From an uncultured Allomuricauda sp. (lineage in GTDB: Bacteria > Bacteroidota > Bacteroidia > Flavobacteriales > Flavobacteriaceae): a stretch of 64,000 nt of DNA. This document shows positions 1 through 64,000 of the stretch, piece after piece. The stretch is taken from NCBI RefSeq assembly GCF_947499695.1, contig NZ_CANMPQ010000003.1:1-64000 (forward strand). Direction: 5' to 3'. The position numbers were made by a program, and so were the translations under genes. The notes under the pieces were generated by a model, which searched no databases, was not told the origin of the DNA, and saw only the letters and a list, made by a program, of their open reading frames with translations. Position 1 is the first letter of the stretch; every line of letters starts with the position of its first letter.

Positions 1-227
1 GCGGTATTGACCGTGAAGTCTATGTTGGCCGCAGCGTTCCCGCCGCCATCAACGCTAACCGTGAACTGGAAGTTCGTGGTCCCGGCATCGCCCTCCGCCA
101 GGGTAACGTCCGAGATGCTTATGAAATCTTGTCCGAATCCAAAACTAAAAGTAAAAAAGGTAAATGCTATAAACAGTAGCTTACTACATACATAGCTAGA
201 AAACTGTCTTGCTGAGGCTTTTTTCAT
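1..227 (-). CDS. Secreted Calx-beta-repeat protein, 5' end only
   Basis: Only the first 75 codons of this minus-strand gene lie in the window; the rest continues past base 1. The ATG at 225-227 opens a Sec signal peptide (MKKASARQF, then a hydrophobic stretch ending FGFGQ). The mature part begins DFISISDVTLAEGDAG followed by a TTNFQFTVSVDG strand, the typical start of a Calx-beta or related immunoglobulin-like repeat found in long Bacteroidota surface adhesins. The signal-peptide part is AT-rich (about 30% GC over 121-227) while the repeat part is about 61% GC (1-120). The family call is by motif only; total length, a C-terminal sorting domain and the ligand cannot be seen. Confidence 0.75.
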   Translation of the reverse strand, partial: MKKASARQFSSYVCSKLLFIAFTFFTFSFGFGQDFISISDVTLAEGDAGTTNFQFTVSVDGGGNAAANIDFTVNT

Positions 228-398
228 GAAGGGTAACATTACCTATTCAAATAAGTTTGAGTATCGTTCTTTATTCCATTTAGGTTGGTGATTTGGGAAG
301 AATCAATATTACTAAAAATTAAAGGAATGCCAACAACTTAACAGATTAAATCTAAGTTTCTTGGGTGAACGGTTATCGCCGTCGGAAAAATCTTTATT

Positions 399-1280
399 TT
401 AGAGTATTGCAGATGAAGTTTCTGAGGTCGAATCAATCTTTCTTACGAGTCCCTGAAGTACTTTTCCCGGCCCAACCTCAACAAAGGATTTTGCTCCATC
501 ATTGACCATCTGTTGCACACTTTGTGTCCACTTTACGGGAGCAGTCAATTGGAGTATAAGATTGTTCTTAATCTCACCTGAATCAGTTACTGCTGTGGTG
601 GTTACATTTTGATATATTGGACAACTTGGTTCATTGAAATTAGTGGCCTCAATTGCAGCAGCCAATTCTTCTCTAGCCGGCTCCATCAAAGGTGAATGGA
701 AAGCTCCTCCAACAGGGAGTAATAGCGCCCTTCTAGCACCAGCTTCTTTGAGTTTTTCGCAAGCGAGATTAACCGCTTCTACATCTCCAGAAATGACCAA
801 CTGACCTGGGCAGTTGTAATTGGCAGGAACTACTATTCCATCGGTCTCAGCACAAATCTTTTCGACAACAGCGTCTTCCAATCCCAATACTGCTGCCATA
901 GTACTTGATTGCATTTCGCAAGCTTTTTGCATTGCCATTGCTCTTTGAGCAACTAGTTTTAATCCGTCTGCAAAATTAAGGGTTCCATTCGCAACCAATG
1001 CCGAAAGCTCTCCCAGGGAATGTCCTGCCACCATATCTGGCTTAAAATTCTCCCCCAAAACCTTACTCAAAATCACCGAATGCAAAAAAATTGCCGGTTG
1101 GGTAACCTTTGTCTGTTTCAGGTCTTCTGCCGTTCCTTCAAACATAATATCAGTGATGGAAAACCCAAGAATATCATTTGCCTCTTCAAATAATTCTTGT
1201 GCTAATGGTTGGTTTTCATATAAATCAAGACCCATTCCTACAAATTGGGCCCCTTGTCCTGGGAAAATATAAGCGTTCAT
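399..1280 (-). CDS. fabD: Malonyl-CoA:ACP transacylase
   Basis: Transfers malonyl groups from CoA to acyl carrier protein in cytoplasmic type II fatty acid synthesis. The 293-residue protein has the usual FabD length and starts MNAYIFPGQGAQ. The nucleophile motif GHSLG lies at residues 86-90 (Ser88), the substrate-binding arginine is in AQRAM (Arg113), and the catalytic histidine is in GAFHSPLM (His195). The C-terminus carries the conserved EVGPGKVL segment. A TAnnTTTG-type -7 box lies about 20 bases upstream on the minus strand (1301-1308), but without a convincing -33 element. It is followed downstream by the adhesin-like gene and is not obviously in an operon with it. Confidence 0.95.
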   Translation of the reverse strand: MNAYIFPGQGAQFVGMGLDLYENQPLAQELFEEANDILGFSITDIMFEGTAEDLKQTKVTQPAIFLHSVILSKVLGENFKPDMVAGHSLGELSALVANGTLNFADGLKLVAQRAMAMQKACEMQSSTMAAVLGLEDAVVEKICAETDGIVVPANYNCPGQLVISGDVEAVNLACEKLKEAGARRALLLPVGGAFHSPLMEPAREELAAAIEATNFNEPSCPIYQNVTTTAVTDSGEIKNNLILQLTAPVKWTQSVQQMVNDGAKSFVEVGPGKVLQGLVRKIDSTSETSSAIL

Positions 1281-1361
1281 CGGTTTAGTTTTTAGTGGTG
1301 CAAAAATAAGGATTATTTGGAGGTCAGAGGTCAGTGACAGAAGTTGTTACAGACATTTTTC

Positions 1362-1877
1362 TTATTCTTCTTTAAACCAGGATGCATACTTAACATACGC
1401 ATTGGCTATCCTGTCTATTTCACCAGCGCTTAATTCTGGACTTACTTCTTTTATTTTTTTTGCCGGCATTCCAGCATATATGCTTCCTGCTTCTACATGC
1501 GTGCCTTGGGTTACAACTGCTCCGGCTGCAATAATTGAATTACTCTCTACTACGCAATCGTCCATCAGAATAGCACCCATTCCGACAAGGACATTGTCTT
1601 TTACGGTACAACCATGCACTATAGCATTATGACCTATTGAAACATTATTCCCAATTGTTGTAGGTGATTTTTTATAGGTACAATGAATAACAGCACCATC
1701 TTGCACATTGACCTTATTTCCCATTTTTATATAATGGACGTCTCCCCGTAAAACTGCATTGAACCATATGCTGCAATGGTCTCCCATGGTCACTTCCCCT
1801 ACAATAGTCGCATTTTCCGCAATAAAGCAATCTTCACCTATACTAGGTGATTTCCCTCTTACTGGTTGAATAATCAT
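1362..1877 (-). CDS. Gamma-class carbonic anhydrase-like hexapeptide-repeat protein
   Basis: A 171-residue left-handed beta-helix protein built of hexapeptide repeats from about residue 10 to 130, with a C-terminal helix. The three zinc ligands of gamma carbonic anhydrases are present as His65 (AVIHCTY), His83 and His88 (GHNAIVHG, spacing of five as in the family). It belongs to the PaaY/CaiE/YrdA group, whose members form trimers in the cytoplasm; some hydrate CO2 and others have no proven activity, so the reaction is inferred. It lies 10 bases after the LytTR regulator gene on the same strand and may be the last gene of that transcript. Confidence 0.85.
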   Translation of the reverse strand: MIIQPVRGKSPSIGEDCFIAENATIVGEVTMGDHCSIWFNAVLRGDVHYIKMGNKVNVQDGAVIHCTYKKSPTTIGNNVSIGHNAIVHGCTVKDNVLVGMGAILMDDCVVESNSIIAAGAVVTQGTHVEAGSIYAGMPAKKIKEVSPELSAGEIDRIANAYVKYASWFKEE

Positions 1878-1887
1878 GTTTTTTTAA

Positions 1888-2619
1888 TTATTGAAAATAG
1901 GATAGCAAGGTAGCTTTTTTTGAGGCAGAAACCGATAGTTCTTTTCCATTGGACAACACTACACTTCCGCCTTTTCCTCTTTTGTATTTGGTTACCTTTC
2001 CCACATGTACCAAATACGATTTGTGTATTCTGGCAAATGCATATTCGGAAAGAGCGTTTTCAAAATACTTCAGAGTTTTGCTCACCACAATCTTTTTGTG
2101 TTCTAAATAGATTTCCGTGTAATTATCGTCCGCTTTGCAAAAGAAAATATCATCAACGTCCAATACCTGAAAACCATCTTGTTGTGGCAAGGTAATCTTC
2201 CCTTCTGTCTTGGAGGTTTTGGCCACTAAAACCTGTCCTTCCAAAGCACTCTCTTTTTCCTTTATTTCTTTTACATATTCCACCGCTTTTACCAATTCAT
2301 CAATATTTATGGGTTTCATAAGGTAATAGGCTGCATGGTTATTCAAGGCATCTATGGCATATTGGTTATAGGCTGTGACAAATACAGTTTCAAATGTGCG
2401 ATCCGGAATTTTATCCAATAGGTCAAACGCGTTTCCGAACGGCATTTCCACATCTAAAAACACCAGATCAGGCTTGTGCTCCTGAATCAAATTTTGTCCT
2501 TCCTCTATATTGGCGGCCTCCCCCAACAACTTGATACCTGCACAGTATTTGGATAGATAATTCCTAAGAATCTCCCTACTATTTGCCTCGTCCTCTACTA
2601 TGATTGTTTTTAACTCCAT
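1888..2619 (-). CDS. LytTR-family response regulator
   Basis: Cytoplasmic two-component response regulator. The receiver domain covers roughly residues 1-120, with the acidic pair in VEDE near residue 10, phosphoacceptor Asp56 (VFLDVEMP) and the conserved Thr/Lys positions (FVTAY, LMKPI). A LytTR DNA-binding domain fills about residues 140-243, including the FCKADDNYTEIYL segment. An upstream in-frame TTG at 2622 exists, but the ATG at 2619 overlaps the kinase stop codon by one base (TGATG), which favours translational coupling and decides the start. Its partner is the sensor kinase immediately upstream. Target genes cannot be deduced from the window. Confidence 0.92.
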   Translation of the reverse strand: MELKTIIVEDEANSREILRNYLSKYCAGIKLLGEAANIEEGQNLIQEHKPDLVFLDVEMPFGNAFDLLDKIPDRTFETVFVTAYNQYAIDALNNHAAYYLMKPINIDELVKAVEYVKEIKEKESALEGQVLVAKTSKTEGKITLPQQDGFQVLDVDDIFFCKADDNYTEIYLEHKKIVVSKTLKYFENALSEYAFARIHKSYLVHVGKVTKYKRGKGGSVVLSNGKELSVSASKKATLLSYFQ

Positions 2620-4826
2620 CAATCTTTTTTAAGTTTTAGCGATACTTTAGTTCCTGTTTCATCATCATAAAGATCTGTAATGGACACATCAACCTTGTTC
2701 TTGTACATATCGTTCAAGATTTGGATTCGCTTTTTAATGTTACCCATTCCTTTGGATTTCTGTTTCTTTTGATTTGAAGTCTTCAATGCGGCCGACTTTT
2801 TCCTTCCAATACCGTTATCCATGATATTAATTTCAAGCATATCATTGTCCAGCTGTTCTGCAGTTATTTTAAGAAACCCCTTTTCCTCTCGATATCGTAA
2901 TCCATGCCAAATCGCATTTTCGATATAGGGTTGAAGGAGCATTGGTGGAATTTCGAAGGCCTCAATATCAATTTTCTCATCAATATCAATTTCAAAATCG
3001 AATTTATCTGCAAAACGGGAATGCTCAAGCTTGACATACAGTTCCAATAGTTCCAATTCCCTTGAAAGCGGAATAAAATCTTCTTCCGAATTTTCAAGAA
3101 CACTGCGCATGAGCACCGAAAATTCACTTAAAAAACGATTTGCACTTCGTTCATCACTTTTTGCAATGTAAGTATTGACCGAATTCAGGGCATTAAAGAT
3201 AAAATGAGGGTTCATTTGCGTGCGCAGTGACTTTAATGCCAATAGATTATTGGCCAGCTTTTGTTGCCTGTTGCTTCGATAATATAAAAACGTGGTCAAG
3301 GTCAGTAGGATAATTCCAATAGCCAATGAATAAATGATCCATTCCTGTTTCTTGGTCGCGGCCCTAGAAAGTTGTTGCTCAGCAAGTGCCAAGCTATACT
3401 TACTCTGCGATAGTTGACGTTCTTGTTCTAAACTGGAGATGCGATTCTGTTTGGTGGCAATCTCACGATTGAACCTTGCTGCTCGAGAGATTTCCTGTTC
3501 TTTCCGCACATAAAGACTATCAACAACCGCCACATAGTTTTGATATGACTCCAGAGCTTTGGAAAAATCCCCTTTATATCGATAGACTTCTGATAGTTTT
3601 CTTGTAGCATCCTTTTGCACCACCAAATCGTCTTCGCTGTCCGCCTCAACAATGCTGCGCTCCAAATATGGAATGGCTTCATCAAGCTTGTCTTGGGCGA
3701 TATAAGCATTGGCAATTTTGTAGTTGATACGTTGTGATGTTATAGAGTCCGGATTTAAAAGACCAGCACTAGGTTTCGGAACAGCTTGCTGGGGCAGTTG
3801 TTTTAATTCGGTTAAGCTCTTTTTCCGTAATCGTATTTCATCATCATATCTATTTTTGTCACTATAGAAATCTGCAACCTTTTCATTCTCCTCAATCAGT
3901 CTTTCCGGGGCCACTTGTTTTGAAAGACTCAATGAATTCGTATAGAATCCTTCGGCCTCAATAATTCGGTTTTCACCTGCATAGGCATCGGCTATCTTTG
4001 AATTTAAATCGATGACCTTTGGTGATATCTGATTCTTTTGAGCCACTTCTAGACCTTCTTGATAAAAATCCAATGCCTTTTCCAGTTTTGATGATGCCTT
4101 ATTGATGTCTCCCAAAGCTTCATAAAGTTCGATACGCTGATATGGAATCATATTTTTTGATTCCAACAAGGGCAAAAGTGTATTCTCGGCATTCTGAAAT
4201 TCTCCGTTCCGCAAATAGGCCTTCCCAAGTAGTAAACTTGTTTTTGAAGATAGTCTGTTGGACAAGGCATCTTTAAAATTGGTAATGGCAAGGTCATATT
4301 GTTGGTGAAACAAGTATATATCTCCCAAAGCGGTCAATGCTGTGGATAGCTCCCTTTTATTGCCTCTTTTCCCTAACTGTGAAATTGATTTAGCGATGAA
4401 ATCAATACTTTTTTCGAGATCTGTTTTTTTATAGAAATTAGCCGAATCCAGAAACCGTTCATGATTCGTGGTACTCCGTGCTGCTTCTTTTTTCTTCTTT
4501 TGGTCAACACTATAAGGGTCATAACCCTCAACGCGAACGTCAATATCCTCATCTGAAGTTATGCGATGTCTGACGGTTTCAAACTCCGGGCTTTCTACGA
4601 TAAGAATATCATTAATAGATGCCCTTATTTTAAATTCGCCCAAAGCGTTGGTGCGTGCATACCTTCCCGAACTTGTGGACACATCAACGTCTGAAATAGG
4701 CTCAAAGTTCTCCATTCCTTTGACCGTTCCCTTGATTTCCATTACAGCATTGTCACCGTTTACCTGTGAAAATCCAGTAAATACGGCCATCAAAAAAAGG
4801 AGTATAAAGTGCTTTACTTTAGTCAT
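2619..4826 (-). CDS. TPR-containing sensor histidine kinase (LytS/YehU type)
   Basis: Inner-membrane sensor kinase, 735 residues from the ATG at 4826 (a TTG lies four codons upstream). Order of parts: signal peptide (1 to about 20), a carboxypeptidase-regulatory-like beta-sandwich (about 30-100), a long tetratricopeptide array (about 125-455), a coiled coil rich in Q/E/R (about 450-495), one membrane helix (about 496-516), then a His_kinase domain (PF06580 type) with the phosphoacceptor in MNPHFIFN (His541) and an HATPase_c fold with ENAIWHG and NGIGRKKS. The TPR part is therefore periplasmic. The stop codon overlaps the LytTR regulator start, so the two form a two-component pair. The signal sensed is unknown. 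Confidence 0.9.
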   Translation of the reverse strand: MTKVKHFILLFLMAVFTGFSQVNGDNAVMEIKGTVKGMENFEPISDVDVSTSSGRYARTNALGEFKIRASINDILIVESPEFETVRHRITSDEDIDVRVEGYDPYSVDQKKKKEAARSTTNHERFLDSANFYKKTDLEKSIDFIAKSISQLGKRGNKRELSTALTALGDIYLFHQQYDLAITNFKDALSNRLSSKTSLLLGKAYLRNGEFQNAENTLLPLLESKNMIPYQRIELYEALGDINKASSKLEKALDFYQEGLEVAQKNQISPKVIDLNSKIADAYAGENRIIEAEGFYTNSLSLSKQVAPERLIEENEKVADFYSDKNRYDDEIRLRKKSLTELKQLPQQAVPKPSAGLLNPDSITSQRINYKIANAYIAQDKLDEAIPYLERSIVEADSEDDLVVQKDATRKLSEVYRYKGDFSKALESYQNYVAVVDSLYVRKEQEISRAARFNREIATKQNRISSLEQERQLSQSKYSLALAEQQLSRAATKKQEWIIYSLAIGIILLTLTTFLYYRSNRQQKLANNLLALKSLRTQMNPHFIFNALNSVNTYIAKSDERSANRFLSEFSVLMRSVLENSEEDFIPLSRELELLELYVKLEHSRFADKFDFEIDIDEKIDIEAFEIPPMLLQPYIENAIWHGLRYREEKGFLKITAEQLDNDMLEINIMDNGIGRKKSAALKTSNQKKQKSKGMGNIKKRIQILNDMYKNKVDVSITDLYDDETGTKVSLKLKKD

Positions 4827-5036
4827 ATATACGTTCAAAACTTAAGTAAACTTAGTATATCTGAAGCGTACTAAAAAATGGTCCTTAGGCAAAAATGGGC
4901 TTTAGGCATGTGCATTTTACCCCTTTACAAACCAAGAAGGTCAGCTTACTCATTACAACAGTCCATTCCCTCATTTTTAGTTTTTATTGAAAAAAGGTAG
5001 AGATACATTTAGCCCATCTTTTAAAAATATTGAATC

Positions 5037-6209
5037 ATGAAAAATGTAAAATATGTATTGGGTTTGGCCATGGCCACATTGACCCTTGGAAACATCTACG
5101 GATGCAACATAAATCAAAAACAACATCAAAACACGGCATTGGTTACCAAATCAATCGTTGAAAAACCATCAAAACAGTATGTGAAAATTGCATTACTGTT
5201 GGATACCAGCAACAGTATGGATGGGCTTATCAACCAGGCTAAAGCACAGCTTTGGGATATAGTAAATGAGTTTACCCATGCTAAATGTGAAAACGCAACA
5301 AGACCTTTATTACAGATTGCCCTTTATGAATATGGTAATGACAACCTGAGCGCAAATGAGGGTTACATTAGACAAGTAATTGGTTTTAGTAATGACCTTG
5401 ATGAAATTTCAGAAAAATTGTTTTCCCTGACCACAAATGGCGGTGAAGAATATTGTGGACAAGTCATTCAAACTTCATTAAAGCAATTGGAATGGGGTAA
5501 AAATGCAGATGATCTTAAAATGATATTCATTGCAGGCAACGAACCATTTACTCAAGGGAAACTGAACTATCAAGATGCTGCATACAATGCCAAAGAAAAT
5601 GATGTAATCGTTAACACCATTTTTTGCGGAAATTACAATCAGGGTATTTCAACAAAGTGGAAAAATGGTGCACTAATGACCGGTGGAGAGTACATGGCCA
5701 TTGACCATAATAGACAAGTGGTGCATATTGACACCCCATATGACGACATCATCATCAAATTGAATGGTCAACTAAACAATACTTATATTTCTTATGGTTC
5801 TATAGGAAGAGAAAAGAAAGCAGCACAAGCTATGCAAGATAGTAATGCCGCTGAATTGGAAGAAGCGGTCGCCGTTAAAAGAGCTGTTAGTAAAAGTTCC
5901 AGGCTTTACAAAAACTCAAAATGGGATTTGGTGGATGCCATTGAAGATGATGAAGCGGTTGTTTCTGAGCTAAAACAGGACGATTTACCTTCAGAATTAA
6001 AGGGAAAATCAGAAAAGGAAATAAAAGAATATATAATCGCTAAAAAGAGCGAGCGGGTAAAAATTCAAAAACAAATTCAGGAGCTCAACAAAAAGCGTGA
6101 GGCCTATATCGCCAAAAATCAAAAGGAAGAAGCTGGAGAGCTTGAGAACGCAATGCTTTCAGCCATAAAGGCCCAGGCCTCAAAGAAAAATTATAAGTGG
6201 GATAACTAG
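5037..6209 (+). CDS. von Willebrand factor A domain lipoprotein
   Basis: A 390-residue exported protein. The N-terminus is a lipoprotein-type signal with a likely lipidated Cys23 (IYGC). A VWA domain covers about residues 48-250 and keeps a complete MIDAS start, DTSNS (Asp56, Ser58, Ser60), implying divalent-metal-dependent protein binding. The C-terminal 130 residues are very rich in Lys/Glu/Gln and probably coiled coil. There is no gene partner on the same strand; the next gene is convergent and the two share a bidirectional terminator. The upstream region contains a weak TACATTTA box only. The binding partner is unknown; similar proteins occur widely in Bacteroidota without a defined role. 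Confidence 0.82.
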   Translation: MKNVKYVLGLAMATLTLGNIYGCNINQKQHQNTALVTKSIVEKPSKQYVKIALLLDTSNSMDGLINQAKAQLWDIVNEFTHAKCENATRPLLQIALYEYGNDNLSANEGYIRQVIGFSNDLDEISEKLFSLTTNGGEEYCGQVIQTSLKQLEWGKNADDLKMIFIAGNEPFTQGKLNYQDAAYNAKENDVIVNTIFCGNYNQGISTKWKNGALMTGGEYMAIDHNRQVVHIDTPYDDIIIKLNGQLNNTYISYGSIGREKKAAQAMQDSNAAELEEAVAVKRAVSKSSRLYKNSKWDLVDAIEDDEAVVSELKQDDLPSELKGKSEKEIKEYIIAKKSERVKIQKQIQELNKKREAYIAKNQKEEAGELENAMLSAIKAQASKKNYKWDN

Positions 6210-6227
6210 TTCCGTAAATTACAGGTG

Positions 6228-6263
6228 AAAAAATGGTCTATCCCTATTGGATAGGCCTTTTTT
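6228..6263. terminator. Bidirectional rho-independent terminator
   Basis: Stem GGTCTATCC (6235-6243), five-base loop, GGATAGGCC (6249-6257), flanked by an A-run on the left and a T-run on the right. It sits exactly between the convergent VWA gene and the PorP/SprF gene and can serve both strands. Confidence 0.8.
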
Positions 6264-7257
6264 AATTATTAGCAGCGGGACAATAACAATCGTAACGTTT
6301 GCCCTGATCATTCTGACCAAAATCATAGCCCAATGTAATCTGATGGAATCCACCATTGTCAAAACGGATATCCCCAGATTGATACGAATAATTATAAGAG
6401 AATAAAAAGTTATTTACGTTAACACCAACAATAGGCGTAAAAAGTTGCAGGCGTTGTTCTCCAAAACCACCATTGGTCTGAAATTGCGCTCCATCAAAAC
6501 TTCTGCGGTATGATAATCCACCCCAAACGGTTCCAAAGCTTACATCTCTATATACTTTAGCATTAAAATCGATTGTTTTTTCCTTGGTAAAATCTGTCAA
6601 TTGAAAAAGAACAGAAGGCTCAATTCTCGTTTTTCTTCCAAAAACATATCCTGCAGAAAGCAAATACCTTCTTAAATTATCAAATTCTGCGGCTGTATAT
6701 AAGTCACGCCCGGTTCCCAAAATATTCAAAACAGCTGCATGGGCATAAAACTCCATAAAATTATAAGAAGCACCCAAATCAACATTAAAATAACTTGCTG
6801 TATTCTTGACACCAGTAACGACTGGGTCAGGGACAACCGATCTAAACTCTGTTTCATCCAAACTACTCAAAATAACCCCAGCACTTAATCCGAACGATAA
6901 TTGGTTCAATGTCCTAAAATCACCCGCAAGTTGTAAATGGTGCGCATAGGTCGCTTTAAATCCCGTTTGGGAATGATATCCGTTGGAATCATTGAATAAA
7001 ATTGCACCAACACCGCTTCGCTGACCTACCCTGGAATTGACATTTAATGTCTGAAGACTCGGAGCTTCATCCACGCTAAACCATTGTTTACGTGCCGTAA
7101 GCCTAATTTTGGTTCCTTCGGCAATTCCTGCCATCGAAGGATACACCAAATAATAGTTATCCGATAAATAGTCAAAATAAATAGGAATACCCTCCTGAGC
7201 CTTAGAAGTAAGCCCAAATAACAGGGTTATGATTAATGAGGTTAAATAGCGTCTCAT
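6262..7257 (-). CDS. PorP/SprF family type IX secretion system membrane protein
   Basis: A 331-residue outer-membrane protein with a signal peptide (cleavage near SKAQ-EG) and a predicted beta-barrel of alternating strands. The start of the mature part (YFDYLSDNYYLVYPSMAG, then LTARKQWF) is the signature of the PorP/SprF family, members of which are linked to type IX secretion and to anchoring SprB-like gliding adhesins. The genome is expected to have several paralogs, each usually next to a large secreted partner; here no such partner is adjacent, so the cargo is unclear. The ATG at 7257 is the only good start. Confidence 0.88.
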   Translation of the reverse strand: MRRYLTSLIITLLFGLTSKAQEGIPIYFDYLSDNYYLVYPSMAGIAEGTKIRLTARKQWFSVDEAPSLQTLNVNSRVGQRSGVGAILFNDSNGYHSQTGFKATYAHHLQLAGDFRTLNQLSFGLSAGVILSSLDETEFRSVVPDPVVTGVKNTASYFNVDLGASYNFMEFYAHAAVLNILGTGRDLYTAAEFDNLRRYLLSAGYVFGRKTRIEPSVLFQLTDFTKEKTIDFNAKVYRDVSFGTVWGGLSYRRSFDGAQFQTNGGFGEQRLQLFTPIVGVNVNNFLFSYNYSYQSGDIRFDNGGFHQITLGYDFGQNDQGKRYDCYCPAANN

Positions 7258-7337
7258 GCAACGATTTTGGGCTATAGTTGTGGTTTAAAGGTAATCAAAC
7301 ATTTAGATAACGGTCGAAGTAGTACATTATTATATAT

Positions 7338-7368
7338 TTTGACCCTCTTATTTACTTTGGTACTTTTG
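7338..7368 (+). promoter_or_regulatory. Bacteroidota sigma-A-type promoter of the nfu gene
   Basis: TTTG at 7338-7341, a 19-base spacer, then TACTTTTG (7361-7368), a full match to TAnnTTTG. Transcription would start near 7374, ten bases before the ATG at 7384. This rules out upstream in-frame starts for the nfu gene. Confidence 0.75.
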
Positions 7369-7383
7369 CAACAAATAGTTGCC

Positions 7384-8280
7384 ATGAAAGAATTTAATAT
7401 CACGGTGGTTGCCACCAACAACGCAAAAATCTTAAAATTTGAGGCCAATCATTTCCTTGTAAAGGGAAACTACGAGTATAAAAACATTGACGAAGCAAAG
7501 GATTCACCACTAGCGCAACAGTTGTTTTACCTACCTTTTATCAAAACTGTATATATCTCCGGAAATTTTATCGCTCTGGAACGATTTGACATTGTAGAAT
7601 GGGAAGATGTAAAAGATGAAGTAGCACAGCAATTGGTGGAGTATTTAAATGCCGGAGAGCCCATTGTGAATGAGGAAGAAACGAAAAAGAAACAACCCAT
7701 AACCGTTTATGCAGAAGTTACTCCGAACCCTGCGGTAATGAAGTTTGTATCCAATAAAAAAATAGTCCCTTCAACCTACGAGTTTAAGAACATTGATGAG
7801 GCCAAAGATTCCCAATTGGCACAAGAACTCTTCCATTTTCCTTTTGTAAAAGAAGTCTTCTTGGATGAAAACTATGTTTCTGTCTCCAAATTTGATGTTG
7901 CTGAATGGGAGGAAGTAACCATGGAAGTTCGGGAGTTCATAAGAGACTTTTTGGCTGATGGCAAAGAGGTCGTATCTCAAATTGCTATTGAAAAAGCCAA
8001 AGAAACTGCTGAGCAACAGGTAAGTCAAGTTCAATATGACGACACCTCCCAGCAAATTGTGGACATTTTGGAGGAGTATGTAAAACCTGCCGTTGCTAGC
8101 GACGGTGGAAATATTCTATTCCAATCCTATGAAAAGGAAAGCAAGACTGTAAATGTCGTTTTGCAAGGAGCATGTAGTGGGTGTCCTTCTTCCTCTTTTA
8201 CATTAAAAAATGGGATTGAGACCATGCTCAAGAATATGATGGGCGACAAAGTAAATGAGGTGGTTGCCATTAACGGTTAA
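7384..8280 (+). CDS. Nfu-type iron-sulfur cluster scaffold with duplicated N-domain
   Basis: Cytoplasmic scaffold that carries and delivers Fe-S clusters. The 298-residue protein has two tandem Nfu N-terminal domains (about residues 3-95 and 115-210), recognisable from the near-identical motif KNIDEAKDS in each, followed by a NifU C-terminal domain (about 220-298) with the cluster-binding CxxC, Cys264 and Cys267 (ACSGCPSS). The open frame extends upstream, but the promoter at 7338-7368 places the start at this ATG. The tandem N-domain is an internal duplication; single-copy forms are the common layout elsewhere, while the duplicated form may be usual in Flavobacteria. Confidence 0.92.
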   Translation: MKEFNITVVATNNAKILKFEANHFLVKGNYEYKNIDEAKDSPLAQQLFYLPFIKTVYISGNFIALERFDIVEWEDVKDEVAQQLVEYLNAGEPIVNEEETKKKQPITVYAEVTPNPAVMKFVSNKKIVPSTYEFKNIDEAKDSQLAQELFHFPFVKEVFLDENYVSVSKFDVAEWEEVTMEVREFIRDFLADGKEVVSQIAIEKAKETAEQQVSQVQYDDTSQQIVDILEEYVKPAVASDGGNILFQSYEKESKTVNVVLQGACSGCPSSSFTLKNGIETMLKNMMGDKVNEVVAING

Positions 8281-8351
8281 TTTCCCCAGGGTATACTGCA
8301 GGTTATGCCTAATTTTTCCTAAATTGGATAAATTTAAAATCATTAACTATT

Positions 8352-8552
8352 ATGGCAGTATTAAAAGTAATCGAGGTATTGGCCAACTCAGATGAGAGTT
8401 GGGAACAAGCCGCAAAAAATGCATTGGACCAAGCGTCCAGATCAGTTAAAAACATCCGCTCGGTTTATATCAATGAACAAAGCGCATCTGTTAAGGATGG
8501 TAAAATTGATGACTACAGAGTAAACGTAAAGATTACCTTTGAGGTAAAATAA
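8352..8552 (+). CDS. Dodecin family flavin-binding protein
   Basis: A 66-residue protein starting MAVLKVIEVLANS and ending in a KITFEVK strand, the length and pattern of dodecins. These form hollow dodecamers that store or buffer flavins in the cytoplasm. The conserved ESWEQAAKNAL helix and the INEQSASVKDGKID turn are present. It stands alone between nfu and the DUF255 gene and is followed directly by a strong terminator, so it is probably its own short transcript or the end of the nfu transcript. Confidence 0.88.
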   Translation: MAVLKVIEVLANSDESWEQAAKNALDQASRSVKNIRSVYINEQSASVKDGKIDDYRVNVKITFEVK

Positions 8553-8566
8553 TCAAAGGGCATTAT

Positions 8567-8592
8567 AAGGCGCCCATTTAGGGCGCTTTTTT
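8567..8592 (+). terminator. Rho-independent terminator after dodecin gene
   Basis: GC-rich stem (GCGCCC at about 8570-8575 pairing with GGGCGC at 8581-8586, extended by AA/TT and a G-U pair), loop ATTTA, followed by seven T residues. Strong textbook form on the plus strand. Confidence 0.85.
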
Positions 8593-8610
8593 TGTGTCCA
8601 AAATATTGTT

Positions 8611-10719
8611 ATGATCAAAAGAATTGCACTTTTATCGGTTCTGTTTTCCTTGACACAGGGATGCACCCAAAAAACAACCAAAGTGGACCATAAATACACC
8701 AATGCCCTAATCAACGAGACAAGTCCTTACCTGCTTCAACATGCTCATAATCCAGTGAACTGGGAGGCATGGAGTCCTGAGGTGCTAGAACGTGCCAAGA
8801 AAGAAGACAAACCACTTTTGATAAGTATTGGATATGCCGCATGTCATTGGTGCCATGTCATGGAAAAGGAATGTTTTGAAGATGAAGAAGTGGCCAAAAT
8901 GATGAATGAAAATTTCATCAACATTAAAATTGATAGGGAAGAAAGACCGGATGTTGACCAAATATATATGGATGCCATTCAAATGATGTCCGGAAACGGT
9001 GGTTGGCCCTTAAACATTGTTGCCCTGCCCGATGGAAGGCCATTTTGGGGTGCAACATATGTACCAAAAGACAATTGGGTCAAATCTCTAGATCAACTCA
9101 TTAATCTATACAAAAAAGATAAGCAAAGAATTGTACAGGTTGCTACCGACCTTGCAAATGGAATAAATGCCATCAACCTAGTAGAAAACAAGGCTGATGC
9201 AGATACTTATTCTCTAGATCAGTTGGACAACGCAGTTTCAAACTGGTCCAGACATTTTGACAATTACCTAGGAGGATATAAAAGGGCACCGAAATTCATG
9301 ATGCCCAATAATTGGGATTTTCTGTTACATTACGCAACTGCCAATAACAAGCCTGAATTGATGGAGCAGGTCGATGTTACATTAACCCGAATGGCCTACG
9401 GGGGCATCTACGATCATGTGGGAGGTGGTTTTTCGCGATATGCGGTTGATACCAAATGGCATGTACCACATTTTGAAAAAATGCTGTATGACAACGGGCA
9501 ATTGACCAGTCTTTATGCCAAAGCCTACGCTGCAACCGGAAACGAACTCTATAAGAACATAGTCCAAGAAACTATTGATTTTGTAAAAGAGGAGTTATCA
9601 GATGAAAATGGTGGTTTCTATTCTTCTTTAGATGCGGATAGCCTTGATGACCACGGTGAATTGGAAGAAGGTGCATATTATGTTTGGTCCAAGGAAGAGC
9701 TGACCCAATTAATTGGTTCTGATTATGAAATCTTTAAAGATTATTTCAACATCAACTCCTATGGACTTTGGGAAAAGGGTAATTATGTGTTGATTCGTGA
9801 TAAAGATGATACCGAAATTGCCGAAAAGCATGGTATCTCTGTACCTGGTCTTGGGCAAAAGATGAAGAAGGCGCTAAACATTTTAAAACAAGAAAGAGCG
9901 AAACGGGACAAGCCTAGATTGGATGATAAAATTCTTACCTCATGGAACGGCTTGATGTTGAAAGGCCTTGTTGATGCCTACCGTTATTTAGGAAATGAAG
10001 AATACCTTGAATTAGCCCTAAAAAATGCAGCATTCATTGAAAAGGAAATGATAAAAGACAATTTTTCCCTGTTCCGAAACCATAAAAAGGGTGAAAGTAA
10101 CATCAATGCCTTTTTAGATGATTACGCCGCAGTAATTGAGGCTTATATCGCTTTATATGAGGTTACTTTTGACCAAAAATGGTTAGAGCATGGCAAAAAA
10201 TTGCTGGATTATACCAAACTTCACTTTTTTGACAGTACATCTGGTATGTTTTTCTATACTTCTGATGAGGATGAATCCTTAATTCGAAGATCTGTCGAAA
10301 CAAGTGATAATGTAATTTCCGCTTCCAATTCAATCATGGCCAAAAACCTGCTCAAATATCACAAATTGTTTTCTGAGGAAGGTTACGGAGAAACCGCTGA
10401 ACAAATGGTTAAAAATGTACAGACAGATTTTGATGAGAGTGCCCAAGGTTTTGCCAATTGGTTGCATTTGGTACTCTATGAAAATCAGAATTTCTATGAA
10501 ATTGCTGTCGTTGGTGAGAATTACAAGGATTTGGGAAAACAAATAGCAAGTAGTTATATCCCCAATAGCATCTTGGTCGGTTCTCCAAAAGAAGGTACTA
10601 TCGAACTATTGAAAAGTAGGTACAATGAAGGCCAAACCTTGGTTTATGTGTGTATTGAAGGGACGTGCAAACTACCTGTTACCTCGGCAGAAAAAGCACT
10701 AGGTCAATTGCGGAATTAA
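8611..10719 (+). CDS. DUF255 thioredoxin-fold lipoprotein (YyaL/SPATA20 family)
   Basis: A 702-residue protein of the YyaL/spermatogenesis-associated-20 family. A lipoprotein signal (MIKRIALLSVLFSLTQGC, Cys18) is followed by the DUF255/DsbH-like thioredoxin domain, with NETSPYLLQHAHNPVNW and the redox motif CHWC (Cys78-Cys81), then a long alpha/alpha-barrel part resembling N-acylglucosamine 2-epimerases (about 200-690). Family members are often cytoplasmic; the lipobox here suggests a periplasm-facing version. The reaction is not established for the family; a redox or sugar-related role would be inference. It starts 18 bases after the dodecin terminator. Confidence 0.85.
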   Translation: MIKRIALLSVLFSLTQGCTQKTTKVDHKYTNALINETSPYLLQHAHNPVNWEAWSPEVLERAKKEDKPLLISIGYAACHWCHVMEKECFEDEEVAKMMNENFINIKIDREERPDVDQIYMDAIQMMSGNGGWPLNIVALPDGRPFWGATYVPKDNWVKSLDQLINLYKKDKQRIVQVATDLANGINAINLVENKADADTYSLDQLDNAVSNWSRHFDNYLGGYKRAPKFMMPNNWDFLLHYATANNKPELMEQVDVTLTRMAYGGIYDHVGGGFSRYAVDTKWHVPHFEKMLYDNGQLTSLYAKAYAATGNELYKNIVQETIDFVKEELSDENGGFYSSLDADSLDDHGELEEGAYYVWSKEELTQLIGSDYEIFKDYFNINSYGLWEKGNYVLIRDKDDTEIAEKHGISVPGLGQKMKKALNILKQERAKRDKPRLDDKILTSWNGLMLKGLVDAYRYLGNEEYLELALKNAAFIEKEMIKDNFSLFRNHKKGESNINAFLDDYAAVIEAYIALYEVTFDQKWLEHGKKLLDYTKLHFFDSTSGMFFYTSDEDESLIRRSVETSDNVISASNSIMAKNLLKYHKLFSEEGYGETAEQMVKNVQTDFDESAQGFANWLHLVLYENQNFYEIAVVGENYKDLGKQIASSYIPNSILVGSPKEGTIELLKSRYNEGQTLVYVCIEGTCKLPVTSAEKALGQLRN

Positions 10720-10788
10720 ACAAAGTTTAATATCTATACATTGTAAAAAATTGTAACATCATTTTTCTTTGTTTTTTATTTGAATACT

Positions 10789-11613
10789 ATGGAAGAGTTT
10801 TGGAATCTTGAACAACAGTTGGAAGGAGCATTAAAGTTAGTCTTGGCATATCTTCCAAAACTGTTTTGGGCCATCATAATCTTTGTTGTCGGTTTGTGGA
10901 TCATACGACTAATCAATAAGCTAGTCCATAAATTCTTCGAACGGAAGGATTATGATGAAACATTGGAAAGTTTTTTACAAAGCTTTATCAGTATAGCCCT
11001 TAAAGTACTTTTAATTGTTGCGGTAGTTACCGAACTTGGAGTACAGTCTTCATCGCTAATTGCCATGGTCGGTGCGGCAGGTTTGGCAATTGGTTTGGCA
11101 CTGCAAGGATCTTTGGCCAATTTTGCGGGTGGTGTTCTAATTCTCCTTTTTAAACCCTTCAAAGTTGGTGATTGGATTTCTGCACAAGGTGTCGATGGCA
11201 CGGTAAAACAGATTACCATCTTTAGCACCAAGCTCAATACTTTTGGAAACCAAGTCGCCATTATTCCAAACGGACAGCTTTCCAACGGAAGTATTGTCAA
11301 TTATAACATGGAAAATACGCGAAGAGATAAGTTCGATGTTGGCATTGGATATGGTTCAAATATTAAGGCCGCAAAAGAAATTTTGCTCCAGGTTTGTGCA
11401 GATAGTACTGATATATTAAATGAACCTGCACCTGAAGTTTATGTTGGAGAATTGGGTGATAGTTCCGTAAACCTTACTTTACGCTTTTGGGCTAAAAACG
11501 ATGTGTTTTGGCCAGCCCACTTTTACGTCATCGAAGAAACCAAATCCCGTTTTGATGAGGCCGGAATTGAAATTCCATTCCCACAACGTGTGGTTCACGG
11601 AGCTTCGGAGTAA
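10789..11613 (+). CDS. Small-conductance mechanosensitive channel (MscS family)
   Basis: A 274-residue inner-membrane protein of minimal MscS type with three N-terminal helices. Helix 3 (VGAAGLAIGLALQGSLANFA) is the pore-lining helix with the family's Gly/Ala pattern, followed by the cytoplasmic beta and alpha/beta domains (FKVGDWISAQGVDGTV, then IIPNGQLSNGSIVNY). It releases solutes on hypo-osmotic shock. The frame opens with a TTG at 10780, but the ATG at 10789 gives the usual MscS N-terminus and is preferred. It converges on tsaB with only four bases between, and no terminator is seen there. Confidence 0.9.
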   Translation: MEEFWNLEQQLEGALKLVLAYLPKLFWAIIIFVVGLWIIRLINKLVHKFFERKDYDETLESFLQSFISIALKVLLIVAVVTELGVQSSSLIAMVGAAGLAIGLALQGSLANFAGGVLILLFKPFKVGDWISAQGVDGTVKQITIFSTKLNTFGNQVAIIPNGQLSNGSIVNYNMENTRRDKFDVGIGYGSNIKAAKEILLQVCADSTDILNEPAPEVYVGELGDSSVNLTLRFWAKNDVFWPAHFYVIEETKSRFDEAGIEIPFPQRVVHGASE

Positions 11614-11617
11614 GTTG

Positions 11618-12295
11618 CTAATTCTTCTTTTTAGTCTGCATTACAAAATCCTTTAGATAATAAGGCTCAAAATAAGCGACGTCTTCTAAGGTGTTCTCTT
11701 GGAATTTCTTAAATGAAATTGAGGCCATTTCCTTAGCAGAAGGGACTATGGATGTATCAAATTGAAAATTCCCTTGCTTAAGAATCTCTTTGCATTTTTC
11801 TGCCCCACTGCCGACAATGTACACTTTCTGAAAAGAGGCGTAGTCGCCAAAAGAATCTTCGGTAATAATCTCAGCCTTGGTCTCCCTTACTTCCTTAAAA
11901 TCAGCGTCAAAAACCGAGGAATACACTTCCATGCGTCGTGCATCAAGCACTGGAATAACAACTTCATCCTCCTTCAGCAAAACCTGAGATGCCATACTTT
12001 GCAAGGTTGGCACCGAAATCAATGGTAAATCAAGTGAAAAACATAATCCCTTGGCGGCAGACACTCCAATTCGGAGACCCGTATAAGATCCTGGACCTTT
12101 ACTTACAGCTATTGCATCCAAGTCGGAAAAAGAGAAGGAGGCCTCATCTAAAGCCTCCTTTATAAATACATGCAATTGTTCTGAATGGGAGTAGTTTGTT
12201 GCATTGTTTTCTTTTAAACAAACAATGTCATTACCTTCCGAAATGCTTACGGAACAATTTGTAGTTGCTGTTTCTAAGTTTAGTATTCTGGCCAT
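11618..12295 (-). CDS. tsaB: tRNA threonylcarbamoyladenosine biosynthesis protein TsaB
   Basis: Cytoplasmic partner of TsaD in making the N6-threonylcarbamoyl modification of tRNAs that read ANN codons. The 225-residue protein has the ASKHA-fold signatures ILNLETATTNCSV at the start and KGPGSYTGLRIG near residue 70, the hallmark of TsaB/YeaZ. An upstream GTG at 12304 is in frame; the ATG at 12295 gives the usual MARILNLE start. It follows the TolC gene by 16 bases on the same strand, so it may be transcribed with the efflux operon even though it is housekeeping. Confidence 0.92.
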   Translation of the reverse strand: MARILNLETATTNCSVSISEGNDIVCLKENNATNYSHSEQLHVFIKEALDEASFSFSDLDAIAVSKGPGSYTGLRIGVSAAKGLCFSLDLPLISVPTLQSMASQVLLKEDEVVIPVLDARRMEVYSSVFDADFKEVRETKAEIITEDSFGDYASFQKVYIVGSGAEKCKEILKQGNFQFDTSIVPSAKEMASISFKKFQENTLEDVAYFEPYYLKDFVMQTKKKN

Positions 12296-12311
12296 AGCGG
12301 CCACAAAGATA

Positions 12312-13640
12312 CTAGTTTAGTGAAATCGGAATACCAAAATAGAACTCCAATATCTTCAATCTAAAAATATAATCGTACTTGGTTCGGATTACATCGGCCT
12401 CAGCGTTATCCAATCTTGATTGGGCCTGGCTAAAATCGAATGCATTCATCAATCCAACATCAAAGCGCTCTCTGGCATAATCATAAGCCAATCTTCGTGC
12501 ATCCAACGTCTTTTCGGCAGCTTCGTATGCTTTAAAGAAAGAAGTTACATCTACATAAGCTTGATTGATATTGGTCTCCAATTCAAGTTTTTGTTGCTCC
12601 AGTTGAACTTTAGAGATATCCACATTAATTTTTGCTCGTTTTACATTGTTTCTAGCACTCCAACCATTAAAAATGGGAACATTTAGTTGTGCTCCATAGG
12701 AGATACCATCAAAAATGTACAATTGGTCAAAAAAGTTTCCAAAAATCGCATTCTGATCTGAATATCTTGTGTTATAGTTGAAAAAACCAGTAAGCGTAGG
12801 ATATTTGGCACCTTTTGCTATTTCCAAATCCTTCTCAGAAAGCTCAACATTGCTTTCAGAAAACTTAATATCATTTCTAAAAGTCAACGCCTTATCGAAA
12901 ATGACTTTGGGTGAGTTGTTGAGAATATCAGAAATAGGTATTTCAAAAGACTCTTCGGCGATATCAAAATTTTCGTAATCCGTTATTTGCAACAGTTGGG
13001 CAAGGCTTATTTTAGAAATCAGCACCAAGCTCTCTCCATTTACAACTTGTTGTTCTTGATTGGCAGCTGTAGCTTCGATTTCCAATAAATCCCCCCGAGG
13101 AGAAACACCGGATTCCACAAGTTCCTTCGTTCTTTTTAAATCTTGCTCAGTAACGGCAAGCTGCGCCCTGAATGTCTTTAATGTTTCTTTATTGGATAAG
13201 ACTTGAAGATATGAATTGGCCACATTTAATCTAATATCATCTTTAATGTCATCAACCCGATATTGATTTGCAATCCCGTTCAATCTTGCCCTTTGGATTC
13301 TTTTAAAGTTTCGAAGTCCATCAAATAAAACTACATTGGATGAAAGGTTCGCGCTGACATTCAAAATCGTATTCGTAGTTGGTTCATTGGTTGCCGGGTT
13401 AAAGGATAAACCTGTATTCGATGATATGGTCGATGAACCATTCAAATTAGGAATAAGTGCCCCGATTGCATCTGACTCATCTATCTTGGCATTTTCCAAG
13501 TCCAGCTCAAACTGCTCAATGGTCAAGTTATTTTCTACGGCGTATTCTACACATTCTTGTAGTGTCCATTTCCGCATCTGTGCGTTTGAAATTGTAACGG
13601 CGCACAACAGTACCAGTAGTGTTATTAATCTACTTTTCAT
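12312..13640 (-). CDS. TolC-family outer membrane efflux protein
   Basis: A 442-residue outer-membrane channel protein with a signal peptide (MKSRLITLLVLLCAVTISNAQ) and the two OEP repeats of the TolC fold (about residues 30-230 and 245-430), rich in long helices with Gln/Glu/Ala/Asn. It would form the trimeric exit duct for the permease/fusion-protein complexes encoded upstream. It is the only TolC in the locus although there are two fusion proteins and four permeases. It is preceded by the second membrane fusion protein with 36 bases between. Confidence 0.92.
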   Translation of the reverse strand: MKSRLITLLVLLCAVTISNAQMRKWTLQECVEYAVENNLTIEQFELDLENAKIDESDAIGALIPNLNGSSTISSNTGLSFNPATNEPTTNTILNVSANLSSNVVLFDGLRNFKRIQRARLNGIANQYRVDDIKDDIRLNVANSYLQVLSNKETLKTFRAQLAVTEQDLKRTKELVESGVSPRGDLLEIEATAANQEQQVVNGESLVLISKISLAQLLQITDYENFDIAEESFEIPISDILNNSPKVIFDKALTFRNDIKFSESNVELSEKDLEIAKGAKYPTLTGFFNYNTRYSDQNAIFGNFFDQLYIFDGISYGAQLNVPIFNGWSARNNVKRAKINVDISKVQLEQQKLELETNINQAYVDVTSFFKAYEAAEKTLDARRLAYDYARERFDVGLMNAFDFSQAQSRLDNAEADVIRTKYDYIFRLKILEFYFGIPISLN

Positions 13641-13676
13641 TCGTTTTTTGATTTAATTCTTTATTAAGCTAATTGA

Positions 13677-14795
13677 TTAGGAATCTTCGTCATCATCACT
13701 CTTCTGCTCCAATTTATTCCAAACCTTGATTTTGGCATCTTCTTCTATTCCTGAAATAACCTCAACATCAATTCCATCGCTAACACCCAATTCCAATTCC
13801 TTTTTCTCAAACTCGTTCTCGGCTATTTCCACTTCTACATAGGGCTGCTCGGAATCTTTATCAAATTGCAACAATGCTTCCTTGATGGCAAGTACGTCCT
13901 TCTTCTCTTCCAAAACAATTGAGGCATTAGCGCTATAACCAGCGCGCACATAGGTACTATCGTTCATTTCCAAATCGCCTTCTATCTTAAACTGAACAGC
14001 ACCTTCTTCTTCTACTCCCTTTGGAGCAATGAATTTAAGTTTTGCTTCAAATTTGTTCTTTTCCAGAGCCCCCAAACTAATCTCCAAAGGCATGCCTTCA
14101 TGTAGTTTTCCAACCTCAGCTTCGTCCACTTCCCCTTCAAAAATCATTTTGGTCATATCAGCAATGGTAGCAATCGTTGTACCATCGTTGAAGTTATTAC
14201 TTTGAATTACTTGATCTCCTTCTTCTACCGGAATCTCAAGAATTGTCCCTGAAACAGTAGCCCTAATATTAGTGTTAGCGCTTGCTGAACCTCCTGCGGA
14301 ACCTCTTCTGATAATTTGGTAATCCGCTCTTGAGTTCTTCAATTCTTGTTGAGCCTGATCAAAGGTCAACTGCTGATTGTTGAAATCTTGGCTTGAGATT
14401 ACTCCCTTGTCAAACAAAGCCTTGTTTCGGTCATACTCCACTTTGGCATTGTTTAAGGCCAATTCCGCATTTCTAACCCTTCCAGCCGCCTGGTTCAACG
14501 ACTGCTCGTTTGGAACTACCTTAATTACGGCAATCAAATCCCCAGCTTTGACTTCGACTCCTTCCTCCAAGTAAATCTTGTCAATGATTCCAGAAATTTG
14601 TGGTTTAATATTGATTTCATCTTCTGGAATAACCTTTCCGGTTACGATTACCTTGTTGGTGATATCTTTGCGTTCCACCGTTTCGGTTTTATACAGTTGT
14701 TTAGGGGTACTATTCTGTTTTAGAAAATAGACAATGGCAGCCAAAATACCTATTACGGCCAACCCTATCAATCCATATTTTACATATTTGTTCAT
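13677..14795 (-). CDS. Membrane fusion protein (HlyD/MacA type), copy B
   Basis: A 372-residue periplasmic adaptor anchored by one N-terminal helix (about residues 7-25). It has a biotinyl-lipoyl-like hairpin (KPQISGIIDKIYLEEGVEVK), a short alpha-helical hairpin (about 95-150), the matching half-lipoyl strand (TVSGTILEIPVEEGDQV) and a beta-barrel. It bridges the MacB-like permeases to TolC. It is clearly paralogous to the protein at 18100-19212: both share NSTP/NSEN-type linkers, the GVISxxD helical segment, and GTTIAxxADxxKMIFEG. The acidic C-terminus ends in DDDEDS. It follows permease D in the same operon. Confidence 0.92.
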   Translation of the reverse strand: MNKYVKYGLIGLAVIGILAAIVYFLKQNSTPKQLYKTETVERKDITNKVIVTGKVIPEDEINIKPQISGIIDKIYLEEGVEVKAGDLIAVIKVVPNEQSLNQAAGRVRNAELALNNAKVEYDRNKALFDKGVISSQDFNNQQLTFDQAQQELKNSRADYQIIRRGSAGGSASANTNIRATVSGTILEIPVEEGDQVIQSNNFNDGTTIATIADMTKMIFEGEVDEAEVGKLHEGMPLEISLGALEKNKFEAKLKFIAPKGVEEEGAVQFKIEGDLEMNDSTYVRAGYSANASIVLEEKKDVLAIKEALLQFDKDSEQPYVEVEIAENEFEKKELELGVSDGIDVEVISGIEEDAKIKVWNKLEQKSDDDEDS

Positions 14796-14820
14796 TGTTA
14801 TTCTAATTTATTCTGATTGA

Positions 14821-16077
14821 TTATTCTTCTCTTAATGCTTCTATTGGTCTTACTCGAATGGCCTTGTTTGCAGGCAATAATCCTATCAATACACTAAAGG
14901 TTACCATGAGTAAAAATGAAATTCCAAACTGAGGTATATTGACCATCGGGTTAACAAACGGAAAATCTTCTCCACTACCCCAAAGGGAATTCAGTCCAGC
15001 TAAAATGCCTACGGAAATGGCAAAACCAATAAGTCCTGCAAATGCTGTTAAAACAATAGCTTCTACAACTATCTGACGTTTTACCACAACCGGTGTGGCC
15101 CCAAGGGCCCGCCGGACACCAATCTCTTTAGTTCTTTCCTTTACTGTAATTAACAAAATGTTGCTGATGGCAATAATACCGGCCAAAAGGGTGAATATGC
15201 CAATAAAGAATGAGAACCCTTTTAACACGTTTGTAAAGGCGCTGATATTGTTGAAAATTTCCGACATGTCAAAACTTCCAATAGCCCTTTCATCATCGGG
15301 ATGAATATCGTACTTAGCCTTAAGGATTCTTTTTATTTGGTTTTCAACAACGGCAACCTTTGTATTCGGTTCTACGGCTATCGCCATCCAACCCATACGT
15401 TCTCCGCTATTAAATGCTTTCTGGAAGGTGGTAAATGGTATAAAGACCGCGTTTTCACCATCGATATTAATGTTATTATTAGGTTTGTATATGCCTACTA
15501 CGGAAAAGAACACTCCATTAATTCGGATATCTTCCCCTATCGCATTTTCTCCTTTTTCAAAAAGTAATTTATAGGTTTCCTCTCCTATGACACAAACCTT
15601 TTTTGAGTCTTTGATGTCATTGTTATTGAGGAATCTTCCTTCCACCAATTTCTTCTTGGTAATATTGTCGATTTCTGGAAAATCACCATATACTGCAGAT
15701 CCACTAGTCTGGCCTTTTCGATACACGGTGGTCACGTTGCGATGGTTCCCCAATTCAATTCGTGGTGCCAAAACCTCAATTTCGGGGATTTGTTCTTTTA
15801 AAATTCGAGCGTCATCAATCTTATATCGGATTCTACGCCCTCTTTCAAAACCTTTATATGGTTCCGAAGTACTCTGTCCCCAGACAAAAAGGCTATTTGA
15901 AGCGGTTCCGGCGAAAATTTTATCAAATCCGTTGCTCATTCCGTTGGCAGAACCTAAAAGAAGGACCAATATGAGCATGGCAAATATAACTCCCAGCATG
16001 GTCAAAAATGTCCGGAACATGTTTTTTCCAAGTGTATGAAAAATTTCTGACCATAAATCTCTATCAAATAACCACAT
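14821..16077 (-). CDS. MacB/FtsX-type ABC transporter permease D
   Basis: A 418-residue inner-membrane permease with one N-terminal helix (about 20-43), a large periplasmic MacB-PCD domain (about 45-265) and three C-terminal FtsX helices (about 285-410) containing the conserved ISNILLITVKERTKEIGVRR segment. The protein ends RPIEALREE, as in MacB-family permeases. It lacks a fused ATPase domain and must use the separate one at 17301-18002. It is most similar in pattern to permease B (both have long Gly-Arg/Lys motifs after the first helix and end AIRVRPIEALR). One base separates it from permease C. Confidence 0.92.
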   Translation of the reverse strand: MWLFDRDLWSEIFHTLGKNMFRTFLTMLGVIFAMLILVLLLGSANGMSNGFDKIFAGTASNSLFVWGQSTSEPYKGFERGRRIRYKIDDARILKEQIPEIEVLAPRIELGNHRNVTTVYRKGQTSGSAVYGDFPEIDNITKKKLVEGRFLNNNDIKDSKKVCVIGEETYKLLFEKGENAIGEDIRINGVFFSVVGIYKPNNNINIDGENAVFIPFTTFQKAFNSGERMGWMAIAVEPNTKVAVVENQIKRILKAKYDIHPDDERAIGSFDMSEIFNNISAFTNVLKGFSFFIGIFTLLAGIIAISNILLITVKERTKEIGVRRALGATPVVVKRQIVVEAIVLTAFAGLIGFAISVGILAGLNSLWGSGEDFPFVNPMVNIPQFGISFLLMVTFSVLIGLLPANKAIRVRPIEALREE

Positions 16078-16078
16078 A

Positions 16079-17308
16079 CTACTTATCTCTTAATGCAACA
16101 ATGGGTTTTACGTTTGCAGCTTTTATTGCTGGTATTAAACCGGCCATCACACCCGCTACGATCAATACAATAGTGGCGGTGACCACGGTAGAACCACTGA
16201 CATTAGGGTTGCTAAAAGCTGGTGTTTCTATAGTAGGACCTATTGCAGCCAAAATCATCCAGGCAAACAATAGTCCAATAAACCCAGATAGGGTAGTGAT
16301 AAAAATAGATTCTAGAAGTACCAGGTTTACAATTTGTTTGGGTCTCGCACCCAACGCTTTTCTAACACCGATTTCTTTGGTGCGTTCTTTAATGGTAAAA
16401 ACCATGATGTTTCCAATACCTACGATTCCTGCTATTAAAATCAAGAATCCAACTCCAATTCCGATGGCCCTCAAAACTGCTGAGAAACTACTGATATCAT
16501 CAAAAGCCTCGGCATAGTTCCAAACAAACAATCCAGATTGGTCTTTGGGAGATACCTTATGCCTTCGTTTCAATAAATCTTCTAAACGTCCGGAAAATTC
16601 CAGTGCCTTTGCCAAATCATAGGTTGGATTATATGTAAGAGCTATTGCGCTTATATCGTTTGTATTTCCGTAAATTCTTTGATATGTACTAATTGGCGCG
16701 TATATTCTTCGTTCTGCATTGTCATCACCTTCGTCAATGAATATGCCGATAATACGAAAGGGGAGCCCATTGAATTCGGCAAAATTACCGACTGGATCCT
16801 CATCTTTAAATAAATCTTCAGCTACTTTATTTCCAATTACGGCAACTTTGGCCTTATTGGTGAGGTCCGCTTCATTGAAAAATCTTCCATCTGTAATGAT
16901 AAGCTTTTCAATAATCTGGAATTCAGGATGCACTGCTTGTATCGGATATGATCCTGTTTCACTTTTATACCTTGCAGTTGTATTAGAAAAATATCTGGCG
17001 CTGATATACTCGACATCATCGGCGAAACTCTGTTTGATATATTCTACGTCGTCACTTTTAAATTGAATGCGTCTTCCGGCTTCAAAACCGGCATACGCCT
17101 TTGCTGTAGTACCCGGACGAACAAAAATAGAGTTAGTGGCGTCGTCATTAAATTGACCAACAAATCCATTTTGCATACCATTGACTGAAGCCAAAAGCAT
17201 CACCAAAATAAATATAGCCCAACCAACGGAAAAGCCTGTTAAGAAAGTACGAAGCTTGTTCTTTTTAAGGGTGTTGAATATTTCTTGCCAAATATCTCTA
17301 TCAAACAT
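16079..17308 (-). CDS. MacB/FtsX-type ABC transporter permease C
   Basis: A 409-residue permease with the same plan as its neighbours: N-terminal helix, MacB-PCD periplasmic domain, three FtsX helices with GNIMVFTIKERTKEIGVRK. The start MFDRDIWQEIFNTLKKNKLR matches permease A (MFDIERWQEIF...KKNKLR or RKNKLR), marking these two as one paralog class and B/D as the other. Its ATG lies inside the 3' end of the ATPase gene (8-base overlap), so the ATPase and permease C are translationally coupled. Confidence 0.92.
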   Translation of the reverse strand: MFDRDIWQEIFNTLKKNKLRTFLTGFSVGWAIFILVMLLASVNGMQNGFVGQFNDDATNSIFVRPGTTAKAYAGFEAGRRIQFKSDDVEYIKQSFADDVEYISARYFSNTTARYKSETGSYPIQAVHPEFQIIEKLIITDGRFFNEADLTNKAKVAVIGNKVAEDLFKDEDPVGNFAEFNGLPFRIIGIFIDEGDDNAERRIYAPISTYQRIYGNTNDISAIALTYNPTYDLAKALEFSGRLEDLLKRRHKVSPKDQSGLFVWNYAEAFDDISSFSAVLRAIGIGVGFLILIAGIVGIGNIMVFTIKERTKEIGVRKALGARPKQIVNLVLLESIFITTLSGFIGLLFAWMILAAIGPTIETPAFSNPNVSGSTVVTATIVLIVAGVMAGLIPAIKAANVKPIVALRDK

Positions 17309-18002
17309 ATTGTTCGGCCCTAACTTGTTTTACCTTTTTGTCTTCTACAATTACTCCATCTTTTAAATGGACAATTCGTTTGCACATATGGGCAATATCT
17401 TCCTCGTGGGTAACAACCAAAATGGTGTTTCCTTCGTCGTTGATTTTTTGGATAAGATCCATGACCTCATACGAAGTGGTACTATCCAAAGCTCCTGTTG
17501 GCTCATCGGCCAAAAGAACTTTAGGCTCTGCTGCCATAGCCCGAGCAATTGCCACACGTTGTTTTTGTCCTCCGGACAACTCACTTGGTAGATGGGTAGC
17601 CCATTCCCTTAATCCTACTCTCTCCAAATATTTAAGTGCTTTTTCTTGTCGTTCTTTTCTTGGCACGCCTTGGTAATATAGCGGTAAGGCTACATTCTCC
17701 ATTGCACTCTTATAATTGATCAGGTTGAAGGATTGGAAAACAAAGCCCAAGAATTTGTTTCTGTATTGCGCAGCTTTTGTTTCGCTCAAATCTTTGATCG
17801 GGACACCATCTAAGATGTATTCACCACTATCAGCTCCATCGAGCATTCCTAAAATATTCAGTAAAGTAGATTTTCCAGAACCTGAAGACCCCATAATGGC
17901 CACTAGCTCACCGGCTTCTGCATTAAAATTGATTCCTTTTAATACATGAAGTGAATTACTGCCCATTTTATAGGACTTATTAAGGTCTTTGATTTCTATC
18001 AT
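17301..18002 (-). CDS. ABC transporter ATP-binding protein (LolD/MacB type)
   Basis: A 233-residue cytoplasmic ATPase with Walker A GSSGSGKST (38-46), Q-loop VFQSFNL (88-94), signature LSGGQ (142-146), Walker B VLLADE (162-167) and an H-loop histidine in VVTHEED. It belongs to the LolD/MacB-type group that works with FtsX-like permeases. It is the only ATPase in a locus of four permeases, so it may energise two different heterodimers or complexes. A 97-base leader with two small inverted repeats separates it from the upstream fusion protein gene. Confidence 0.95.
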   Translation of the reverse strand: MIEIKDLNKSYKMGSNSLHVLKGINFNAEAGELVAIMGSSGSGKSTLLNILGMLDGADSGEYILDGVPIKDLSETKAAQYRNKFLGFVFQSFNLINYKSAMENVALPLYYQGVPRKERQEKALKYLERVGLREWATHLPSELSGGQKQRVAIARAMAAEPKVLLADEPTGALDSTTSYEVMDLIQKINDEGNTILVVTHEEDIAHMCKRIVHLKDGVIVEDKKVKQVRAEQYV

Positions 18003-18024
18003 GGTTGAGAATATTAGCTATCTG

Positions 18025-18057
18025 GTAGTTTAACTACTGTAATATGACTTACAAGTC
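18025..18057. repeat. Two adjacent inverted repeats in the ATPase leader
   Basis: GTAGTT-T-AACTAC at 18025-18037 and GACTT-AC-AAGTC at 18046-18057. They lie in the 97-base gap between the copy-A fusion protein and the ATPase, the largest intergenic gap in the efflux locus, and could be a regulator's operator. No regulator gene is adjacent, so the role is a guess. Confidence 0.35.
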
Positions 18058-18099
18058 GTTAAAATGTTACAAGATTATTTGATTTTTTTTATTAAATGA

Positions 18100-19212
18100 C
18101 TAGTCTGTGTTTTCGTCTTCCTCTATGGCATTCCAAACCTTGACCTTGTCTTCGAGCACAAGTCCTGATTTTACCTCCACAAAAATACCATCACTTACCC
18201 CTAACTCTATATCCCTGCGCTCAAATTGTTGTTCCGAGGTCTCTACTTCAACAAATGGTTTTTTGGTATCATCGTCAAACTGAACCAAGGCCTCTTTTAA
18301 AGCCAAAACGCTATCTGCTCTCGCTAAGATAATGGAAGCATTGGCACTAAGACCTGCTCTAATAAAAACAGAGTCTTGCTTTTTAAGTGTTCCCTTAATC
18401 TCAAACTGGATGGCTCCGTTCTCTTCCTTGCCTTTTGGTGCGATGTAATCCAGCACGGCATCAAAAACTTTGTTTTCAATTGCACCAACTGTTATTTCCA
18501 AGGGTAGTTCTTCTTTTATTCTCCCTACATCTGATTCATCCACTTTTCCTTCAAAAATCATCTTTTCCACATCGGCAACCGCGGCAATTGTGGTTCCTTC
18601 GTTAAAATTGTTGCTCTCTATCACTTGATTTCCTACCTCTACCGGCACTTCCAAAACCATTCCACTAACAGTTGATTTAATCAATGTATTAGCCGAATTG
18701 CTAAATCCCGAAGTAGTTCCCGTTCTTACAATATCGTAGCGTTTGTTCGCTGCTCTGTGCGATTGCCTTGCCTGATCATAGGCCACCTGGGCACGCTCTA
18801 AATCCGCCTTGGAAATTACACCTTTATCAAAAAGTGATGCTTGTCTTTCATAATTTCGCTTTTGATCATCCAAATCAATCTTGGCTTCGTCAATCGCATT
18901 CTTGGCGTCATTCAGCGCATTTAAATTGGGGACTACTTTTATCTTGGCCAACAAGTCGCCCGATTTTACGTAATCACCACCTTCAACATAAATCTCCTCA
19001 ATTACTCCTGAGATGTTAGGCTTGATCAATACTTCTTCGAGGGGAAGAATACTACCGGTGGCTACCGCTTTTTTAACAATATTCTTTTTTGAAAGTTCTT
19101 CTATTTCGTAAACTACTGGGTTTTCAGAATTTTTTTGATAGAGATAATACATAGATCCCCCAAAAACAATTATGATGAGCAATAGAATGATAATGGTTAC
19201 TGACTTTTTCAT
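18100..19212 (-). CDS. Membrane fusion protein (HlyD/MacA type), copy A
   Basis: A 370-residue periplasmic adaptor with one N-terminal helix (about 5-26), half-lipoyl motifs (KPNISGVIEEIYVEGGDYVK and a later TVSGMVLEVPVEVGNQV), an intervening helical hairpin and a beta-barrel. It is the paralog of the 13677-14795 protein and follows permeases A and B in the same way that copy B follows permeases C and D. The two share most of the motif spacing along their whole length. It probably joins permeases A/B to the single TolC. Confidence 0.92.
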   Translation of the reverse strand: MKKSVTIIILLLIIIVFGGSMYYLYQKNSENPVVYEIEELSKKNIVKKAVATGSILPLEEVLIKPNISGVIEEIYVEGGDYVKSGDLLAKIKVVPNLNALNDAKNAIDEAKIDLDDQKRNYERQASLFDKGVISKADLERAQVAYDQARQSHRAANKRYDIVRTGTTSGFSNSANTLIKSTVSGMVLEVPVEVGNQVIESNNFNEGTTIAAVADVEKMIFEGKVDESDVGRIKEELPLEITVGAIENKVFDAVLDYIAPKGKEENGAIQFEIKGTLKKQDSVFIRAGLSANASIILARADSVLALKEALVQFDDDTKKPFVEVETSEQQFERRDIELGVSDGIFVEVKSGLVLEDKVKVWNAIEEDENTD

Positions 19213-19248
19213 TGTAATTAATATGGTTTATTTTGATTGATGATTCTT

Positions 19249-20508
19249 TTATTCTGTTCGTAAAGCTTCAATTGGACGCACACGAATGGCACTGTTCGCT
19301 GGTATGAAACCAGCCAATAATCCTGATATCATTAATATCATCATGGCTCCACTCACAACACCTACGCTTACATTCGGATTGATAAACATATCTACTGGGC
19401 CGACACTGTCCAACAGCGAATTAATGCCATAAATGACCAACGACCCGAAAATAATTCCAACCATACCTGATATTATCGTCAGGAAAATAGATTCCATAAG
19501 AATCTGTTTTTTAATGGACCATGGCTGCTCGCCCAATGCCCTACGAATTCCAATTTCTTTGGTGCGCTCTTTGACCACAATTAACATTATATTGCTCACA
19601 CCAATAATACCGGACAACAATACCATGATACCTACGATATAAGCGATGGCTTTTAGCCCTGCAAAAAGACTTTCTACCCGATTAAACTGTTCGTAAAGGT
19701 CAAAATATCCTATTGCTCTATTGTCCTCTGGGTGTACTTTATGCCTTTCCCGTACTACTTCAATAATATTTTCTTTTAATGCGGATATGGAGTTTCCGTC
19801 ATGTGCAGTAATTGCCATCCAGCCTACGTCTTCTCCTCGATTGAATGCTTGAGAGAAAGCCGTAAACGGAACAAATATTTCTTTTTGAGCTTCTTCTCCA
19901 TTACCATCATTGTTGTTCTTCTTGTATGTACCAATCACTAGAAAATTTACTCCTTGTATTTTGATATAAGTACCCAAATACTCTTCATCTTTTTCATAAA
20001 GATCCTTGACTACTCCCCTTCCGATTATAGCAACTTTACGTTTTTCGTTGATGTCATTGTAATTCAGAAACCGACCTGACGTTATCGTCATGGGGTCCTG
20101 GTTTATTATTTCCGGATAATCTCCATAAACACTATACGCGCCCGTTCTAATGCCTCTTACTACATTATTTCCTCCTCCGGTTCCTCCAGTATGATTTCTG
20201 GGAGAAACAAAACGAAGGTTGGGCACATTATCCCAAATGGCCTGAACATCGCTCACTTTAAATTCAAAGCTTCTATCCTTAGGCAAACCTTCATATGGCT
20301 TTGTGGTCCTTCGTGTCCACATGAACATTGTGTTGGTAGCTATATCACCAAAATCCGCTCGAATCCCATTCTCAAAGCCCTTTCCAGCTGCCAACAACAC
20401 AATCAGAATGAAGATTCCCCAACATACACCAAAAGCGGTAAGTATCGTGCGGCCCACATTGCTTGTGAGCACTTCCAATATTTCTCTCCATCTATCCTTA
20501 TTGAACAT
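19249..20508 (-). CDS. MacB/FtsX-type ABC transporter permease B
   Basis: A 419-residue permease: N-terminal helix (about 20-42), MacB-PCD periplasmic domain with a Gly/Asn-rich stretch near residue 110, and three FtsX helices with SNIMLIVVKERTKEIGIRR. The C-terminus AIRVRPIEALRTE matches permease D. It has no ATPase domain. It lies 25 bases after permease A and 36 bases before the copy-A fusion protein. The substrate of the complex is unknown; MacAB-type pumps export macrolides, peptides or lipidic molecules. Confidence 0.92.
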   Translation of the reverse strand: MFNKDRWREILEVLTSNVGRTILTAFGVCWGIFILIVLLAAGKGFENGIRADFGDIATNTMFMWTRRTTKPYEGLPKDRSFEFKVSDVQAIWDNVPNLRFVSPRNHTGGTGGGNNVVRGIRTGAYSVYGDYPEIINQDPMTITSGRFLNYNDINEKRKVAIIGRGVVKDLYEKDEEYLGTYIKIQGVNFLVIGTYKKNNNDGNGEEAQKEIFVPFTAFSQAFNRGEDVGWMAITAHDGNSISALKENIIEVVRERHKVHPEDNRAIGYFDLYEQFNRVESLFAGLKAIAYIVGIMVLLSGIIGVSNIMLIVVKERTKEIGIRRALGEQPWSIKKQILMESIFLTIISGMVGIIFGSLVIYGINSLLDSVGPVDMFINPNVSVGVVSGAMMILMISGLLAGFIPANSAIRVRPIEALRTE

Positions 20509-20533
20509 CTTAATGTACGCTTTTGGTTAGTAA

Positions 20534-21778
20534 TTATTCTTCCCTTAATGATTCTATTACCTGGACTTTCGCCGCTCTTAGCGCTGGTATAAGTCCTGCA
20601 AGTGCCCCGGCAAATACAAGAACCAAAACCGTAGAAAAGGCCACATTAAAATTTACTGATGGATTTTTTACATAATCTATCTGCACATGCGGGCCCAATA
20701 TTTCTAAAAGGGTCATACTAAAAATTAAACCGGAAAATCCAGAAATGGCCGTAACAAAAATAGCTTCATGTAAAATCATCCCCACAATGGACCACGGCTT
20801 GGCACCAAGGGCTTTGCGAATACCTATTTCACGTGTACGTTCTTTCACAACAATGAGCATAATATTGCTCACTCCCACTACTCCCGCAATTATGGTACAT
20901 CCACCCACAAACCAAAAAAACAGTTTCATGTTGTTCGTAATACCATAGTATCGCTTTGCTTCCTCCATGGCACTCCATACATCAATGGCGGCCTCGTCAT
21001 CGGGCGCAACGGTATGGGATTGTTGTAAATAGGACCTTAGATCGGCTTTGAACTTCACCGCTTGTGCCACGGCTTGATCAAAGTTTTCCACTTCAGGAAG
21101 TGTATAGGATAAATTGTTCACTCTATCTCCCCCATTAAAAACGCGCTGCGCTGTTGTGATAGGAATATAGATACGCTCCTCTTCACGATCCTGCATTTCT
21201 CCAAAAACTCCCACTATTTTAAAAGGTATCCCAGAAATATCTATGAATTCCCCAACAGGAGAATCAACTTCGGTAAAGACGTCTTTTTTTATTTTATTAC
21301 CAATTACGGCTACTTTGCCGGTGGAGTTTTCGTCTTGGAAATTTATAAAGCGTCCTTCCCTCATTTTAGGACCTTCAATGAACTGAAAATCCGCACCAAC
21401 CCCTTGAACACTGTACACAAGGGATTCTTTGCCGTAATTCACGGTAATATTTCGAACAAATATTCGTGGAGATTTGTATTCGACCGTTTCTTTGAACATG
21501 GAAGCCGTGTTCTCAAAGTTGTCGTTATTAAAACGGATACGTCTTCCCGGATTAAGGCCTTTAAATTCTTTTGAAGTTACTCCTGGCCATGCCCACACAC
21601 TGGTTGTGGCATCTTGCTTGAATTCATGCTCAATACCGTTTCTCATTCCCTGGCCAAAACCTAAGAGAATTACAAGAATGAAAATACCGGAAGCTACCGA
21701 AAGTCCGGTTAAAAATGTGCGTAGCTTGTTCTTCCTTATGGTGTCAAAGATTTCTTGCCACCTTTCAATGTCGAACAT
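20534..21778 (-). CDS. MacB/FtsX-type ABC transporter permease A
   Basis: First gene of the efflux locus, 414 residues from the ATG at 21778. The frame extends another 18 codons upstream, but the family start MFDIERWQEIF and the matching starts of the three paralogs fix this ATG. It has the same layout: N-terminal helix, MacB-PCD domain, three FtsX helices with GVSNIMLIVVKERTREIGIR, and an end AKVQVIESLREE. The upstream 110 bases contain a near-match -7 element (TAATTTTTG, one base too long), so the operon promoter is uncertain. Confidence 0.9.
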   Translation of the reverse strand: MFDIERWQEIFDTIRKNKLRTFLTGLSVASGIFILVILLGFGQGMRNGIEHEFKQDATTSVWAWPGVTSKEFKGLNPGRRIRFNNDNFENTASMFKETVEYKSPRIFVRNITVNYGKESLVYSVQGVGADFQFIEGPKMREGRFINFQDENSTGKVAVIGNKIKKDVFTEVDSPVGEFIDISGIPFKIVGVFGEMQDREEERIYIPITTAQRVFNGGDRVNNLSYTLPEVENFDQAVAQAVKFKADLRSYLQQSHTVAPDDEAAIDVWSAMEEAKRYYGITNNMKLFFWFVGGCTIIAGVVGVSNIMLIVVKERTREIGIRKALGAKPWSIVGMILHEAIFVTAISGFSGLIFSMTLLEILGPHVQIDYVKNPSVNFNVAFSTVLVLVFAGALAGLIPALRAAKVQVIESLREE

Positions 21779-21892
21779 AGTGGTTGGTGTTTGATGATTG
21801 ATGAAATACGTTACCGTACCCCAATATGACAAAAATTACGCCAGAATGTTACACTTTAAAGGTAAAAAAAGTGTTAAAACTTTAAAAATATG

Positions 21893-22105
21893 TCAGTTAC
21901 GAAGCTTTTTATACACAAAATAGAAGAGGCCACCGACCAAAATATAAGGAATTGCCATTAGGTAAACGATTCCATTATTAATTCCTTCAGCTGTTTCACC
22001 TCCGACCTCACTTTCTACAACTGCACGACACATGGCACATTGTGCCTCGGCAATTTCGGGCAGTAATGCAAAAACCAATAGGAGTATGAATAATCTAGTC
22101 TTCAC
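21893..22105 (-). CDS. Small CxxC membrane protein of the oxidase-assembly cluster
   Basis: A 70-residue protein with a signal peptide or first helix (residues 1-21), then QCAMC (Cys23, Cys26) just after it, a Glu/Gly-rich stretch and one membrane helix (about 46-64) ending in KKLRN. It starts with GTG at 22105, eight bases after the DUF420 gene. I recognise no named family. The exported CxxC pair and its position at the end of an SCO1/DUF420 transcript suggest a part in copper or redox handling during cytochrome oxidase assembly, which is inference from context. Confidence 0.7.
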   Translation of the reverse strand: MKTRLFILLLVFALLPEIAEAQCAMCRAVVESEVGGETAEGINNGIVYLMAIPYILVGGLFYFVYKKLRN

Positions 22106-22113
22106 TGTTCAAG

Positions 22114-22650
22114 TCAATATTGATAATAAGGTGAAATCATAAGGTACACAATGACACCCGTGACGGCTACATACAACCAAATAGGAAAAGTATATTTTGC
22201 CCACTTTCTATGGGCTACGTAATCCTCCAAATATCCTTTGGAATAGGTAATTAAAACCAAGGGAATTACCGCAATAGAAAGCAAAATATGAGTAAGTAAA
22301 ATAAAGAAATAAACATACCTTAGGGTACCTTCTCCTCCATAAGGTGTGCTTTGCGAAGTCATATGATATGCAACATACATAACCAAAAACAATGCAGAAA
22401 GTATAATACAAGTTGTCATTAATTTTTGATGTATACTTCTTTTACCGTTTTTAATAGCTATCACAGCTGCTATAAGTAAAATAGCTGTAAGCCCATTTAT
22501 TGATGCATAGATCGGAGGTAAAAATGTTAACGGTTTGGCATCAGGTATCTTGTACATAAAAAGTAGCGCCACAAGCAAGGGAACAGCTATAGAAACGGCA
22601 GTTATCCACTTTTTGAATTGCTTTTCATTGGCTGAAATGGCTTCCTTCAT
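22114..22650 (-). CDS. DUF420 membrane protein
   Basis: A 178-residue inner-membrane protein with five helices, typical of the DUF420 (CtaM-like) family that is regularly found with cytochrome c oxidase assembly genes. A conserved histidine lies in helix 3 (MYVAYHMT) and another in helix 4 (LTHILLS). The ATG overlaps the SCO1 stop codon by four bases (ATGA), so it is coupled to SCO1. In Gram-positive relatives CtaM is needed for heme-copper oxidase activity; for this copy the function is inferred. Confidence 0.88.
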   Translation of the reverse strand: MKEAISANEKQFKKWITAVSIAVPLLVALLFMYKIPDAKPLTFLPPIYASINGLTAILLIAAVIAIKNGKRSIHQKLMTTCIILSALFLVMYVAYHMTSQSTPYGGEGTLRYVYFFILLTHILLSIAVIPLVLITYSKGYLEDYVAHRKWAKYTFPIWLYVAVTGVIVYLMISPYYQY

Positions 22651-23393
22651 TCTTCTAAAAGTAATTTTTTAATATCCTCTTTTAACATTGTTATCTGCTG
22701 TGCCTCGCCCTCGGCATTAACTCCTTGTTTTTCTGTAATGGTACCTCGGTAATATATCAAAGGATTACCGTATTCATCATTTCTGGAACGAATGTAACCT
22801 TGTTTATCTACCAAAGCGAACATTCCTGAGTGCTCAAATCCACCAGGAGCATCTTCAACTTCATTAGCAACAATATAGAATCCTTCTTGTGCCAGTTTAT
22901 AAATAGTATCTCGGTCCCCGGTTAAAAGATGCCAATCCTCATCATGAATTCCATACTTCTGTGTATATTTTTTTAAAATGGATGGAGTGTCGTAACGCGG
23001 ATTTATAGTGAATGAAGCAACCCCAAAATCCTCATAATCTTTAAAGGTATCTTGAAGCTCCACCAAGTTTTTGGTCATTATTGGACAAATGGTGGGGCAG
23101 GTGGTAAAAAAAAACTCGACCACATATACTTTGCCCAAATAGTCCTTGTTGGAAACCAGTACGCTATCTTGATTCAAAAATGAAAAGGCGGGTACTTTCC
23201 TTTTTTGTCCATTCCCAACAATAAAACCTAAATGTTTTTGCGCAGCCTGAACACTCATTCTGTCATTTTCCACAATATCGCCTTCCTTGAGTTTTTTGGT
23301 CATTTCGTAGACAGCAAAGACTCCAAATACCAGGATAACGGCAGATATCCATACGTAGTTATATTTCTTTTTCTTATTTGCTCCTGTCGGCAT
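22647..23393 (-). CDS. SCO1/SenC family copper chaperone
   Basis: A 248-residue protein held in the inner membrane by one helix (about 13-31), with a thioredoxin-like domain outside. The copper ligands of the SCO family are present: Cys99 and Cys103 in TTCPTICPIM and His188 in FEHSGMF. It delivers copper to the CuA site of oxidase subunit II. The ATG lies 20 bases inside the preceding Cys-less thioredoxin-like gene, and its stop overlaps the DUF420 start, so three genes are tightly coupled. Confidence 0.93.
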   Translation of the reverse strand: MPTGANKKKKYNYVWISAVILVFGVFAVYEMTKKLKEGDIVENDRMSVQAAQKHLGFIVGNGQKRKVPAFSFLNQDSVLVSNKDYLGKVYVVEFFFTTCPTICPIMTKNLVELQDTFKDYEDFGVASFTINPRYDTPSILKKYTQKYGIHDEDWHLLTGDRDTIYKLAQEGFYIVANEVEDAPGGFEHSGMFALVDKQGYIRSRNDEYGNPLIYYRGTITEKQGVNAEGEAQQITMLKEDIKKLLLEE

Positions 23394-24006
23394 TATTTTT
23401 CTTTAGGGCAAGACGATATTCAGCTAAAATAATCTTAACATCATCTTCCATTTTATTGTTTAATTCGGCAACTGAAGTTGTATTAAATCCGTATTTGACC
23501 CCTTCATCTTCGTCATCATTTCTGCCTCTAAGGCTCAAATCTTTATCGATGATAAAAACATACGGACTCCCCATATCTTCCTCTAATTGAATTCCCGTCT
23601 TCAAGCTATCAAAAAAGGAGGCAATTTCCGTGTGGGTTCCAAAAGCGAAATGCCATTTGGTAACATCAGAAAACTCTCCAAGTTCCTTTTTTAAAGCAGC
23701 GGTCTCATCTTCCGTTCCCTCAGATGCGATCATAACCAACTGCAAATCTTTAAACTTCCCAAATCGCTTGTAGATTTTTTGATTTAGGTTGAAGGCATTG
23801 CCTTTTCTCTTTTCGATATCATTACCCAAAAACCCAAGTATGGTAATCTTGTCCCTTAGTGTAACATTGCCGTTGAAATCCGATAATTCTTGAAGATTTG
23901 AGGTAAGAATGGGTAATTTTCCAAAGTTGTTCACCCCCGATGCAAAGAATAAATAAGCCACCAAAGGAAGTATAAATAGAACAACTAAAACAAAAGTCTT
24001 TTTCAT
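23374..24006 (-). CDS. Cysteine-less membrane-anchored thioredoxin/SCO-like protein
   Basis: A 210-residue protein with one N-terminal membrane helix (about 4-23) and a domain resembling a thioredoxin or SCO fold (strands ITILGFLG and LQLVMIAS, then SPYVFIIDKDLSLRGR). There is no cysteine anywhere in the protein, so it cannot act by a CxxC redox site or bind copper as SCO1 does. It is the first gene of the SCO1-DUF420 transcript and overlaps SCO1 by 20 bases. I do not recognise a named family; an accessory role beside SCO1 is the most likely reading. Confidence 0.72.
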   Translation of the reverse strand: MKKTFVLVVLFILPLVAYLFFASGVNNFGKLPILTSNLQELSDFNGNVTLRDKITILGFLGNDIEKRKGNAFNLNQKIYKRFGKFKDLQLVMIASEGTEDETAALKKELGEFSDVTKWHFAFGTHTEIASFFDSLKTGIQLEEDMGSPYVFIIDKDLSLRGRNDDEDEGVKYGFNTTSVAELNNKMEDDVKIILAEYRLALKKNNADRSK

Positions 24007-24030
24007 TGGAATTTGGATTGTACAAAAATA

Positions 24031-24057
24031 AAAAAGACGGTTATAAAACCGCCTTTT
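24031..24057 (-). terminator. Rho-independent terminator after oxidase subunit IV gene
   Basis: Left arm AAAAAGACGGTT (24031-24042) pairs with AACCGCCTTTTT (24046-24057) apart from one A-C mismatch, and A/T runs continue on both sides. It separates the ctaB-coxIII-coxIV transcript from the SCO1 transcript. Confidence 0.7.
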
Positions 24058-24075
24058 TCATTTGTTAATACTTTT

Positions 24076-24459
24076 CTAGAAATTCCAGGATAAAAATCCA
24101 TCCTTGAATATATTGTAAATGTAATCTGCTTCAAATAACAGAATGAACACTAGATAACATATAAGGAAGATTGGTGTCCAGACAATAGCTCTTCGCAACG
24201 AGCTTCTCTCATCACGCAAGTGCATAAAGTCCCAAGCAATGTAGTATGCTTTTACCAAAGTCAGAATGATGAATATCCAGTTAAGGAGTTTCATTCCTAT
24301 AAAATAGTTTTGGGTTAAAACCTCAGGTTTAAAAATCCCTAAAACAACCTCTACCGCCGTAACGATGGAAAGAAAAATCAATACTCCCCAAATCTTTTGG
24401 ATGTTGTTCTTAAACTTTACTAGTCCTCTAAAAATTTCTAGTTTATGTTCGTGTGCCAT
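24076..24459 (-). CDS. Cytochrome c oxidase subunit IV (prokaryotic type)
   Basis: A 127-residue inner-membrane protein with three helices (about 20-42, 50-70 and 88-112), the size and pattern of the prokaryotic COX4 subunit of caa3-type oxidases. Its start MAHEHKLEIFRGLVKFK is cytoplasmic. It follows subunit III by 48 bases and precedes a terminator, so it is the last gene of the ctaB-coxIII-coxIII-coxIV unit. The assignment rests on size, topology and position, since this subunit is poorly conserved in sequence. Confidence 0.82.
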   Translation of the reverse strand: MAHEHKLEIFRGLVKFKNNIQKIWGVLIFLSIVTAVEVVLGIFKPEVLTQNYFIGMKLLNWIFIILTLVKAYYIAWDFMHLRDERSSLRRAIVWTPIFLICYLVFILLFEADYIYNIFKDGFLSWNF

Positions 24460-24507
24460 TATACTGTAATTGATTGGATCCCTACTCTTGCAGGAATAAC
24501 ATAAAAT

Positions 24508-25482
24508 TTATACCAAATAAAAGAATGTAAATACAAAAACCCATACTAAATCTACAAAGTGCCAGTACAGTCCAACTTTTTCTACCATTTCATAATGTCC
24601 GCGACGCTCATATGTGCCTAGGATGATGTTGAAGAAAATGATAATATTTATAAGTACTCCTGAGAATACGTGGAATCCGTGGAATCCTGTAATGAAAAAG
24701 AAAAAGTCAGCAAACAGTCGACTTCCATATTCATTGTGAATAAGGTTTGCGCCTTCGACCACCTGAGTGGCATCTTTTAATTTTGCCAAAGATTCTTGAC
24801 GAGACAGTAGTGTTTTCTCTCCTTCTTCATTGATAGTCTCGGTACGAATAAGAATATTTGGTGTTGCCTTGAATCCCGCCACTACCTCATTTAAAGAAAA
24901 TGATGTTTTAAAGCCTTCATCCATAAACCATACACCCTCACTCTTTTCATGCTTGATTCTATCTTCTGGTAAAGCTTTTGAAAAATCCGCCAATGCAGCT
25001 CTTTCTCCGGTTTCGGCATCTACGAACTGAAGTATTCTTCCACCTTTGGTCTCTACAGCTCCATAATCACCTTTTATAAAGGTTGCCCACTCCCAAGCCT
25101 GGGAACCAACAAATATGGCACCCCCAATAATTGTAGCGAACATGTACCAAATAACCTTATTCTTTTTCATCTTATGTCCAGCATCTACAGCAAGTACCAT
25201 AGTCACAGATGACATAATCAAAATAAAGGTCATGAAGGCAACATAGATCATCGGGTAGTTTCCATGGAAAAAAGGAACGTGGGTAAATACCTCATCGGCA
25301 ATGGGCCAAGTTTCAATGAACTTGAACCTTGAAAAGCCGTAGGAAACCAAGAAACCAGAAAAGGTCAAGGCATCCGAAACAATAAAAAACCACATCATCA
25401 TTTTTCCGTAGCTAGCGTTCAGTGGTTGATTTCCACCTCCCCAAACGCTTTCTTCTGTACCGGTAGTCACGGTTGTACTCAT
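24508..25482 (-). CDS. Cytochrome c oxidase subunit III, long form
   Basis: A 324-residue inner-membrane subunit of the heme-copper oxidase. Conserved parts are MMMWFFIVSDALTFSGF at the start, QAWEWATFI before the middle loop, and FFITGFHGFHVFSG and GLYWHFVDLVWVFVF at the end. Between about residues 135 and 250 there is a hydrophilic stretch of roughly 110 residues, much longer than in typical subunit III; it faces the periplasm if the usual topology holds. It is followed by subunit IV and preceded by a second, shorter subunit III gene. Confidence 0.9.
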   Translation of the reverse strand: MSTTVTTGTEESVWGGGNQPLNASYGKMMMWFFIVSDALTFSGFLVSYGFSRFKFIETWPIADEVFTHVPFFHGNYPMIYVAFMTFILIMSSVTMVLAVDAGHKMKKNKVIWYMFATIIGGAIFVGSQAWEWATFIKGDYGAVETKGGRILQFVDAETGERAALADFSKALPEDRIKHEKSEGVWFMDEGFKTSFSLNEVVAGFKATPNILIRTETINEEGEKTLLSRQESLAKLKDATQVVEGANLIHNEYGSRLFADFFFFITGFHGFHVFSGVLINIIIFFNIILGTYERRGHYEMVEKVGLYWHFVDLVWVFVFTFFYLV

Positions 25483-25576
25483 ATTAAAAAGGTCGTTTTA
25501 ATAAAACTTTCACAAAAATACATCTTTTGACGTATTCGAAAAGATAAAGTTGAATGAAAACTGAATGGATTCAAAT

Positions 25577-26158
25577 TTATTTTACGAAATACATAAATAG
25601 TATTAGATACACCCAGAGAAAATCCAAAAAATGCCAGAATGTGGCTCCAAGTTCTAATCCCAACATATTTCCGGGCATATATTTTCCCCTCAACTGCTGC
25701 ACCAATACAACCAAAAGTGAAATAATACCCGCCACCAAATGCACAATATGTATGGCGGCAATCAAAAACACATAGGACATTTTAATGTTACTGGTTGGTC
25801 CAGTAAAATAATATCCGTTATCCAACATTTGGGAGAACCCCATAAACTGGAGGATTATGAATGTGATTCCCAAGACCAGGGTTATCACCAATAGCAATGT
25901 TCCTTTGGATTGGTCATTTCTGCCTACTGCCAATTTAGCCAAATAGTAGGTAATGCTACTCAAAACTATAATGGCCGTGCTGATAAAAAAAGCTTGCGGC
26001 AATTCTAAGTCGCTTATCCAATCTTCACGTTTACTGCTCACAATATAGGCACTGGTCCAACCGGCAAAGCCCATAATCAAACTTCCAATACCGAACCACA
26101 GCATCATTTTTTTGGCTCGGCGTTTCTTTACTTCTATATCTACTTCGGTTAAATCCAT
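25577..26158 (-). CDS. Cytochrome c oxidase subunit III-like protein, short form
   Basis: A 193-residue inner-membrane protein with five helices from the subunit III family, ending GATFWHFLDFLWVYLILFMY, which is the conserved last helix. It starts 3 bases after the stop of ctaB. With the longer subunit III immediately downstream this gives two subunit III-type proteins for one oxidase cluster, an arrangement I believe is common in Bacteroidota. Whether both enter the same complex cannot be told from sequence. Confidence 0.9.
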   Translation of the reverse strand: MDLTEVDIEVKKRRAKKMMLWFGIGSLIMGFAGWTSAYIVSSKREDWISDLELPQAFFISTAIIVLSSITYYLAKLAVGRNDQSKGTLLLVITLVLGITFIILQFMGFSQMLDNGYYFTGPTSNIKMSYVFLIAAIHIVHLVAGIISLLVVLVQQLRGKYMPGNMLGLELGATFWHFLDFLWVYLILFMYFVK

Positions 26159-26161
26159 AGT

Positions 26162-27064
26162 CTAGCTGACAAACTTGTCTATTACGTATACAATTTGAAT
26201 AAGAGAAATGTAGGTAACACTGGCCAACATTAGCCTTCGTGCTGATGCATTATCTCGATTTTCATATAATTTAAATGCAAATATCAGCATTACCAACCCC
26301 GAAAGCAACACTATTACCGCTGCGGGAATGGATAAATGTAATCTTCCTGTAAAACCAAATGCCGGCATGATTGAAATCACAATCATCCAGATGGTATATA
26401 AAATTATCTGAAGTGCAGTTCCAGCGTCTTTTTTGCCCGTAGGTAACATTTTAAATCCGCCGCGTTTGTAATCGTCATCCAACATCCATCCTAAAGCCCA
26501 AAAATGTGGAAATTGCCAAAAAAATTGAATCATGAACAAGGTTCCAGGCTCAATACCAAACTCATTGGTTGCTGCCACCCAACCCAGCATAAATGGAATA
26601 GCTCCGGGAAAGGCACCAACAAAGACCGAAAGTGGTGTCTTAGTCTTTAAAGGGGTATAGACACTGGTATACAAAAAAATAGAAATAGCCCCAAACAGTG
26701 CCGTTTTGGGATTAAGCATATAAAGCGCAATCACCCCTATCAAGGTCAAGGAAACAGCAATAAACATTGCCCTTTGAGCCGTCATTCTTCCAGAAGGAAT
26801 AGGGCGGTTCTTAGTACGGTTCATTAACGCATCCAAATCCTTTTCAATAACCTGGTTGTAGGCATTGGAGGCCCCAACCATACAATAGCCACCAAAGGCA
26901 AGCAATAAAACTGACATTAAATCAATCTGTGAAGCACCTAAAAAATAGCCGGCAATGGATGAAAAAACCACACTGACAGCCAGTCTGGCTTTAGTGATTT
27001 CCTTAAAATCGGCAAAAGTCAAAGACAATGAAATATTTTTTACGGAACTTACGGTGGGTTTCAT
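26162..27064 (-). CDS. ctaB: Protoheme IX farnesyltransferase (heme O synthase)
   Basis: Inner-membrane UbiA-family prenyltransferase that adds farnesyl to heme b to make heme O for the oxidase. About 300 residues with multiple helices; the aspartate-rich substrate motif NAYNQVIEKDLDALMNRT and NRPIPSGRM are diagnostic, and a second acidic motif DDDYKRGGF follows. A TTG start at 27076 is in frame, but the promoter just upstream would put the transcript start at about 27078, so the ATG at 27064 is preferred. First gene of the ctaB-coxIII-coxIII-coxIV transcript. Confidence 0.93.
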   Translation of the reverse strand: MKPTVSSVKNISLSLTFADFKEITKARLAVSVVFSSIAGYFLGASQIDLMSVLLLAFGGYCMVGASNAYNQVIEKDLDALMNRTKNRPIPSGRMTAQRAMFIAVSLTLIGVIALYMLNPKTALFGAISIFLYTSVYTPLKTKTPLSVFVGAFPGAIPFMLGWVAATNEFGIEPGTLFMIQFFWQFPHFWALGWMLDDDYKRGGFKMLPTGKKDAGTALQIILYTIWMIVISIMPAFGFTGRLHLSIPAAVIVLLSGLVMLIFAFKLYENRDNASARRLMLASVTYISLIQIVYVIDKFVS

Positions 27065-27084
27065 CCACAAATTCAATTGGCTGG

Positions 27085-27115
27085 CAAAGATAACCTCGCT
27101 CTATCTCATTTCCAA
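27085..27115 (-). promoter_or_regulatory. Promoter of the ctaB-cox operon
   Basis: On the minus strand TTG (27113-27115), 20-base spacer, TATCTTTG (27085-27092), a full TAnnTTTG match. It predicts a leader of about 14 bases before the ATG at 27064. It lies in the 127-base divergent region shared with the metallo-beta-lactamase gene. Confidence 0.65.
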
Positions 27116-27191
27116 CCTATTGTCTGTCTTTATGTTATTTTTGAAAAAGCTATACGTCTTATTACTTAAAATCAAACCTAAAACCATAGCC

Positions 27192-28073
27192 ATGCGTGCA
27201 TTAACATTCTCCCTGATATTTCTTTTCACATTTTCAATATACAGTCAAGAGGTCACCATTTCGATTGATACCTTAAACCAAAACACCTTTATGTTAACTG
27301 GTAGAGGAGGAAATATTGGAGTTTACGTTGGAAATAATCATGTTTTTATGATAGATGACCAGTTTGCTCCATTGAGTGATAAAATCAAAACTGCCATCTC
27401 CACATTGACCAGTAAGCCCATTACATATTTGGTGAACACCCATATGCACGGTGACCATACTGGCGGGAATATCAATTTCAATACTGAAAACACCACACTG
27501 GTTGCACATGATAATGTTCGTAAAAAACTTGAGACCAAAGGCCTGAAAAATGTTTCGGAAAAGAAAATGAGTCAAGAGGATTATGAAAAAAGTCTACCAG
27601 AAATCACATTTTCGGAGGGTATGACATTTTATGATGACAATGAAACCATCATGGCTCTCCATGTTCACAATGCGCATACCGATGGGGATACCATGATTTA
27701 TTTTGTGAACGAGAATATCTTGCACATGGGTGACACCTATTTTTCTGGACGCTACCCGTATATTGACCTAAACAATGGTGGTAGTATAGAAGGTTATATC
27801 GCAGCCCATAAAAAAGCACTAATGGTCATCGACGAAAACACCAAGATTATACCTGGTCATGGAAGGCCTTCGAATAAAAAAGAATTGAAGAATTATGTGA
27901 TGATGTTGTCGGAAATACAGGCCATTGTTCAAAAGGAAATCGATGCAGGAAAAACTTTGGATCAAGTTAAAAGTAATACCTCACTTTTGTCCCAATACGA
28001 CGCCACGCATGGCAATGGTTATATAGACCCTGAAAAAATGAGGGTGACCCTTTATAAGAGTTTGAAAAAGTAA
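27192..28073 (+). CDS. Exported metallo-beta-lactamase-fold hydrolase
   Basis: A 293-residue protein with a signal peptide (MRALTFSLIFLFTFSIYSQ) and the metallo-beta-lactamase fold. The zinc motif is HMHGDH (His84, His86, Asp88, His89), with further ligand positions in NAHTDGDTMIY and IIPGHGRPS. The secreted location and compact size resemble class B or SoxH/quinoprotein-type MBL proteins; the substrate cannot be fixed. The open frame continues upstream over ctaB, but the signal peptide fixes the ATG at 27192. A lone TATTTTTG box at 27136-27143 may serve as its -7 element. Confidence 0.86.
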   Translation: MRALTFSLIFLFTFSIYSQEVTISIDTLNQNTFMLTGRGGNIGVYVGNNHVFMIDDQFAPLSDKIKTAISTLTSKPITYLVNTHMHGDHTGGNINFNTENTTLVAHDNVRKKLETKGLKNVSEKKMSQEDYEKSLPEITFSEGMTFYDDNETIMALHVHNAHTDGDTMIYFVNENILHMGDTYFSGRYPYIDLNNGGSIEGYIAAHKKALMVIDENTKIIPGHGRPSNKKELKNYVMMLSEIQAIVQKEIDAGKTLDQVKSNTSLLSQYDATHGNGYIDPEKMRVTLYKSLKK

Positions 28074-28091
28074 TAATACGTCTCAAGCATT

Positions 28092-28502
28092 CTATTCGCT
28101 AATTATAGTGTAGAGTGATGGATTAGCTTTAAGTCCTTCCGTAGGAAGAACTTCCAGTTCTTTTGCCATTTTCCGACTTGCTTCAGTAAATGCTTTTGGA
28201 CTTTCCCAGACCGCTACATTGATAAGCTCAAATTTGGCATCATCCTTTATCGATTTATGTAATTTAGTAGAAATGTAACCAGGTTGTTTTTTAAGAAAAT
28301 CTCTGCAAGCTTCCCAATATGCTACCGATTCTTCCAATTTTCCACTAGGCACTTCAAATGGGTTTATTAGTATAATGTATTCTGAATTTTTGACATCCAT
28401 GGACGATTTGTTTTTAGGTTTTCCCTCGCTAATACAAGAGGATAAATTGATTAACAAGAATGCTATGAAAAATGATCGCAAAATATTTATTGTTGTATAC
28501 AT
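28092..28502 (-). CDS. Antibiotic-biosynthesis-monooxygenase-like lipoprotein
   Basis: A 136-residue exported protein with a lipobox (INLSSC, Cys23) and a ferredoxin-like dimeric alpha/beta-barrel domain (about 43-136) of the ABM type: strand YIILINPFEVP, helix ESVAYWEACRDFL, then GYISTKLHKS and NVAVWESPKAFTEA. Such domains bind small ligands or heme or act as cofactor-free monooxygenases; a lipid-anchored periplasmic copy is less usual. It follows the cytochrome b561 gene by 10 bases and is likely controlled by the MarR regulator upstream. Confidence 0.78.
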   Translation of the reverse strand: MYTTINILRSFFIAFLLINLSSCISEGKPKNKSSMDVKNSEYIILINPFEVPSGKLEESVAYWEACRDFLKKQPGYISTKLHKSIKDDAKFELINVAVWESPKAFTEASRKMAKELEVLPTEGLKANPSLYTIISE

Positions 28503-28512
28503 AATTTAAGTT

Positions 28513-29046
28513 TTAAGACATTCTTTTTAAAGTGTTTTCTTTGGTCAAGATGTAATGTTTTACAACTCCCAAAACATGAAGTACTAACAATATCATCATA
28601 ATGTTAGCTAATAATCCATGGGCTTTAAGTGGCGCAATATTCTCTCTTTGCAAAATCAATTCGGATGTACCAGATTTTAGAGCATCCATATAACCGCCAA
28701 CGGACATAGCAACTAGTCCAGCTATTGATATCGCAACCAACAGAAAATAAAACGTATTGTGAATCCAAATGGTTAATCTATCATTGAATTTTGAACCAGT
28801 TTTCAAGTCTTCAGGGCGTTCTGATTTAAAGAATAAATAGCTTCTAACAAGTGTCAATACCAAAACGATGATTCCTAATATTGCATGAATCTTTACAAAA
28901 CCCATTTTATCCGAAGCTGAAAGACTTTCCATGTATTTTCCTAGAGGAAACAAGCTTATAATTAGTATTGTAGTCAACCAATGTACTGCGATGGTTCCCC
29001 TACTGTACTTCTTTGTAAAATCATTGTTGATCTTTACAACCTCCAT
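28513..29046 (-). CDS. Cytochrome b561 family membrane protein
   Basis: A 177-residue inner-membrane b-type cytochrome with four helices. Heme-ligand histidines of the family are visible in AVHWLTT (helix 1), FVKIHAILG (helix 2), WIHNTFYF and the last pair in LKAHGLLA and VLHVLGVVKHY. It would pass electrons between quinols and a periplasmic acceptor such as superoxide, similar to YceJ/CybB. The ATG at 29046 is preferred to a TTG at 29073 because the latter sits inside the operator palindrome and promoter. It has its own promoter overlapped by the palindrome and is followed by the ABM-like lipoprotein. Confidence 0.87.
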   Translation of the reverse strand: MEVVKINNDFTKKYSRGTIAVHWLTTILIISLFPLGKYMESLSASDKMGFVKIHAILGIIVLVLTLVRSYLFFKSERPEDLKTGSKFNDRLTIWIHNTFYFLLVAISIAGLVAMSVGGYMDALKSGTSELILQRENIAPLKAHGLLANIMMILLVLHVLGVVKHYILTKENTLKRMS

Positions 29047-29072
29047 GTGATTTAATATAATTTGCCTTAGCA

Positions 29073-29092
29073 ATATTTGTTATGACAAATAT
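29073..29092. promoter_or_regulatory. Perfect palindrome, likely MarR operator over b561 promoter
   Basis: ATATTTGT-N4-ACAAATAT, two perfect 8-base arms. On the minus strand one arm forms part of a TATATTTG -7 box, so a bound repressor would block transcription of the b561-monooxygenase pair. The upstream MarR gene has the same TATATTTGTCAT core at its own promoter (29563-29575). Confidence 0.7.
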
Positions 29093-29103
29093 ATAGAAAA
29101 AAT

Positions 29104-29538
29104 TTATTTAGTTAAGTTTTCTAAGATTTTTTTAGAAGTATCATTAAATTCCACAACTTCCTTATCACTTAACCCTTTTGTTGCTTTCTGCAGAATCTTA
29201 ACAGCCAGAGGCTCTACCAAATCACGTATCGCCGTTCCTTCTTTTGTTATGGAAATTTTCCAAGTTCTTCTGTCATTGGAATCTGCTTGTCTAACTGCCA
29301 ACCCTTTACTTTCAAGCTTATCAACTATTCTTGTAATGTTAGCATTGTCTTTAAATGTCAATTTCGCAACCTCTTTCTGAGTTAAACCGGAATTCTCATT
29401 TAATCTGTTCAAAATTGCCCATTGCTCAGGGGTAACATCAATGTCGTTGTTTTTTATAGCGGTATTTAATTCTCTTTTTAGTAAAAGAGCCGTCATGTTA
29501 ATTAAATATCCCGCAGATTGATCTAAAAATGAATCCAT
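29104..29538 (-). CDS. MarR-family transcriptional regulator
   Basis: A 144-residue winged-helix regulator from the ATG at 29538. The wing region has the MarR signature DNANITRIVDKLESKGL and RQADSNDRRTWKISIT, flanked by N- and C-terminal dimerisation helices. The open frame runs 59 codons further upstream, but that part has no family similarity and overlaps the promoter. It probably represses itself and the cytochrome b561 and ABM-like genes that follow on the same strand, through the TATTTGT/ACAAATA half-sites. The inducer is unknown; MarR proteins respond to phenolics or oxidants. Confidence 0.9.
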   Translation of the reverse strand: MDSFLDQSAGYLINMTALLLKRELNTAIKNNDIDVTPEQWAILNRLNENSGLTQKEVAKLTFKDNANITRIVDKLESKGLAVRQADSNDRRTWKISITKEGTAIRDLVEPLAVKILQKATKGLSDKEVVEFNDTSKKILENLTK

Positions 29539-29540
29539 GT

Positions 29541-29575
29541 TATTTGTTACGTAATTAGTTAACATGACAAATATA
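29541..29575 (-). promoter_or_regulatory. marR promoter with spaced half-sites
   Basis: TATTTGT (29541-29547) and ACAAATATA (29567-29575) form widely spaced inverted half-sites. On the minus strand the second reads TATATTTG, a full -7 box just upstream of the marR ATG. The core TATATTTGTCAT is shared with the b561 promoter, suggesting autoregulation. Confidence 0.5.
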
Positions 29576-29754
29576 AAGTCAATCATTATAAGTATACTAC
29601 AAAATTTTAGCAAGGTTGCTTGGTTGCTCTTTTTGCATAACCATTCACCTACTCTCGCACTTATGCACGCTTTTACCTTAACATAAAACGCTAAAAGGGA
29701 AATACATAACAGCATTCGGGAAAAATCTGCAATCTAAAAGGCTAGTCCTCCGAT

Positions 29755-29762
29755 TACTTTTG
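29755..29762 (+). promoter_or_regulatory. Putative -7 box of the SnoaL-like gene
   Basis: TACTTTTG fits TAnnTTTG, 33 bases before the ATG at 29796. No TTTG is seen at the expected -33 distance, so this is a partial promoter call. Confidence 0.4.
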
Positions 29763-29795
29763 TTTAAACAAATTATTAATCTTAAATATTCTATT

Positions 29796-30167
29796 ATGGA
29801 AACTACAATACAAGAACAAGAATTATTGACAAAAGCAAACCAAGTAACCGATCTATTGGCGGAAGGAAAATTTATTGAAGCAATGGAAAGCTACCTAGCT
29901 GATGATGTACAACTTTTTGAAGGAAACAATCCTCCAAAGGTGGGTAAGGAATTTTGTCTTGTTGAGGAACAAAAACTACTGGACACGGTAACTGCCTTTC
30001 ATGGCTACAATGTAATCAGTGGTCCAGCGGTAAAAGGAGATACTACTTTTTATGAAGCCGTAATGGAATTTGATACCAGCGATGGTACAAAACATCGATT
30101 TGAGCAGGTTGTGCGCACACAATGGAAAGATGGTAAAATCATAAATGAGCGCTACTATCACGCTTAA
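29796..30167 (+). CDS. SnoaL-like / NTF2-fold protein
   Basis: A 123-residue cytoplasmic protein with the cone-shaped NTF2-like fold: an N-terminal helix pair (TKANQVTDLLAEGKFIEAMESYLADDVQLFEG), then strands ending DGKIINERYYHA, the usual SnoaL end. Family members are polyketide cyclases, isomerases or simple ligand-binding proteins, so no reaction can be named. The ATG at 29796 lies 33 bases after a TAnnTTTG box. It is transcribed away from the MarR gene and converges on tonB. Confidence 0.8.
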   Translation: METTIQEQELLTKANQVTDLLAEGKFIEAMESYLADDVQLFEGNNPPKVGKEFCLVEEQKLLDTVTAFHGYNVISGPAVKGDTTFYEAVMEFDTSDGTKHRFEQVVRTQWKDGKIINERYYHA

Positions 30168-30189
30168 TCCGATAGGTACCCATATAACA

Positions 30190-30221
30190 AAAAAAGCCCT
30201 AGTTTTTCAACTAGGGCTTTT
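30190..30221. terminator. Bidirectional terminator between SnoaL-like gene and tonB
   Basis: A 13-base stem AAAAGCCCTAGTT (30192-30204) and AACTAGGGCTTTT (30209-30221) with a four-base loop and A/T runs at both edges; serves both convergent genes. Confidence 0.88.
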
Positions 30222-30254
30222 CCTATTCCTGCCGCAACAGGAACATGAAATATT

Positions 30255-30959
30255 TTACTGAAGCTTAAAAGTAATTGGAATACTAAAAGGAACTTTTACC
30301 GCTCTACCTCTTTGTTTACCAGGTGTCATTTTTGGTAACTTCTGAATAATACGAAGTGCTTCTTTTTCCAAGTTTTTGTCCGGTCCACGCATTCTAATAT
30401 TTCCGATACTTCCATCTTTCTGGATTACAAAGATTACGTTTACCCTTCCTTGAACTCCCATTTCTTGGGCAATTTCTGGGTAACGGAAGTTTTTACGGAT
30501 ATGCTTCTGCATCATCTCCTGGAAACATGCTTTCTTATTACTTGATCTTTCACAACCAGGAAAAACCGGTACATCTTCAATTACTGCAAATGGAACTGAA
30601 ATATCTTCATCAACTTCTTCCACTTCTACGTCCTCAACCTCCATAACTTCTTCTTCCTGACTAGTTTCGGTAGATTCGATAACTGTTTCTTCAACTTCTT
30701 CCTCATCTTCAACAACTTCAATTATCTCAGGGGCAGCTGGCGGTGGTGGTGGTGGTGGTGTCTTGATTTGCTCCGTCATTGGCACCTCTTCGTCCAACTG
30801 ATCCTCAACATTCATCGAGATATCATAATCATTGCTCTTATCATATTTCTTCCACTCCATGGCTCCATAAACCAACCCCAAAACAGCTGCTAACCCTATC
30901 ACAAAATAGAGCGAACTGTTTTTTCCTACATCTGCTTTTGGATTCTTTTTTAGTTCCAT
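30255..30959 (-). CDS. Energy transducer TonB
   Basis: A 234-residue inner-membrane protein spanning into the periplasm. One helix (about 16-33), a proline tract (TPPPPPPPAAP, near residue 70), a long Glu/Val-rich acidic linker (about 80-120), and a C-terminal TonB domain (about 145-234) with YPEIAQEMGVQGRVNVIFVI. It passes proton-motive energy from ExbB/ExbD to outer-membrane receptors. ExbB/ExbD are not in the window. It is the last gene of the gcvH-vanZ-tonB run and is followed by a strong terminator. Confidence 0.92.
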   Translation of the reverse strand: MELKKNPKADVGKNSSLYFVIGLAAVLGLVYGAMEWKKYDKSNDYDISMNVEDQLDEEVPMTEQIKTPPPPPPPAAPEIIEVVEDEEEVEETVIESTETSQEEEVMEVEDVEVEEVDEDISVPFAVIEDVPVFPGCERSSNKKACFQEMMQKHIRKNFRYPEIAQEMGVQGRVNVIFVIQKDGSIGNIRMRGPDKNLEKEALRIIQKLPKMTPGKQRGRAVKVPFSIPITFKLQ

Positions 30960-31011
30960 CGTTTTGATTTTAGTATTTGCTAATTTAATATTTAATTGGT
31001 TAAATAAACAA

Positions 31012-31422
31012 TTAAAATTTCCATTTTAACGGCCTTTCTTTAGAAAAATACCATTTAATTAAGCTAACTCCTACAATTGCCCCGAAAGTATTGGCCAGAA
31101 CGTCACCAAATTCTGCCATTCGATCGCTGGTTAAAGTGTACTGTAAAACTTCCATAAACATACCATAGAAAACTGCAATAAAACCCATTAAAACCATTGC
31201 TGTTCCCAGTCTCATACTTCCCTGTGTGCGTTCCCTTAAGAATAAACAACCCAAAATGGCAAAAACCATATAAAACGTAAAATGGGTAACCTTATCGGCA
31301 TAAGGAATTCTCAATTTGCCGGCATCAAAATCCAGTCCTGAAAAAGAAAATAAGCTGAGCATTGTAATAAACAATATCCAGCTTATAAATAAAATGGTGT
31401 AAATATTAGTTTTAAGCACCAA
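31012..31422 (-). CDS. VanZ-like family membrane protein
   Basis: A 136-residue protein with four membrane helices and the VanZ-like core: [13 protein letters not shown] in helix 2 and [32 protein letters not shown] (in two parts, helix 3 and 4). The role of these proteins is not established beyond teicoplanin resistance in VanZ itself. The start must be a TTG (31422) or GTG (31419); no ATG precedes helix 1. Both lie inside the 3' end of gcvH, so translation is probably coupled to gcvH. Confidence 0.82.
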
Positions 31423-31792
31423 TCAATGCCTTATAATCTTCGTCACTCATCAACCCATCGACCTCAGAGGGGTCACTCATTTTAATCTTGATCATCCATC
31501 CTTCTCCGTAAGGGTCTGAATTTACCTTTTCAGGTTCATCTTCAAGCGCCTCATTAAATTCAATTATTTCTCCACTCAAAGGCAAAAACAAATCAGAAAC
31601 CGTTTTTACGGCTTCAACGGTACCAAATACCTCTTCTTTATCTAAAGTCTCATCCAAAGTTTCCACCTCAACATAAACAATATCACCCAATTCGCCTTGG
31701 GCAAAATCGGTAATCCCAACTGTGGCAACATCGCCATCAATCTTTACCCACTCGTGATCTTTGGTATATTTTAATTCTGCTGGTAAATTCAT
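31412..31792 (-). CDS. gcvH: Glycine cleavage system H protein
   Basis: A 126-residue lipoyl carrier of the glycine cleavage complex, shuttling the aminomethyl group between the P and T proteins. The lipoylated lysine is Lys63 in [22 protein letters not shown] starts the protein and [15 protein letters not shown] is conserved. The ATG at 31792 is chosen over an in-frame extension to 31849, because a promoter (31819-31849) lies there. It sits between sprA and vanZ. Confidence 0.95.
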
Positions 31793-31818
31793 AGTTCCAT
31801 TTTGTTTAAGTACGCTGA

Positions 31819-31849
31819 CAAATGTAACAGATATAGCATAGCTTTTCAA
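31819..31849 (-). promoter_or_regulatory. Promoter of gcvH-vanZ-tonB
   Basis: Minus-strand TTG (31847-31849), 20-base spacer, TACATTTG (31819-31826), a full TAnnTTTG match, with the gcvH ATG 26 bases further on. Confidence 0.6.
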
Positions 31850-31906
31850 GTAAATTATTCAACAAAATTATGGTCTTTAAAAAGAGGGTAATCCTAACTC
31901 AGGGGA

Positions 31907-34900
31907 TTAATTCCCAAAGTTATATCGGAAGGTAAAGCCTGTATTGATAGTAGTCTGCGGAAAGGCTGTGGATACCGCAAATTGTGAAAAGGAGTGGTCG
32001 TAAAAGAACAGGGCATTCAAATTTTTGCTCAATGCATAATCCGCCGTAAACTTAATCGACATTAATTTCTGACCCGAAGTGATCTGGTTGTTGTCAATAT
32101 CCAAATTTCGAATTATGGTAAGGTTATCCCGTAGGGATAAATCAGCCTTTAAGTTCAAATCTCCTTTGAATCTGGTTTTTTCACCGCCAATATTGGCTAC
32201 AAATTTCACATCCTTGAATCTATATCCAAGTCCCAAAGTATAATCCTTACCATTGATTTCAGTCAATAAATTATTGTCAAAACTTAATGACAACGTTCTG
32301 CTTGTCCTTACTTCTGCCAAAAAGCTAAAGGAATTTTTCATCTCAAAATCCATTCGCATCAATGGATTAAACTCATCCGTCAATATCACATTATTGATGA
32401 TATTTTCCGGTAGAAAATCTCCTGTTTCTGGGTCTGTTGTAGAGTTTTGACGTTCTAAATTGGTTTGAAATGAATTGATGCTATAAGCCGCTCGATATCC
32501 ATGACTCACGGAGAAACGTTTGAATTTCTTTTTGAACCATCTGTTCTTCATCAAGCCAGTATACTTTATATTCCAGTTTGGGATTGGAATTTCGCGGAAA
32601 GCGTCCAGGTTTACTCGATCTACATCTTGACCCGTATATGCGGCAAAAAATGCAGGTAGTAACACCTCTTGTTGCGTTTTGCCATATCGTTCTGGAAATC
32701 CATCAGCATCCAAAGTTCCAGGATTCTGTCCTCGATCAGAAACCAATCTGTTCGCTATGGTTATCCTGTTTTCTTTGAATTGCTCGAAAGTTTTAGAATC
32801 GAATTCATCACTCTTGTTGAAAATAGTTCCGATCATGACCGTGGAAATACTGAAATTCCCCAATTCATTAATAAGTCCGTTATTACCATTTATCCATTCT
32901 TCTGGACTATAATTTTCTTGTAGACTGCTAGAAAATTGTCTGTCCGCAGTAAAATCTATGGTTAGATCTTGTGTCGGTTGTGCTGTTGCGGTAATATTTA
33001 ATTGCCTATTGATATTGCGCAAATATTGTGAATTGAATTCTGGAAAGGTGGTCAGCCATCCATTTCGAGCAGCTAGGAATCGAACATCAGACTGACTTCC
33101 AAAAACAAATCCGACTGTAGGACGGGTAGTCCCTATAAACCCAATAGATTGCGTATACCCCGGAAGCACCGTACCTCTATTCTCACTATAGTTTACATTA
33201 ATACGCTTTACCATGGTCAAAATATCGACCAAGGTATTGAACGTCTTGCTTGTTTTTTTAGGTGGTTTTTGGTCCTCTGCACCTGATGCTGGGTTCCCGG
33301 CTTTATCCCTTCGAATAGCAGCCTGGCCCGCAGTAACCTTACCTGTTCTCTTTTTCAACCCTAGAAAGTCATAGAATCGCTGCATGGTCAAATTACCCGT
33401 AAGGTTATGCGTACTGGCATTCTGAACAGTGTTGATATCTTCGAGAGCAACCTCTCTTAATGCATCTCCACCTCTTTGCCAATCAAAGTTACTAGTGTAG
33501 GTATATTGTGCATTGATGAAATTCAAAAACGGAATTTTGTCGAAAGGCAGTTCATAATTCAATTGCATTTGCTGTGAATGACGGTTGGGCTCGCCCACAT
33601 CGAAAAATCCATCCCATAAATCCAATTCTTGATTGATTCCGGAATCGGAATCTCCATCGAGATTAAAATAGTTTCGGACAATGTTATTGTTGGATCCTGT
33701 CAGATTCAATCGAAGTGATTTGGTAAGATTGTAGTTGAGTGCATATTGCCAATTGAACAGGTAGTTTCGTTGTTGCAATAAAGGCAAAGCCAATGCATCA
33801 ACCCCTGGCTCTAAAACATCTCTAAAACGTTGCTGATTGAATGATCTATTGATATTCGCGTTTACCGATAAACTGGTCGGCAACACATTAAAGTTAAGTT
33901 CTTTAAGCCATTGCCAATATTTTCCCATCAAAAGGGAATCATTTTTAACAAATGGGGCAACTGTTGCAGGCTTAAAATTGTGATTGTAAACAAATCCGGT
34001 ATTCACATTCTGATCCCGTAGGTCTGCCACTTCAAAATCCCTGTGGTTGGTTTCATTGTAGGAGTAATTAAAAGTGAAATTTTCCACATCAAAGAAGTTC
34101 TCTTTAGCCTCTTCACCTCTGTTCTTTCTAACTCCAATAAGGTTTATGCTTGTCCTTTTGGTATAATCTTCTGCTTGCTTACGAATAGTTTCCGCATCCT
34201 CCGGTGTAGTTGCGGCAGCAATACGATCATCCAGTTTAAGGTCATCATAAACAGGATCAAATTCTGGAGTAATCAAGGTTTCAGAAATTCCATAGTTGAA
34301 TGGAATTTGTATTCCCCATTTTTTTGGCAGCAATTGACCTACATTGACATTGGTCACAACGTCATATGCAATTGCATCCTCACGCGAACGTTCGTTGGGC
34401 ATTTGATCAATGGATCCGAAACCGGAAGTACTTCTGCTTCCAGTGGCCGTTACATTGGCAAAATCTGCCATATTTGCATCTAAAGCAGCTATTGCAGCCC
34501 ATCCTCCGTTGTTGTCCAAACCAGCCAAACGCAATTCGTTGAACCAAACTTCTCCACGAGCCGGAAGGTCGTCAATATTCTTAATACCTACCATCATTCC
34601 TCTTAGACTTCCCAATGAAGGATTTCCTCGAATTCCGATACGTAGTCTCCCCAAGGTCCTTGGGTCAAACTCATTAACGGGAACGGCTTCACCATCCACA
34701 ATTTCATAATAATTGATTTGGTCAAGACTTTGTTCTGCGATACCTCTTGACTTCACTTTGTTCAAATCATTTAAATCAATATCGATTTGATTGACATCCG
34801 GCCAAATCTCATCCGCAGAGGTTACATTGAAAGAAGTAAACTGCAACGGAAGTTCTATTTGATAGAAGTTTTCCGAGAAATCGGTACCTATTCGAAGGAA

Positions 34901-37900
34901 TCCGACCAAAGGAGTATCGTCATCAGAATAATCTCCATTTAATATTTTTTCGGCATGCATGAACATTTTAATTCGCTCATACTGCCTTACATCCATATTC
35001 ACATTTTTGAACACACCACGGGAATCCTGAGACTCAAGATTCTCAACCACAAAAGATAATGACTGCTCATTCTGACGAATAATGGTATTGTTATTATTCA
35101 ATTGTTCCCTGATTACCCCTGGAGGCAAAACGTAGGGTATGGGTTGTCTACCAAAATTCTCTTCAATATTGACGGTATTTACATCGGTTACGGTTCCATC
35201 GTCAGAAGGATCGTTATCCACATCGGGTTGTAATGAGTTGGTATAGGTTCTCCAATCGCCACGCACCAAATCCAAGGTTGCAAAACGAAGTGCCACATCA
35301 TTAGAGAAACCTGTGAGGTACATTCGCATAAAACTCACAGAGCGGAAGTCAGTAATACCACCAACAGCATCAGAGAAATCACTCAATGGAATTTTATATT
35401 GAATCCATCTTCGGTTCAGCTGGGTACCATTCGGAAGTGTCGGTGTTAAACCTTCTCGAATATCTGTCACATACTGATCATCAATGGTCGTGTTTGGTCT
35501 GATTTGAATTCGGTATTCAAAGTAGCTGTTTACCGTATTCATCGTTAAATCCCTATCAATATCCTCTACATCAGGTAAAGTGGTAGATCCCCGATTGGTA
35601 TTGGTAACCGCTACCGGTGAATTCCCGTCCGGGTTGTTGAAGTCAAGATAACGCTCCAAGATGCTTCCCTCACGGTTTAGATAGTATTGATAGTTGTCCA
35701 ATGCCGGATCTTCGGCAGGACCATTATATATAGCGGCTTCTTCAGTATCATCCAATCCATCGAAGCCAATATCCTGTTGGCTACGGTTGGTTTCATCAGC
35801 ATCAAAAGCATACACCAGAGATTGTGTGGAAGGCACTTCTCCCCATATGGTTTCTCTTGGTATTTCATTGTTGGTACTGGCCGGAAGTCCATTTTCATAC
35901 TGCTTACGTCCATCTTTTAATACATCCTCAGAGATATTTCCAAGGTTCAATACCAGTTCACCAACATTGCCATCGGTGGTTTCACCATCAATATAAGGGT
36001 CTAGCACCCAAAATTGAACAAATTCCACATTGGATTGCTCAAAGTTTGTACTGCTCAACGGACGCATAATCCCAGCCCATTTGTCTTGAGGCGTTTCCCC
36101 GGCGAAGTCAGGGTTGGCATTGTATGGTCCTTTTTGATTTGGGTAGTATACTAAATCCAAGGTCCCTTGAACCTGGGTTTGTCCTTGGGCAATATCGGTC
36201 TCCGTAAATATTTCGTTGATAAACACCCTACGGGTAGAGTTCAGGGAAACATCATTATCGGACAATCCGGTAGGTCTTTGGTTGGTGTAAAAAATCGGGT
36301 CGATTGTATACCACGCCATTTTTGCACGTTCAAAACCCACATCAATATCGGTTCTATCCTCTAAAAACTCAACCGGTGGACTTGCTAATGTCCATCCCAA
36401 GGAAGAGCGAATATCAATTAATGCTTGGGCACCTTCAAAATCATCTATATAAGTGGTGGTTTCTCCTTGAAAGTCTGCATTCTTCGGAGAATTGGGCTTT
36501 AAAACGGCAACTTCACCTCGAATAGAAAGGTTGGAAGGAACATCTGTATCAATGTTAGGCAGTTTATTGGCCAAACGGGTCAAAAACGGAATTTCGGTAC
36601 TAAAGTTTCCATTTAATCCGAAAATGGTATTATTCACCGGTTCAACTCCAAAGTTTGATTTTTGGGTCAACGGTCGTTCGTTCAAATTCAATAGTGTTCC
36701 TCCTAAAACAAAGTTTTCATTGAATTTATGTTCTACGTTAATTCCGGTAAATCTTCTTGTTTGCTGTCCGAAAACCGCATTGTTTTCAACAGAGATATTT
36801 ATTGGCGTATTTGATGCCTGTAAACTCGGATCCAAAATCTGAACGGTTCCTGCTTGGTAGTTCACCGTATAGTCAATTCCTTCTTGCAGTTGTCTCCCAC
36901 CTGCTGTAACTCGCACAGATCCCCTTGGAACATTGAAAGCTCCTATTGGAATACCATTATTTCCTTCAGATTTGTATCGCCCCTTTATTTGAAAACGATT
37001 TTTCTCCGCGTCTTGCAAAGAAGCAGCCTTAGTCTTGGCATACATGTTTCGGAACACATAGCGTTGTTGGTTTACATTGTAGCCTGCATCATTTTCCACA
37101 TCATAGGTTCCACCTCCCAGTTCTTCGAAAAGAAACTCACCAAATGGTTCCACTTTGGTAAAAATTATTCGTCCAGATTGCGTATCTACAGTTATCCCTG
37201 GCACGTAATCAAAGAAACCGTCACCTCCAGGTTGCACATCGTTATATACATTCAAACGGTCTAGGTTGAAAACATCCAAAAGGATTCGTTCTTCAAGACC
37301 TACTGGCCATCCTGCGTTGGGGTCAACGGGTGTAATATAGTTTCGAGGGGTAGGGTCTGAATATAAAATATTCAGTTTAAAATCTTCTTGACTCAATTGA
37401 AATGCCCCAGTAGAATAGATGTTTTTCATCATCAAATCCCAAATAGGATCTTCTACATTGGTAATGTTACTCTTTAACAATTTCAGAATCAAAGTATTGT
37501 TCTCGATAATCGGATTTACGCCTCCCGAAACGGTTGTAGCATCAATTCCCCCGTTTGCAAATTCACCCACTTGAAATACCTGTCCATCAATGGTGTACTG
37601 AAATGCCACACCCAATACCTCATCATTACTCAAACGCTGGTTTAATGAGATATAACCTAACTGGGCATCGAACTGATAATCCCTTCCAATCTCAAGTTTT
37701 CGGGCATTTTCCAAAATGGCATAATCGAATCCCTGATTAACTTGATATCCGGGAACATTAAATCCTTGTTCTACGGTAGCAATATCCCGTATTGATTGGG
37801 TAAGGGCTCCCGTACCAACCTGATTTGGGTCAAAGTCGTTAGCTTCGTTTTGAGGATATCCTGCTGCAATAGCTGCTGGGTTAAAAAATCCAGCAGGAGC

Positions 37901-38995
37901 TCCGCCATTGATTCCGATTCGGGTTCTGCTTTCAACGGTTTCACCCAAATCTTGAATAGCAACAACGTTTCTGACATTCAAGGTTTGTTGATTTCGGTTG
38001 GTCACCCAAACTTCAAGTCTTGTTATCTGGACCTGACTTCTAATAAAGGGATAGTTTTGCAATGCTTGGTCATAGTTATCCCTAAAGTATTGTGCTAAGA
38101 AAAAGTGCTTGTCCTCATCATAGTCCAAGGCTGTCAATGAAAACTCATTTAATGTTCCCCCACCTTGGGCAACAACCGTATTGTTTTGGGATCTTTGTTC
38201 TGAAAACACTGCAGTAACCGTAGTTCTTCCAAATTGCAATTGCGTTTTTACACCAAAAAGACTTTGCGCACCTGAAATCAATGAACTGTTGAGAGGCATG
38301 TTCACATTACCGATTTCTATTTTGCGCAATATATCATCTTCATCAGGGGTATAGTCCAATTTCACCAAATTCTGAAAATCGAACGTGGCTTCGGTGTCGT
38401 AGTTGGCTGTTACCTGCAAACGCTCTCCCACTTTCCCCAGTAAACTCAAACTGATTCGTTGGTCAAAATCAAGTGAACGATTGACACGGTTTCGGGGTGA
38501 TAGTGCTGGATTGTCATTTTTTTGCCATAAAAAACCTAAATCCATGGCAACAGAACCTTGCGGAATGACTTCAATGCTATTCCCGCCAAAAACAGATTCA
38601 AAGAAACTGTTGTTCACATAAAAGTTTGGCAGTAAATTTTTTCGTGCTTCTTCCGAACCTTGCTTCTTGCCCACAAAAGCATCAATCTTTTGTTTGAAAT
38701 AAGATTTCATCTGCTCTTTTCGAACAAGGTCGTAATACTGTGCTGGGGTAAGTATTGTTGGATAGGTAATATTAAAATCTCCAACGCTTTCTGTGTAAAT
38801 ATAGCGATTCAGCTGAGGGTCGTAAGTGTACTTTGCTATAATACTATTGGGGTTCTCCAAAACCAATCGCCCAAGTGCAACACCTGTTTTCACAGAATCT
38901 TGTTCTTGAACATCAGTCTCCTGCCCTATGCCGGTGATAGTGGTCAAGAAACATATAACAAAGAAAAAGTGCCTAAATCCTATTGATCTAAGCAT
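31907..38995 (-). CDS. sprA: Type IX secretion/gliding motility translocon SprA (Sov)
   Basis: The longest gene of the window: a 2362-residue outer-membrane protein with a signal peptide (MLRSIGFRHFFFVICFLTTITGIGQ in two parts around residue 1-25). SprA/Sov is the giant beta-barrel through which type IX substrates cross the outer membrane and is needed for gliding in Flavobacteria. The size, the start (DSVKTGVALGRLVLENP) and the aromatic-rich barrel end TGFTFRYNFGN fit. A TTG at 39016 is in frame, but the ATG at 38995 has a GAGGGG-type ribosome-binding stretch upstream. It follows ruvA with about 26 bases between in the maeB-ruvA-sprA transcript. Confidence 0.95.
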   Translation of the reverse strand: MLRSIGFRHFFFVICFLTTITGIGQETDVQEQDSVKTGVALGRLVLENPNSIIAKYTYDPQLNRYIYTESVGDFNITYPTILTPAQYYDLVRKEQMKSYFKQKIDAFVGKKQGSEEARKNLLPNFYVNNSFFESVFGGNSIEVIPQGSVAMDLGFLWQKNDNPALSPRNRVNRSLDFDQRISLSLLGKVGERLQVTANYDTEATFDFQNLVKLDYTPDEDDILRKIEIGNVNMPLNSSLISGAQSLFGVKTQLQFGRTTVTAVFSEQRSQNNTVVAQGGGTLNEFSLTALDYDEDKHFFLAQYFRDNYDQALQNYPFIRSQVQITRLEVWVTNRNQQTLNVRNVVAIQDLGETVESRTRIGINGGAPAGFFNPAAIAAGYPQNEANDFDPNQVGTGALTQSIRDIATVEQGFNVPGYQVNQGFDYAILENARKLEIGRDYQFDAQLGYISLNQRLSNDEVLGVAFQYTIDGQVFQVGEFANGGIDATTVSGGVNPIIENNTLILKLLKSNITNVEDPIWDLMMKNIYSTGAFQLSQEDFKLNILYSDPTPRNYITPVDPNAGWPVGLEERILLDVFNLDRLNVYNDVQPGGDGFFDYVPGITVDTQSGRIIFTKVEPFGEFLFEELGGGTYDVENDAGYNVNQQRYVFRNMYAKTKAASLQDAEKNRFQIKGRYKSEGNNGIPIGAFNVPRGSVRVTAGGRQLQEGIDYTVNYQAGTVQILDPSLQASNTPINISVENNAVFGQQTRRFTGINVEHKFNENFVLGGTLLNLNERPLTQKSNFGVEPVNNTIFGLNGNFSTEIPFLTRLANKLPNIDTDVPSNLSIRGEVAVLKPNSPKNADFQGETTTYIDDFEGAQALIDIRSSLGWTLASPPVEFLEDRTDIDVGFERAKMAWYTIDPIFYTNQRPTGLSDNDVSLNSTRRVFINEIFTETDIAQGQTQVQGTLDLVYYPNQKGPYNANPDFAGETPQDKWAGIMRPLSSTNFEQSNVEFVQFWVLDPYIDGETTDGNVGELVLNLGNISEDVLKDGRKQYENGLPASTNNEIPRETIWGEVPSTQSLVYAFDADETNRSQQDIGFDGLDDTEEAAIYNGPAEDPALDNYQYYLNREGSILERYLDFNNPDGNSPVAVTNTNRGSTTLPDVEDIDRDLTMNTVNSYFEYRIQIRPNTTIDDQYVTDIREGLTPTLPNGTQLNRRWIQYKIPLSDFSDAVGGITDFRSVSFMRMYLTGFSNDVALRFATLDLVRGDWRTYTNSLQPDVDNDPSDDGTVTDVNTVNIEENFGRQPIPYVLPPGVIREQLNNNNTIIRQNEQSLSFVVENLESQDSRGVFKNVNMDVRQYERIKMFMHAEKILNGDYSDDDTPLVGFLRIGTDFSENFYQIELPLQFTSFNVTSADEIWPDVNQIDIDLNDLNKVKSRGIAEQSLDQINYYEIVDGEAVPVNEFDPRTLGRLRIGIRGNPSLGSLRGMMVGIKNIDDLPARGEVWFNELRLAGLDNNGGWAAIAALDANMADFANVTATGSRSTSGFGSIDQMPNERSREDAIAYDVVTNVNVGQLLPKKWGIQIPFNYGISETLITPEFDPVYDDLKLDDRIAAATTPEDAETIRKQAEDYTKRTSINLIGVRKNRGEEAKENFFDVENFTFNYSYNETNHRDFEVADLRDQNVNTGFVYNHNFKPATVAPFVKNDSLLMGKYWQWLKELNFNVLPTSLSVNANINRSFNQQRFRDVLEPGVDALALPLLQQRNYLFNWQYALNYNLTKSLRLNLTGSNNNIVRNYFNLDGDSDSGINQELDLWDGFFDVGEPNRHSQQMQLNYELPFDKIPFLNFINAQYTYTSNFDWQRGGDALREVALEDINTVQNASTHNLTGNLTMQRFYDFLGLKKRTGKVTAGQAAIRRDKAGNPASGAEDQKPPKKTSKTFNTLVDILTMVKRINVNYSENRGTVLPGYTQSIGFIGTTRPTVGFVFGSQSDVRFLAARNGWLTTFPEFNSQYLRNINRQLNITATAQPTQDLTIDFTADRQFSSSLQENYSPEEWINGNNGLINELGNFSISTVMIGTIFNKSDEFDSKTFEQFKENRITIANRLVSDRGQNPGTLDADGFPERYGKTQQEVLLPAFFAAYTGQDVDRVNLDAFREIPIPNWNIKYTGLMKNRWFKKKFKRFSVSHGYRAAYSINSFQTNLERQNSTTDPETGDFLPENIINNVILTDEFNPLMRMDFEMKNSFSFLAEVRTSRTLSLSFDNNLLTEINGKDYTLGLGYRFKDVKFVANIGGEKTRFKGDLNLKADLSLRDNLTIIRNLDIDNNQITSGQKLMSIKFTADYALSKNLNALFFYDHSFSQFAVSTAFPQTTINTGFTFRYNFGN

Positions 38996-39021
38996 TGGTT
39001 TTGCCCCTCTTTTCAAACTAG

Positions 39022-39603
39022 TTACAAATTTTTCAGCGCCAATTTAATAATGTCCTCCACGCTTAATGTAGGATCTTCGGATAACACCTTGTCCACAACC
39101 TTTTCAGATTGTCTTCGGACAAAACCAAGAACCTCTAAAGCAGATAACGCTTCTTCTTTGCTTGTATTGTTTGATTGTAGGGAAACTTCACCCATATCGT
39201 AGACTTTCAAAATCTTGTCTTTTAAATCAAGGATTACCCGTTGTGCCGTCTTGGCTCCTATCCCCTTGACTGACTGTATAATAGGCACATCTCCATTAGC
39301 AATTGCATCTCGAACTTGAACTGGAGATAAAGATGACAACATTGTACGAGCGGTACTTGCACCCACGCCAGAAACCGAAATCAATAATCGGAAAATCTCG
39401 CGTTCGGTTTTTTCAACAAATCCAAACAGCGTATGCGAGTCTTCTTTAACCTGCAAATGGGTGAACAATTGAATATTCTCTTGGTCCTTTACCTGTGAAA
39501 ATGTGTGTAATGAAATATTTAAGAAATATCCAACGCCATTACATTCCACAATAACATATGTTGGGTTTTTTTCGACTAATTTTCCTTTGAGATGGGTAAT
39601 CAT
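39022..39603 (-). CDS. ruvA: Holliday junction DNA helicase subunit RuvA
   Basis: A 193-residue protein that binds Holliday junctions as a tetramer and loads the RuvB motor. The N-terminal OB domain starts MITHLKGKLVEKNPTYVIVE; two helix-hairpin-helix motifs follow (LLISVSGVGASTARTML and IQSVKGIGAKTAQRVILD), and a C-terminal domain III (about 145-193). Its partner ruvB is 10 kb away at 49930-50952. It sits between maeB and sprA, spaced by 10 bases after maeB. Confidence 0.95.
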   Translation of the reverse strand: MITHLKGKLVEKNPTYVIVECNGVGYFLNISLHTFSQVKDQENIQLFTHLQVKEDSHTLFGFVEKTEREIFRLLISVSGVGASTARTMLSSLSPVQVRDAIANGDVPIIQSVKGIGAKTAQRVILDLKDKILKVYDMGEVSLQSNNTSKEEALSALEVLGFVRRQSEKVVDKVLSEDPTLSVEDIIKLALKNL

Positions 39604-39613
39604 TTTGGGCTAT

Positions 39614-41911
39614 CTATTCTGTTTCCATTTTTGCTTTCTTTCTCTTTTCCCGCTCCTGGGCATCAATGACTGCTACGGCGGCCATATTCACCATCTCATC
39701 CACACTTGCTCCCAGTTGAAGTATATGAGCAGACCTTCTCAGCCCCACCATAACTGGGCCAATGGACTCTGCTTTATGCAAACCTTTGAGTAATTTATAG
39801 GTAATATTGGCTGATTCCAAATTCGGAAATATCAAGGTATTCACTTTTTTCCCGGCTAGTTTGGAAAATGGGAAATTGTTGTGACATAACTCTTGGTCCA
39901 AAGCGAAGTCGGTTTGAATTTCGCCATCCACTACCAATTCTGGATTGGTTTTGTGTAAAATTTCAACTGCCTGTCTTACTTTTTGCGCATTGGGGTGGTT
40001 TGAAGAACCATAGTTCGCGTAAGAAAGCATGGCCATCACCGGATTAAAACCAAAAGTACTAGCCACACTTGCGGTCATCTGGGCAATTTCAGCCAAATCT
40101 TCGGCATTGGGGTCAACATTGATTGAAGTATCTGCCAAAAACAGTGGACCTCTATCCGTAATCATAATATTTACCGTAGAAGCATTTTTTACTCCCTTGG
40201 ATCTTCCCAATACTTCAAAAACAGGTTTTAATACTTTTGGATAAGACCTTGAATATCCTGAAATCATCCCATCAGCATCTCCTTCTAAAAGCATCATGGC
40301 TCCAAAATAATTTCGCTTGCCCATATTGATTCGGGCGCTGTATTGGGTTTCTCCTTTACGCTTACGAGACTCCCAAAGTCTCATGGCATATCTTGTTCGA
40401 ATCTCTTTTGATTCGTCGGATCTAGGATCAATAATAGTTACATCGGCGTCAAAATCCAGTTCTTTCATCAATTCTTCAATGACCTCTCGATTACCCAATA
40501 AAATAGGAATTGCAATACCTTCATCGTAAACAATTTGCGCTGCTTTCATTACATCCAATAGCTCCGCTTCCGCGAATACAATTCGTTTTGGATTAAGTCT
40601 CGCACGATTGTGCATCAGGCGCATTACTTTATTATCGTTCCCAGATCTTTGGTAAAGCTCTTCTTCATATTTCTTCCAATCTTTAATAGGTGCCTTCGCC
40701 ACTCCACTTTCCATTGCAGCTTTAGCAACTGCCGGAGGAATCTTGGTAATCAAACGCGGATCAAATGGCTTTGGAATTATATAATCCTTTCCAAATGCAA
40801 GTCGCGTTGTGTCATAGGCAATATTCACCTGTTCTGGAACAGGCTCTCTGGTGAGGTCAGCAAGTGCCATTACTGCCGCCATTTTCATTTCCTCGTTTAT
40901 CTTGGTTGCCCGAACATCTAAAGCTCCCCTAAAAATAAATGGGAATCCCAAAACATTATTCACCTGATTAGGGTGATCAGAACGGCCAGTAGCCATAATT
41001 ATGTCATCCCTAGTTTTACAGGCCAAGCTGTATTCAATTTCCGGATCCGGATTGGCCATGGCAAAAACTATAGGGTCTTTGGCCATGGATTTTAGCATTT
41101 CCGGGTTAAGGATATTTGCAATAGAAAGGCCGATAAAGACGTCCGAATCTTTCATAGCCTCTTCCAGCGTATCTATTTTTCTATCACTAGCAAATTCCTT
41201 TTTCTCTGGCGTAAGATTCTCCCTGTCACTTCTTATTACACCTTTACTATCCAACATCACTATGTTTTCTGCCTTTGCGCCAAAAGCTTTGTATAGTCTT
41301 GTGCAAGAAACGGCTGCCGCACCTGCCCCGCTTACCACAATTTTGACCTCATCCATTTTCTTATTGGCCAATTCAACAGCATTTAACAAGGCTGCTGCTG
41401 AAATTATAGCGGTTCCGTGTTGATCATCATGCATAACAGGAATGTCCAACTCTTCCTTCAATCGGCGTTCAATTTCGAAAGCTTCTGGTGCCTTAATATC
41501 TTCCAGGTTGATCCCTCCGAAGGTTGGAGAAATAATCTTGACCGTTTCGATGAATTTGTCAACGTCGGTAGTATCCAATTCAATATCAATTCCATCGATA
41601 TCCGCAAAAATCTTGAACAACAAGCTCTTTCCTTCCATCACCGGTTTGGAAGCTTCTGGTCCAATATTTCCTAATCCCAAAACGGCAGTTCCATTAGAAA
41701 TAATTGCTACAATATTTCCTTTGGCGGTGTATTTGTATACATCTTCAGGATTTTTTTCAATCTCTAAGCAAGGTTCAGCAACACCGGGCGAATATGCCAA
41801 TGCCAAATCGCGTTGCGTTGCATATGGCTTGGTGGGAACGACCTTGATTTTTCCTGGCTGGGGTTTGGCATGATAGAGTAATGCTTCCCTTCTTTGGTTT
41901 TCTTTGCTCAT
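39614..41911 (-). CDS. maeB: NADP-dependent malic enzyme with phosphotransacetylase-like domain
   Basis: A 765-residue cytoplasmic enzyme that decarboxylates malate to pyruvate with NADP+. The N-terminal malic domains (about 1-430) show YSPGVAEPCLEI, DDQHGTAIISAAALLNA and the nucleotide-binding VVSGAGAAAVSCTRL. The C-terminal part (about 435-765) is a phosphotransacetylase-like domain, including VDGEIQTDFALD, known as a regulatory (acetyl-CoA-sensing) domain in MaeB. First gene of the maeB-ruvA-sprA transcript, with a promoter partly overlapping an upstream terminator. Confidence 0.95.
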   Translation of the reverse strand: MSKENQRREALLYHAKPQPGKIKVVPTKPYATQRDLALAYSPGVAEPCLEIEKNPEDVYKYTAKGNIVAIISNGTAVLGLGNIGPEASKPVMEGKSLLFKIFADIDGIDIELDTTDVDKFIETVKIISPTFGGINLEDIKAPEAFEIERRLKEELDIPVMHDDQHGTAIISAAALLNAVELANKKMDEVKIVVSGAGAAAVSCTRLYKAFGAKAENIVMLDSKGVIRSDRENLTPEKKEFASDRKIDTLEEAMKDSDVFIGLSIANILNPEMLKSMAKDPIVFAMANPDPEIEYSLACKTRDDIIMATGRSDHPNQVNNVLGFPFIFRGALDVRATKINEEMKMAAVMALADLTREPVPEQVNIAYDTTRLAFGKDYIIPKPFDPRLITKIPPAVAKAAMESGVAKAPIKDWKKYEEELYQRSGNDNKVMRLMHNRARLNPKRIVFAEAELLDVMKAAQIVYDEGIAIPILLGNREVIEELMKELDFDADVTIIDPRSDESKEIRTRYAMRLWESRKRKGETQYSARINMGKRNYFGAMMLLEGDADGMISGYSRSYPKVLKPVFEVLGRSKGVKNASTVNIMITDRGPLFLADTSINVDPNAEDLAEIAQMTASVASTFGFNPVMAMLSYANYGSSNHPNAQKVRQAVEILHKTNPELVVDGEIQTDFALDQELCHNNFPFSKLAGKKVNTLIFPNLESANITYKLLKGLHKAESIGPVMVGLRRSAHILQLGASVDEMVNMAAVAVIDAQEREKRKKAKMETE

Positions 41912-41949
41912 ACCTAAATTTTAGAACAGCTTGTTTATTTTACAAGCTT

Positions 41950-41978
41950 CAAAGGTATTTAAAAATAAAGGCACCAAA
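41950..41978 (-). promoter_or_regulatory. Promoter of maeB-ruvA-sprA
   Basis: Minus-strand TTTG (41975-41978), 17-base spacer, TACCTTTG (41950-41957), a full TAnnTTTG match, with the maeB ATG 38 bases downstream. The -33 element lies inside the terminator stem of the upstream MFS gene. Confidence 0.6.
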
Positions 41979-41991
41979 ACATTTTGGTGCC
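41960..41991 (-). terminator. Terminator of the MFS transporter gene
   Basis: GGCACCAAAA (41970-41979), two-base loop, TTTTGGTGCC (41982-41991): ten-base perfect inverted repeat followed on the minus strand by TTTATTTTT. It ends the MFS transcript just before maeB. Confidence 0.7.
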
Positions 41992-42028
41992 ATTTATTAA
42001 ACTTAAACTACTTCAAACAATTCTCTTA

Positions 42029-43333
42029 TTAACTATTCTCTTTTTTCACATTTAAGCGCAGTGCTAAAATTGATGCTATTGCAAAACAGGTTCCAGCAAA
42101 CAACATCGCATTTACCGAGTTTCCACCCAGCAAATTTTTAAAAATAGGACCGAAGGACAATGTTTGTATTCCCATGGGAATAACAATCATCATATTTAAA
42201 ATACCCATATAAACTCCCCTTCTCTCCTGCGGGACAATCTTGGAAACCATACTGTACGGAATTCCCATCATAGCCGCCCATCCTATTCCAAACAAAACCA
42301 TCGGGAACAAAACATAAACGGGGTCGGCAATATGAGGAATTGCAAATAAGGCCAATGCAGTTCCAAATAGACTTATGGCATATACCTTTTTACCTCCAAA
42401 TTTCATGGTCAATGGCACTAATATTAACGCTACCACAGCAGTCACCACATTATATGTAGTACTCATTTTGGCTGCTTGGGCTGCAGCCTCAGAGGTATCG
42501 AATCCCATAGAAGCTCTAAACAAAGGTGTTATGAACTGCCAATAAACAAACAAGGCATACCATTGGAATAGATAGACCGCAGAAAGCTTCCACATAAACT
42601 TTGGCATATCTTTAACGGCATGCGATATTTCAATAAACGGCATTTTAAAACGCTCTATGAACGGTAAGGATTTATGTCGATTGATTTCTTCTAATTCTTC
42701 ATCGCTTGGAGGAATTTCCGGAGTTTTCAACACCGACCATAATATTGTTGCTATGGATAGAAATGACCCTATGAAAAAAGAATAGTATAGCCATTTAGGA
42801 ATAGTCCCCTCCACTTCTTGACCACCACCGAACCAATCTTGAAATAAAAATATGGATGCATTGGCCAAAAGAATCCCGGCGCCAACAAACAAACTCTGCA
42901 TTTGATATCCTATACTTAACTGGCTATCGGGTAATTTATCTCCAACAAACGCACGGTAAGGTTCCATAGCCATATTATTACCTACGTCCAAAATCCAAAG
43001 TAGACCAACAGCAAACCAAAGGGCGGGGCTCAATGGAAAAGCGAACAAACACAAACTACCCATAATTGCCCCAATCAGGAAAAAGGGTTTTCGACGCCCC
43101 CACTTGGGAGACCATGTTTTATCGGAAACAGCTCCTATTATGGGTTGAACAATGAGACCCGTTACGGGTCCTGCAATATTCAAAATAGGCAATAACTCTT
43201 CCTCTGCACCTAAAAAAAGGAAAATAGGGTTAATGGCACTTTGTTGAAGTCCGAAACTATATTGGATTCCTAGGAATCCCACATTCATGTTGAATATTTG
43301 CCAAAAATTCAGTTTCGGTTTGGTTAGCTTCAT
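42029..43333 (-). CDS. MFS sugar transporter (SLC45/SUC-like)
   Basis: A 434-residue inner-membrane transporter with 12 predicted helices. The start (FWQIFNMNVGFLGIQYSFGLQQ) and the loop motif D71-x(8)-GRRKP after helix 2 are typical of the glycoside-pentoside/SLC45-type sugar:proton symporters. In Bacteroidota such genes often sit by maltose or sucrose operons; here no sugar-hydrolase is adjacent, so the substrate is open. A terminator follows the gene. Confidence 0.85.
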   Translation of the reverse strand: MKLTKPKLNFWQIFNMNVGFLGIQYSFGLQQSAINPIFLFLGAEEELLPILNIAGPVTGLIVQPIIGAVSDKTWSPKWGRRKPFFLIGAIMGSLCLFAFPLSPALWFAVGLLWILDVGNNMAMEPYRAFVGDKLPDSQLSIGYQMQSLFVGAGILLANASIFLFQDWFGGGQEVEGTIPKWLYYSFFIGSFLSIATILWSVLKTPEIPPSDEELEEINRHKSLPFIERFKMPFIEISHAVKDMPKFMWKLSAVYLFQWYALFVYWQFITPLFRASMGFDTSEAAAQAAKMSTTYNVVTAVVALILVPLTMKFGGKKVYAISLFGTALALFAIPHIADPVYVLFPMVLFGIGWAAMMGIPYSMVSKIVPQERRGVYMGILNMMIVIPMGIQTLSFGPIFKNLLGGNSVNAMLFAGTCFAIASILALRLNVKKENS

Positions 43334-43463
43334 AATTCAGGTGGCGCTTTTCAGGTTAAAAAATAACGTGCCAAGTCTACTGAGCATCTGATGAAGATAC
43401 AGTTTTCTTTAGTGTTTCAATAAAATCAGAGTGATAAAGTGGCGATATCCTCAACGAAAACGA

Positions 43464-43485
43464 TTGAGATTTCACAAAATCTCAT
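43464..43485 (-). terminator. Possible hairpin after queG
   Basis: TGAGATTT-CACA-AAATCTCA at 43465-43484, an eight-base stem touching the queG stop codon. On the minus strand there is only a weak TTTT beyond it, so terminator function is uncertain. Confidence 0.35.
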
Positions 43486-44399
43486 TTCAAGAAATTAATA
43501 TTGCGCTCAAGTCCGGAGAATTTGGTTCGTTTAACAGCAGATTTTTTAAAGATTTTCCTAAAAACATCTTCTGTAATTTCCTCCCAGTCTTTTTTTGACA
43601 TTGAAAGTAATTCAGGGTTGGGATTAAACAAGGGCTCGTTATGGGATTTGGAAAATCGATTCCATGGACATACATCTTGACAAACATCACATCCGAACAT
43701 CCAATCATCAAATTTTCCTTGGAAATCTGTTGGTATTTCATTTTTCAGCTCGATGGTGAAATATGAGATGCATTTACTACCATCCACTACATAAGGTTCT
43801 ACAATGGCCTCCGTGGGGCATGCATCTATGCAAGCTGTGCAGGTACCGCAATGGTCGGTCACAGGAGAATCATATTCCAATTCCAAATCAATAATCAGTT
43901 CTGCTATAAAGTAAAACGACCCTACTTGTTGGGTTAGCAAGTTGCTGTGTTTACCAATCCAGCCCAATCCACTGCGAGCTGCCCATGCTTTATCTAAAAC
44001 AGGAGCGGAATCCACGAAGGCTCTACCATCAACCTCACCTATTTCCTCTTGAATGAAATTTAGGAGGTGCTTGAGTTTATCCATTATCACAAAGTGATAG
44101 TCGGTTCCATAGGCATATTTGGAAATCTTATAGGCATCCGGGTTTTGTATTTCGGAAGGATAGTAGTTCAATAAGAGCGAAACAACCGATTTAGAACCTT
44201 CCACCAATTTTGTGGGATCCAATCGTTTGTCAAAATGATTCTCCATATACTGCATTTCACCATGCATATTTTGGTTGAGCCATTTTTCCAATCGGGGTGC
44301 TTCTTCTTCCAAAAATTCAGCTTTGGAAACACCGCAAGACAAAAAACCGAGGCGCTTGGCTTCGGTTTTTATAAGAGCTGTATGTTTTTGTTTAGAAAT
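43482..44399 (-). CDS. queG: Epoxyqueuosine reductase, start codon unclear
   Basis: Cytoplasmic cobalamin- and Fe-S-dependent enzyme that reduces epoxyqueuosine to queuosine in tRNA. The cluster cysteines are in [16 protein letters not shown] and [31 protein letters not shown] carries the active-site aspartate. The first accepted-type start, TTG at 44342, begins at SCGVSK, inside the conserved N-terminus; the frame before it encodes [14 protein letters not shown], which matches family N-termini as I recall them, and runs back to a stop at 44427-44429. In that stretch there is no ATG, GTG or other TTG; ATT at 44399 and CTG at 44402 are the nearest candidates. The start given here is therefore provisional. 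Confidence 0.88.
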
Positions 44400-44457
44400 C
44401 AGTTTACAGTAAACTATAAAACTAAATTACAATTATTTAAGCAAGAATTTGTCCATT

Positions 44458-44829
44458 TTAATCTTTCGCCGTTTTAGGGCCAATCTCATTTTCCACCTCG
44501 CTAATTGAATTTGCCGGAAATCCGCCTTTTTCAGCATGCTCAAGAATTAGTTCTTCATTTTTTGCTTTATACAAACAATAAACTTTTTGATTTGCAACAT
44601 AGCTATGAAGCCATTCAATTTCAGTGCCCATTTCCGATAGGACCTGATTTGATTTTTGAGATATCCCTCTGAGTTGTTCTTGAGTTAATTCTCCCGCATT
44701 GGGAATTTCACGTTCGATTATAAAAGTCTTCATGGTTTCTTGTTTATTCTTGTTTGAATTTATCTGGGCATAACTGATTAACGCCATCAATAAGGTTGCT
44801 AAAATGATAGTTGTCCTGAGGATTTTCAT
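44458..44829 (-). CDS. Exported DUF4242 protein
   Basis: A 123-residue protein with a signal peptide (MKILRTTIILATLLMALISYAQ) and a DUF4242 domain (about 34-120): TFIIEREIPNAGELT, then EIEWLHSYVANQKVYCLYKA, AEKGGFPANSI. DUF4242 has the ferredoxin-like fold of the SCO4226 nickel-binding protein. Here it is exported, so it could bind metal or a small molecule in the periplasm. The next gene upstream encodes a regulator with the same domain at its N-terminus, suggesting a linked pair. A TAGTTTTG -7 box lies at 44858-44865. Confidence 0.82.
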   Translation of the reverse strand: MKILRTTIILATLLMALISYAQINSNKNKQETMKTFIIEREIPNAGELTQEQLRGISQKSNQVLSEMGTEIEWLHSYVANQKVYCLYKAKNEELILEHAEKGGFPANSISEVENEIGPKTAKD

Positions 44830-44861
44830 ATTACATTGTTTTAAAGTTTTTACATTTCAAA

Positions 44862-44886
44862 ACTAAAAAGTCTCCTTAGTGGAGAC
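44862..44886 (-). terminator. Terminator after the DUF4242-AraC regulator gene
   Basis: Stem GTCTCC (44870-44875) and GGAGAC (44881-44886), five-base loop, followed on the minus strand by a T-run. It separates the regulator from the exported DUF4242 gene, so the two are probably separate transcripts. Confidence 0.65.
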
Positions 44887-44925
44887 CGTAACAAAACGTT
44901 CTAATACTATAAAAAATAGCGCTAC

Positions 44926-46026
44926 TTATTCAGGATTTTTAAGGTATGACATAGGACTCAACCCAAACCGTTGCTGAAAACATTTGGTGAAATATGAAGG
45001 GCTGCCAAATCCACAATCGAAAGTAGTTTGGGTGATATTTCGATCAGTGGTAAGCAATTCCAAAGATTTTTGGAGGCGATACTCTCTAATTAACTCATTC
45101 GGAGACATCTCGGCCAACGAGGTACATTTTCGATATAACTTTGATTTGCTCATAGATAATTCTTGACAAAAATCGGATACTCCTAAATCAGGATTCATCC
45201 AGTTTTGTGATAGAAAATCCATTAATAGTTGAATAAAATTTTCATCCTTGGGGTCCACCCATTTAAATAGGTTTTTATCATCCAAACTTTTTTGGCCGTC
45301 GTCCTTGTAAATCTCTTTTATTATCGATGCCATAACAATTTGGTTTTGATTGGCAAATGCACCCAAATATTTTGCCATCTTAATGGTATCTCCAAATAAC
45401 TCTTTGCTCTTTTCTACCGGCATGCCCGCATTGACGCCCATTCTTAAGTTTATTAATTCCCCAGCAACATGCATTCTCTTTTGGACCGCAGCTGCGCACC
45501 CCAATGCTTGACTTACTGAGACGAATGAAATAACAAAATTATGGCCCTTTAGCTCTACTTCTCTACCTTCATGATTAGCCAATTCATTTCTCATAATTTC
45601 ATAATACAAGGTCATTAGGCGATTGGCCTTATCTTTCCCTAAATCATGCTGCAGCAAACGGACATTTGAGGTTTCGGCCATCAGAATAATTCGGAATGCA
45701 GGGTCATTGAAAACTTTTAAGTTTTCAGATAGTGTCGAAGTATCTTTTGGATCGGCAATTCGGCCTAAAAAGGCTTCTACAATATTGCTGTTGACCTGCA
45801 AAATTTCATGAGGCATCAATCCATGAGCCTTATTGTGCATTTTCCTTACCGCCTCTTCATTAGGAGCATCTATAAGGCAAAATGCACTACCTCTTTCCTC
45901 GTCGACCCAGTAAGTCATGCAACGACATCCATATTCATCTTGAATCTTCAAGTCTTCACGATGAGCTTCGGCCGCATGTTTTGCTTCGATTCCGGGCACA
46001 ATATGTCTGTCCATGAAAATTGGCAT
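44926..46026 (-). CDS. DUF4242 - degenerate nucleotide cyclase - AraC fusion regulator
   Basis: A 366-residue cytoplasmic protein with three parts. Residues 1-90: DUF4242 (MPIFMDRHIVPG, KAHGLMPHEI). Residues 110-240: class III nucleotide-cyclase homology, seen in GREVELKGHNFVISF and RMGVNAGMPV...LFGDTIKMAKYLGAFA, but the metal-binding aspartates are replaced (A117 in ILMAETS, H162 where GDG is expected), so it should be catalytically dead and may bind a nucleotide instead. Residues 265-366: AraC-type HTH pair (LSMSKSKLYRKC and the second helix-turn-helix ending SYFTKCFQQRFGLSP). Two palindromes lie just upstream. Likely targets are itself, the exported DUF4242 gene or the haloperoxidase gene. 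Confidence 0.85.
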   Translation of the reverse strand: MPIFMDRHIVPGIEAKHAAEAHREDLKIQDEYGCRCMTYWVDEERGSAFCLIDAPNEEAVRKMHNKAHGLMPHEILQVNSNIVEAFLGRIADPKDTSTLSENLKVFNDPAFRIILMAETSNVRLLQHDLGKDKANRLMTLYYEIMRNELANHEGREVELKGHNFVISFVSVSQALGCAAAVQKRMHVAGELINLRMGVNAGMPVEKSKELFGDTIKMAKYLGAFANQNQIVMASIIKEIYKDDGQKSLDDKNLFKWVDPKDENFIQLLMDFLSQNWMNPDLGVSDFCQELSMSKSKLYRKCTSLAEMSPNELIREYRLQKSLELLTTDRNITQTTFDCGFGSPSYFTKCFQQRFGLSPMSYLKNPE

Positions 46027-46042
46027 AATTCATATTTAACAG

Positions 46043-46097
46043 CTAACCATCGGTTAGAAATACCACGGATGGTTCAAACAATTACTTCTAGAAGTAA
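46043..46097. repeat. Palindromes upstream of the fusion regulator
   Basis: CTAACC-ATC-GGTTAG (46043-46057) and a perfect 16-base palindrome TTACTTCTAGAAGTAA (46082-46097), plus two copies of ATGGTTCAA nearby (about 46068 and 46132). All are within 155 bases between the regulator and the haloperoxidase gene, good operator candidates. Confidence 0.5.
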
Positions 46098-46181
46098 AGA
46101 AATACCTCTTTATGCTTTTAAAATAGCAAAAATGGTTCAACTTCATGTAGAAATCGTTCATTACCAGCATTGGGAAAATCT

Positions 46182-47498
46182 CTAATTTGCAAGTTTTAGA
46201 AAATTGTCCGCAGCATAATTACCGATTTTGGCTCCAAGTTTATACCCTTCTTCAGAATCATAACGAAAATGAATTCCCAAATAAACCCTTGACATGGAAG
46301 CTTCCATCCCAGCTTCTGAAAAGCTATTGAAAGAACGTGTAGACGGATTCATTTTCATTTTTCCTGAAAAAAATCCAGCACTATCAACTTCTTTTTGAAC
46401 CATGGTAAAAGCATAATCATCACCTTTTCCCAATGTATTTGCCAAAACCGTCATTGCCGATGTACTTGCTGTACCATGTGCCGATGGGTACGATGGAAAA
46501 GGGTATGTATGTTTATGCAAATTGTTCCACTCTAAATCTGGTTCCGTATCCGGATTCTCGTCATTTGCAGCCCATCGAATTGCTGTATAAGGTCGCCAAT
46601 GGTTATAATGAAATTTATTATCGAATACATTGATATAGCCGTCATAAATAGCCATATTCATAAGTGCAAAGGTTCTAGAAGCATCCCATAGATTCATATT
46701 CTCTTTTATGATTAGAGCCCGTAACAATCTATTGTGCGATCTTTCGCTAAACTCTTTCCACCACATGGCCAAATGGGTTTGGTCGACTGTTCTTGATTTA
46801 CTGCCAGAACTTCCCATTTTCTTAACCTCATTAAACGCTTTAGTATATTCATTGCTAGTAATCTTTGGCGGAGGTGGCACTATAAAATGATTGGGATTGG
46901 GCAGCATAAAGGGCTGTGCTGCTGCCCACCCAGCACCAAAAACAAAACCTTCAGGTGTACCACTATGTTCGTTGAACTCAGCATAAACACCTGGCCCCAT
47001 AGGATGCCATGTATAATCGGCTTCTGAGTCGAAACCATCTTTGGAACGTTGTTTCAATATTGCATTTGCTACAGCACTACCAAGGCTTTTTGCAATGGTT
47101 TTCTCATCGTCGCTAATATCAATTATCCATCTATTCAGTAGTATTTCCAACTCCCCCTTCTTATCAGGATATTGATCCACGCTCACAAAATAGGCAGCGT
47201 AAGCAACTGCCGCAATTGGATCAGTATTGACATATTCACCTTTATAAACGTATCGTTCGTATTTATGGTCAATGGTATTGAGTACATCATGCATAGCAAG
47301 ATGAACCATAGTGATTGTTCTCAAACCTTTTAATGTAAGTAGGTTATCCTCAGCTACGGCAATTGCGATAATCTTTTTATTCCATTCAGATGCAACCGTT
47401 GCCTTAGATGAATTAATATTGGCTTTTTTCGGTGAACAGCTCAGAACAGTTACAAAAAACAAAGTTATGGTGACGAGTACATAAGTGTAGTTTTTCAT
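46182..47498 (-). CDS. Vanadium-dependent haloperoxidase-like lipoprotein (PAP2 superfamily)
   Basis: A 438-residue exported protein: lipobox VLSC (Cys21), then an alpha-helical PAP2/haloperoxidase fold. The vanadate or phosphate site is complete: Lys295 and Arg302 (KFHYNHWRP), Ser339-Ala340-His341 (PSAHG, with Ala in place of the usual Gly), Arg404 and His410 (SRVYLGIH). The spacings Lys+7=Arg and Arg+6=His equal those of fungal vanadium chloroperoxidase. It may be a haloperoxidase or an acid phosphatase; sequence alone does not decide. It is followed by the DUF4242-AraC regulator gene on the same strand. Confidence 0.85.
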   Translation of the reverse strand: MKNYTYVLVTITLFFVTVLSCSPKKANINSSKATVASEWNKKIIAIAVAEDNLLTLKGLRTITMVHLAMHDVLNTIDHKYERYVYKGEYVNTDPIAAVAYAAYFVSVDQYPDKKGELEILLNRWIIDISDDEKTIAKSLGSAVANAILKQRSKDGFDSEADYTWHPMGPGVYAEFNEHSGTPEGFVFGAGWAAAQPFMLPNPNHFIVPPPPKITSNEYTKAFNEVKKMGSSGSKSRTVDQTHLAMWWKEFSERSHNRLLRALIIKENMNLWDASRTFALMNMAIYDGYINVFDNKFHYNHWRPYTAIRWAANDENPDTEPDLEWNNLHKHTYPFPSYPSAHGTASTSAMTVLANTLGKGDDYAFTMVQKEVDSAGFFSGKMKMNPSTRSFNSFSEAGMEASMSRVYLGIHFRYDSEEGYKLGAKIGNYAADNFLKLAN

Positions 47499-47587
47499 GT
47501 TTTCCCTTTTTAGTTTTTACTTCAGCAAGCTAACAGAGAATTAAAAAAAAGTATTTGCTCTAAAATTCAAAAAGTATGCTAAAAAAC

Positions 47588-48487
47588 TCAGCCGCGTTTA
47601 TGTAATTGCTTTCCCATTAACTGTTTCTTGAATCTCAATGGTGAACTTTGATATTGCGCTTTAAAAGATTTTATAAAATGGGAAGTGTTTTCAAAGCCAA
47701 TATCCAAAGCCACTTCATTTACATTCAAATCCGTAGTCTCTAGCAAAAATCGCCCATATTCCAATCTTTTATGTTTTAGCCACTTCCCTGGAGTGGTTTT
47801 ATAAAGCTTTAGAAAATCCCTATTGAAAGTAGCAAGACTTCTGCCGCTTAACTTGGCAAATTCTTTAAGTTTTAAATTGAAAAGATAATGTTCGTCCATA
47901 ATTGGCTTCAATGCTTTTTTACGACTGGAACTAATTTCTTTAAAATAATCTGTGGCCTTGGGGTTATTTCCCCCTGTGGCCACATTAACAATAAGTTCTT
48001 TGAATTTTATTTTGAGTAAACTTTTTGAAGGAGACTTGGGTAATCTGAAATAATGAAGTAGTGTCTCAAAATAATCATTAAGTGTTTCATCCAAATTCAA
48101 TGGTATAACACAATCAGTATTTTGAATGTTTGAAGCGGTAAATTCTAAGTCGCAATCATTTTTAATTACGGAAGCAATAAATTCATCCGGAACAAAAATT
48201 AATAGGGCACAAAAGTCACCATTCAAGATTTTATAAACCCGATGTGGACCCTTTTTAAGAAAAGCAGCATCGCCTGCCTTGAGCGTATATTCCTCCGTAG
48301 GTGTTTTCCATCTCCCCCCTCCCACATAGATGTAACAGAAATAATTCTTTTTTGCATAATAATCTACCGGAGACCCTACCAATGGGCAATCATAGTTGGT
48401 AAACAACAAATCATCCACACTTAGTTGTTTAAAAAGAAAATTATGTTCTACAAATTCATAAAAGTGAACCATGTCTTTTCGCTTCAT
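47588..48487 (-). CDS. AraC-family regulator with cupin-like sensor domain
   Basis: A 299-residue cytoplasmic regulator. Residues 1-130 form a cupin-like effector domain (EYTLKAGDAAFLKKGPHRVY); the C-terminal 100 residues are the AraC double helix-turn-helix (LKEFAKLSGRSLATFNRDFL, then VNEVALDIGFENTSHFIKSF and SSPLRFKKQL). This layout is common for AraC regulators in Flavobacteria. It lies between the haloperoxidase and the P450 gene, all on the same strand, and could control either. Confidence 0.88.
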   Translation of the reverse strand: MKRKDMVHFYEFVEHNFLFKQLSVDDLLFTNYDCPLVGSPVDYYAKKNYFCYIYVGGGRWKTPTEEYTLKAGDAAFLKKGPHRVYKILNGDFCALLIFVPDEFIASVIKNDCDLEFTASNIQNTDCVIPLNLDETLNDYFETLLHYFRLPKSPSKSLLKIKFKELIVNVATGGNNPKATDYFKEISSSRKKALKPIMDEHYLFNLKLKEFAKLSGRSLATFNRDFLKLYKTTPGKWLKHKRLEYGRFLLETTDLNVNEVALDIGFENTSHFIKSFKAQYQSSPLRFKKQLMGKQLHKRG

Positions 48488-48601
48488 ACTGCAGAAGTTT
48501 TGGTATGTTAAATAGCGGGAGAGTTGAAATCAAGATACAAAAAAGAAGATAGTTTCCTTAAAAAGGGTCTTTTATCAAGTTTGATTGGGGTCAAAATCCC
48601 A

Positions 48602-49930
48602 TTAAGACTTACGCATTTCAAAATTTAGCCGAATCTGCTCCGGCTTTAAAGTAATCAATGGATTGATCTCAACCTCTGTCATACCTGTAGAAACTTGAAA
48701 TCTTTTTACGATTTCCACAACTGTAATAATCATCTCATATGTGGCCATCGCATTTCCAATGCACATTCGTGGCCCAGCTCCAAAAGGATAGTAAAAATCA
48801 CCATGGGTCTTGGGAGGCATTTCCAAAAAACGATCAGCCTTGAATTCCAACGGATTCTTCCAAAACTCCTTATTCCTGTGCAGTTCAAAAATAGATAACA
48901 GCACCATAGTACCTTTATTAAAGTGTGCACCATTGATCTCCACAGGCTCTGAGGCCACTCGATCTATAAAATAGGCGGGAGGATACAATCGCATTGCTTC
49001 TTTAATGCAAGAAGAAGTTAAACGTAATTTATTAAAATCTTCCAAATCATATACTTCATTGTTAAGTTCTTGGGCCTCAAAAAACAACTTCTCTTGTAAT
49101 TGGGGGTTTTTGGCCAAAAAATACAACGTAAATGAAAGTGCGGTAGCAGTAGTTTCGAAGCCAGCTGTAAACAAGATCATCAATTCATCCAACAACTGCT
49201 TTCTCGGCATATGTGTTCCATCCTCGTAAGTAGCATGAAGCAGCATATCCAAAAGATCATCTCCCTGTGATGCTTCCTGCAATCTAGTTTCTACCAGTTG
49301 ATCAAGTATTTGTCTGGCCCGATCGCTTTTTTTCAAATGTTTATTGATTTCACCGGTTAGGTTATACCACCATTTAAAATAGGGTTTACGCATTTCCTTA
49401 ACAAGCATATTCTGATTGACCTCAGTAATATGCTTCAGTTCCATCATGGGCTCCCTGATATCATTCGTACTGAACAAGGTCTTTGCCACAACTTGAAAGG
49501 CCAAATCACCCATACGTGGAAGCATATCAATTGCAGAACCAGTTGGAATAAGGTCTAATTCTTTTGAAATGGCCATTTGCATGATTTCAAAAAGCCCTTT
49601 GAGTTTTTTCTGATGAAAAGCCGGTTGTATAAGTCTTCGATGGGTTCTCCAATGATCGCCATTAGAGGTTAAAAGACCATGACCTATATATTTAGCAAGA
49701 TCTTCGGTTTGCAGTTTAGACTTTTCAAAACTGCGATGTTTTGTTTGCAGTACCTGCTTGACCATCACTGGGTCTCTTGAAAAGACAACATTTCCTTCTG
49801 CTGGAATTGAAATACGAAAAGTATCTCCTAGCTTTTCAAAGTTCTCATGATGGAAGGGCAAAGGGTTTTTCTGTATTCTTTTCCGGTTGGCAATGACCTT
49901 AAGAGTAGAAATATGAGGCAATTTATCCAT
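48602..49930 (-). CDS. Cytochrome P450
   Basis: A 442-residue soluble heme monooxygenase. The I-helix AGFETT (256-261), the ExxR pair in KEAMR (Glu311, Arg314), and the heme-binding FGAGPRMCIG with the thiolate ligand Cys390 are all present. The pattern is of the class seen in bacterial CYP102/CYP4-like P450s; the substrate is unknown and no ferredoxin or reductase gene is next to it. Its ATG overlaps the ruvB stop by one base (TAATG), so the two are coupled even though their functions are unrelated. Confidence 0.92.
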   Translation of the reverse strand: MDKLPHISTLKVIANRKRIQKNPLPFHHENFEKLGDTFRISIPAEGNVVFSRDPVMVKQVLQTKHRSFEKSKLQTEDLAKYIGHGLLTSNGDHWRTHRRLIQPAFHQKKLKGLFEIMQMAISKELDLIPTGSAIDMLPRMGDLAFQVVAKTLFSTNDIREPMMELKHITEVNQNMLVKEMRKPYFKWWYNLTGEINKHLKKSDRARQILDQLVETRLQEASQGDDLLDMLLHATYEDGTHMPRKQLLDELMILFTAGFETTATALSFTLYFLAKNPQLQEKLFFEAQELNNEVYDLEDFNKLRLTSSCIKEAMRLYPPAYFIDRVASEPVEINGAHFNKGTMVLLSIFELHRNKEFWKNPLEFKADRFLEMPPKTHGDFYYPFGAGPRMCIGNAMATYEMIITVVEIVKRFQVSTGMTEVEINPLITLKPEQIRLNFEMRKS

Positions 49931-50952
49931 TAAAAAAGTCCTTCCTGAGTGCCGCTCTTTAACTTCCCTAAATGTTTATAGGCCAATTCGGTAACTTCGC
50001 GGCCTCTTGGGGTACGCATAATGAATCCTTGCTGTATTAAAAAAGGCTCGTACACTTCCTCTATCGTCTCGGCACTTTCGGAAACTGCCGTGGCCAGCGT
50101 TGTAATACCTACCGGACCACCCTTGAATTTATCAATAATGGTACTTAATATTTTATTATCCATTTCGTCTAAGCCATGGGCGTCGACATTTAGCGCCTTC
50201 AGTCCAAATTTGGAAATATCCAAGTCTATATTTCCATCACCTTTAATCTGCGCGAAGTCCCTTACCCTCCGTAATAAGGCATTGCAGATTCTTGGAGTCC
50301 CTCTGCTGCGCCCGGCTATCTCAATAGCGGCATTCGTGGTAATGGGTACTTTTAAAATTTCCGCACTTCTTTCCACAATGGTTGAAAGTAGTTCTGTGTT
50401 ATAATATTGCAATCTGCTTTGAATGCCAAATCTTGCACGCATCGGAGCCGTTAGTAAACCGGAACGTGTTGTAGCTCCTATCAAGGTGAAGGGGTTTAAA
50501 TTGATTTGAACGGTCCGAGCATTCGGACCCGTTTCAATCATGATATCAATTTTGTAATCTTCCATGGCTGAATACAGGTATTCTTCCACAATCGGACTAA
50601 GGCGATGAATCTCGTCAATAAACAGGACATCCCGTTCTTCCAAATTGGTCAAAAGTCCGGCTAAATCTCCTGGCTTATCCAGAACAGGACCAGAGGTGAT
50701 TTTGATACCAACACCCAACTCATTGGCTAGAATATGTGCCAAGGTGGTTTTTCCTAACCCTGGGGGGCCATGAAACAAGGTATGGTCAAGTGCTTCATCT
50801 CTAAGGTTGGCGGCTTGTACAAAAATCTTAAGGTTTTCCAATACCTGTTCCTGTCCCGTAAAGTCATCGAAAGTAATCGGTCGTAACGCCCTTTCAATGT
50901 CCAGTTCTTCTGATGAAAAATTCTCGGATGTTGGGTCCAGGTTTTCGTTCAT
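49930..50952 (-). CDS. ruvB: Holliday junction branch-migration helicase RuvB
   Basis: A 340-residue AAA+ ATPase motor that drives branch migration with RuvA. Walker [10 protein letters not shown] (62-70), Walker B FIDEIHR (Asp113, Glu114), sensor GATTRSG and the C-terminal winged helix ([20 protein letters not shown]) are present. The start MNENLDPT is the usual one. A full -7 box TATATTTG ends only 8 bases before the ATG, so the transcript may have almost no leader. It is the first gene before the P450. Confidence 0.96.
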
Positions 50953-50959
50953 ATCCTAA

Positions 50960-50967
50960 CAAATATA
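50960..50967 (-). promoter_or_regulatory. -7 box of ruvB
   Basis: TATATTTG on the minus strand, a full TAnnTTTG match. The expected transcript start falls at or within a few bases of the ruvB ATG. The best TTG upstream is 24 bases away, longer than usual. Confidence 0.5.
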
Positions 50968-51094
50968 GTTGAAACCTGATGCACTTGAAACCAATTTGAT
51001 TAAAATAACCCAAGGTTTGATTTCCAAACTAAGCCTTAAAAATCTATGACTTAAATTAGATACTTGAAAATATAATTCCTCAATATAAAATATC

Positions 51095-53359
51095 ATGGTA
51101 ACACCCAGTTATTCTAATGGCATAATACAGTACATCCCATTTTTCTATGTAATCTGGTCGGACGATTTGCTTTCTGCTTCTGAAATTTCCGTGGTTAAAA
51201 AAACCATTGAGGATGATTCTACATTAGATGTGGGTGAAAAAAAGCAGCTACTGAAATGGCTCAATAGGGAACAACCACCATCGGACAATGAATTTAAACA
51301 ATGGAAACAGACCATCAACAATTCCAAAATCAAACTAATTGAAAGTGATACATATCCACTAGCTTCATTAAGTCAGCGATTGGGCGACTTTCATTGTTCG
51401 CAATGCGATTTTAACGAGCATTTGAAACATATTGAAATTAACTTAGGGATACAGCCCAATCATTACAATCATTTATTTGATGTTGAAGTTGTGCATGAAA
51501 AGACTTCAAATCAATACAATGCCCGAAGTCTGGATACACTGCTCAAGGGACCTCATGTATCTGAGGTCGATGCGTTTCGTTCTTTTCTTGATCAAGATGT
51601 TTTTAAATGGACCGTCCTCCGAGATAAAAACGACTTTCGAAATCACGTTTTAAAACAGGTTTCCCTTTTGGGTGAAATGGGATATGGCGCCATGGCATAT
51701 CCGGAAGCATTTGGTGGCACTGGTAACATGCCTGCCTATGCTGCCATATTTGAACATTTGATGTATGTGGATGGAAGTCTGGCCGTGAAATTTGGGGTTC
51801 AATTTGGTCTTTTCGGTGGAAGTATCCAAAAACTGGGCACTAAAAAACATCATGACAGGTATCTAACTAATGCTGGAAAGGCTACCCTACTGGGATGTTT
51901 TGCCATGACCGAAACGGGTCACGGTTCTAACGTGAGAGGTATTAAAACAACAGCAACCTATGACAAGAAAACCGATTCTATTGTAATACACACTCCAGGT
52001 GAAAATGACAATAAAGAATATATTGGTAACGCATTGCATTCAAAGATAGCCTCCGTTTTCGCTCAACTTATTGTAGATGGAAAAAATCAAGGGGTACACG
52101 CTATTCTGGTTCCTCTTAGGGATAAGGATCGTAACCTATTTAAAGGAATCACTGTTGAAGACAACGGTTACAAACTTGGATTGAATGGCGTTGACAACGG
52201 GAAAATCTGGTTTGACCAAGTACGTGTTCCAAGAGAGAATCTATTGGATAAGTATGGGGAAATCAAAGATGATGGCTCCTATTATTCCACAATCAAAAAT
52301 CCGAACAAAAGATTCTTTACCATGCTGGGCACCCTAGTAGGAGGACGTATTTGTGTGGCCAAAGGTGCATTGGGCGGAGCTAAAATGGCATTGACCATTG
52401 CCGTGAAACATGCATTGAACCGAAGGCAATTTAATGATACCGTGAAAATCCAGGAAGATTTAATCATGGATTATCCAACACACCAGCTTCGTTTGACACC
52501 GGCAATTGCAAGTGCCTATGTATATCATTTCACCCTAGAGGAAATGATGAAAAGGTATAGCGACGATACCCAACCAGATAAAAGAAAGGTGGAAACACAG
52601 GTCGCTGGCTTAAAGTCTGTTATCACTTGGTTTGCCAATACCACGATTCAAGAATGTCGGGAAGCTTGTGGGGGAAAAGGGTATTTGTTAGAAAATCGGA
52701 TTGCCGACCTCAAAGGTGATGTTGATATATTCACCACTTTTGAAGGGGACAACAACGTTCTGCTACAACTTGCCGCCAAGGGCATATTATCAGATTTTAA
52801 GTCAGAGTTCAATAGTGCAGGGTTCGCCTCAGTATTAAAATTATTGCGCTCGCAGTTGTCAGATAAACTTGCTGTTATCAATCCTATTTATTCCAATAAA
52901 GTAGATTCGGAACATTTATACAATCCAAAATTCCACAAACATGCATTTAATTATCGTACTCGCAGATTGACATACACCTTGGCCATGCGCATTCGGAATT
53001 ATATCAAAAAGGGTGTTCCTTCCTATCAAGCTTTTCTAAAGGTTCAGACCCATTTGTTGGCATTGGGAAAAGCCTATAGTGTTGAATTGGCTTATCAGGT
53101 CTTTGAAGAGCATCACCGCACCATCACAGATGAAAAGTACAGAGACCTAATGGCTAAATTGGGAACTCTTTATGCACTGAACCAGTTGCATGAAGATTCA
53201 AGGTGGTATTTGGAACAAGGATATTTTGGTGGAACTAAGTCAAAAGCCATACGGCAGCGTGTAGAGCGTTTGTCCACGGAATTTCGCCCACATATTGAGG
53301 TATTGGTCGATGGTTTTGGAATACCCGAGCATTGTCTTTCGGCTCCCATTGCAACATAG
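51095..53359 (+). CDS. Acyl-CoA oxidase/dehydrogenase-like flavoprotein
   Basis: A 754-residue protein with an N-terminal helical extension (about 1-150), then the acyl-CoA dehydrogenase/oxidase fold: GEMGYGAMAYPEAFGGTG, FAMTETGHGSNVRG, a FAD-binding middle domain and GGKGYLLENRIADLKGDVDIFTTFEGDNNVLLQ (read in parts), where Glu550 takes the position of the catalytic base of acyl-CoA oxidases. The C-terminal ACOX domain completes it. It starts fatty-acid beta-oxidation by making trans-2-enoyl-CoA; whether oxygen or an electron-transfer protein is the acceptor is not clear. Confidence 0.88.
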   Translation: MVTPSYSNGIIQYIPFFYVIWSDDLLSASEISVVKKTIEDDSTLDVGEKKQLLKWLNREQPPSDNEFKQWKQTINNSKIKLIESDTYPLASLSQRLGDFHCSQCDFNEHLKHIEINLGIQPNHYNHLFDVEVVHEKTSNQYNARSLDTLLKGPHVSEVDAFRSFLDQDVFKWTVLRDKNDFRNHVLKQVSLLGEMGYGAMAYPEAFGGTGNMPAYAAIFEHLMYVDGSLAVKFGVQFGLFGGSIQKLGTKKHHDRYLTNAGKATLLGCFAMTETGHGSNVRGIKTTATYDKKTDSIVIHTPGENDNKEYIGNALHSKIASVFAQLIVDGKNQGVHAILVPLRDKDRNLFKGITVEDNGYKLGLNGVDNGKIWFDQVRVPRENLLDKYGEIKDDGSYYSTIKNPNKRFFTMLGTLVGGRICVAKGALGGAKMALTIAVKHALNRRQFNDTVKIQEDLIMDYPTHQLRLTPAIASAYVYHFTLEEMMKRYSDDTQPDKRKVETQVAGLKSVITWFANTTIQECREACGGKGYLLENRIADLKGDVDIFTTFEGDNNVLLQLAAKGILSDFKSEFNSAGFASVLKLLRSQLSDKLAVINPIYSNKVDSEHLYNPKFHKHAFNYRTRRLTYTLAMRIRNYIKKGVPSYQAFLKVQTHLLALGKAYSVELAYQVFEEHHRTITDEKYRDLMAKLGTLYALNQLHEDSRWYLEQGYFGGTKSKAIRQRVERLSTEFRPHIEVLVDGFGIPEHCLSAPIAT

Positions 53360-53361
53360 GA

Positions 53362-54186
53362 TTATTCTAATTTCTTGATCAACTGGGAGGTATCCATAAA
53401 TTCCAGAATGGTTATCTGCGGATTTCCATAAAGATAGGTTTTGGTGTTTCCCTTTGCACGAAGTTCCAAATCCCTAAACGCGTAGACTCTAGCACTTGCT
53501 GTATTTTCCACATTGACATTGAATGAACCAGCTTCCATTTTCTCGCCCTTGAATCTAGAGTTACCTAAAAAATTTCCTTGGATTCTATCGGATGTGCCCT
53601 CAAAGGTCAACATTCCATTTTCATCCAATTCAACAAGACTTGTTTCATTAACCGCATAAATATAGGCCTCCGCCCTGTTGCTAATACTTACGTTGAGGGA
53701 ATCAACGTCAACATTAAAATCCCCTTTGCTAATTCCTTCCATATTAATATCCATTACGGCGGCACTAGCTTTCAGGTTTAATCTCGTATTTTCAAAGGCA
53801 TCTACAAATAATTCATCACTACTGATAACGTCATCAACGGTAATGCTCCCCCTTTTTAAGGTGATTGCTTTGAGCTCGGTGTAGTTAATGGTGATGTCGA
53901 ATTGTTTTTTAGCAGTAACATTATAAAAAGAGCTAATGATAAGGGTACTGTCCTCCACCCGAAACTTTAAAATATCAATCAGATTATCATCAGCGACAAT
54001 ATCATAACCCGGACCAAAAGACTTTTTTAAAAGGATATCTAAGTCGTCATTAAGCTGAATGGCATTGAAAGCCGGAAGTTCATCATTGACTTGAGTCACA
54101 ATACGGCTTCCCTTAATTTTTGGCTTGCGTTGGGCCATAGCTGTAATATGACACAACAATAACAGTAGTAAGGCTAAATGTTTCAC
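53362..54186 (-). CDS. Exported DUF2807 (GIN domain) protein
   Basis: A 274-residue protein with a signal peptide (residues 2-19 KHLALLLLLLCHITAMAQ) and a beta-helix DUF2807 domain (about 45-260) of short repeating strands such as LKASAAVMDINMEG, FNVDVDSLNVSIS and SARVYAFRDLEL. The frame extends to a TTG at 54261, but that is in the T-run of the upstream coxA terminator, so the GTG at 54186 is preferred. It converges on the acyl-CoA oxidase-like gene (two bases between stops). The role of DUF2807 proteins is not established; anti-adhesive or scaffold roles have been proposed. Confidence 0.82.
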   Translation of the reverse strand: MKHLALLLLLLCHITAMAQRKPKIKGSRIVTQVNDELPAFNAIQLNDDLDILLKKSFGPGYDIVADDNLIDILKFRVEDSTLIISSFYNVTAKKQFDITINYTELKAITLKRGSITVDDVISSDELFVDAFENTRLNLKASAAVMDINMEGISKGDFNVDVDSLNVSISNRAEAYIYAVNETSLVELDENGMLTFEGTSDRIQGNFLGNSRFKGEKMEAGSFNVNVENTASARVYAFRDLELRAKGNTKTYLYGNPQITILEFMDTSQLIKKLE

Positions 54187-54257
54187 AAGTGTTCGTTTTA
54201 AAGGGTTATTAAAGATATTACAATTAGAGCTAACAATTGCCGTACCAAACTCTTTAA

Positions 54258-54285
54258 ACAAAAAAGCCCATCCGGATGGATGGGC
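54258..54285 (-). terminator. Terminator of the act-cox operon
   Basis: Stem GCCCATCC (54266-54273), loop GGAT, GGATGGGC (54278-54285), then a run of T on the minus strand. It closes the actB-to-coxA transcript. Confidence 0.85.
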
Positions 54286-54306
54286 GTGTATTTTAAATGG
54301 AAGTTA

Positions 54307-56124
54307 CTAGTGATTCAGCTCTTCCTCGTTGTCTTGTAAAGGAACCGTTTGTGGCACAAAATCTTGACCTGGGAGTATATATTCCCCATTTTCATACGTT
54401 TTACTATAGTCATATGCCCAACGGTGTACATGTGGAATTGCACCTGGCCAGTTACCATGCATATGTTCTTGCGGGGCTGTCCATTCCAAAGTTGTTGCTT
54501 TCCATGGATTCAAAGGTCCTCTCTTTCCGTAGAAAATACTTCTAACAAAGTTGAAAGCGAACACTAATTGAACACCAGCTGTAATAATGGCAAATACTGT
54601 CATTAAAACCTGTACGTTCGTTAATTCATCAAACATTGGGAAAGCTGTATTCTCATAATATCTACGCGGAACTCCGGCCATACCCACAAAGTGCATAGGG
54701 AAGAAAATTCCATAGGAACCAATAGCTGTTACCCAAAAGTGGACATATCCCAAATTCTTGTTCATCATTCTACCTTGGAACATTTTAGGGAACCAATGAT
54801 ATACTCCTGCAAAAAGACCATATAAGGCTGATATACCCATCACCAGGTGGAAGTGAGCCACAACGAAATAGGTGTCATGCACATTGATATCCAAGGTACT
54901 ATCACCAAGAATAATTCCCGTTAGACCTCCTGTTATGAAGGTGGAAACCATCCCTATTGAAAAGAGCATTCCTGGATTGAGCTGTAGATTTCCTTTCCAT
55001 ATAGTTGTTATCCAGTTAAAGGCTTTAACCGCTGAAGGAATAGCAATCAATAATGTTGTAAATGTAAATACGGATCCCAAGAATGGATTCATTCCGGAGA
55101 TAAACATATGGTGACCCCATACAATTGTTGATAGGAACGCAATTGCCAAAATGGAAGCAATCATCGCACGATAACCAAAAATAGGTTTACGTGCATTTAC
55201 GGCCATCACTTCGGATACAATACCCATCGCTGGAAGAATCACAATATATACCTCAGGGTGACCCAAGAACCAGAACAAGTGCTCAAACAATACGGGAGAT
55301 CCTCCTTGATAATGTAATACTTCACCTTGAATGAAAATATCAGACAAAAAGAAAGAGGTTCCAAAACTTCTATCCATAATCAGCAACAACGCTGCAGAAA
55401 GTAGTACAGGGAAAGAAATCACACCGATTACGGCCGTTACAAAGAATGCCCAGATTGTCAACGGCAAACGTGTCATTGACATTCCTTTTGTTCTTAGATT
55501 CAATACGGTTACGATATAATTCAAAGATCCTAGAAGTGATGATGCGATGAATATCGCCATCGACACCAACCAAAGCGTCATACCCGCTCCAGAACCTGGT
55601 TGAGCAGAAGGTAATGCACTCAATGGTGGATAGATTGTCCATCCAGCTGCTGCTGGACCCGCTTCAACAAATAATGAAATAACCATGATTACGGCTGATA
55701 CAAAGAACATCCAAAACGAAAGCATGTTCAAGAAACCAGAAGCCATATCACGAGCTCCAATTTGCAATGGAATCAATAAGTTACTAAAGGTACCACTCAA
55801 TCCAGCGGTAAGTACAAAGAATACCATAATGGTTCCGTGCATGGTTATCAATGCCAAATACATGTCAGCATCCATAACCCCGTCAGGAGCCCATTTACCC
55901 AAAAACATCTCAAATACGGCAAAAGATTCTCCTGGCCATGCCAATTGCATTCTAAAGAACAAAGACATCGCAATTCCAATGAATCCCATAATCAAGACAC
56001 CTGTAATAAGATATTGCTTGGCAATCATCTTATGGTCTTGACTAAAGATATACTTGGTTACAAAAGTTTCTTTATGATGATGTCCATGATCTTCGTGTCC
56101 GTGTTCGTGTCCAGTAGCTGACAT
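54307..56124 (-). CDS. coxA: Cytochrome c oxidase subunit I
   Basis: A 605-residue inner-membrane catalytic subunit with about 12 helices holding heme a, heme a3 and CuB. The CuB-tyrosine cross-link pair is His289-Tyr293 (GHPEVY), the distal ligands are in WGHHMF, and heme ligands are in DTYFVVAHFHLVMG. The N-terminus is unusually histidine-rich (GHEHGHEDHGHHH). It oxidises cytochrome c (or the ActE heme protein) and reduces O2. It is the last gene of the act-cox operon, 43 bases after coxB. Confidence 0.97.
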   Translation of the reverse strand: MSATGHEHGHEDHGHHHKETFVTKYIFSQDHKMIAKQYLITGVLIMGFIGIAMSLFFRMQLAWPGESFAVFEMFLGKWAPDGVMDADMYLALITMHGTIMVFFVLTAGLSGTFSNLLIPLQIGARDMASGFLNMLSFWMFFVSAVIMVISLFVEAGPAAAGWTIYPPLSALPSAQPGSGAGMTLWLVSMAIFIASSLLGSLNYIVTVLNLRTKGMSMTRLPLTIWAFFVTAVIGVISFPVLLSAALLLIMDRSFGTSFFLSDIFIQGEVLHYQGGSPVLFEHLFWFLGHPEVYIVILPAMGIVSEVMAVNARKPIFGYRAMIASILAIAFLSTIVWGHHMFISGMNPFLGSVFTFTTLLIAIPSAVKAFNWITTIWKGNLQLNPGMLFSIGMVSTFITGGLTGIILGDSTLDINVHDTYFVVAHFHLVMGISALYGLFAGVYHWFPKMFQGRMMNKNLGYVHFWVTAIGSYGIFFPMHFVGMAGVPRRYYENTAFPMFDELTNVQVLMTVFAIITAGVQLVFAFNFVRSIFYGKRGPLNPWKATTLEWTAPQEHMHGNWPGAIPHVHRWAYDYSKTYENGEYILPGQDFVPQTVPLQDNEEELNH

Positions 56125-56167
56125 AATCTCTTCTAAGTTTTATTAAGGTTCTTTTCCTTTCTTATTA

Positions 56168-57226
56168 TTATTCTACGGGTGCAACAGTTTCTTTGAAAGT
56201 GGTCTGTTCTGCCATCCACTTATTGAACTCCTCTTCAGTCTCTACAATAATCTTCATCTGCATGTTGTAGTGTGACTTCCCGCAAATCTTGTTACATAGT
56301 AATACGTAATCAAATTCCCATGGATCGGAGTTAGGCTCGCCTGCCGCAGCACGTTTTGCTCTTATGGCATTTGTTCTTTTTACCTTATCGATCACATCGG
56401 GATCCAATCTGACTTCTTCTGTAGTTTTTGTAGGCGTAAATGAGAACTGGGTAATCATACCTGGAACACAGTTCATTTGCGCTCTAAAGTGAGGCATGTA
56501 AGCGGAATGCAATACATCTTGTGAACGCATCATGAAGTTGACCTTACGTCCAACAGGCAAGTGCAGTTCTTTTACAATCACATCATCTGAGGAATTCGGG
56601 TCTGATTCATCCAAACCAAGCACATTGGCACGATCAATATCAATTAAACGTACACTAGCATCTCCCAAAACGTTGTCTTCACCACCGTATCGAGCGCTCC
56701 AATTAAATTGCTGTGCATAGAGTTCAACGATAAGAGGATCATCTTCATCATTGATATCCATAATGTTGGTCCAGGTGTATAATCCCCAAAGAATCAATCC
56801 CGCCAAAACAATAACAGGAATAATTGTCCAGATGAATTCCAAACGGTCATTATCAGCAAAGAAAAGTGCTTTCTGTCCTTCTTTTCCACGATACTTGTAT
56901 CCGAAGTAGTGCAACAATGCCTGTGTAATAAATTGCACAAAGAAGATAATGGCAAAGGACACCCACATTAGCTGATCATACTCTCCACCATGGGCCGATG
57001 ATGCCTCCGGCAACAGCATCTTGGAATATTTTGCAAAACTGAATATGGTAATTCCGTAGATAAAAATCAGGAATGCGAACATTAGATAACCGTTGTAATT
57101 GTTATCCGAATCGTTGGCTACCTCTGAATAGTCTGATTTTAGCTGCGACAATTCAAAAATCTTGGTCATTTGCCAGATTGCGATTGCTACCAGAACTAAA
57201 ACAGTCAATGTTAATAATGCAGTCAT
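56168..57226 (-). CDS. coxB: Cytochrome c oxidase subunit II (CuA)
   Basis: A 352-residue subunit with an N-terminal signal/anchor helix, two further membrane helices and a periplasmic cupredoxin domain. The CuA ligands are complete: a first His in VLHSAYMPHF and Cys311, Cys315, His319 and Met322 in CNKICGKSHYNM. The usual Glu within the CxxxC loop is Lys here. It passes electrons from cytochrome c to subunit I. It lies 28 bases after actF and before coxA. Confidence 0.95.
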   Translation of the reverse strand: MTALLTLTVLVLVAIAIWQMTKIFELSQLKSDYSEVANDSDNNYNGYLMFAFLIFIYGITIFSFAKYSKMLLPEASSAHGGEYDQLMWVSFAIIFFVQFITQALLHYFGYKYRGKEGQKALFFADNDRLEFIWTIIPVIVLAGLILWGLYTWTNIMDINDEDDPLIVELYAQQFNWSARYGGEDNVLGDASVRLIDIDRANVLGLDESDPNSSDDVIVKELHLPVGRKVNFMMRSQDVLHSAYMPHFRAQMNCVPGMITQFSFTPTKTTEEVRLDPDVIDKVKRTNAIRAKRAAAGEPNSDPWEFDYVLLCNKICGKSHYNMQMKIIVETEEEFNKWMAEQTTFKETVAPVE

Positions 57227-57253
57227 TGTATCTCTTTCTAAGACTTAATCGTA

Positions 57254-58570
57254 TTAATAATGAAATTGTCTACTTTCTTCAATAAATGGGTTGCGTTTTG
57301 GCTGTAATGGTGCTTTGGTAAGTGTATTGAACACCCAGAACACGAACAATCCGCCAAAGAACAATATTCCTCCTATTTCAGGTACACCAAAATGCCATTG
57401 GTCACCAACGGTTGCCGGCATCACCATATTGAATACATCCAAATAGTGACCGAACAATACTACGATACCAGCCATTATCACAAACCAATTAATCCGTTTG
57501 TAATCACTGTTCATCAACACCAATATGGGAAAGATGAAGTTCATGGCCAACATGGTAAAGAAAGGCACTTTATAATCCTGGAACCTAGCTATGTAGTAGG
57601 TTACTTCTTCTGGAATATTTGCGTACCAAATCAACATAAACTGAGAAAACCATAAGTAGGTCCAGAATATACTGATAGCGAACATAAACTTGGCCAAATC
57701 ATGAATGTGGCTGTCGTTTACATTTTCCAAATATCCTTTGGATTTAAGATAGATGGAGATAATAGCGATTACTGTAATTCCTGAAACGAACATACTGGCA
57801 AATACATACCATCCAAACAAGGTACTGAACCAGTGAGGGTCTAAACTCATGATCCAATCCCATGACATCATTGATTCGGTAATTAGATAGAACACCAAGA
57901 ACCCGGCGGACCATCTAAAATTCTTTACGAAGTTGGAATTGTCATCAGATTCGTCTTGAGCCAGTGACAATCTTCTTGATATTTCTCTATATGCAATCCA
58001 CCCACCCAAGAAAATAGCAGCTCGCACTAAAAAGAATGTTGGGTTAAGGTACCCAGCTTTTCCTTGAAGTAATTTATCATGGGCTACGGTATCAGCATCC
58101 ATCCATACAAACATATGATTCATATGCAGTACAGAAAGCACCAAGATCACAAACACAATAATCCCACCAGGAACCAAATATGCGGTAATCCCTTCCATAA
58201 CACGGAACAACATGGGCGACCATCCTGCTTGTGCAGCCCGTTGAATGGCATAAAAAGCCAAAACACCCAAAGCAATCATAAAGAAAAAGAAAGCTCCGAC
58301 ATACAATGCTGCCCAAGGCCTATTTTGTAATTGGTGCAACAAATGCTCATCATGTGAGGCATCGTGCTCTTCGCCATGTGCGTCATCTGCAACGTGTACA
58401 GCTTCTTCTGCATGTCCACTTCCATGTCCATCATCATGCGCAGCTGCCACCATTTCCTTGGCTTCTTCCACGGTGCTGGGAGCATTTAAAAATCCAGTTG
58501 CTAAACAAATCAATCCCAACGCCATCGCGATGAAAGATCCCATTTTTAGCTTGTTTGAAAATGTATACAT
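57254..58570 (-). CDS. actF: Alternative complex III membrane subunit ActF
   Basis: A 438-residue inner-membrane protein with about ten helices, one of two NrfD-like quinone-binding subunits of alternative complex III. A short helix is followed by a linker of about 40 residues rich in His/Asp/Glu (about 38-76), with GHGSGH and GEEHDASHDEH. The conserved core starts PWAALYVGAFFFF. Its partner is ActC. It is followed by coxB in the same transcript. Confidence 0.9.
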   Translation of the reverse strand: MYTFSNKLKMGSFIAMALGLICLATGFLNAPSTVEEAKEMVAAAHDDGHGSGHAEEAVHVADDAHGEEHDASHDEHLLHQLQNRPWAALYVGAFFFFMIALGVLAFYAIQRAAQAGWSPMLFRVMEGITAYLVPGGIIVFVILVLSVLHMNHMFVWMDADTVAHDKLLQGKAGYLNPTFFLVRAAIFLGGWIAYREISRRLSLAQDESDDNSNFVKNFRWSAGFLVFYLITESMMSWDWIMSLDPHWFSTLFGWYVFASMFVSGITVIAIISIYLKSKGYLENVNDSHIHDLAKFMFAISIFWTYLWFSQFMLIWYANIPEEVTYYIARFQDYKVPFFTMLAMNFIFPILVLMNSDYKRINWFVIMAGIVVLFGHYLDVFNMVMPATVGDQWHFGVPEIGGILFFGGLFVFWVFNTLTKAPLQPKRNPFIEESRQFHY

Positions 58571-58587
58571 AGTATGCTCTTATCCAA

Positions 58588-59157
58588 TTATTTTGTTAGG
58601 TCTTCCTTTAACTTCATTACGTATTCGGATACTTGCCACATCTCTTCTTCATTGGCCAATTGTGCGGCATAGGATCCCATGGAGTTCAGTCCATAATATA
58701 TGGTGTGGTATGTTGTTCCCACTGTAATGTTTCGTGCAACATCATCATAACTAGGAACCCCCAATATTTTTTCACGCTTTACCAAAGTACCCTGCCCTTT
58801 TCCTTTTGGTCCATGGCAGATAGCGCAGTAAATGTCATACAACTCTTTTCCTTTGGCCAAATTAGCTTCGCTTTGCAATGAATCCAATGGACTTGGTTCC
58901 AATCTTGCCAATTCTTTTCCTTCTGGAGTGTTTTCAAACTTGTATGGCATATATCCTCTAGGGATTGTATTTTCAGCAGGAAGCATAGCCTCAGTTCCCT
59001 GTGGAAACAATCCATTGTCAACGCCCTGATACGTTTCATAACCTACAGGCTCGTACATGTTTGGCATATATTGGTAGTTTGGATGATTCTTATCGGCACA
59101 AGCCGCAAAAGAAAGGACCAAAACCAAAACAACACTTATTTTACCTAAATGCTTCAT
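58588..59157 (-). CDS. actE: Alternative complex III mono-heme cytochrome c ActE
   Basis: A 189-residue periplasmic lipoprotein (lipobox SFAAC, Cys20) with one c-type heme site CAICH (Cys111, Cys114, His115) and Met-rich flanks. It moves electrons out of alternative complex III toward the oxidase. An in-frame start further upstream (59184) would overlap actD; the ATG at 59157 gives the lipoprotein signal and is preferred. It lies five bases after actD. Confidence 0.92.
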   Translation of the reverse strand: MKHLGKISVVLVLVLSFAACADKNHPNYQYMPNMYEPVGYETYQGVDNGLFPQGTEAMLPAENTIPRGYMPYKFENTPEGKELARLEPSPLDSLQSEANLAKGKELYDIYCAICHGPKGKGQGTLVKREKILGVPSYDDVARNITVGTTYHTIYYGLNSMGSYAAQLANEEEMWQVSEYVMKLKEDLTK

Positions 59158-59161
59158 ATTT

Positions 59162-59689
59162 TTAAGACTCCTTTTCTGTAACATTTATTTCTACAGCTCC
59201 TGTTTCCCAAAGTAGTGCTGTCAATTCTTTTTCATTGTCTCCCAATCCAATTTCCATTAAAAAATGATCATCAGTGGTTCTTACATCGGGATTTTCGGCT
59301 TTCTTGAATGGCCACATCCTACTTCTGAGGTAAAATGTAATCACCATTAAGTGGGCTGCAAAGAATACGGTCATCTCAAACATGATTGGAACAAAAGCCG
59401 GCATATTTGCCAAATAGCTAAAACTTGGTTTACCTCCAATGTCCTGTGGCCAGTCTTCAATCATGATATAGTTCATCATAACAATAGCCACTGTCAATCC
59501 CAAACAACCGTACATAAAAGACGTAATCGCAATTCGGGTATCTTCCAAGCCCATTGCCTTGTCCAAACCGTGCACTGGAAAAGGTGTGTACACCTCTTCA
59601 ATATGATGGTGCTCTGCCCTAACCTTTTTTACGGCATGCATCAACACATCATCATCATTATAAAGTGCCTGTATAACTTTTGATGCCAT
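59162..59689 (-). CDS. actD: Alternative complex III subunit ActD (DUF3341)
   Basis: A 175-residue inner-membrane protein of DUF3341 type with two helices (about 55-75 and 95-120). The conserved start KVIQALYNDDDVLMHAVKKV and EVYTPFPVHGLDKAMGL are typical. It is a structural subunit of alternative complex III with no cofactor. It overlaps neither neighbour: two bases separate it from actC. Confidence 0.92.
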   Translation of the reverse strand: MASKVIQALYNDDDVLMHAVKKVRAEHHHIEEVYTPFPVHGLDKAMGLEDTRIAITSFMYGCLGLTVAIVMMNYIMIEDWPQDIGGKPSFSYLANMPAFVPIMFEMTVFFAAHLMVITFYLRSRMWPFKKAENPDVRTTDDHFLMEIGLGDNEKELTALLWETGAVEINVTEKES

Positions 59690-59691
59690 AA

Positions 59692-61419
59692 TTACTTTTT
59701 ATCGTTTAACGTTTTCGCTTGTCCAGCCCAATCATCTCGTTGCGCCCTTCCAGGGAACGAACCAGTGATTGAATCCAACAAATCATATTCTTTTTCCGTC
59801 ATTTTACTTACCTGCGCGAAAGTAAAAATCCCTATTTGGTTCAAGGTCTGCTCCATTTGTGGACCAATTCCTTTTACTTTTTTCAAATCATCGGCAGTTT
59901 CTGTAGCCGCATCGAAGGTTCCGATGGAATCCAACAAGGAAGAAACTTTAGCAGTATCAGCTTCGGGACTTTCTTCTTTTGGAGCCGCCTTTTCAACAGT
60001 TGCACTTCCTTTGGAAGGAGTTTGATACAACGGCTTTCCTGCATCGCGTAGATTTTTGAATCGTTCCCCTGAAGATTTCAAAATAGATTTTACTTCTGCC
60101 TGAGCAATTACAGGGAATGTTCGTGAGTACAACAAGAATAGCACAAAGAAGAAACCAATGGTCCCGATGAATATTCCAATATCAACAAAGGTTGGAGAGA
60201 ACATCGTCCATGAAGATGGAAGGTAATCTCTATGCAATGAGGTAACGATAATTACGAAACGCTCAAACCACATTCCAATGTTTACCACTATGGAAATGAA
60301 GAAAGAGAACATGATACTGGTACGTAATTTTTTAAACCACATAAACTGTGGTGAGAACACGTTACAGGTCATCATGGACCAGTAAGCCCACCAGTAAGGT
60401 CCTGTAGCCCTGTTCAAAAAGGCATATTGTTCGTATTCCACTCCTGAATACCATGCGATGAACAACTCAGTGATATAGGCACATCCAACAATAGAACCTG
60501 TAATCATGATTACAATGTTCATCAATTCAATATGCTGAACAGTGATATATGCTTCCAAACTACACACCTTTCTCATAATGATCAAAAGGGTGTTCACCAT
60601 GGCAAATCCAGAGAAAATCGCTCCCGCAACGAAATACGGAGGGAAAATGGTGGTGTGCCATCCTGGAATTACCGAAGTGGCAAAGTCAAAGGATACAATG
60701 GTGTGTACAGAAAGTACCAGTGGTGTTGCCAAACCTGCCAAAACCAATGAAACTTCTTCAAAACGTTGCCAGTCTTTTGCTCTACCTGTCCATCCAAAGC
60801 TTAATAGACTGTAAATCTTCTTTTGGAAAGGCTTTACCGCTCTGTCACGAATCATTGCAAAATCAGGTAATAATCCCGTCCACCAGAAAACCAAGGAAAC
60901 AGATAGATATGTTGAAATCGCAAATACATCCCAAAGTAGCGGTGAGTTAAAGTTTACCCACAATGAGCCAAATTGGTTAGGAATTGGAAGTACCCAATAC
61001 GCCAACCATGGACGTCCCATGTGTATAATTGGGAAAAGACCTGCCTGAATTACCGAGAATATGGTCATCGCCTCTGCAGAACGATTAATCGCCATTCTCC
61101 ATTTTTGACGGAACAACAATAATACCGCTGATATCAGGGTTCCTGCGTGACCAATACCTACCCACCAAACAAAGTTTGTAATATCCCAAGCCCAGTTAAC
61201 AGTCTTGTTCAGACCCCAAACTCCGATACCGGTAGAAATGGTATAAATGATACATCCTATACCCCAAAGAAATGCTACCAAGGCAATGGTGAAAACAATC
61301 CACCAATGCTTATTGGCTTTTCCTTCCACAGGAGCGGCGATATCCACGGTAACATCGTGGTATCCTTTGTCTCCAAGTACTAAGGGCTTTCGAATAGGTG
61401 CTTCGTAATGCGACGCCAT
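59692..61419 (-). CDS. actC: Alternative complex III quinol-oxidising subunit ActC with HhH tail
   Basis: A 575-residue inner-membrane NrfD/PsrC-type subunit with ten helices that oxidises menaquinol. Residues about 1-465 are the NrfD part (VNWAWDITNFVWWVGIGHAGTL in pieces). A low-complexity Ala/Lys/Glu/Ser linker follows, then a C-terminal domain (about 505-560) with the helix-hairpin-helix pattern LKKVKGIGPQMEQTL, similar to a small predicted binding domain found at the end of some Flavobacterial proteins. Its function in a respiratory subunit is unclear. It lies 33 bases after actB. Confidence 0.92.
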   Translation of the reverse strand: MASHYEAPIRKPLVLGDKGYHDVTVDIAAPVEGKANKHWWIVFTIALVAFLWGIGCIIYTISTGIGVWGLNKTVNWAWDITNFVWWVGIGHAGTLISAVLLLFRQKWRMAINRSAEAMTIFSVIQAGLFPIIHMGRPWLAYWVLPIPNQFGSLWVNFNSPLLWDVFAISTYLSVSLVFWWTGLLPDFAMIRDRAVKPFQKKIYSLLSFGWTGRAKDWQRFEEVSLVLAGLATPLVLSVHTIVSFDFATSVIPGWHTTIFPPYFVAGAIFSGFAMVNTLLIIMRKVCSLEAYITVQHIELMNIVIMITGSIVGCAYITELFIAWYSGVEYEQYAFLNRATGPYWWAYWSMMTCNVFSPQFMWFKKLRTSIMFSFFISIVVNIGMWFERFVIIVTSLHRDYLPSSWTMFSPTFVDIGIFIGTIGFFFVLFLLYSRTFPVIAQAEVKSILKSSGERFKNLRDAGKPLYQTPSKGSATVEKAAPKEESPEADTAKVSSLLDSIGTFDAATETADDLKKVKGIGPQMEQTLNQIGIFTFAQVSKMTEKEYDLLDSITGSFPGRAQRDDWAGQAKTLNDKK

Positions 61420-61452
61420 AATTTATCTTCTTGTTACTTCTTTATTTATTGA

Positions 61453-64000
61453 TTAAGCCTCGTTGGTGTTCCTCACTTTAACATGGTAGAACACATTGGG
61501 TTTTGTGCCTACATGCTCCAATAAATGGTACATTCTATCATCTTCCTTCAACTCGGCAACCTTACTTTCTTTATCATTGATGTCTCCAAATACCATAGCT
61601 CCGCTGCTACAGGCTGCAGAACATGCTGTTTGGAACTCTCCATCCTTGATGACTCTACCTTCACGCTTAGCATCCAAAATAGTTTTCTGTGTCATTTGGA
61701 TACACATTGAGCATTTTTCCATAACACCTCTAGATCGAACATTGACATCAGGATTAATAACCATTTTACCAAGGTCATTATTCATGTTGAAGTCAAACTC
61801 ATCATTATCGGCATATAGGAACCAGTTGAATCGACGTACTTTATAAGGACAGTTATTGGCACAATATCTAGTACCTACACAACGATTGTAAGCCATTTGG
61901 TTTTGACCTTGTCTACCGTGTGATGTTGCAGCAACTGGACAAACCGTTTCGCAAGGTGCGTGGTTACAGTGCTGACACATTACAGGCTGAAATGCTACTT
62001 GAGGATTAACAGAAGGGTCTTCCATTTCTCCAAATCCTCCCAAAGAACCATTGTCGCCCCAAAGACCATCCATTGATTCTTTCTTCTCATCATCTTGCTC
62101 AAAAGTGTCTTCGGAAGAATAATATCTATCAATACGCAACCAGTGCATATCTCTTGATTTTCGAACCTCCTGTTTACCTACAACAGGAACATTGTTCTCA
62201 GCATGACATGCAATCACACAGGCACCGCATCCGGTACATGCATTTAGGTCGATTGACAAGTTAAAGTGATGTCCTATGGAACGATCAAATTCTTCCCAAA
62301 GGTCTGCATCTGGAGAAGTCACAGGAATCTCTTGATGATTCAATGTAACCTGAGGCATATGGTTCCACTCGTGATGGTCTTTGGTATTGAAAATCTCCAA
62401 GGTGGTTTCCTTGATGATATCTCCACGCCCCATCAACGTATTATGCAACTGCACACATGCAAATTCATGCTCTCCAGCCGTTTTTTCTATACTGACCGAT
62501 TGCACATCGGAAAAGTTCTTATATAAGGTATAAGCATTTACTCCTGTCGCCAATTCCTCCTGCATACCAGCTTGTTTCCCATATCCAAAGGAAAGACCAA
62601 CTGTTCCATTGGCTTGACCTGGTTGAATGATTACCGGGACATTTTCAAGCACAGTGCCATCAACAGTAAGCTTAACGTAGCTTCCATTTAATCCACCATT
62701 CGCAACATTATGATTTTTCAATCCTAATTTTTCAGCATCTGCTTTGGAAACAGTAACATAGTTATCCCATGACGCTCTTGAAATTGGATCAGGGAATTCT
62801 TGTAGCCATGGGTTGTTGGCCTGACGACCATCTCCCATCCCCACTTTGGAGTACAATACCAATTCAGTTCCTTGACTGGTGGCGCCGACCAAAGCTCTTA
62901 TCGAAGATGCGATTGGAGCGATTTCCCACTGTTCTTCTTCAGCTTCAACTGGAGCAGCTACCGGCTCTTCTGCAACTTCTGCACTTGCCGAAGCCACAAA
63001 AACACCATCTTGCAACGCCTGATTCCAATCGGAACCTTGTAAAATAGCAGTGTCCCAATTTTCTTTAATGTATTCGTAATAGGTCTTATCACTACCCATC
63101 CAAGTCAATAAAGCAGACTGAAATTGTCTGGTATCGAACAACTCACGGATAGCAGGTTGCATAAGACTATATTGTCCTTTTTTCAATTGGGCATCTCCCC
63201 AAGATTCTAAATAGTGCGAAGCAGCTGCTACATATCCAACAGATTGGGCAGTTTCATCATTATTGAAAGCAAAACTTACAGAAACATCAACTTTCTCTAA
63301 TCCAGCAACAAAGTCCTCAGCATTTGGTAATGAATATACCGGATTAACTCCGTCAATAATCAAAGCCCCTACTCTGCCAGAATTCATATCGGAAACCAAT
63401 TTGTTCACCTTGGCAACATCACCTTGACGAACATATTTTGGGTTTTCCGTATCAAAAGCTTCACTTGAAAGCAACTTATTGATAGCCAGAACAACCGTTT
63501 GCGCGTTAACATCGTTTAGACCTGTAACCACAACAGCTTTACTTCCAGCTTTTCTGATTTCTGCAGCAATTTTATCAACGGCTTCGTCCACATCAGAAGT
63601 TCCTCCACCTACATTGGTTCCGTTTAGCTTACCATACAATTTGGCCAACGCAATTTTCTGCTGTGCAGCCGTCATCGGGTAACGCTTATCCGCATTAGCT
63701 CCAGACAGTGACATATTGGATTCCAAATGAATGTGCTTGGACATTTTTCCATTTTTTGGAACACGTCCTTTAGCGTATCCGCCATCATATCCTCCGCCTT
63801 GCCAATCTCCTAAGAAATCAGCTCCGAAGGACACAATTACATCCGCTTTCTCAAAATCGTAGTCCACTAATGCTCTTTCTCCATAGGCCGCATTGAAAGC
63901 ATTCAAGGCAGCATCTTCAGAAATGGCATCGTACGTTACATGGTTTACATTGTCCCCAAATTCAGCTTTGAATTCGGCAATCAACTTTTCAGTAGATGGA
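61453..64000 (-). CDS. actB: Alternative complex III iron-sulfur/molybdopterin-like subunit ActB, partial
   Basis: The 3' portion (849 codons) of a large periplasmic subunit; the 5' end lies beyond base 64000 and the first in-frame start codon (TTG at 63984) is internal. The N-terminal part in view is a molybdopterin-oxidoreductase-like fold that carries no cofactor in ActB proteins; the C-terminal part has the ferredoxin-type Fe-S motifs CTGCGACVIACHAENN, CQHCNHAPCETVCP, CVGTRYCANNCPY and CSMCIQM. It takes electrons from ActC and passes them to the cytochrome subunits. It is followed by actC, actD, actE, actF, coxB and coxA. Confidence 0.95.
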   Translation of the reverse strand, partial: PSTEKLIAEFKAEFGDNVNHVTYDAISEDAALNAFNAAYGERALVDYDFEKADVIVSFGADFLGDWQGGGYDGGYAKGRVPKNGKMSKHIHLESNMSLSGANADKRYPMTAAQQKIALAKLYGKLNGTNVGGGTSDVDEAVDKIAAEIRKAGSKAVVVTGLNDVNAQTVVLAINKLLSSEAFDTENPKYVRQGDVAKVNKLVSDMNSGRVGALIIDGVNPVYSLPNAEDFVAGLEKVDVSVSFAFNNDETAQSVGYVAAASHYLESWGDAQLKKGQYSLMQPAIRELFDTRQFQSALLTWMGSDKTYYEYIKENWDTAILQGSDWNQALQDGVFVASASAEVAEEPVAAPVEAEEEQWEIAPIASSIRALVGATSQGTELVLYSKVGMGDGRQANNPWLQEFPDPISRASWDNYVTVSKADAEKLGLKNHNVANGGLNGSYVKLTVDGTVLENVPVIIQPGQANGTVGLSFGYGKQAGMQEELATGVNAYTLYKNFSDVQSVSIEKTAGEHEFACVQLHNTLMGRGDIIKETTLEIFNTKDHHEWNHMPQVTLNHQEIPVTSPDADLWEEFDRSIGHHFNLSIDLNACTGCGACVIACHAENNVPVVGKQEVRKSRDMHWLRIDRYYSSEDTFEQDDEKKESMDGLWGDNGSLGGFGEMEDPSVNPQVAFQPVMCQHCNHAPCETVCPVAATSHGRQGQNQMAYNRCVGTRYCANNCPYKVRRFNWFLYADNDEFDFNMNNDLGKMVINPDVNVRSRGVMEKCSMCIQMTQKTILDAKREGRVIKDGEFQTACSAACSSGAMVFGDINDKESKVAELKEDDRMYHLLEHVGTKPNVFYHVKVRNTNEA

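Follow-up and report, generated by a model that had tools for sequence, protein, structure and literature searches.

A cyclase-derived domain without its catalytic residues in an apparently undescribed family of DUF4242-AraC regulators, seen mostly in Bacteroidota

Introduction

One-component regulators of the AraC/XylS class usually sense their signal through a cupin-like or other ligand domain, rather than through a DUF4242 domain plus a pseudo-cyclase, and direct-repeat operators with a 21-bp period are typical of the class. For DUF4242, the one structural study that we found is that of SCO4226 from Streptomyces coelicolor (PMC4186839), which lists His3, His12, His20, His23, Glu38, Asp43, Ser46, Glu74, and His76 as nickel ligands, describes the nickel sites as exposed and of weak affinity (Kd 10 uM), and suggests that those other than Ni-1 are plastic. 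Joining of a cyclase-type domain to a DNA-binding domain is described for the Mclx proteins of Mycobacterium (Rv0386, Rv1358, and Rv2488c), which combine a cyclase homology domain with a LuxR helix-turn-helix (PMC4452763); a reference cited there calls Rv0386 an adenylyl cyclase in its title. A search of open-licence literature found three papers that mention DUF4242 and none that contains it together with AraC.

Here we describe a gene from an uncultured Allomuricauda sp., located in a 64,000-nucleotide stretch of contig NZ_CANMPQ010000003.1 that is hereafter, as a whole, called the window. A first-pass annotation made from the sequence alone had read its product as a transcription factor with a putative nickel-binding DUF4242 domain, a catalytically dead nucleotide cyclase domain, and an AraC domain, sensing a nucleotide together with a metal or ligand.

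Results

The regulator gene (44926..46026, minus strand), delineated by its open reading frame, Pfam, AlphaFold, and three-domain relatives, encodes a protein of 366 aa, whose proposed order of DUF4242, cyclase, and AraC domains is borne out by Pfam, profile searches, and the predicted fold. The N-terminal DUF4242/SCO4226-like domain (residues 1-82; 45781..46026, minus strand), itself conserved among relatives, is recognised by Pfam at residues 4-78 (PF14026, E 1.3e-19; 70.6 bits against a cut-off of 28.5) and has a ferredoxin-like fold that, taken alone, aligns with SCO4226 (4oi6) at Z 14.8 with an rmsd of 1.2 over 80 residues, the next match being at Z 8.3; the full model matches 4oi6 with a TM of 0.88 by target. 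The C-terminal region (residues 258-364; 44935..45255, minus strand) is an AraC-type double helix-turn-helix, with an HTH_18 match at residues 287-363 (PF12833, E 1.2e-20; 74 bits against a cut-off of 33.6) and a model that aligns with 3lsg (Z 15.1, rmsd 1.4, 102 residues), and its profile matches all 67 aligned relatives (67/67), in keeping with the role as a transcription factor first assigned to the protein. The structure prediction that the first-pass annotation had called for, made with AlphaFold from the 67 aligned relatives, has a mean pLDDT of 92.7.

The middle domain (residues 108-250; 45277..45705, minus strand) is a cyclase homologue, as had been proposed, despite a sub-threshold Pfam score (Guanylate_cyc, residues 172-241, 12.4 bits against a cut-off of 21.9). 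Its residues 114-247 match the class III cyclase Ma1120 in a phmmer search against solved structures (E 3.5e-7), a profile of 25 relatives matches 3mr7 (E 7.6e-18) and Ma1120 (E 1.1e-15), and the modelled domain aligns with Ma1120 at Z 17.6 (rmsd 3.0, 147 residues) and with Rv1900c at Z 17.6 (rmsd 2.9, 145 residues). Pfam reports a cyclase domain in just 14 of the 67 members at E 0.01, so routine annotation can overlook the structural identity that the family is given here.

The cyclase fold is present, and the residues of an active cyclase (two metal aspartates, a lysine, an asparagine, and an arginine) are not. In class III cyclases these five positions serve in metal binding, purine selection, and transition-state stabilisation. 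Alignments with Ma1120 and within the family place Glu118 at the first metal aspartate and His162 at the second, while the purine-selecting lysine aligns with Glu158, the transition-state asparagine with Lys216, and the transition-state arginine with Tyr220. The loss of both aspartates noted at first reading is therefore real and correctly placed at His162, but its other position is Glu118 and not Ala117, which aligns one residue before the first metal aspartate, in a column that is Thr in 8/10 AraC-less rows. With all five catalytic positions changed (E118, E158, H162, K216, and Y220), the domain is not expected to catalyse by the known mechanism and is best read from its sequence as a former class III cyclase.

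Querying 199 genomes from the same family turned up dozens of relatives that are full-length and share 28-70% identity, and the same three-domain order, for which the first-pass annotation had proposed a search, recurs across Bacteroidota, where the family is mostly seen. A scan of named genomes retained 80 of 549 relatives, all found through one DUF4242 peptide pattern, so that forms lacking DUF4242 fall outside our counts; such forms exist, viz., three shorter relatives of 250-266 aa (L050, L051, and L052) whose similarity covers the cyclase and AraC domains. The sample counted with three-domain profiles comprises 132 distinct AraC-fused proteins (seven of them truncated yet showing all three domains) and 19 distinct DUF4242-cyclases without AraC, after three end-cut proteins were dropped (L092, L093, and L121, with KDTQN, DERQD, and DKDNR at the five positions). 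The Asp-Lys-Asp-Arg set is intact in 19/19 of the AraC-less proteins, 16/19 of which also carry Asn or Gln where the transition-state asparagine belongs, completing the full set (D-K-D-[NQ]-R). Among the AraC-fused proteins the full set occurs in 0/132 and D-K-D-R in 3/132; both aspartates are kept in 10/132 and neither in 89/132. Clustering at 90% identity (130 fused, 17 AraC-less) leaves the full set at 0/130 versus 14/17, with D-K-D-R in 17/17 of the AraC-less proteins. The first-pass annotation had named intact aspartates in close homologues as one observation that would speak against its reading; ten fused relatives keep the pair, and none of the 132 has the full catalytic set. Catalytic loss is a trait of the AraC-fused family and specific to that group.

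In a tree of 138 rows, including 119 of the 132 fused proteins, one branch splits AraC-fused from AraC-less proteins (SH-aLRT 99). This topology, together with the residue counts, fits a single AraC fusion after which the active site eroded repeatedly, although the root on the AraC-less group is an assumption and the reverse order is possible too. The AraC-less proteins come from Chloroflexi, Desulfofustis, Neomarinimicrobiota, and Solemya symbionts (L106, L107, L109, and L113 among them), from more genomes of the L113 and L109 phyla, and from one genome that belongs to the same phylum as the window; the two that were scanned score 48.8 and 55.8 bits with the Pfam cyclase profile, against the cut-off of 21.9. 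Two tandem AraC-fused copies (L187 and L196; G1067) occur in a genome from the Solemya symbiont's phylum, perhaps through transfer or a mixed assembly. Within the window's genus, a relative at E < 1e-60 is found in 15/60 genomes, the window's included, so the gene is patchily distributed there. The initial view that this is not a described system seems right at the level of the family, which is apparently a large, undescribed family of regulators; yet the gene is no oddity, given its relatives throughout Bacteroidota.

The fate of the emptied catalytic centre admits more than one reading. Entropy is zero at the Asp, Lys, and Arg columns of the AraC-less proteins, whereas the metal and pocket columns of the fused ones rank between 69 and 130 of 143 by entropy (1 being the most conserved). 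A pseudo-cyclase that had lost catalysis could have kept or re-tuned its nucleotide site (e.g., to a guanine type via Glu158) and become a receptor integrating a nucleotide with the DUF4242 ligand. The one hint for such nucleotide reading is the recurrent Lys-to-Glu change, seen in 36/46 members of the window's clade. The PDB title of 5d0g names an Ma1120 triple mutant 'KDA to EGY' crystallised with GTP; the fold is also well kept (Z 17.6), and the genome carries another four genes with a cyclase domain scoring above the Pfam cut-off, so cyclic nucleotides may be available. However, Glu at this position is found in 12/86 proteins outside that clade, the metal aspartates are both gone from 89/132, the cyclase domain is less conserved than either of its neighbours, and the low rank of the pocket columns fits relaxed constraint better than a conserved site. 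We consequently regard a nucleotide receptor, and with it the nucleotide reading initially ascribed to the domain, as unlikely, even though the domain could still bind a ligand. The broader form of this idea, namely that one AraC fusion was followed by a phylum-scale switch from a messenger-making enzyme to a non-catalytic receptor that binds a guanine-type or cyclic nucleotide through Glu158 and gates the DUF4242 sensor, is possible but rather improbable. Were it true, an old signal-making enzyme would read a signal and write it straight to DNA, and its outputs would be an exported DUF4242 protein, globins, or sulfur-redox enzymes.

The wide variation of the catalytic columns might alternatively be taken to mean that the middle domain is merely degenerating, in a protein without a specific new function. 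Against this, the reading frame, the domain order, and the fold residues (R112, G154, F168, G201, and P203) are kept in the 67 aligned members, and the operator and partner gene considered below recur, making decay very improbable.

The strongest constraint lies elsewhere. Identity to 15 close relatives is 87% for DUF4242, 61% for the cyclase domain, and 65% for AraC, and an alignment of 132 fused, 19 AraC-less, and 18 single-domain proteins shows H8, H22, D25, C50, and H64 of the regulator's DUF4242 domain to be invariant, with D6, Y39, W40, and H68 nearly so. This constraint and these near-invariant residues make DUF4242 the best sensor candidate, and the N-terminal domain is likely to be the sensor. 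Most of the conserved residues are also found in SCO4226, the alignment giving D6, H8, H22, D25, W40, C50, and H64 as shared.

What the domain would sense is another matter. Nickel or another metal, with the regulator controlling a metal-buffering partner, would agree with the naming of PF14026 for SCO4226 and with the 4oi6 match (Z 14.8), as also with the invariant His, Asp, and Cys residues, two of the regulator's residues (H22 and D42) being aligned with the nickel ligands His23 and Asp43. These two are nevertheless the only matches among the 7/9 ligands listed for SCO4226 that can be aligned: His3, His12, His20, Glu38, and Ser46 are not kept in the regulator, and Glu74 and His76 fall outside the alignment. 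The nickel binding that had been suggested for the domain thus finds five of seven alignable ligands lost and two kept; moreover, the reported binding by SCO4226 is itself weak, at exposed sites, and suggested to be plastic beyond Ni-1, the equivalog model for nickel-binding SCO4226 proteins (NF033706) scores 54.2 bits against a cut-off of 125, and no gene resembling a nickel transporter or a nickel enzyme is among the eight that were profiled at 39614-49930. Nickel is accordingly an annotation by analogy for the regulator's domain, and a metal sensor of this kind appears quite improbable. The nickel sites published for SCO4226 largely avoid the near-invariant D6, H8, D25, C50, and H64, and the true functional site of DUF4242, to judge from these conserved residues, may be undescribed.

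Directly downstream of the regulator, on the same strand, lies a partner gene (44458..44829, minus strand) coding for a 123-aa DUF4242 protein (PF14026, 92.1 bits) with a start that by eye resembles a signal peptide; a genome search finds PF14026 just in the regulator and this partner. In 48 of 91 distinct loci, a same-strand relative of the partner adjoins the regulator (41 downstream, 7 upstream); the adjacent position lacks one in the other 43, which include all seven AraC-less loci among the 91. From its N-terminus, the partner product would be exported and act outside the cytoplasm; some partner relatives start, by eye, like lipoproteins. A 49-sequence alignment places Ser at the partner's columns corresponding to H22 and D25 and shows the H8 column to be variable, and because the partner lacks H22 and D25 and varies at H8, a ligand shared with the regulator is doubtful; we rejected that idea on the strength of the two serines.

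A survey of 94 stretches around family members, left after removal of four duplicate loci, with neighbour families named from one representative each, found the partner gene in 49, a globin gene in 16 (the next gene downstream in 13), a berberine-bridge-type FAD oxidoreductase in 14 (within two genes downstream in all 14), a SoxA/TsdA-type cytochrome c in 8 (within two genes downstream in 6), DsrE in 5, TauE/SafE in 4, and two or more regulators in 9. The globin gene lies 3' of the regulator at L105, L112, L116, L123, L124, L127, and other loci, with a signal-peptide-like start at L112 and L102 and with the FAD oxidoreductase next at L116, L123, and L127. Arrays of two to four tandem DUF4242-pseudo-cyclase-AraC genes occur at L036, L070, L071, L072, and L074 and are followed by a SoxA/TsdA-type cytochrome c gene and, in some, by DsrE and TauE/SafE genes; a Puia genome has a double-DUF4242 protein 3' of the regulator (L132:7222-7884).

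These neighbours point to redox, gas, or sulfur chemistry for the subfamilies concerned, not necessarily for that of the window. They would suit a sensor that detects a redox-active small molecule, reactive sulfur, or a gas through the invariant Cys50 and His residues. We know of no redox chemistry of a DUF4242 domain, subfamilies may sense different things, and globin, FAD-oxidoreductase, and sulfur-redox families are not found among the eight genes profiled at 39614-49930, though a cytochrome P450 is encoded at 48602-49930; as an account of the window's regulator, this reading is tentative and on the unlikely side. The gene upstream on the same strand (46182-47498) encodes a PAP2/vanadium-haloperoxidase-like protein that has relatives in 2/97 other loci compared and probably lies outside the module.

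The regulator and partner promoters have a common layout of two 21-bp direct repeats, 17 bp, and a -7-like box. Ahead of the regulator (all on the minus strand) these are a distal candidate operator repeat (ATGAACGATTTCTACATGAAG, 46141..46161), a proximal one (TTGAACCATTTTTGCTATTTT, 46120..46140), which is the window's best-scoring site in the motif scan, and a box (TTTCTTTA, 46095..46102) 17 bp after the proximal repeat; a third copy of the repeat lies exactly 63 bp (3 x 21) away (46057..46077). Ahead of the partner, again on the minus strand, are repeat A (TAGCGCTATTTTTTATAGTAT, 44904..44924), which is weak in the window's genome (motif rank 10), repeat B (TAGAACGTTTTGTTACGGTCT, 44883..44903), and a box (TAGTTTTG, 44858..44865) of the form TAnnTTTG, the -7 consensus in Bacteroidota. 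A terminator-like hairpin after the regulator gene (44869..44887, minus strand) overlaps the partner promoter; the hairpin search found two such structures in 44300-46300 against 1.2 expected by shuffling, and a paired change in the stem is seen at L053. Rfam has no match at 43400-48600.

A de novo motif from 18 upstream regions, TTGAtCtATTTttttTATTTT, attains a log-likelihood of 162 against 56-62 in six single-base shuffles. With leave-one-out training, the upstream site of the omitted locus comes first among 17,000-25,500 positions on both strands in 16/18 loci (L060 has rank 2 and L068 rank 35), the motifs having been seeded from one fixed known site (L064, or L065 for L064 itself) and hence not being fully blind. 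Motif discovery in the gap before the partner alone converged on the partner's start codon, and the upstream-trained motif was for that reason scanned there instead; the gap site, never trained on, is the best remaining one in 8/18 loci and among the top three in 10/18, the window being one of the 8/18 below third, at rank 10 of all positions with its upstream region masked. Among 37 site pairs, 17 are spaced by 21 bp, five by 62-63, four by 83-84, and two by 105-106, with nine off the 21-bp ladder; a motif-free comparison of 33 repeat offsets around 82 regulators likewise has its maximum at 21, on the upstream as well as the downstream side.

The TAnnTTTG box follows the regulator gene in 16/18 close loci (L062 and L068 lack it and were excluded), and across these 16 the upstream-trained motif peaks at -59 and -38 from the partner's -7 box, where its scores average 8.7 and -2.1 (median over offsets, -24.4). 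A register peak at -60/-59 is also seen for the repeats of 23 loci that do not belong to the close set (7.96 of 17 versus a mean of 5.59), the box there being the first TAnnTTTG match, which in some may be a chance one. Of six congeners at 63-70% identity, meant as held-out loci, five were already in the set, and the new locus (L209) has its best site upstream, at rank 1 of 8144, and a weak gap site at rank 23; the upstream motif was not seen in five congeneric relatives at 40-42% identity (ranks 6-65).

The palindromes at 46043-46097, to which the first-pass annotation had pointed for DNA binding, do include an inverted repeat (46045-46054/46065-46074), but the element that recurs is the 21-bp direct repeat; by eye, relatives share the direct repeats and not the palindrome, which we rejected as the main operator. 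Beyond the locus, the genome contains no second match to the letters of the strong site at up to three mismatches, and as the backwards-read control has two, a single genomic match says nothing about a regulon. A composite pattern (three mismatches; none in the backwards control) has four genome matches (L197, L198, L199, and L200), which do not include the window's partner promoter and of which L198 and L199 belong to another AraC-type regulator. That regulator, of the ExsA_N type, lies on contig C2 of the same genome (L201, 4698-6491); it and the next gene, by eye an SDR-like ORF, both have 21-bp repeats of the same style ahead of a -7-like box. Repeats plus a -7 box may be a general layout for AraC-type regulators in this genome, and, given the shared style, geometry alone cannot assign a site to the DUF4242 regulator.

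Discussion

With moderate confidence, we propose that the protein is a one-component regulator in which DUF4242 senses, the pseudo-cyclase serves as a dimerisation and relay module, and the output is control of its own gene and that of its neighbour. Occupancy of DUF4242 by its ligand would be the input; the pseudo-cyclase, kept for its fold, would most likely hold the dimer and pass the DUF4242 signal on; and the AraC domains would bind pairs of 21-bp direct repeats beside the -7 boxes of two promoters, the regulator's own and that of the downstream, predictedly exported DUF4242 partner. On sequence grounds, the repeats at 46120-46161 and 44883-44924 are the putative binding sites, and their position in the promoters suggests activation rather than repression, such that an occupied sensor would switch on the regulator and a partner whose product would act outside the cytoplasm. 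Control of the own gene and its neighbour seems to be a feature of family members.

That the free cyclases are intact and the fused ones dead offers a natural experiment in the conversion of a signalling enzyme into a module of a transcription factor, and the candidate operators, the partner gene, and the invariant residues make the DUF4242 ligand directly testable.

Among described proteins, SCO4226 resembles the regulator's N-terminal domain (Z 14.8, rmsd 1.2, 80 residues); however, it is a free 82-residue dimer, whereas the regulator's DUF4242 is fused to two further domains, and five of its seven alignable nickel ligands are not conserved. The class III adenylyl cyclases Ma1120 and Rv1900c have their fold in common with the middle domain, which differs in that the metal aspartate pair, the purine lysine, and the transition-state asparagine and arginine are replaced. 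The AraC-less DUF4242-cyclases (e.g., L106, L107, L109, and L113) share the regulator's first two domains and their order; unlike the regulator, they lack the AraC domain and retain Asp-Lys-Asp-Arg in 19/19. AraC/XylS one-component regulators share the C-terminal DNA-binding domain. The nearest printed relative in design that we found in the open-licence literature is the Mclx group, in which a cyclase-type domain is likewise joined to a DNA-binding domain; that domain, though, is of the LuxR type, while Pfam identifies the regulator's C-terminal domain as AraC-type, no DUF4242 domain is named for the group, and an AAA/NB-ARC domain may intervene.
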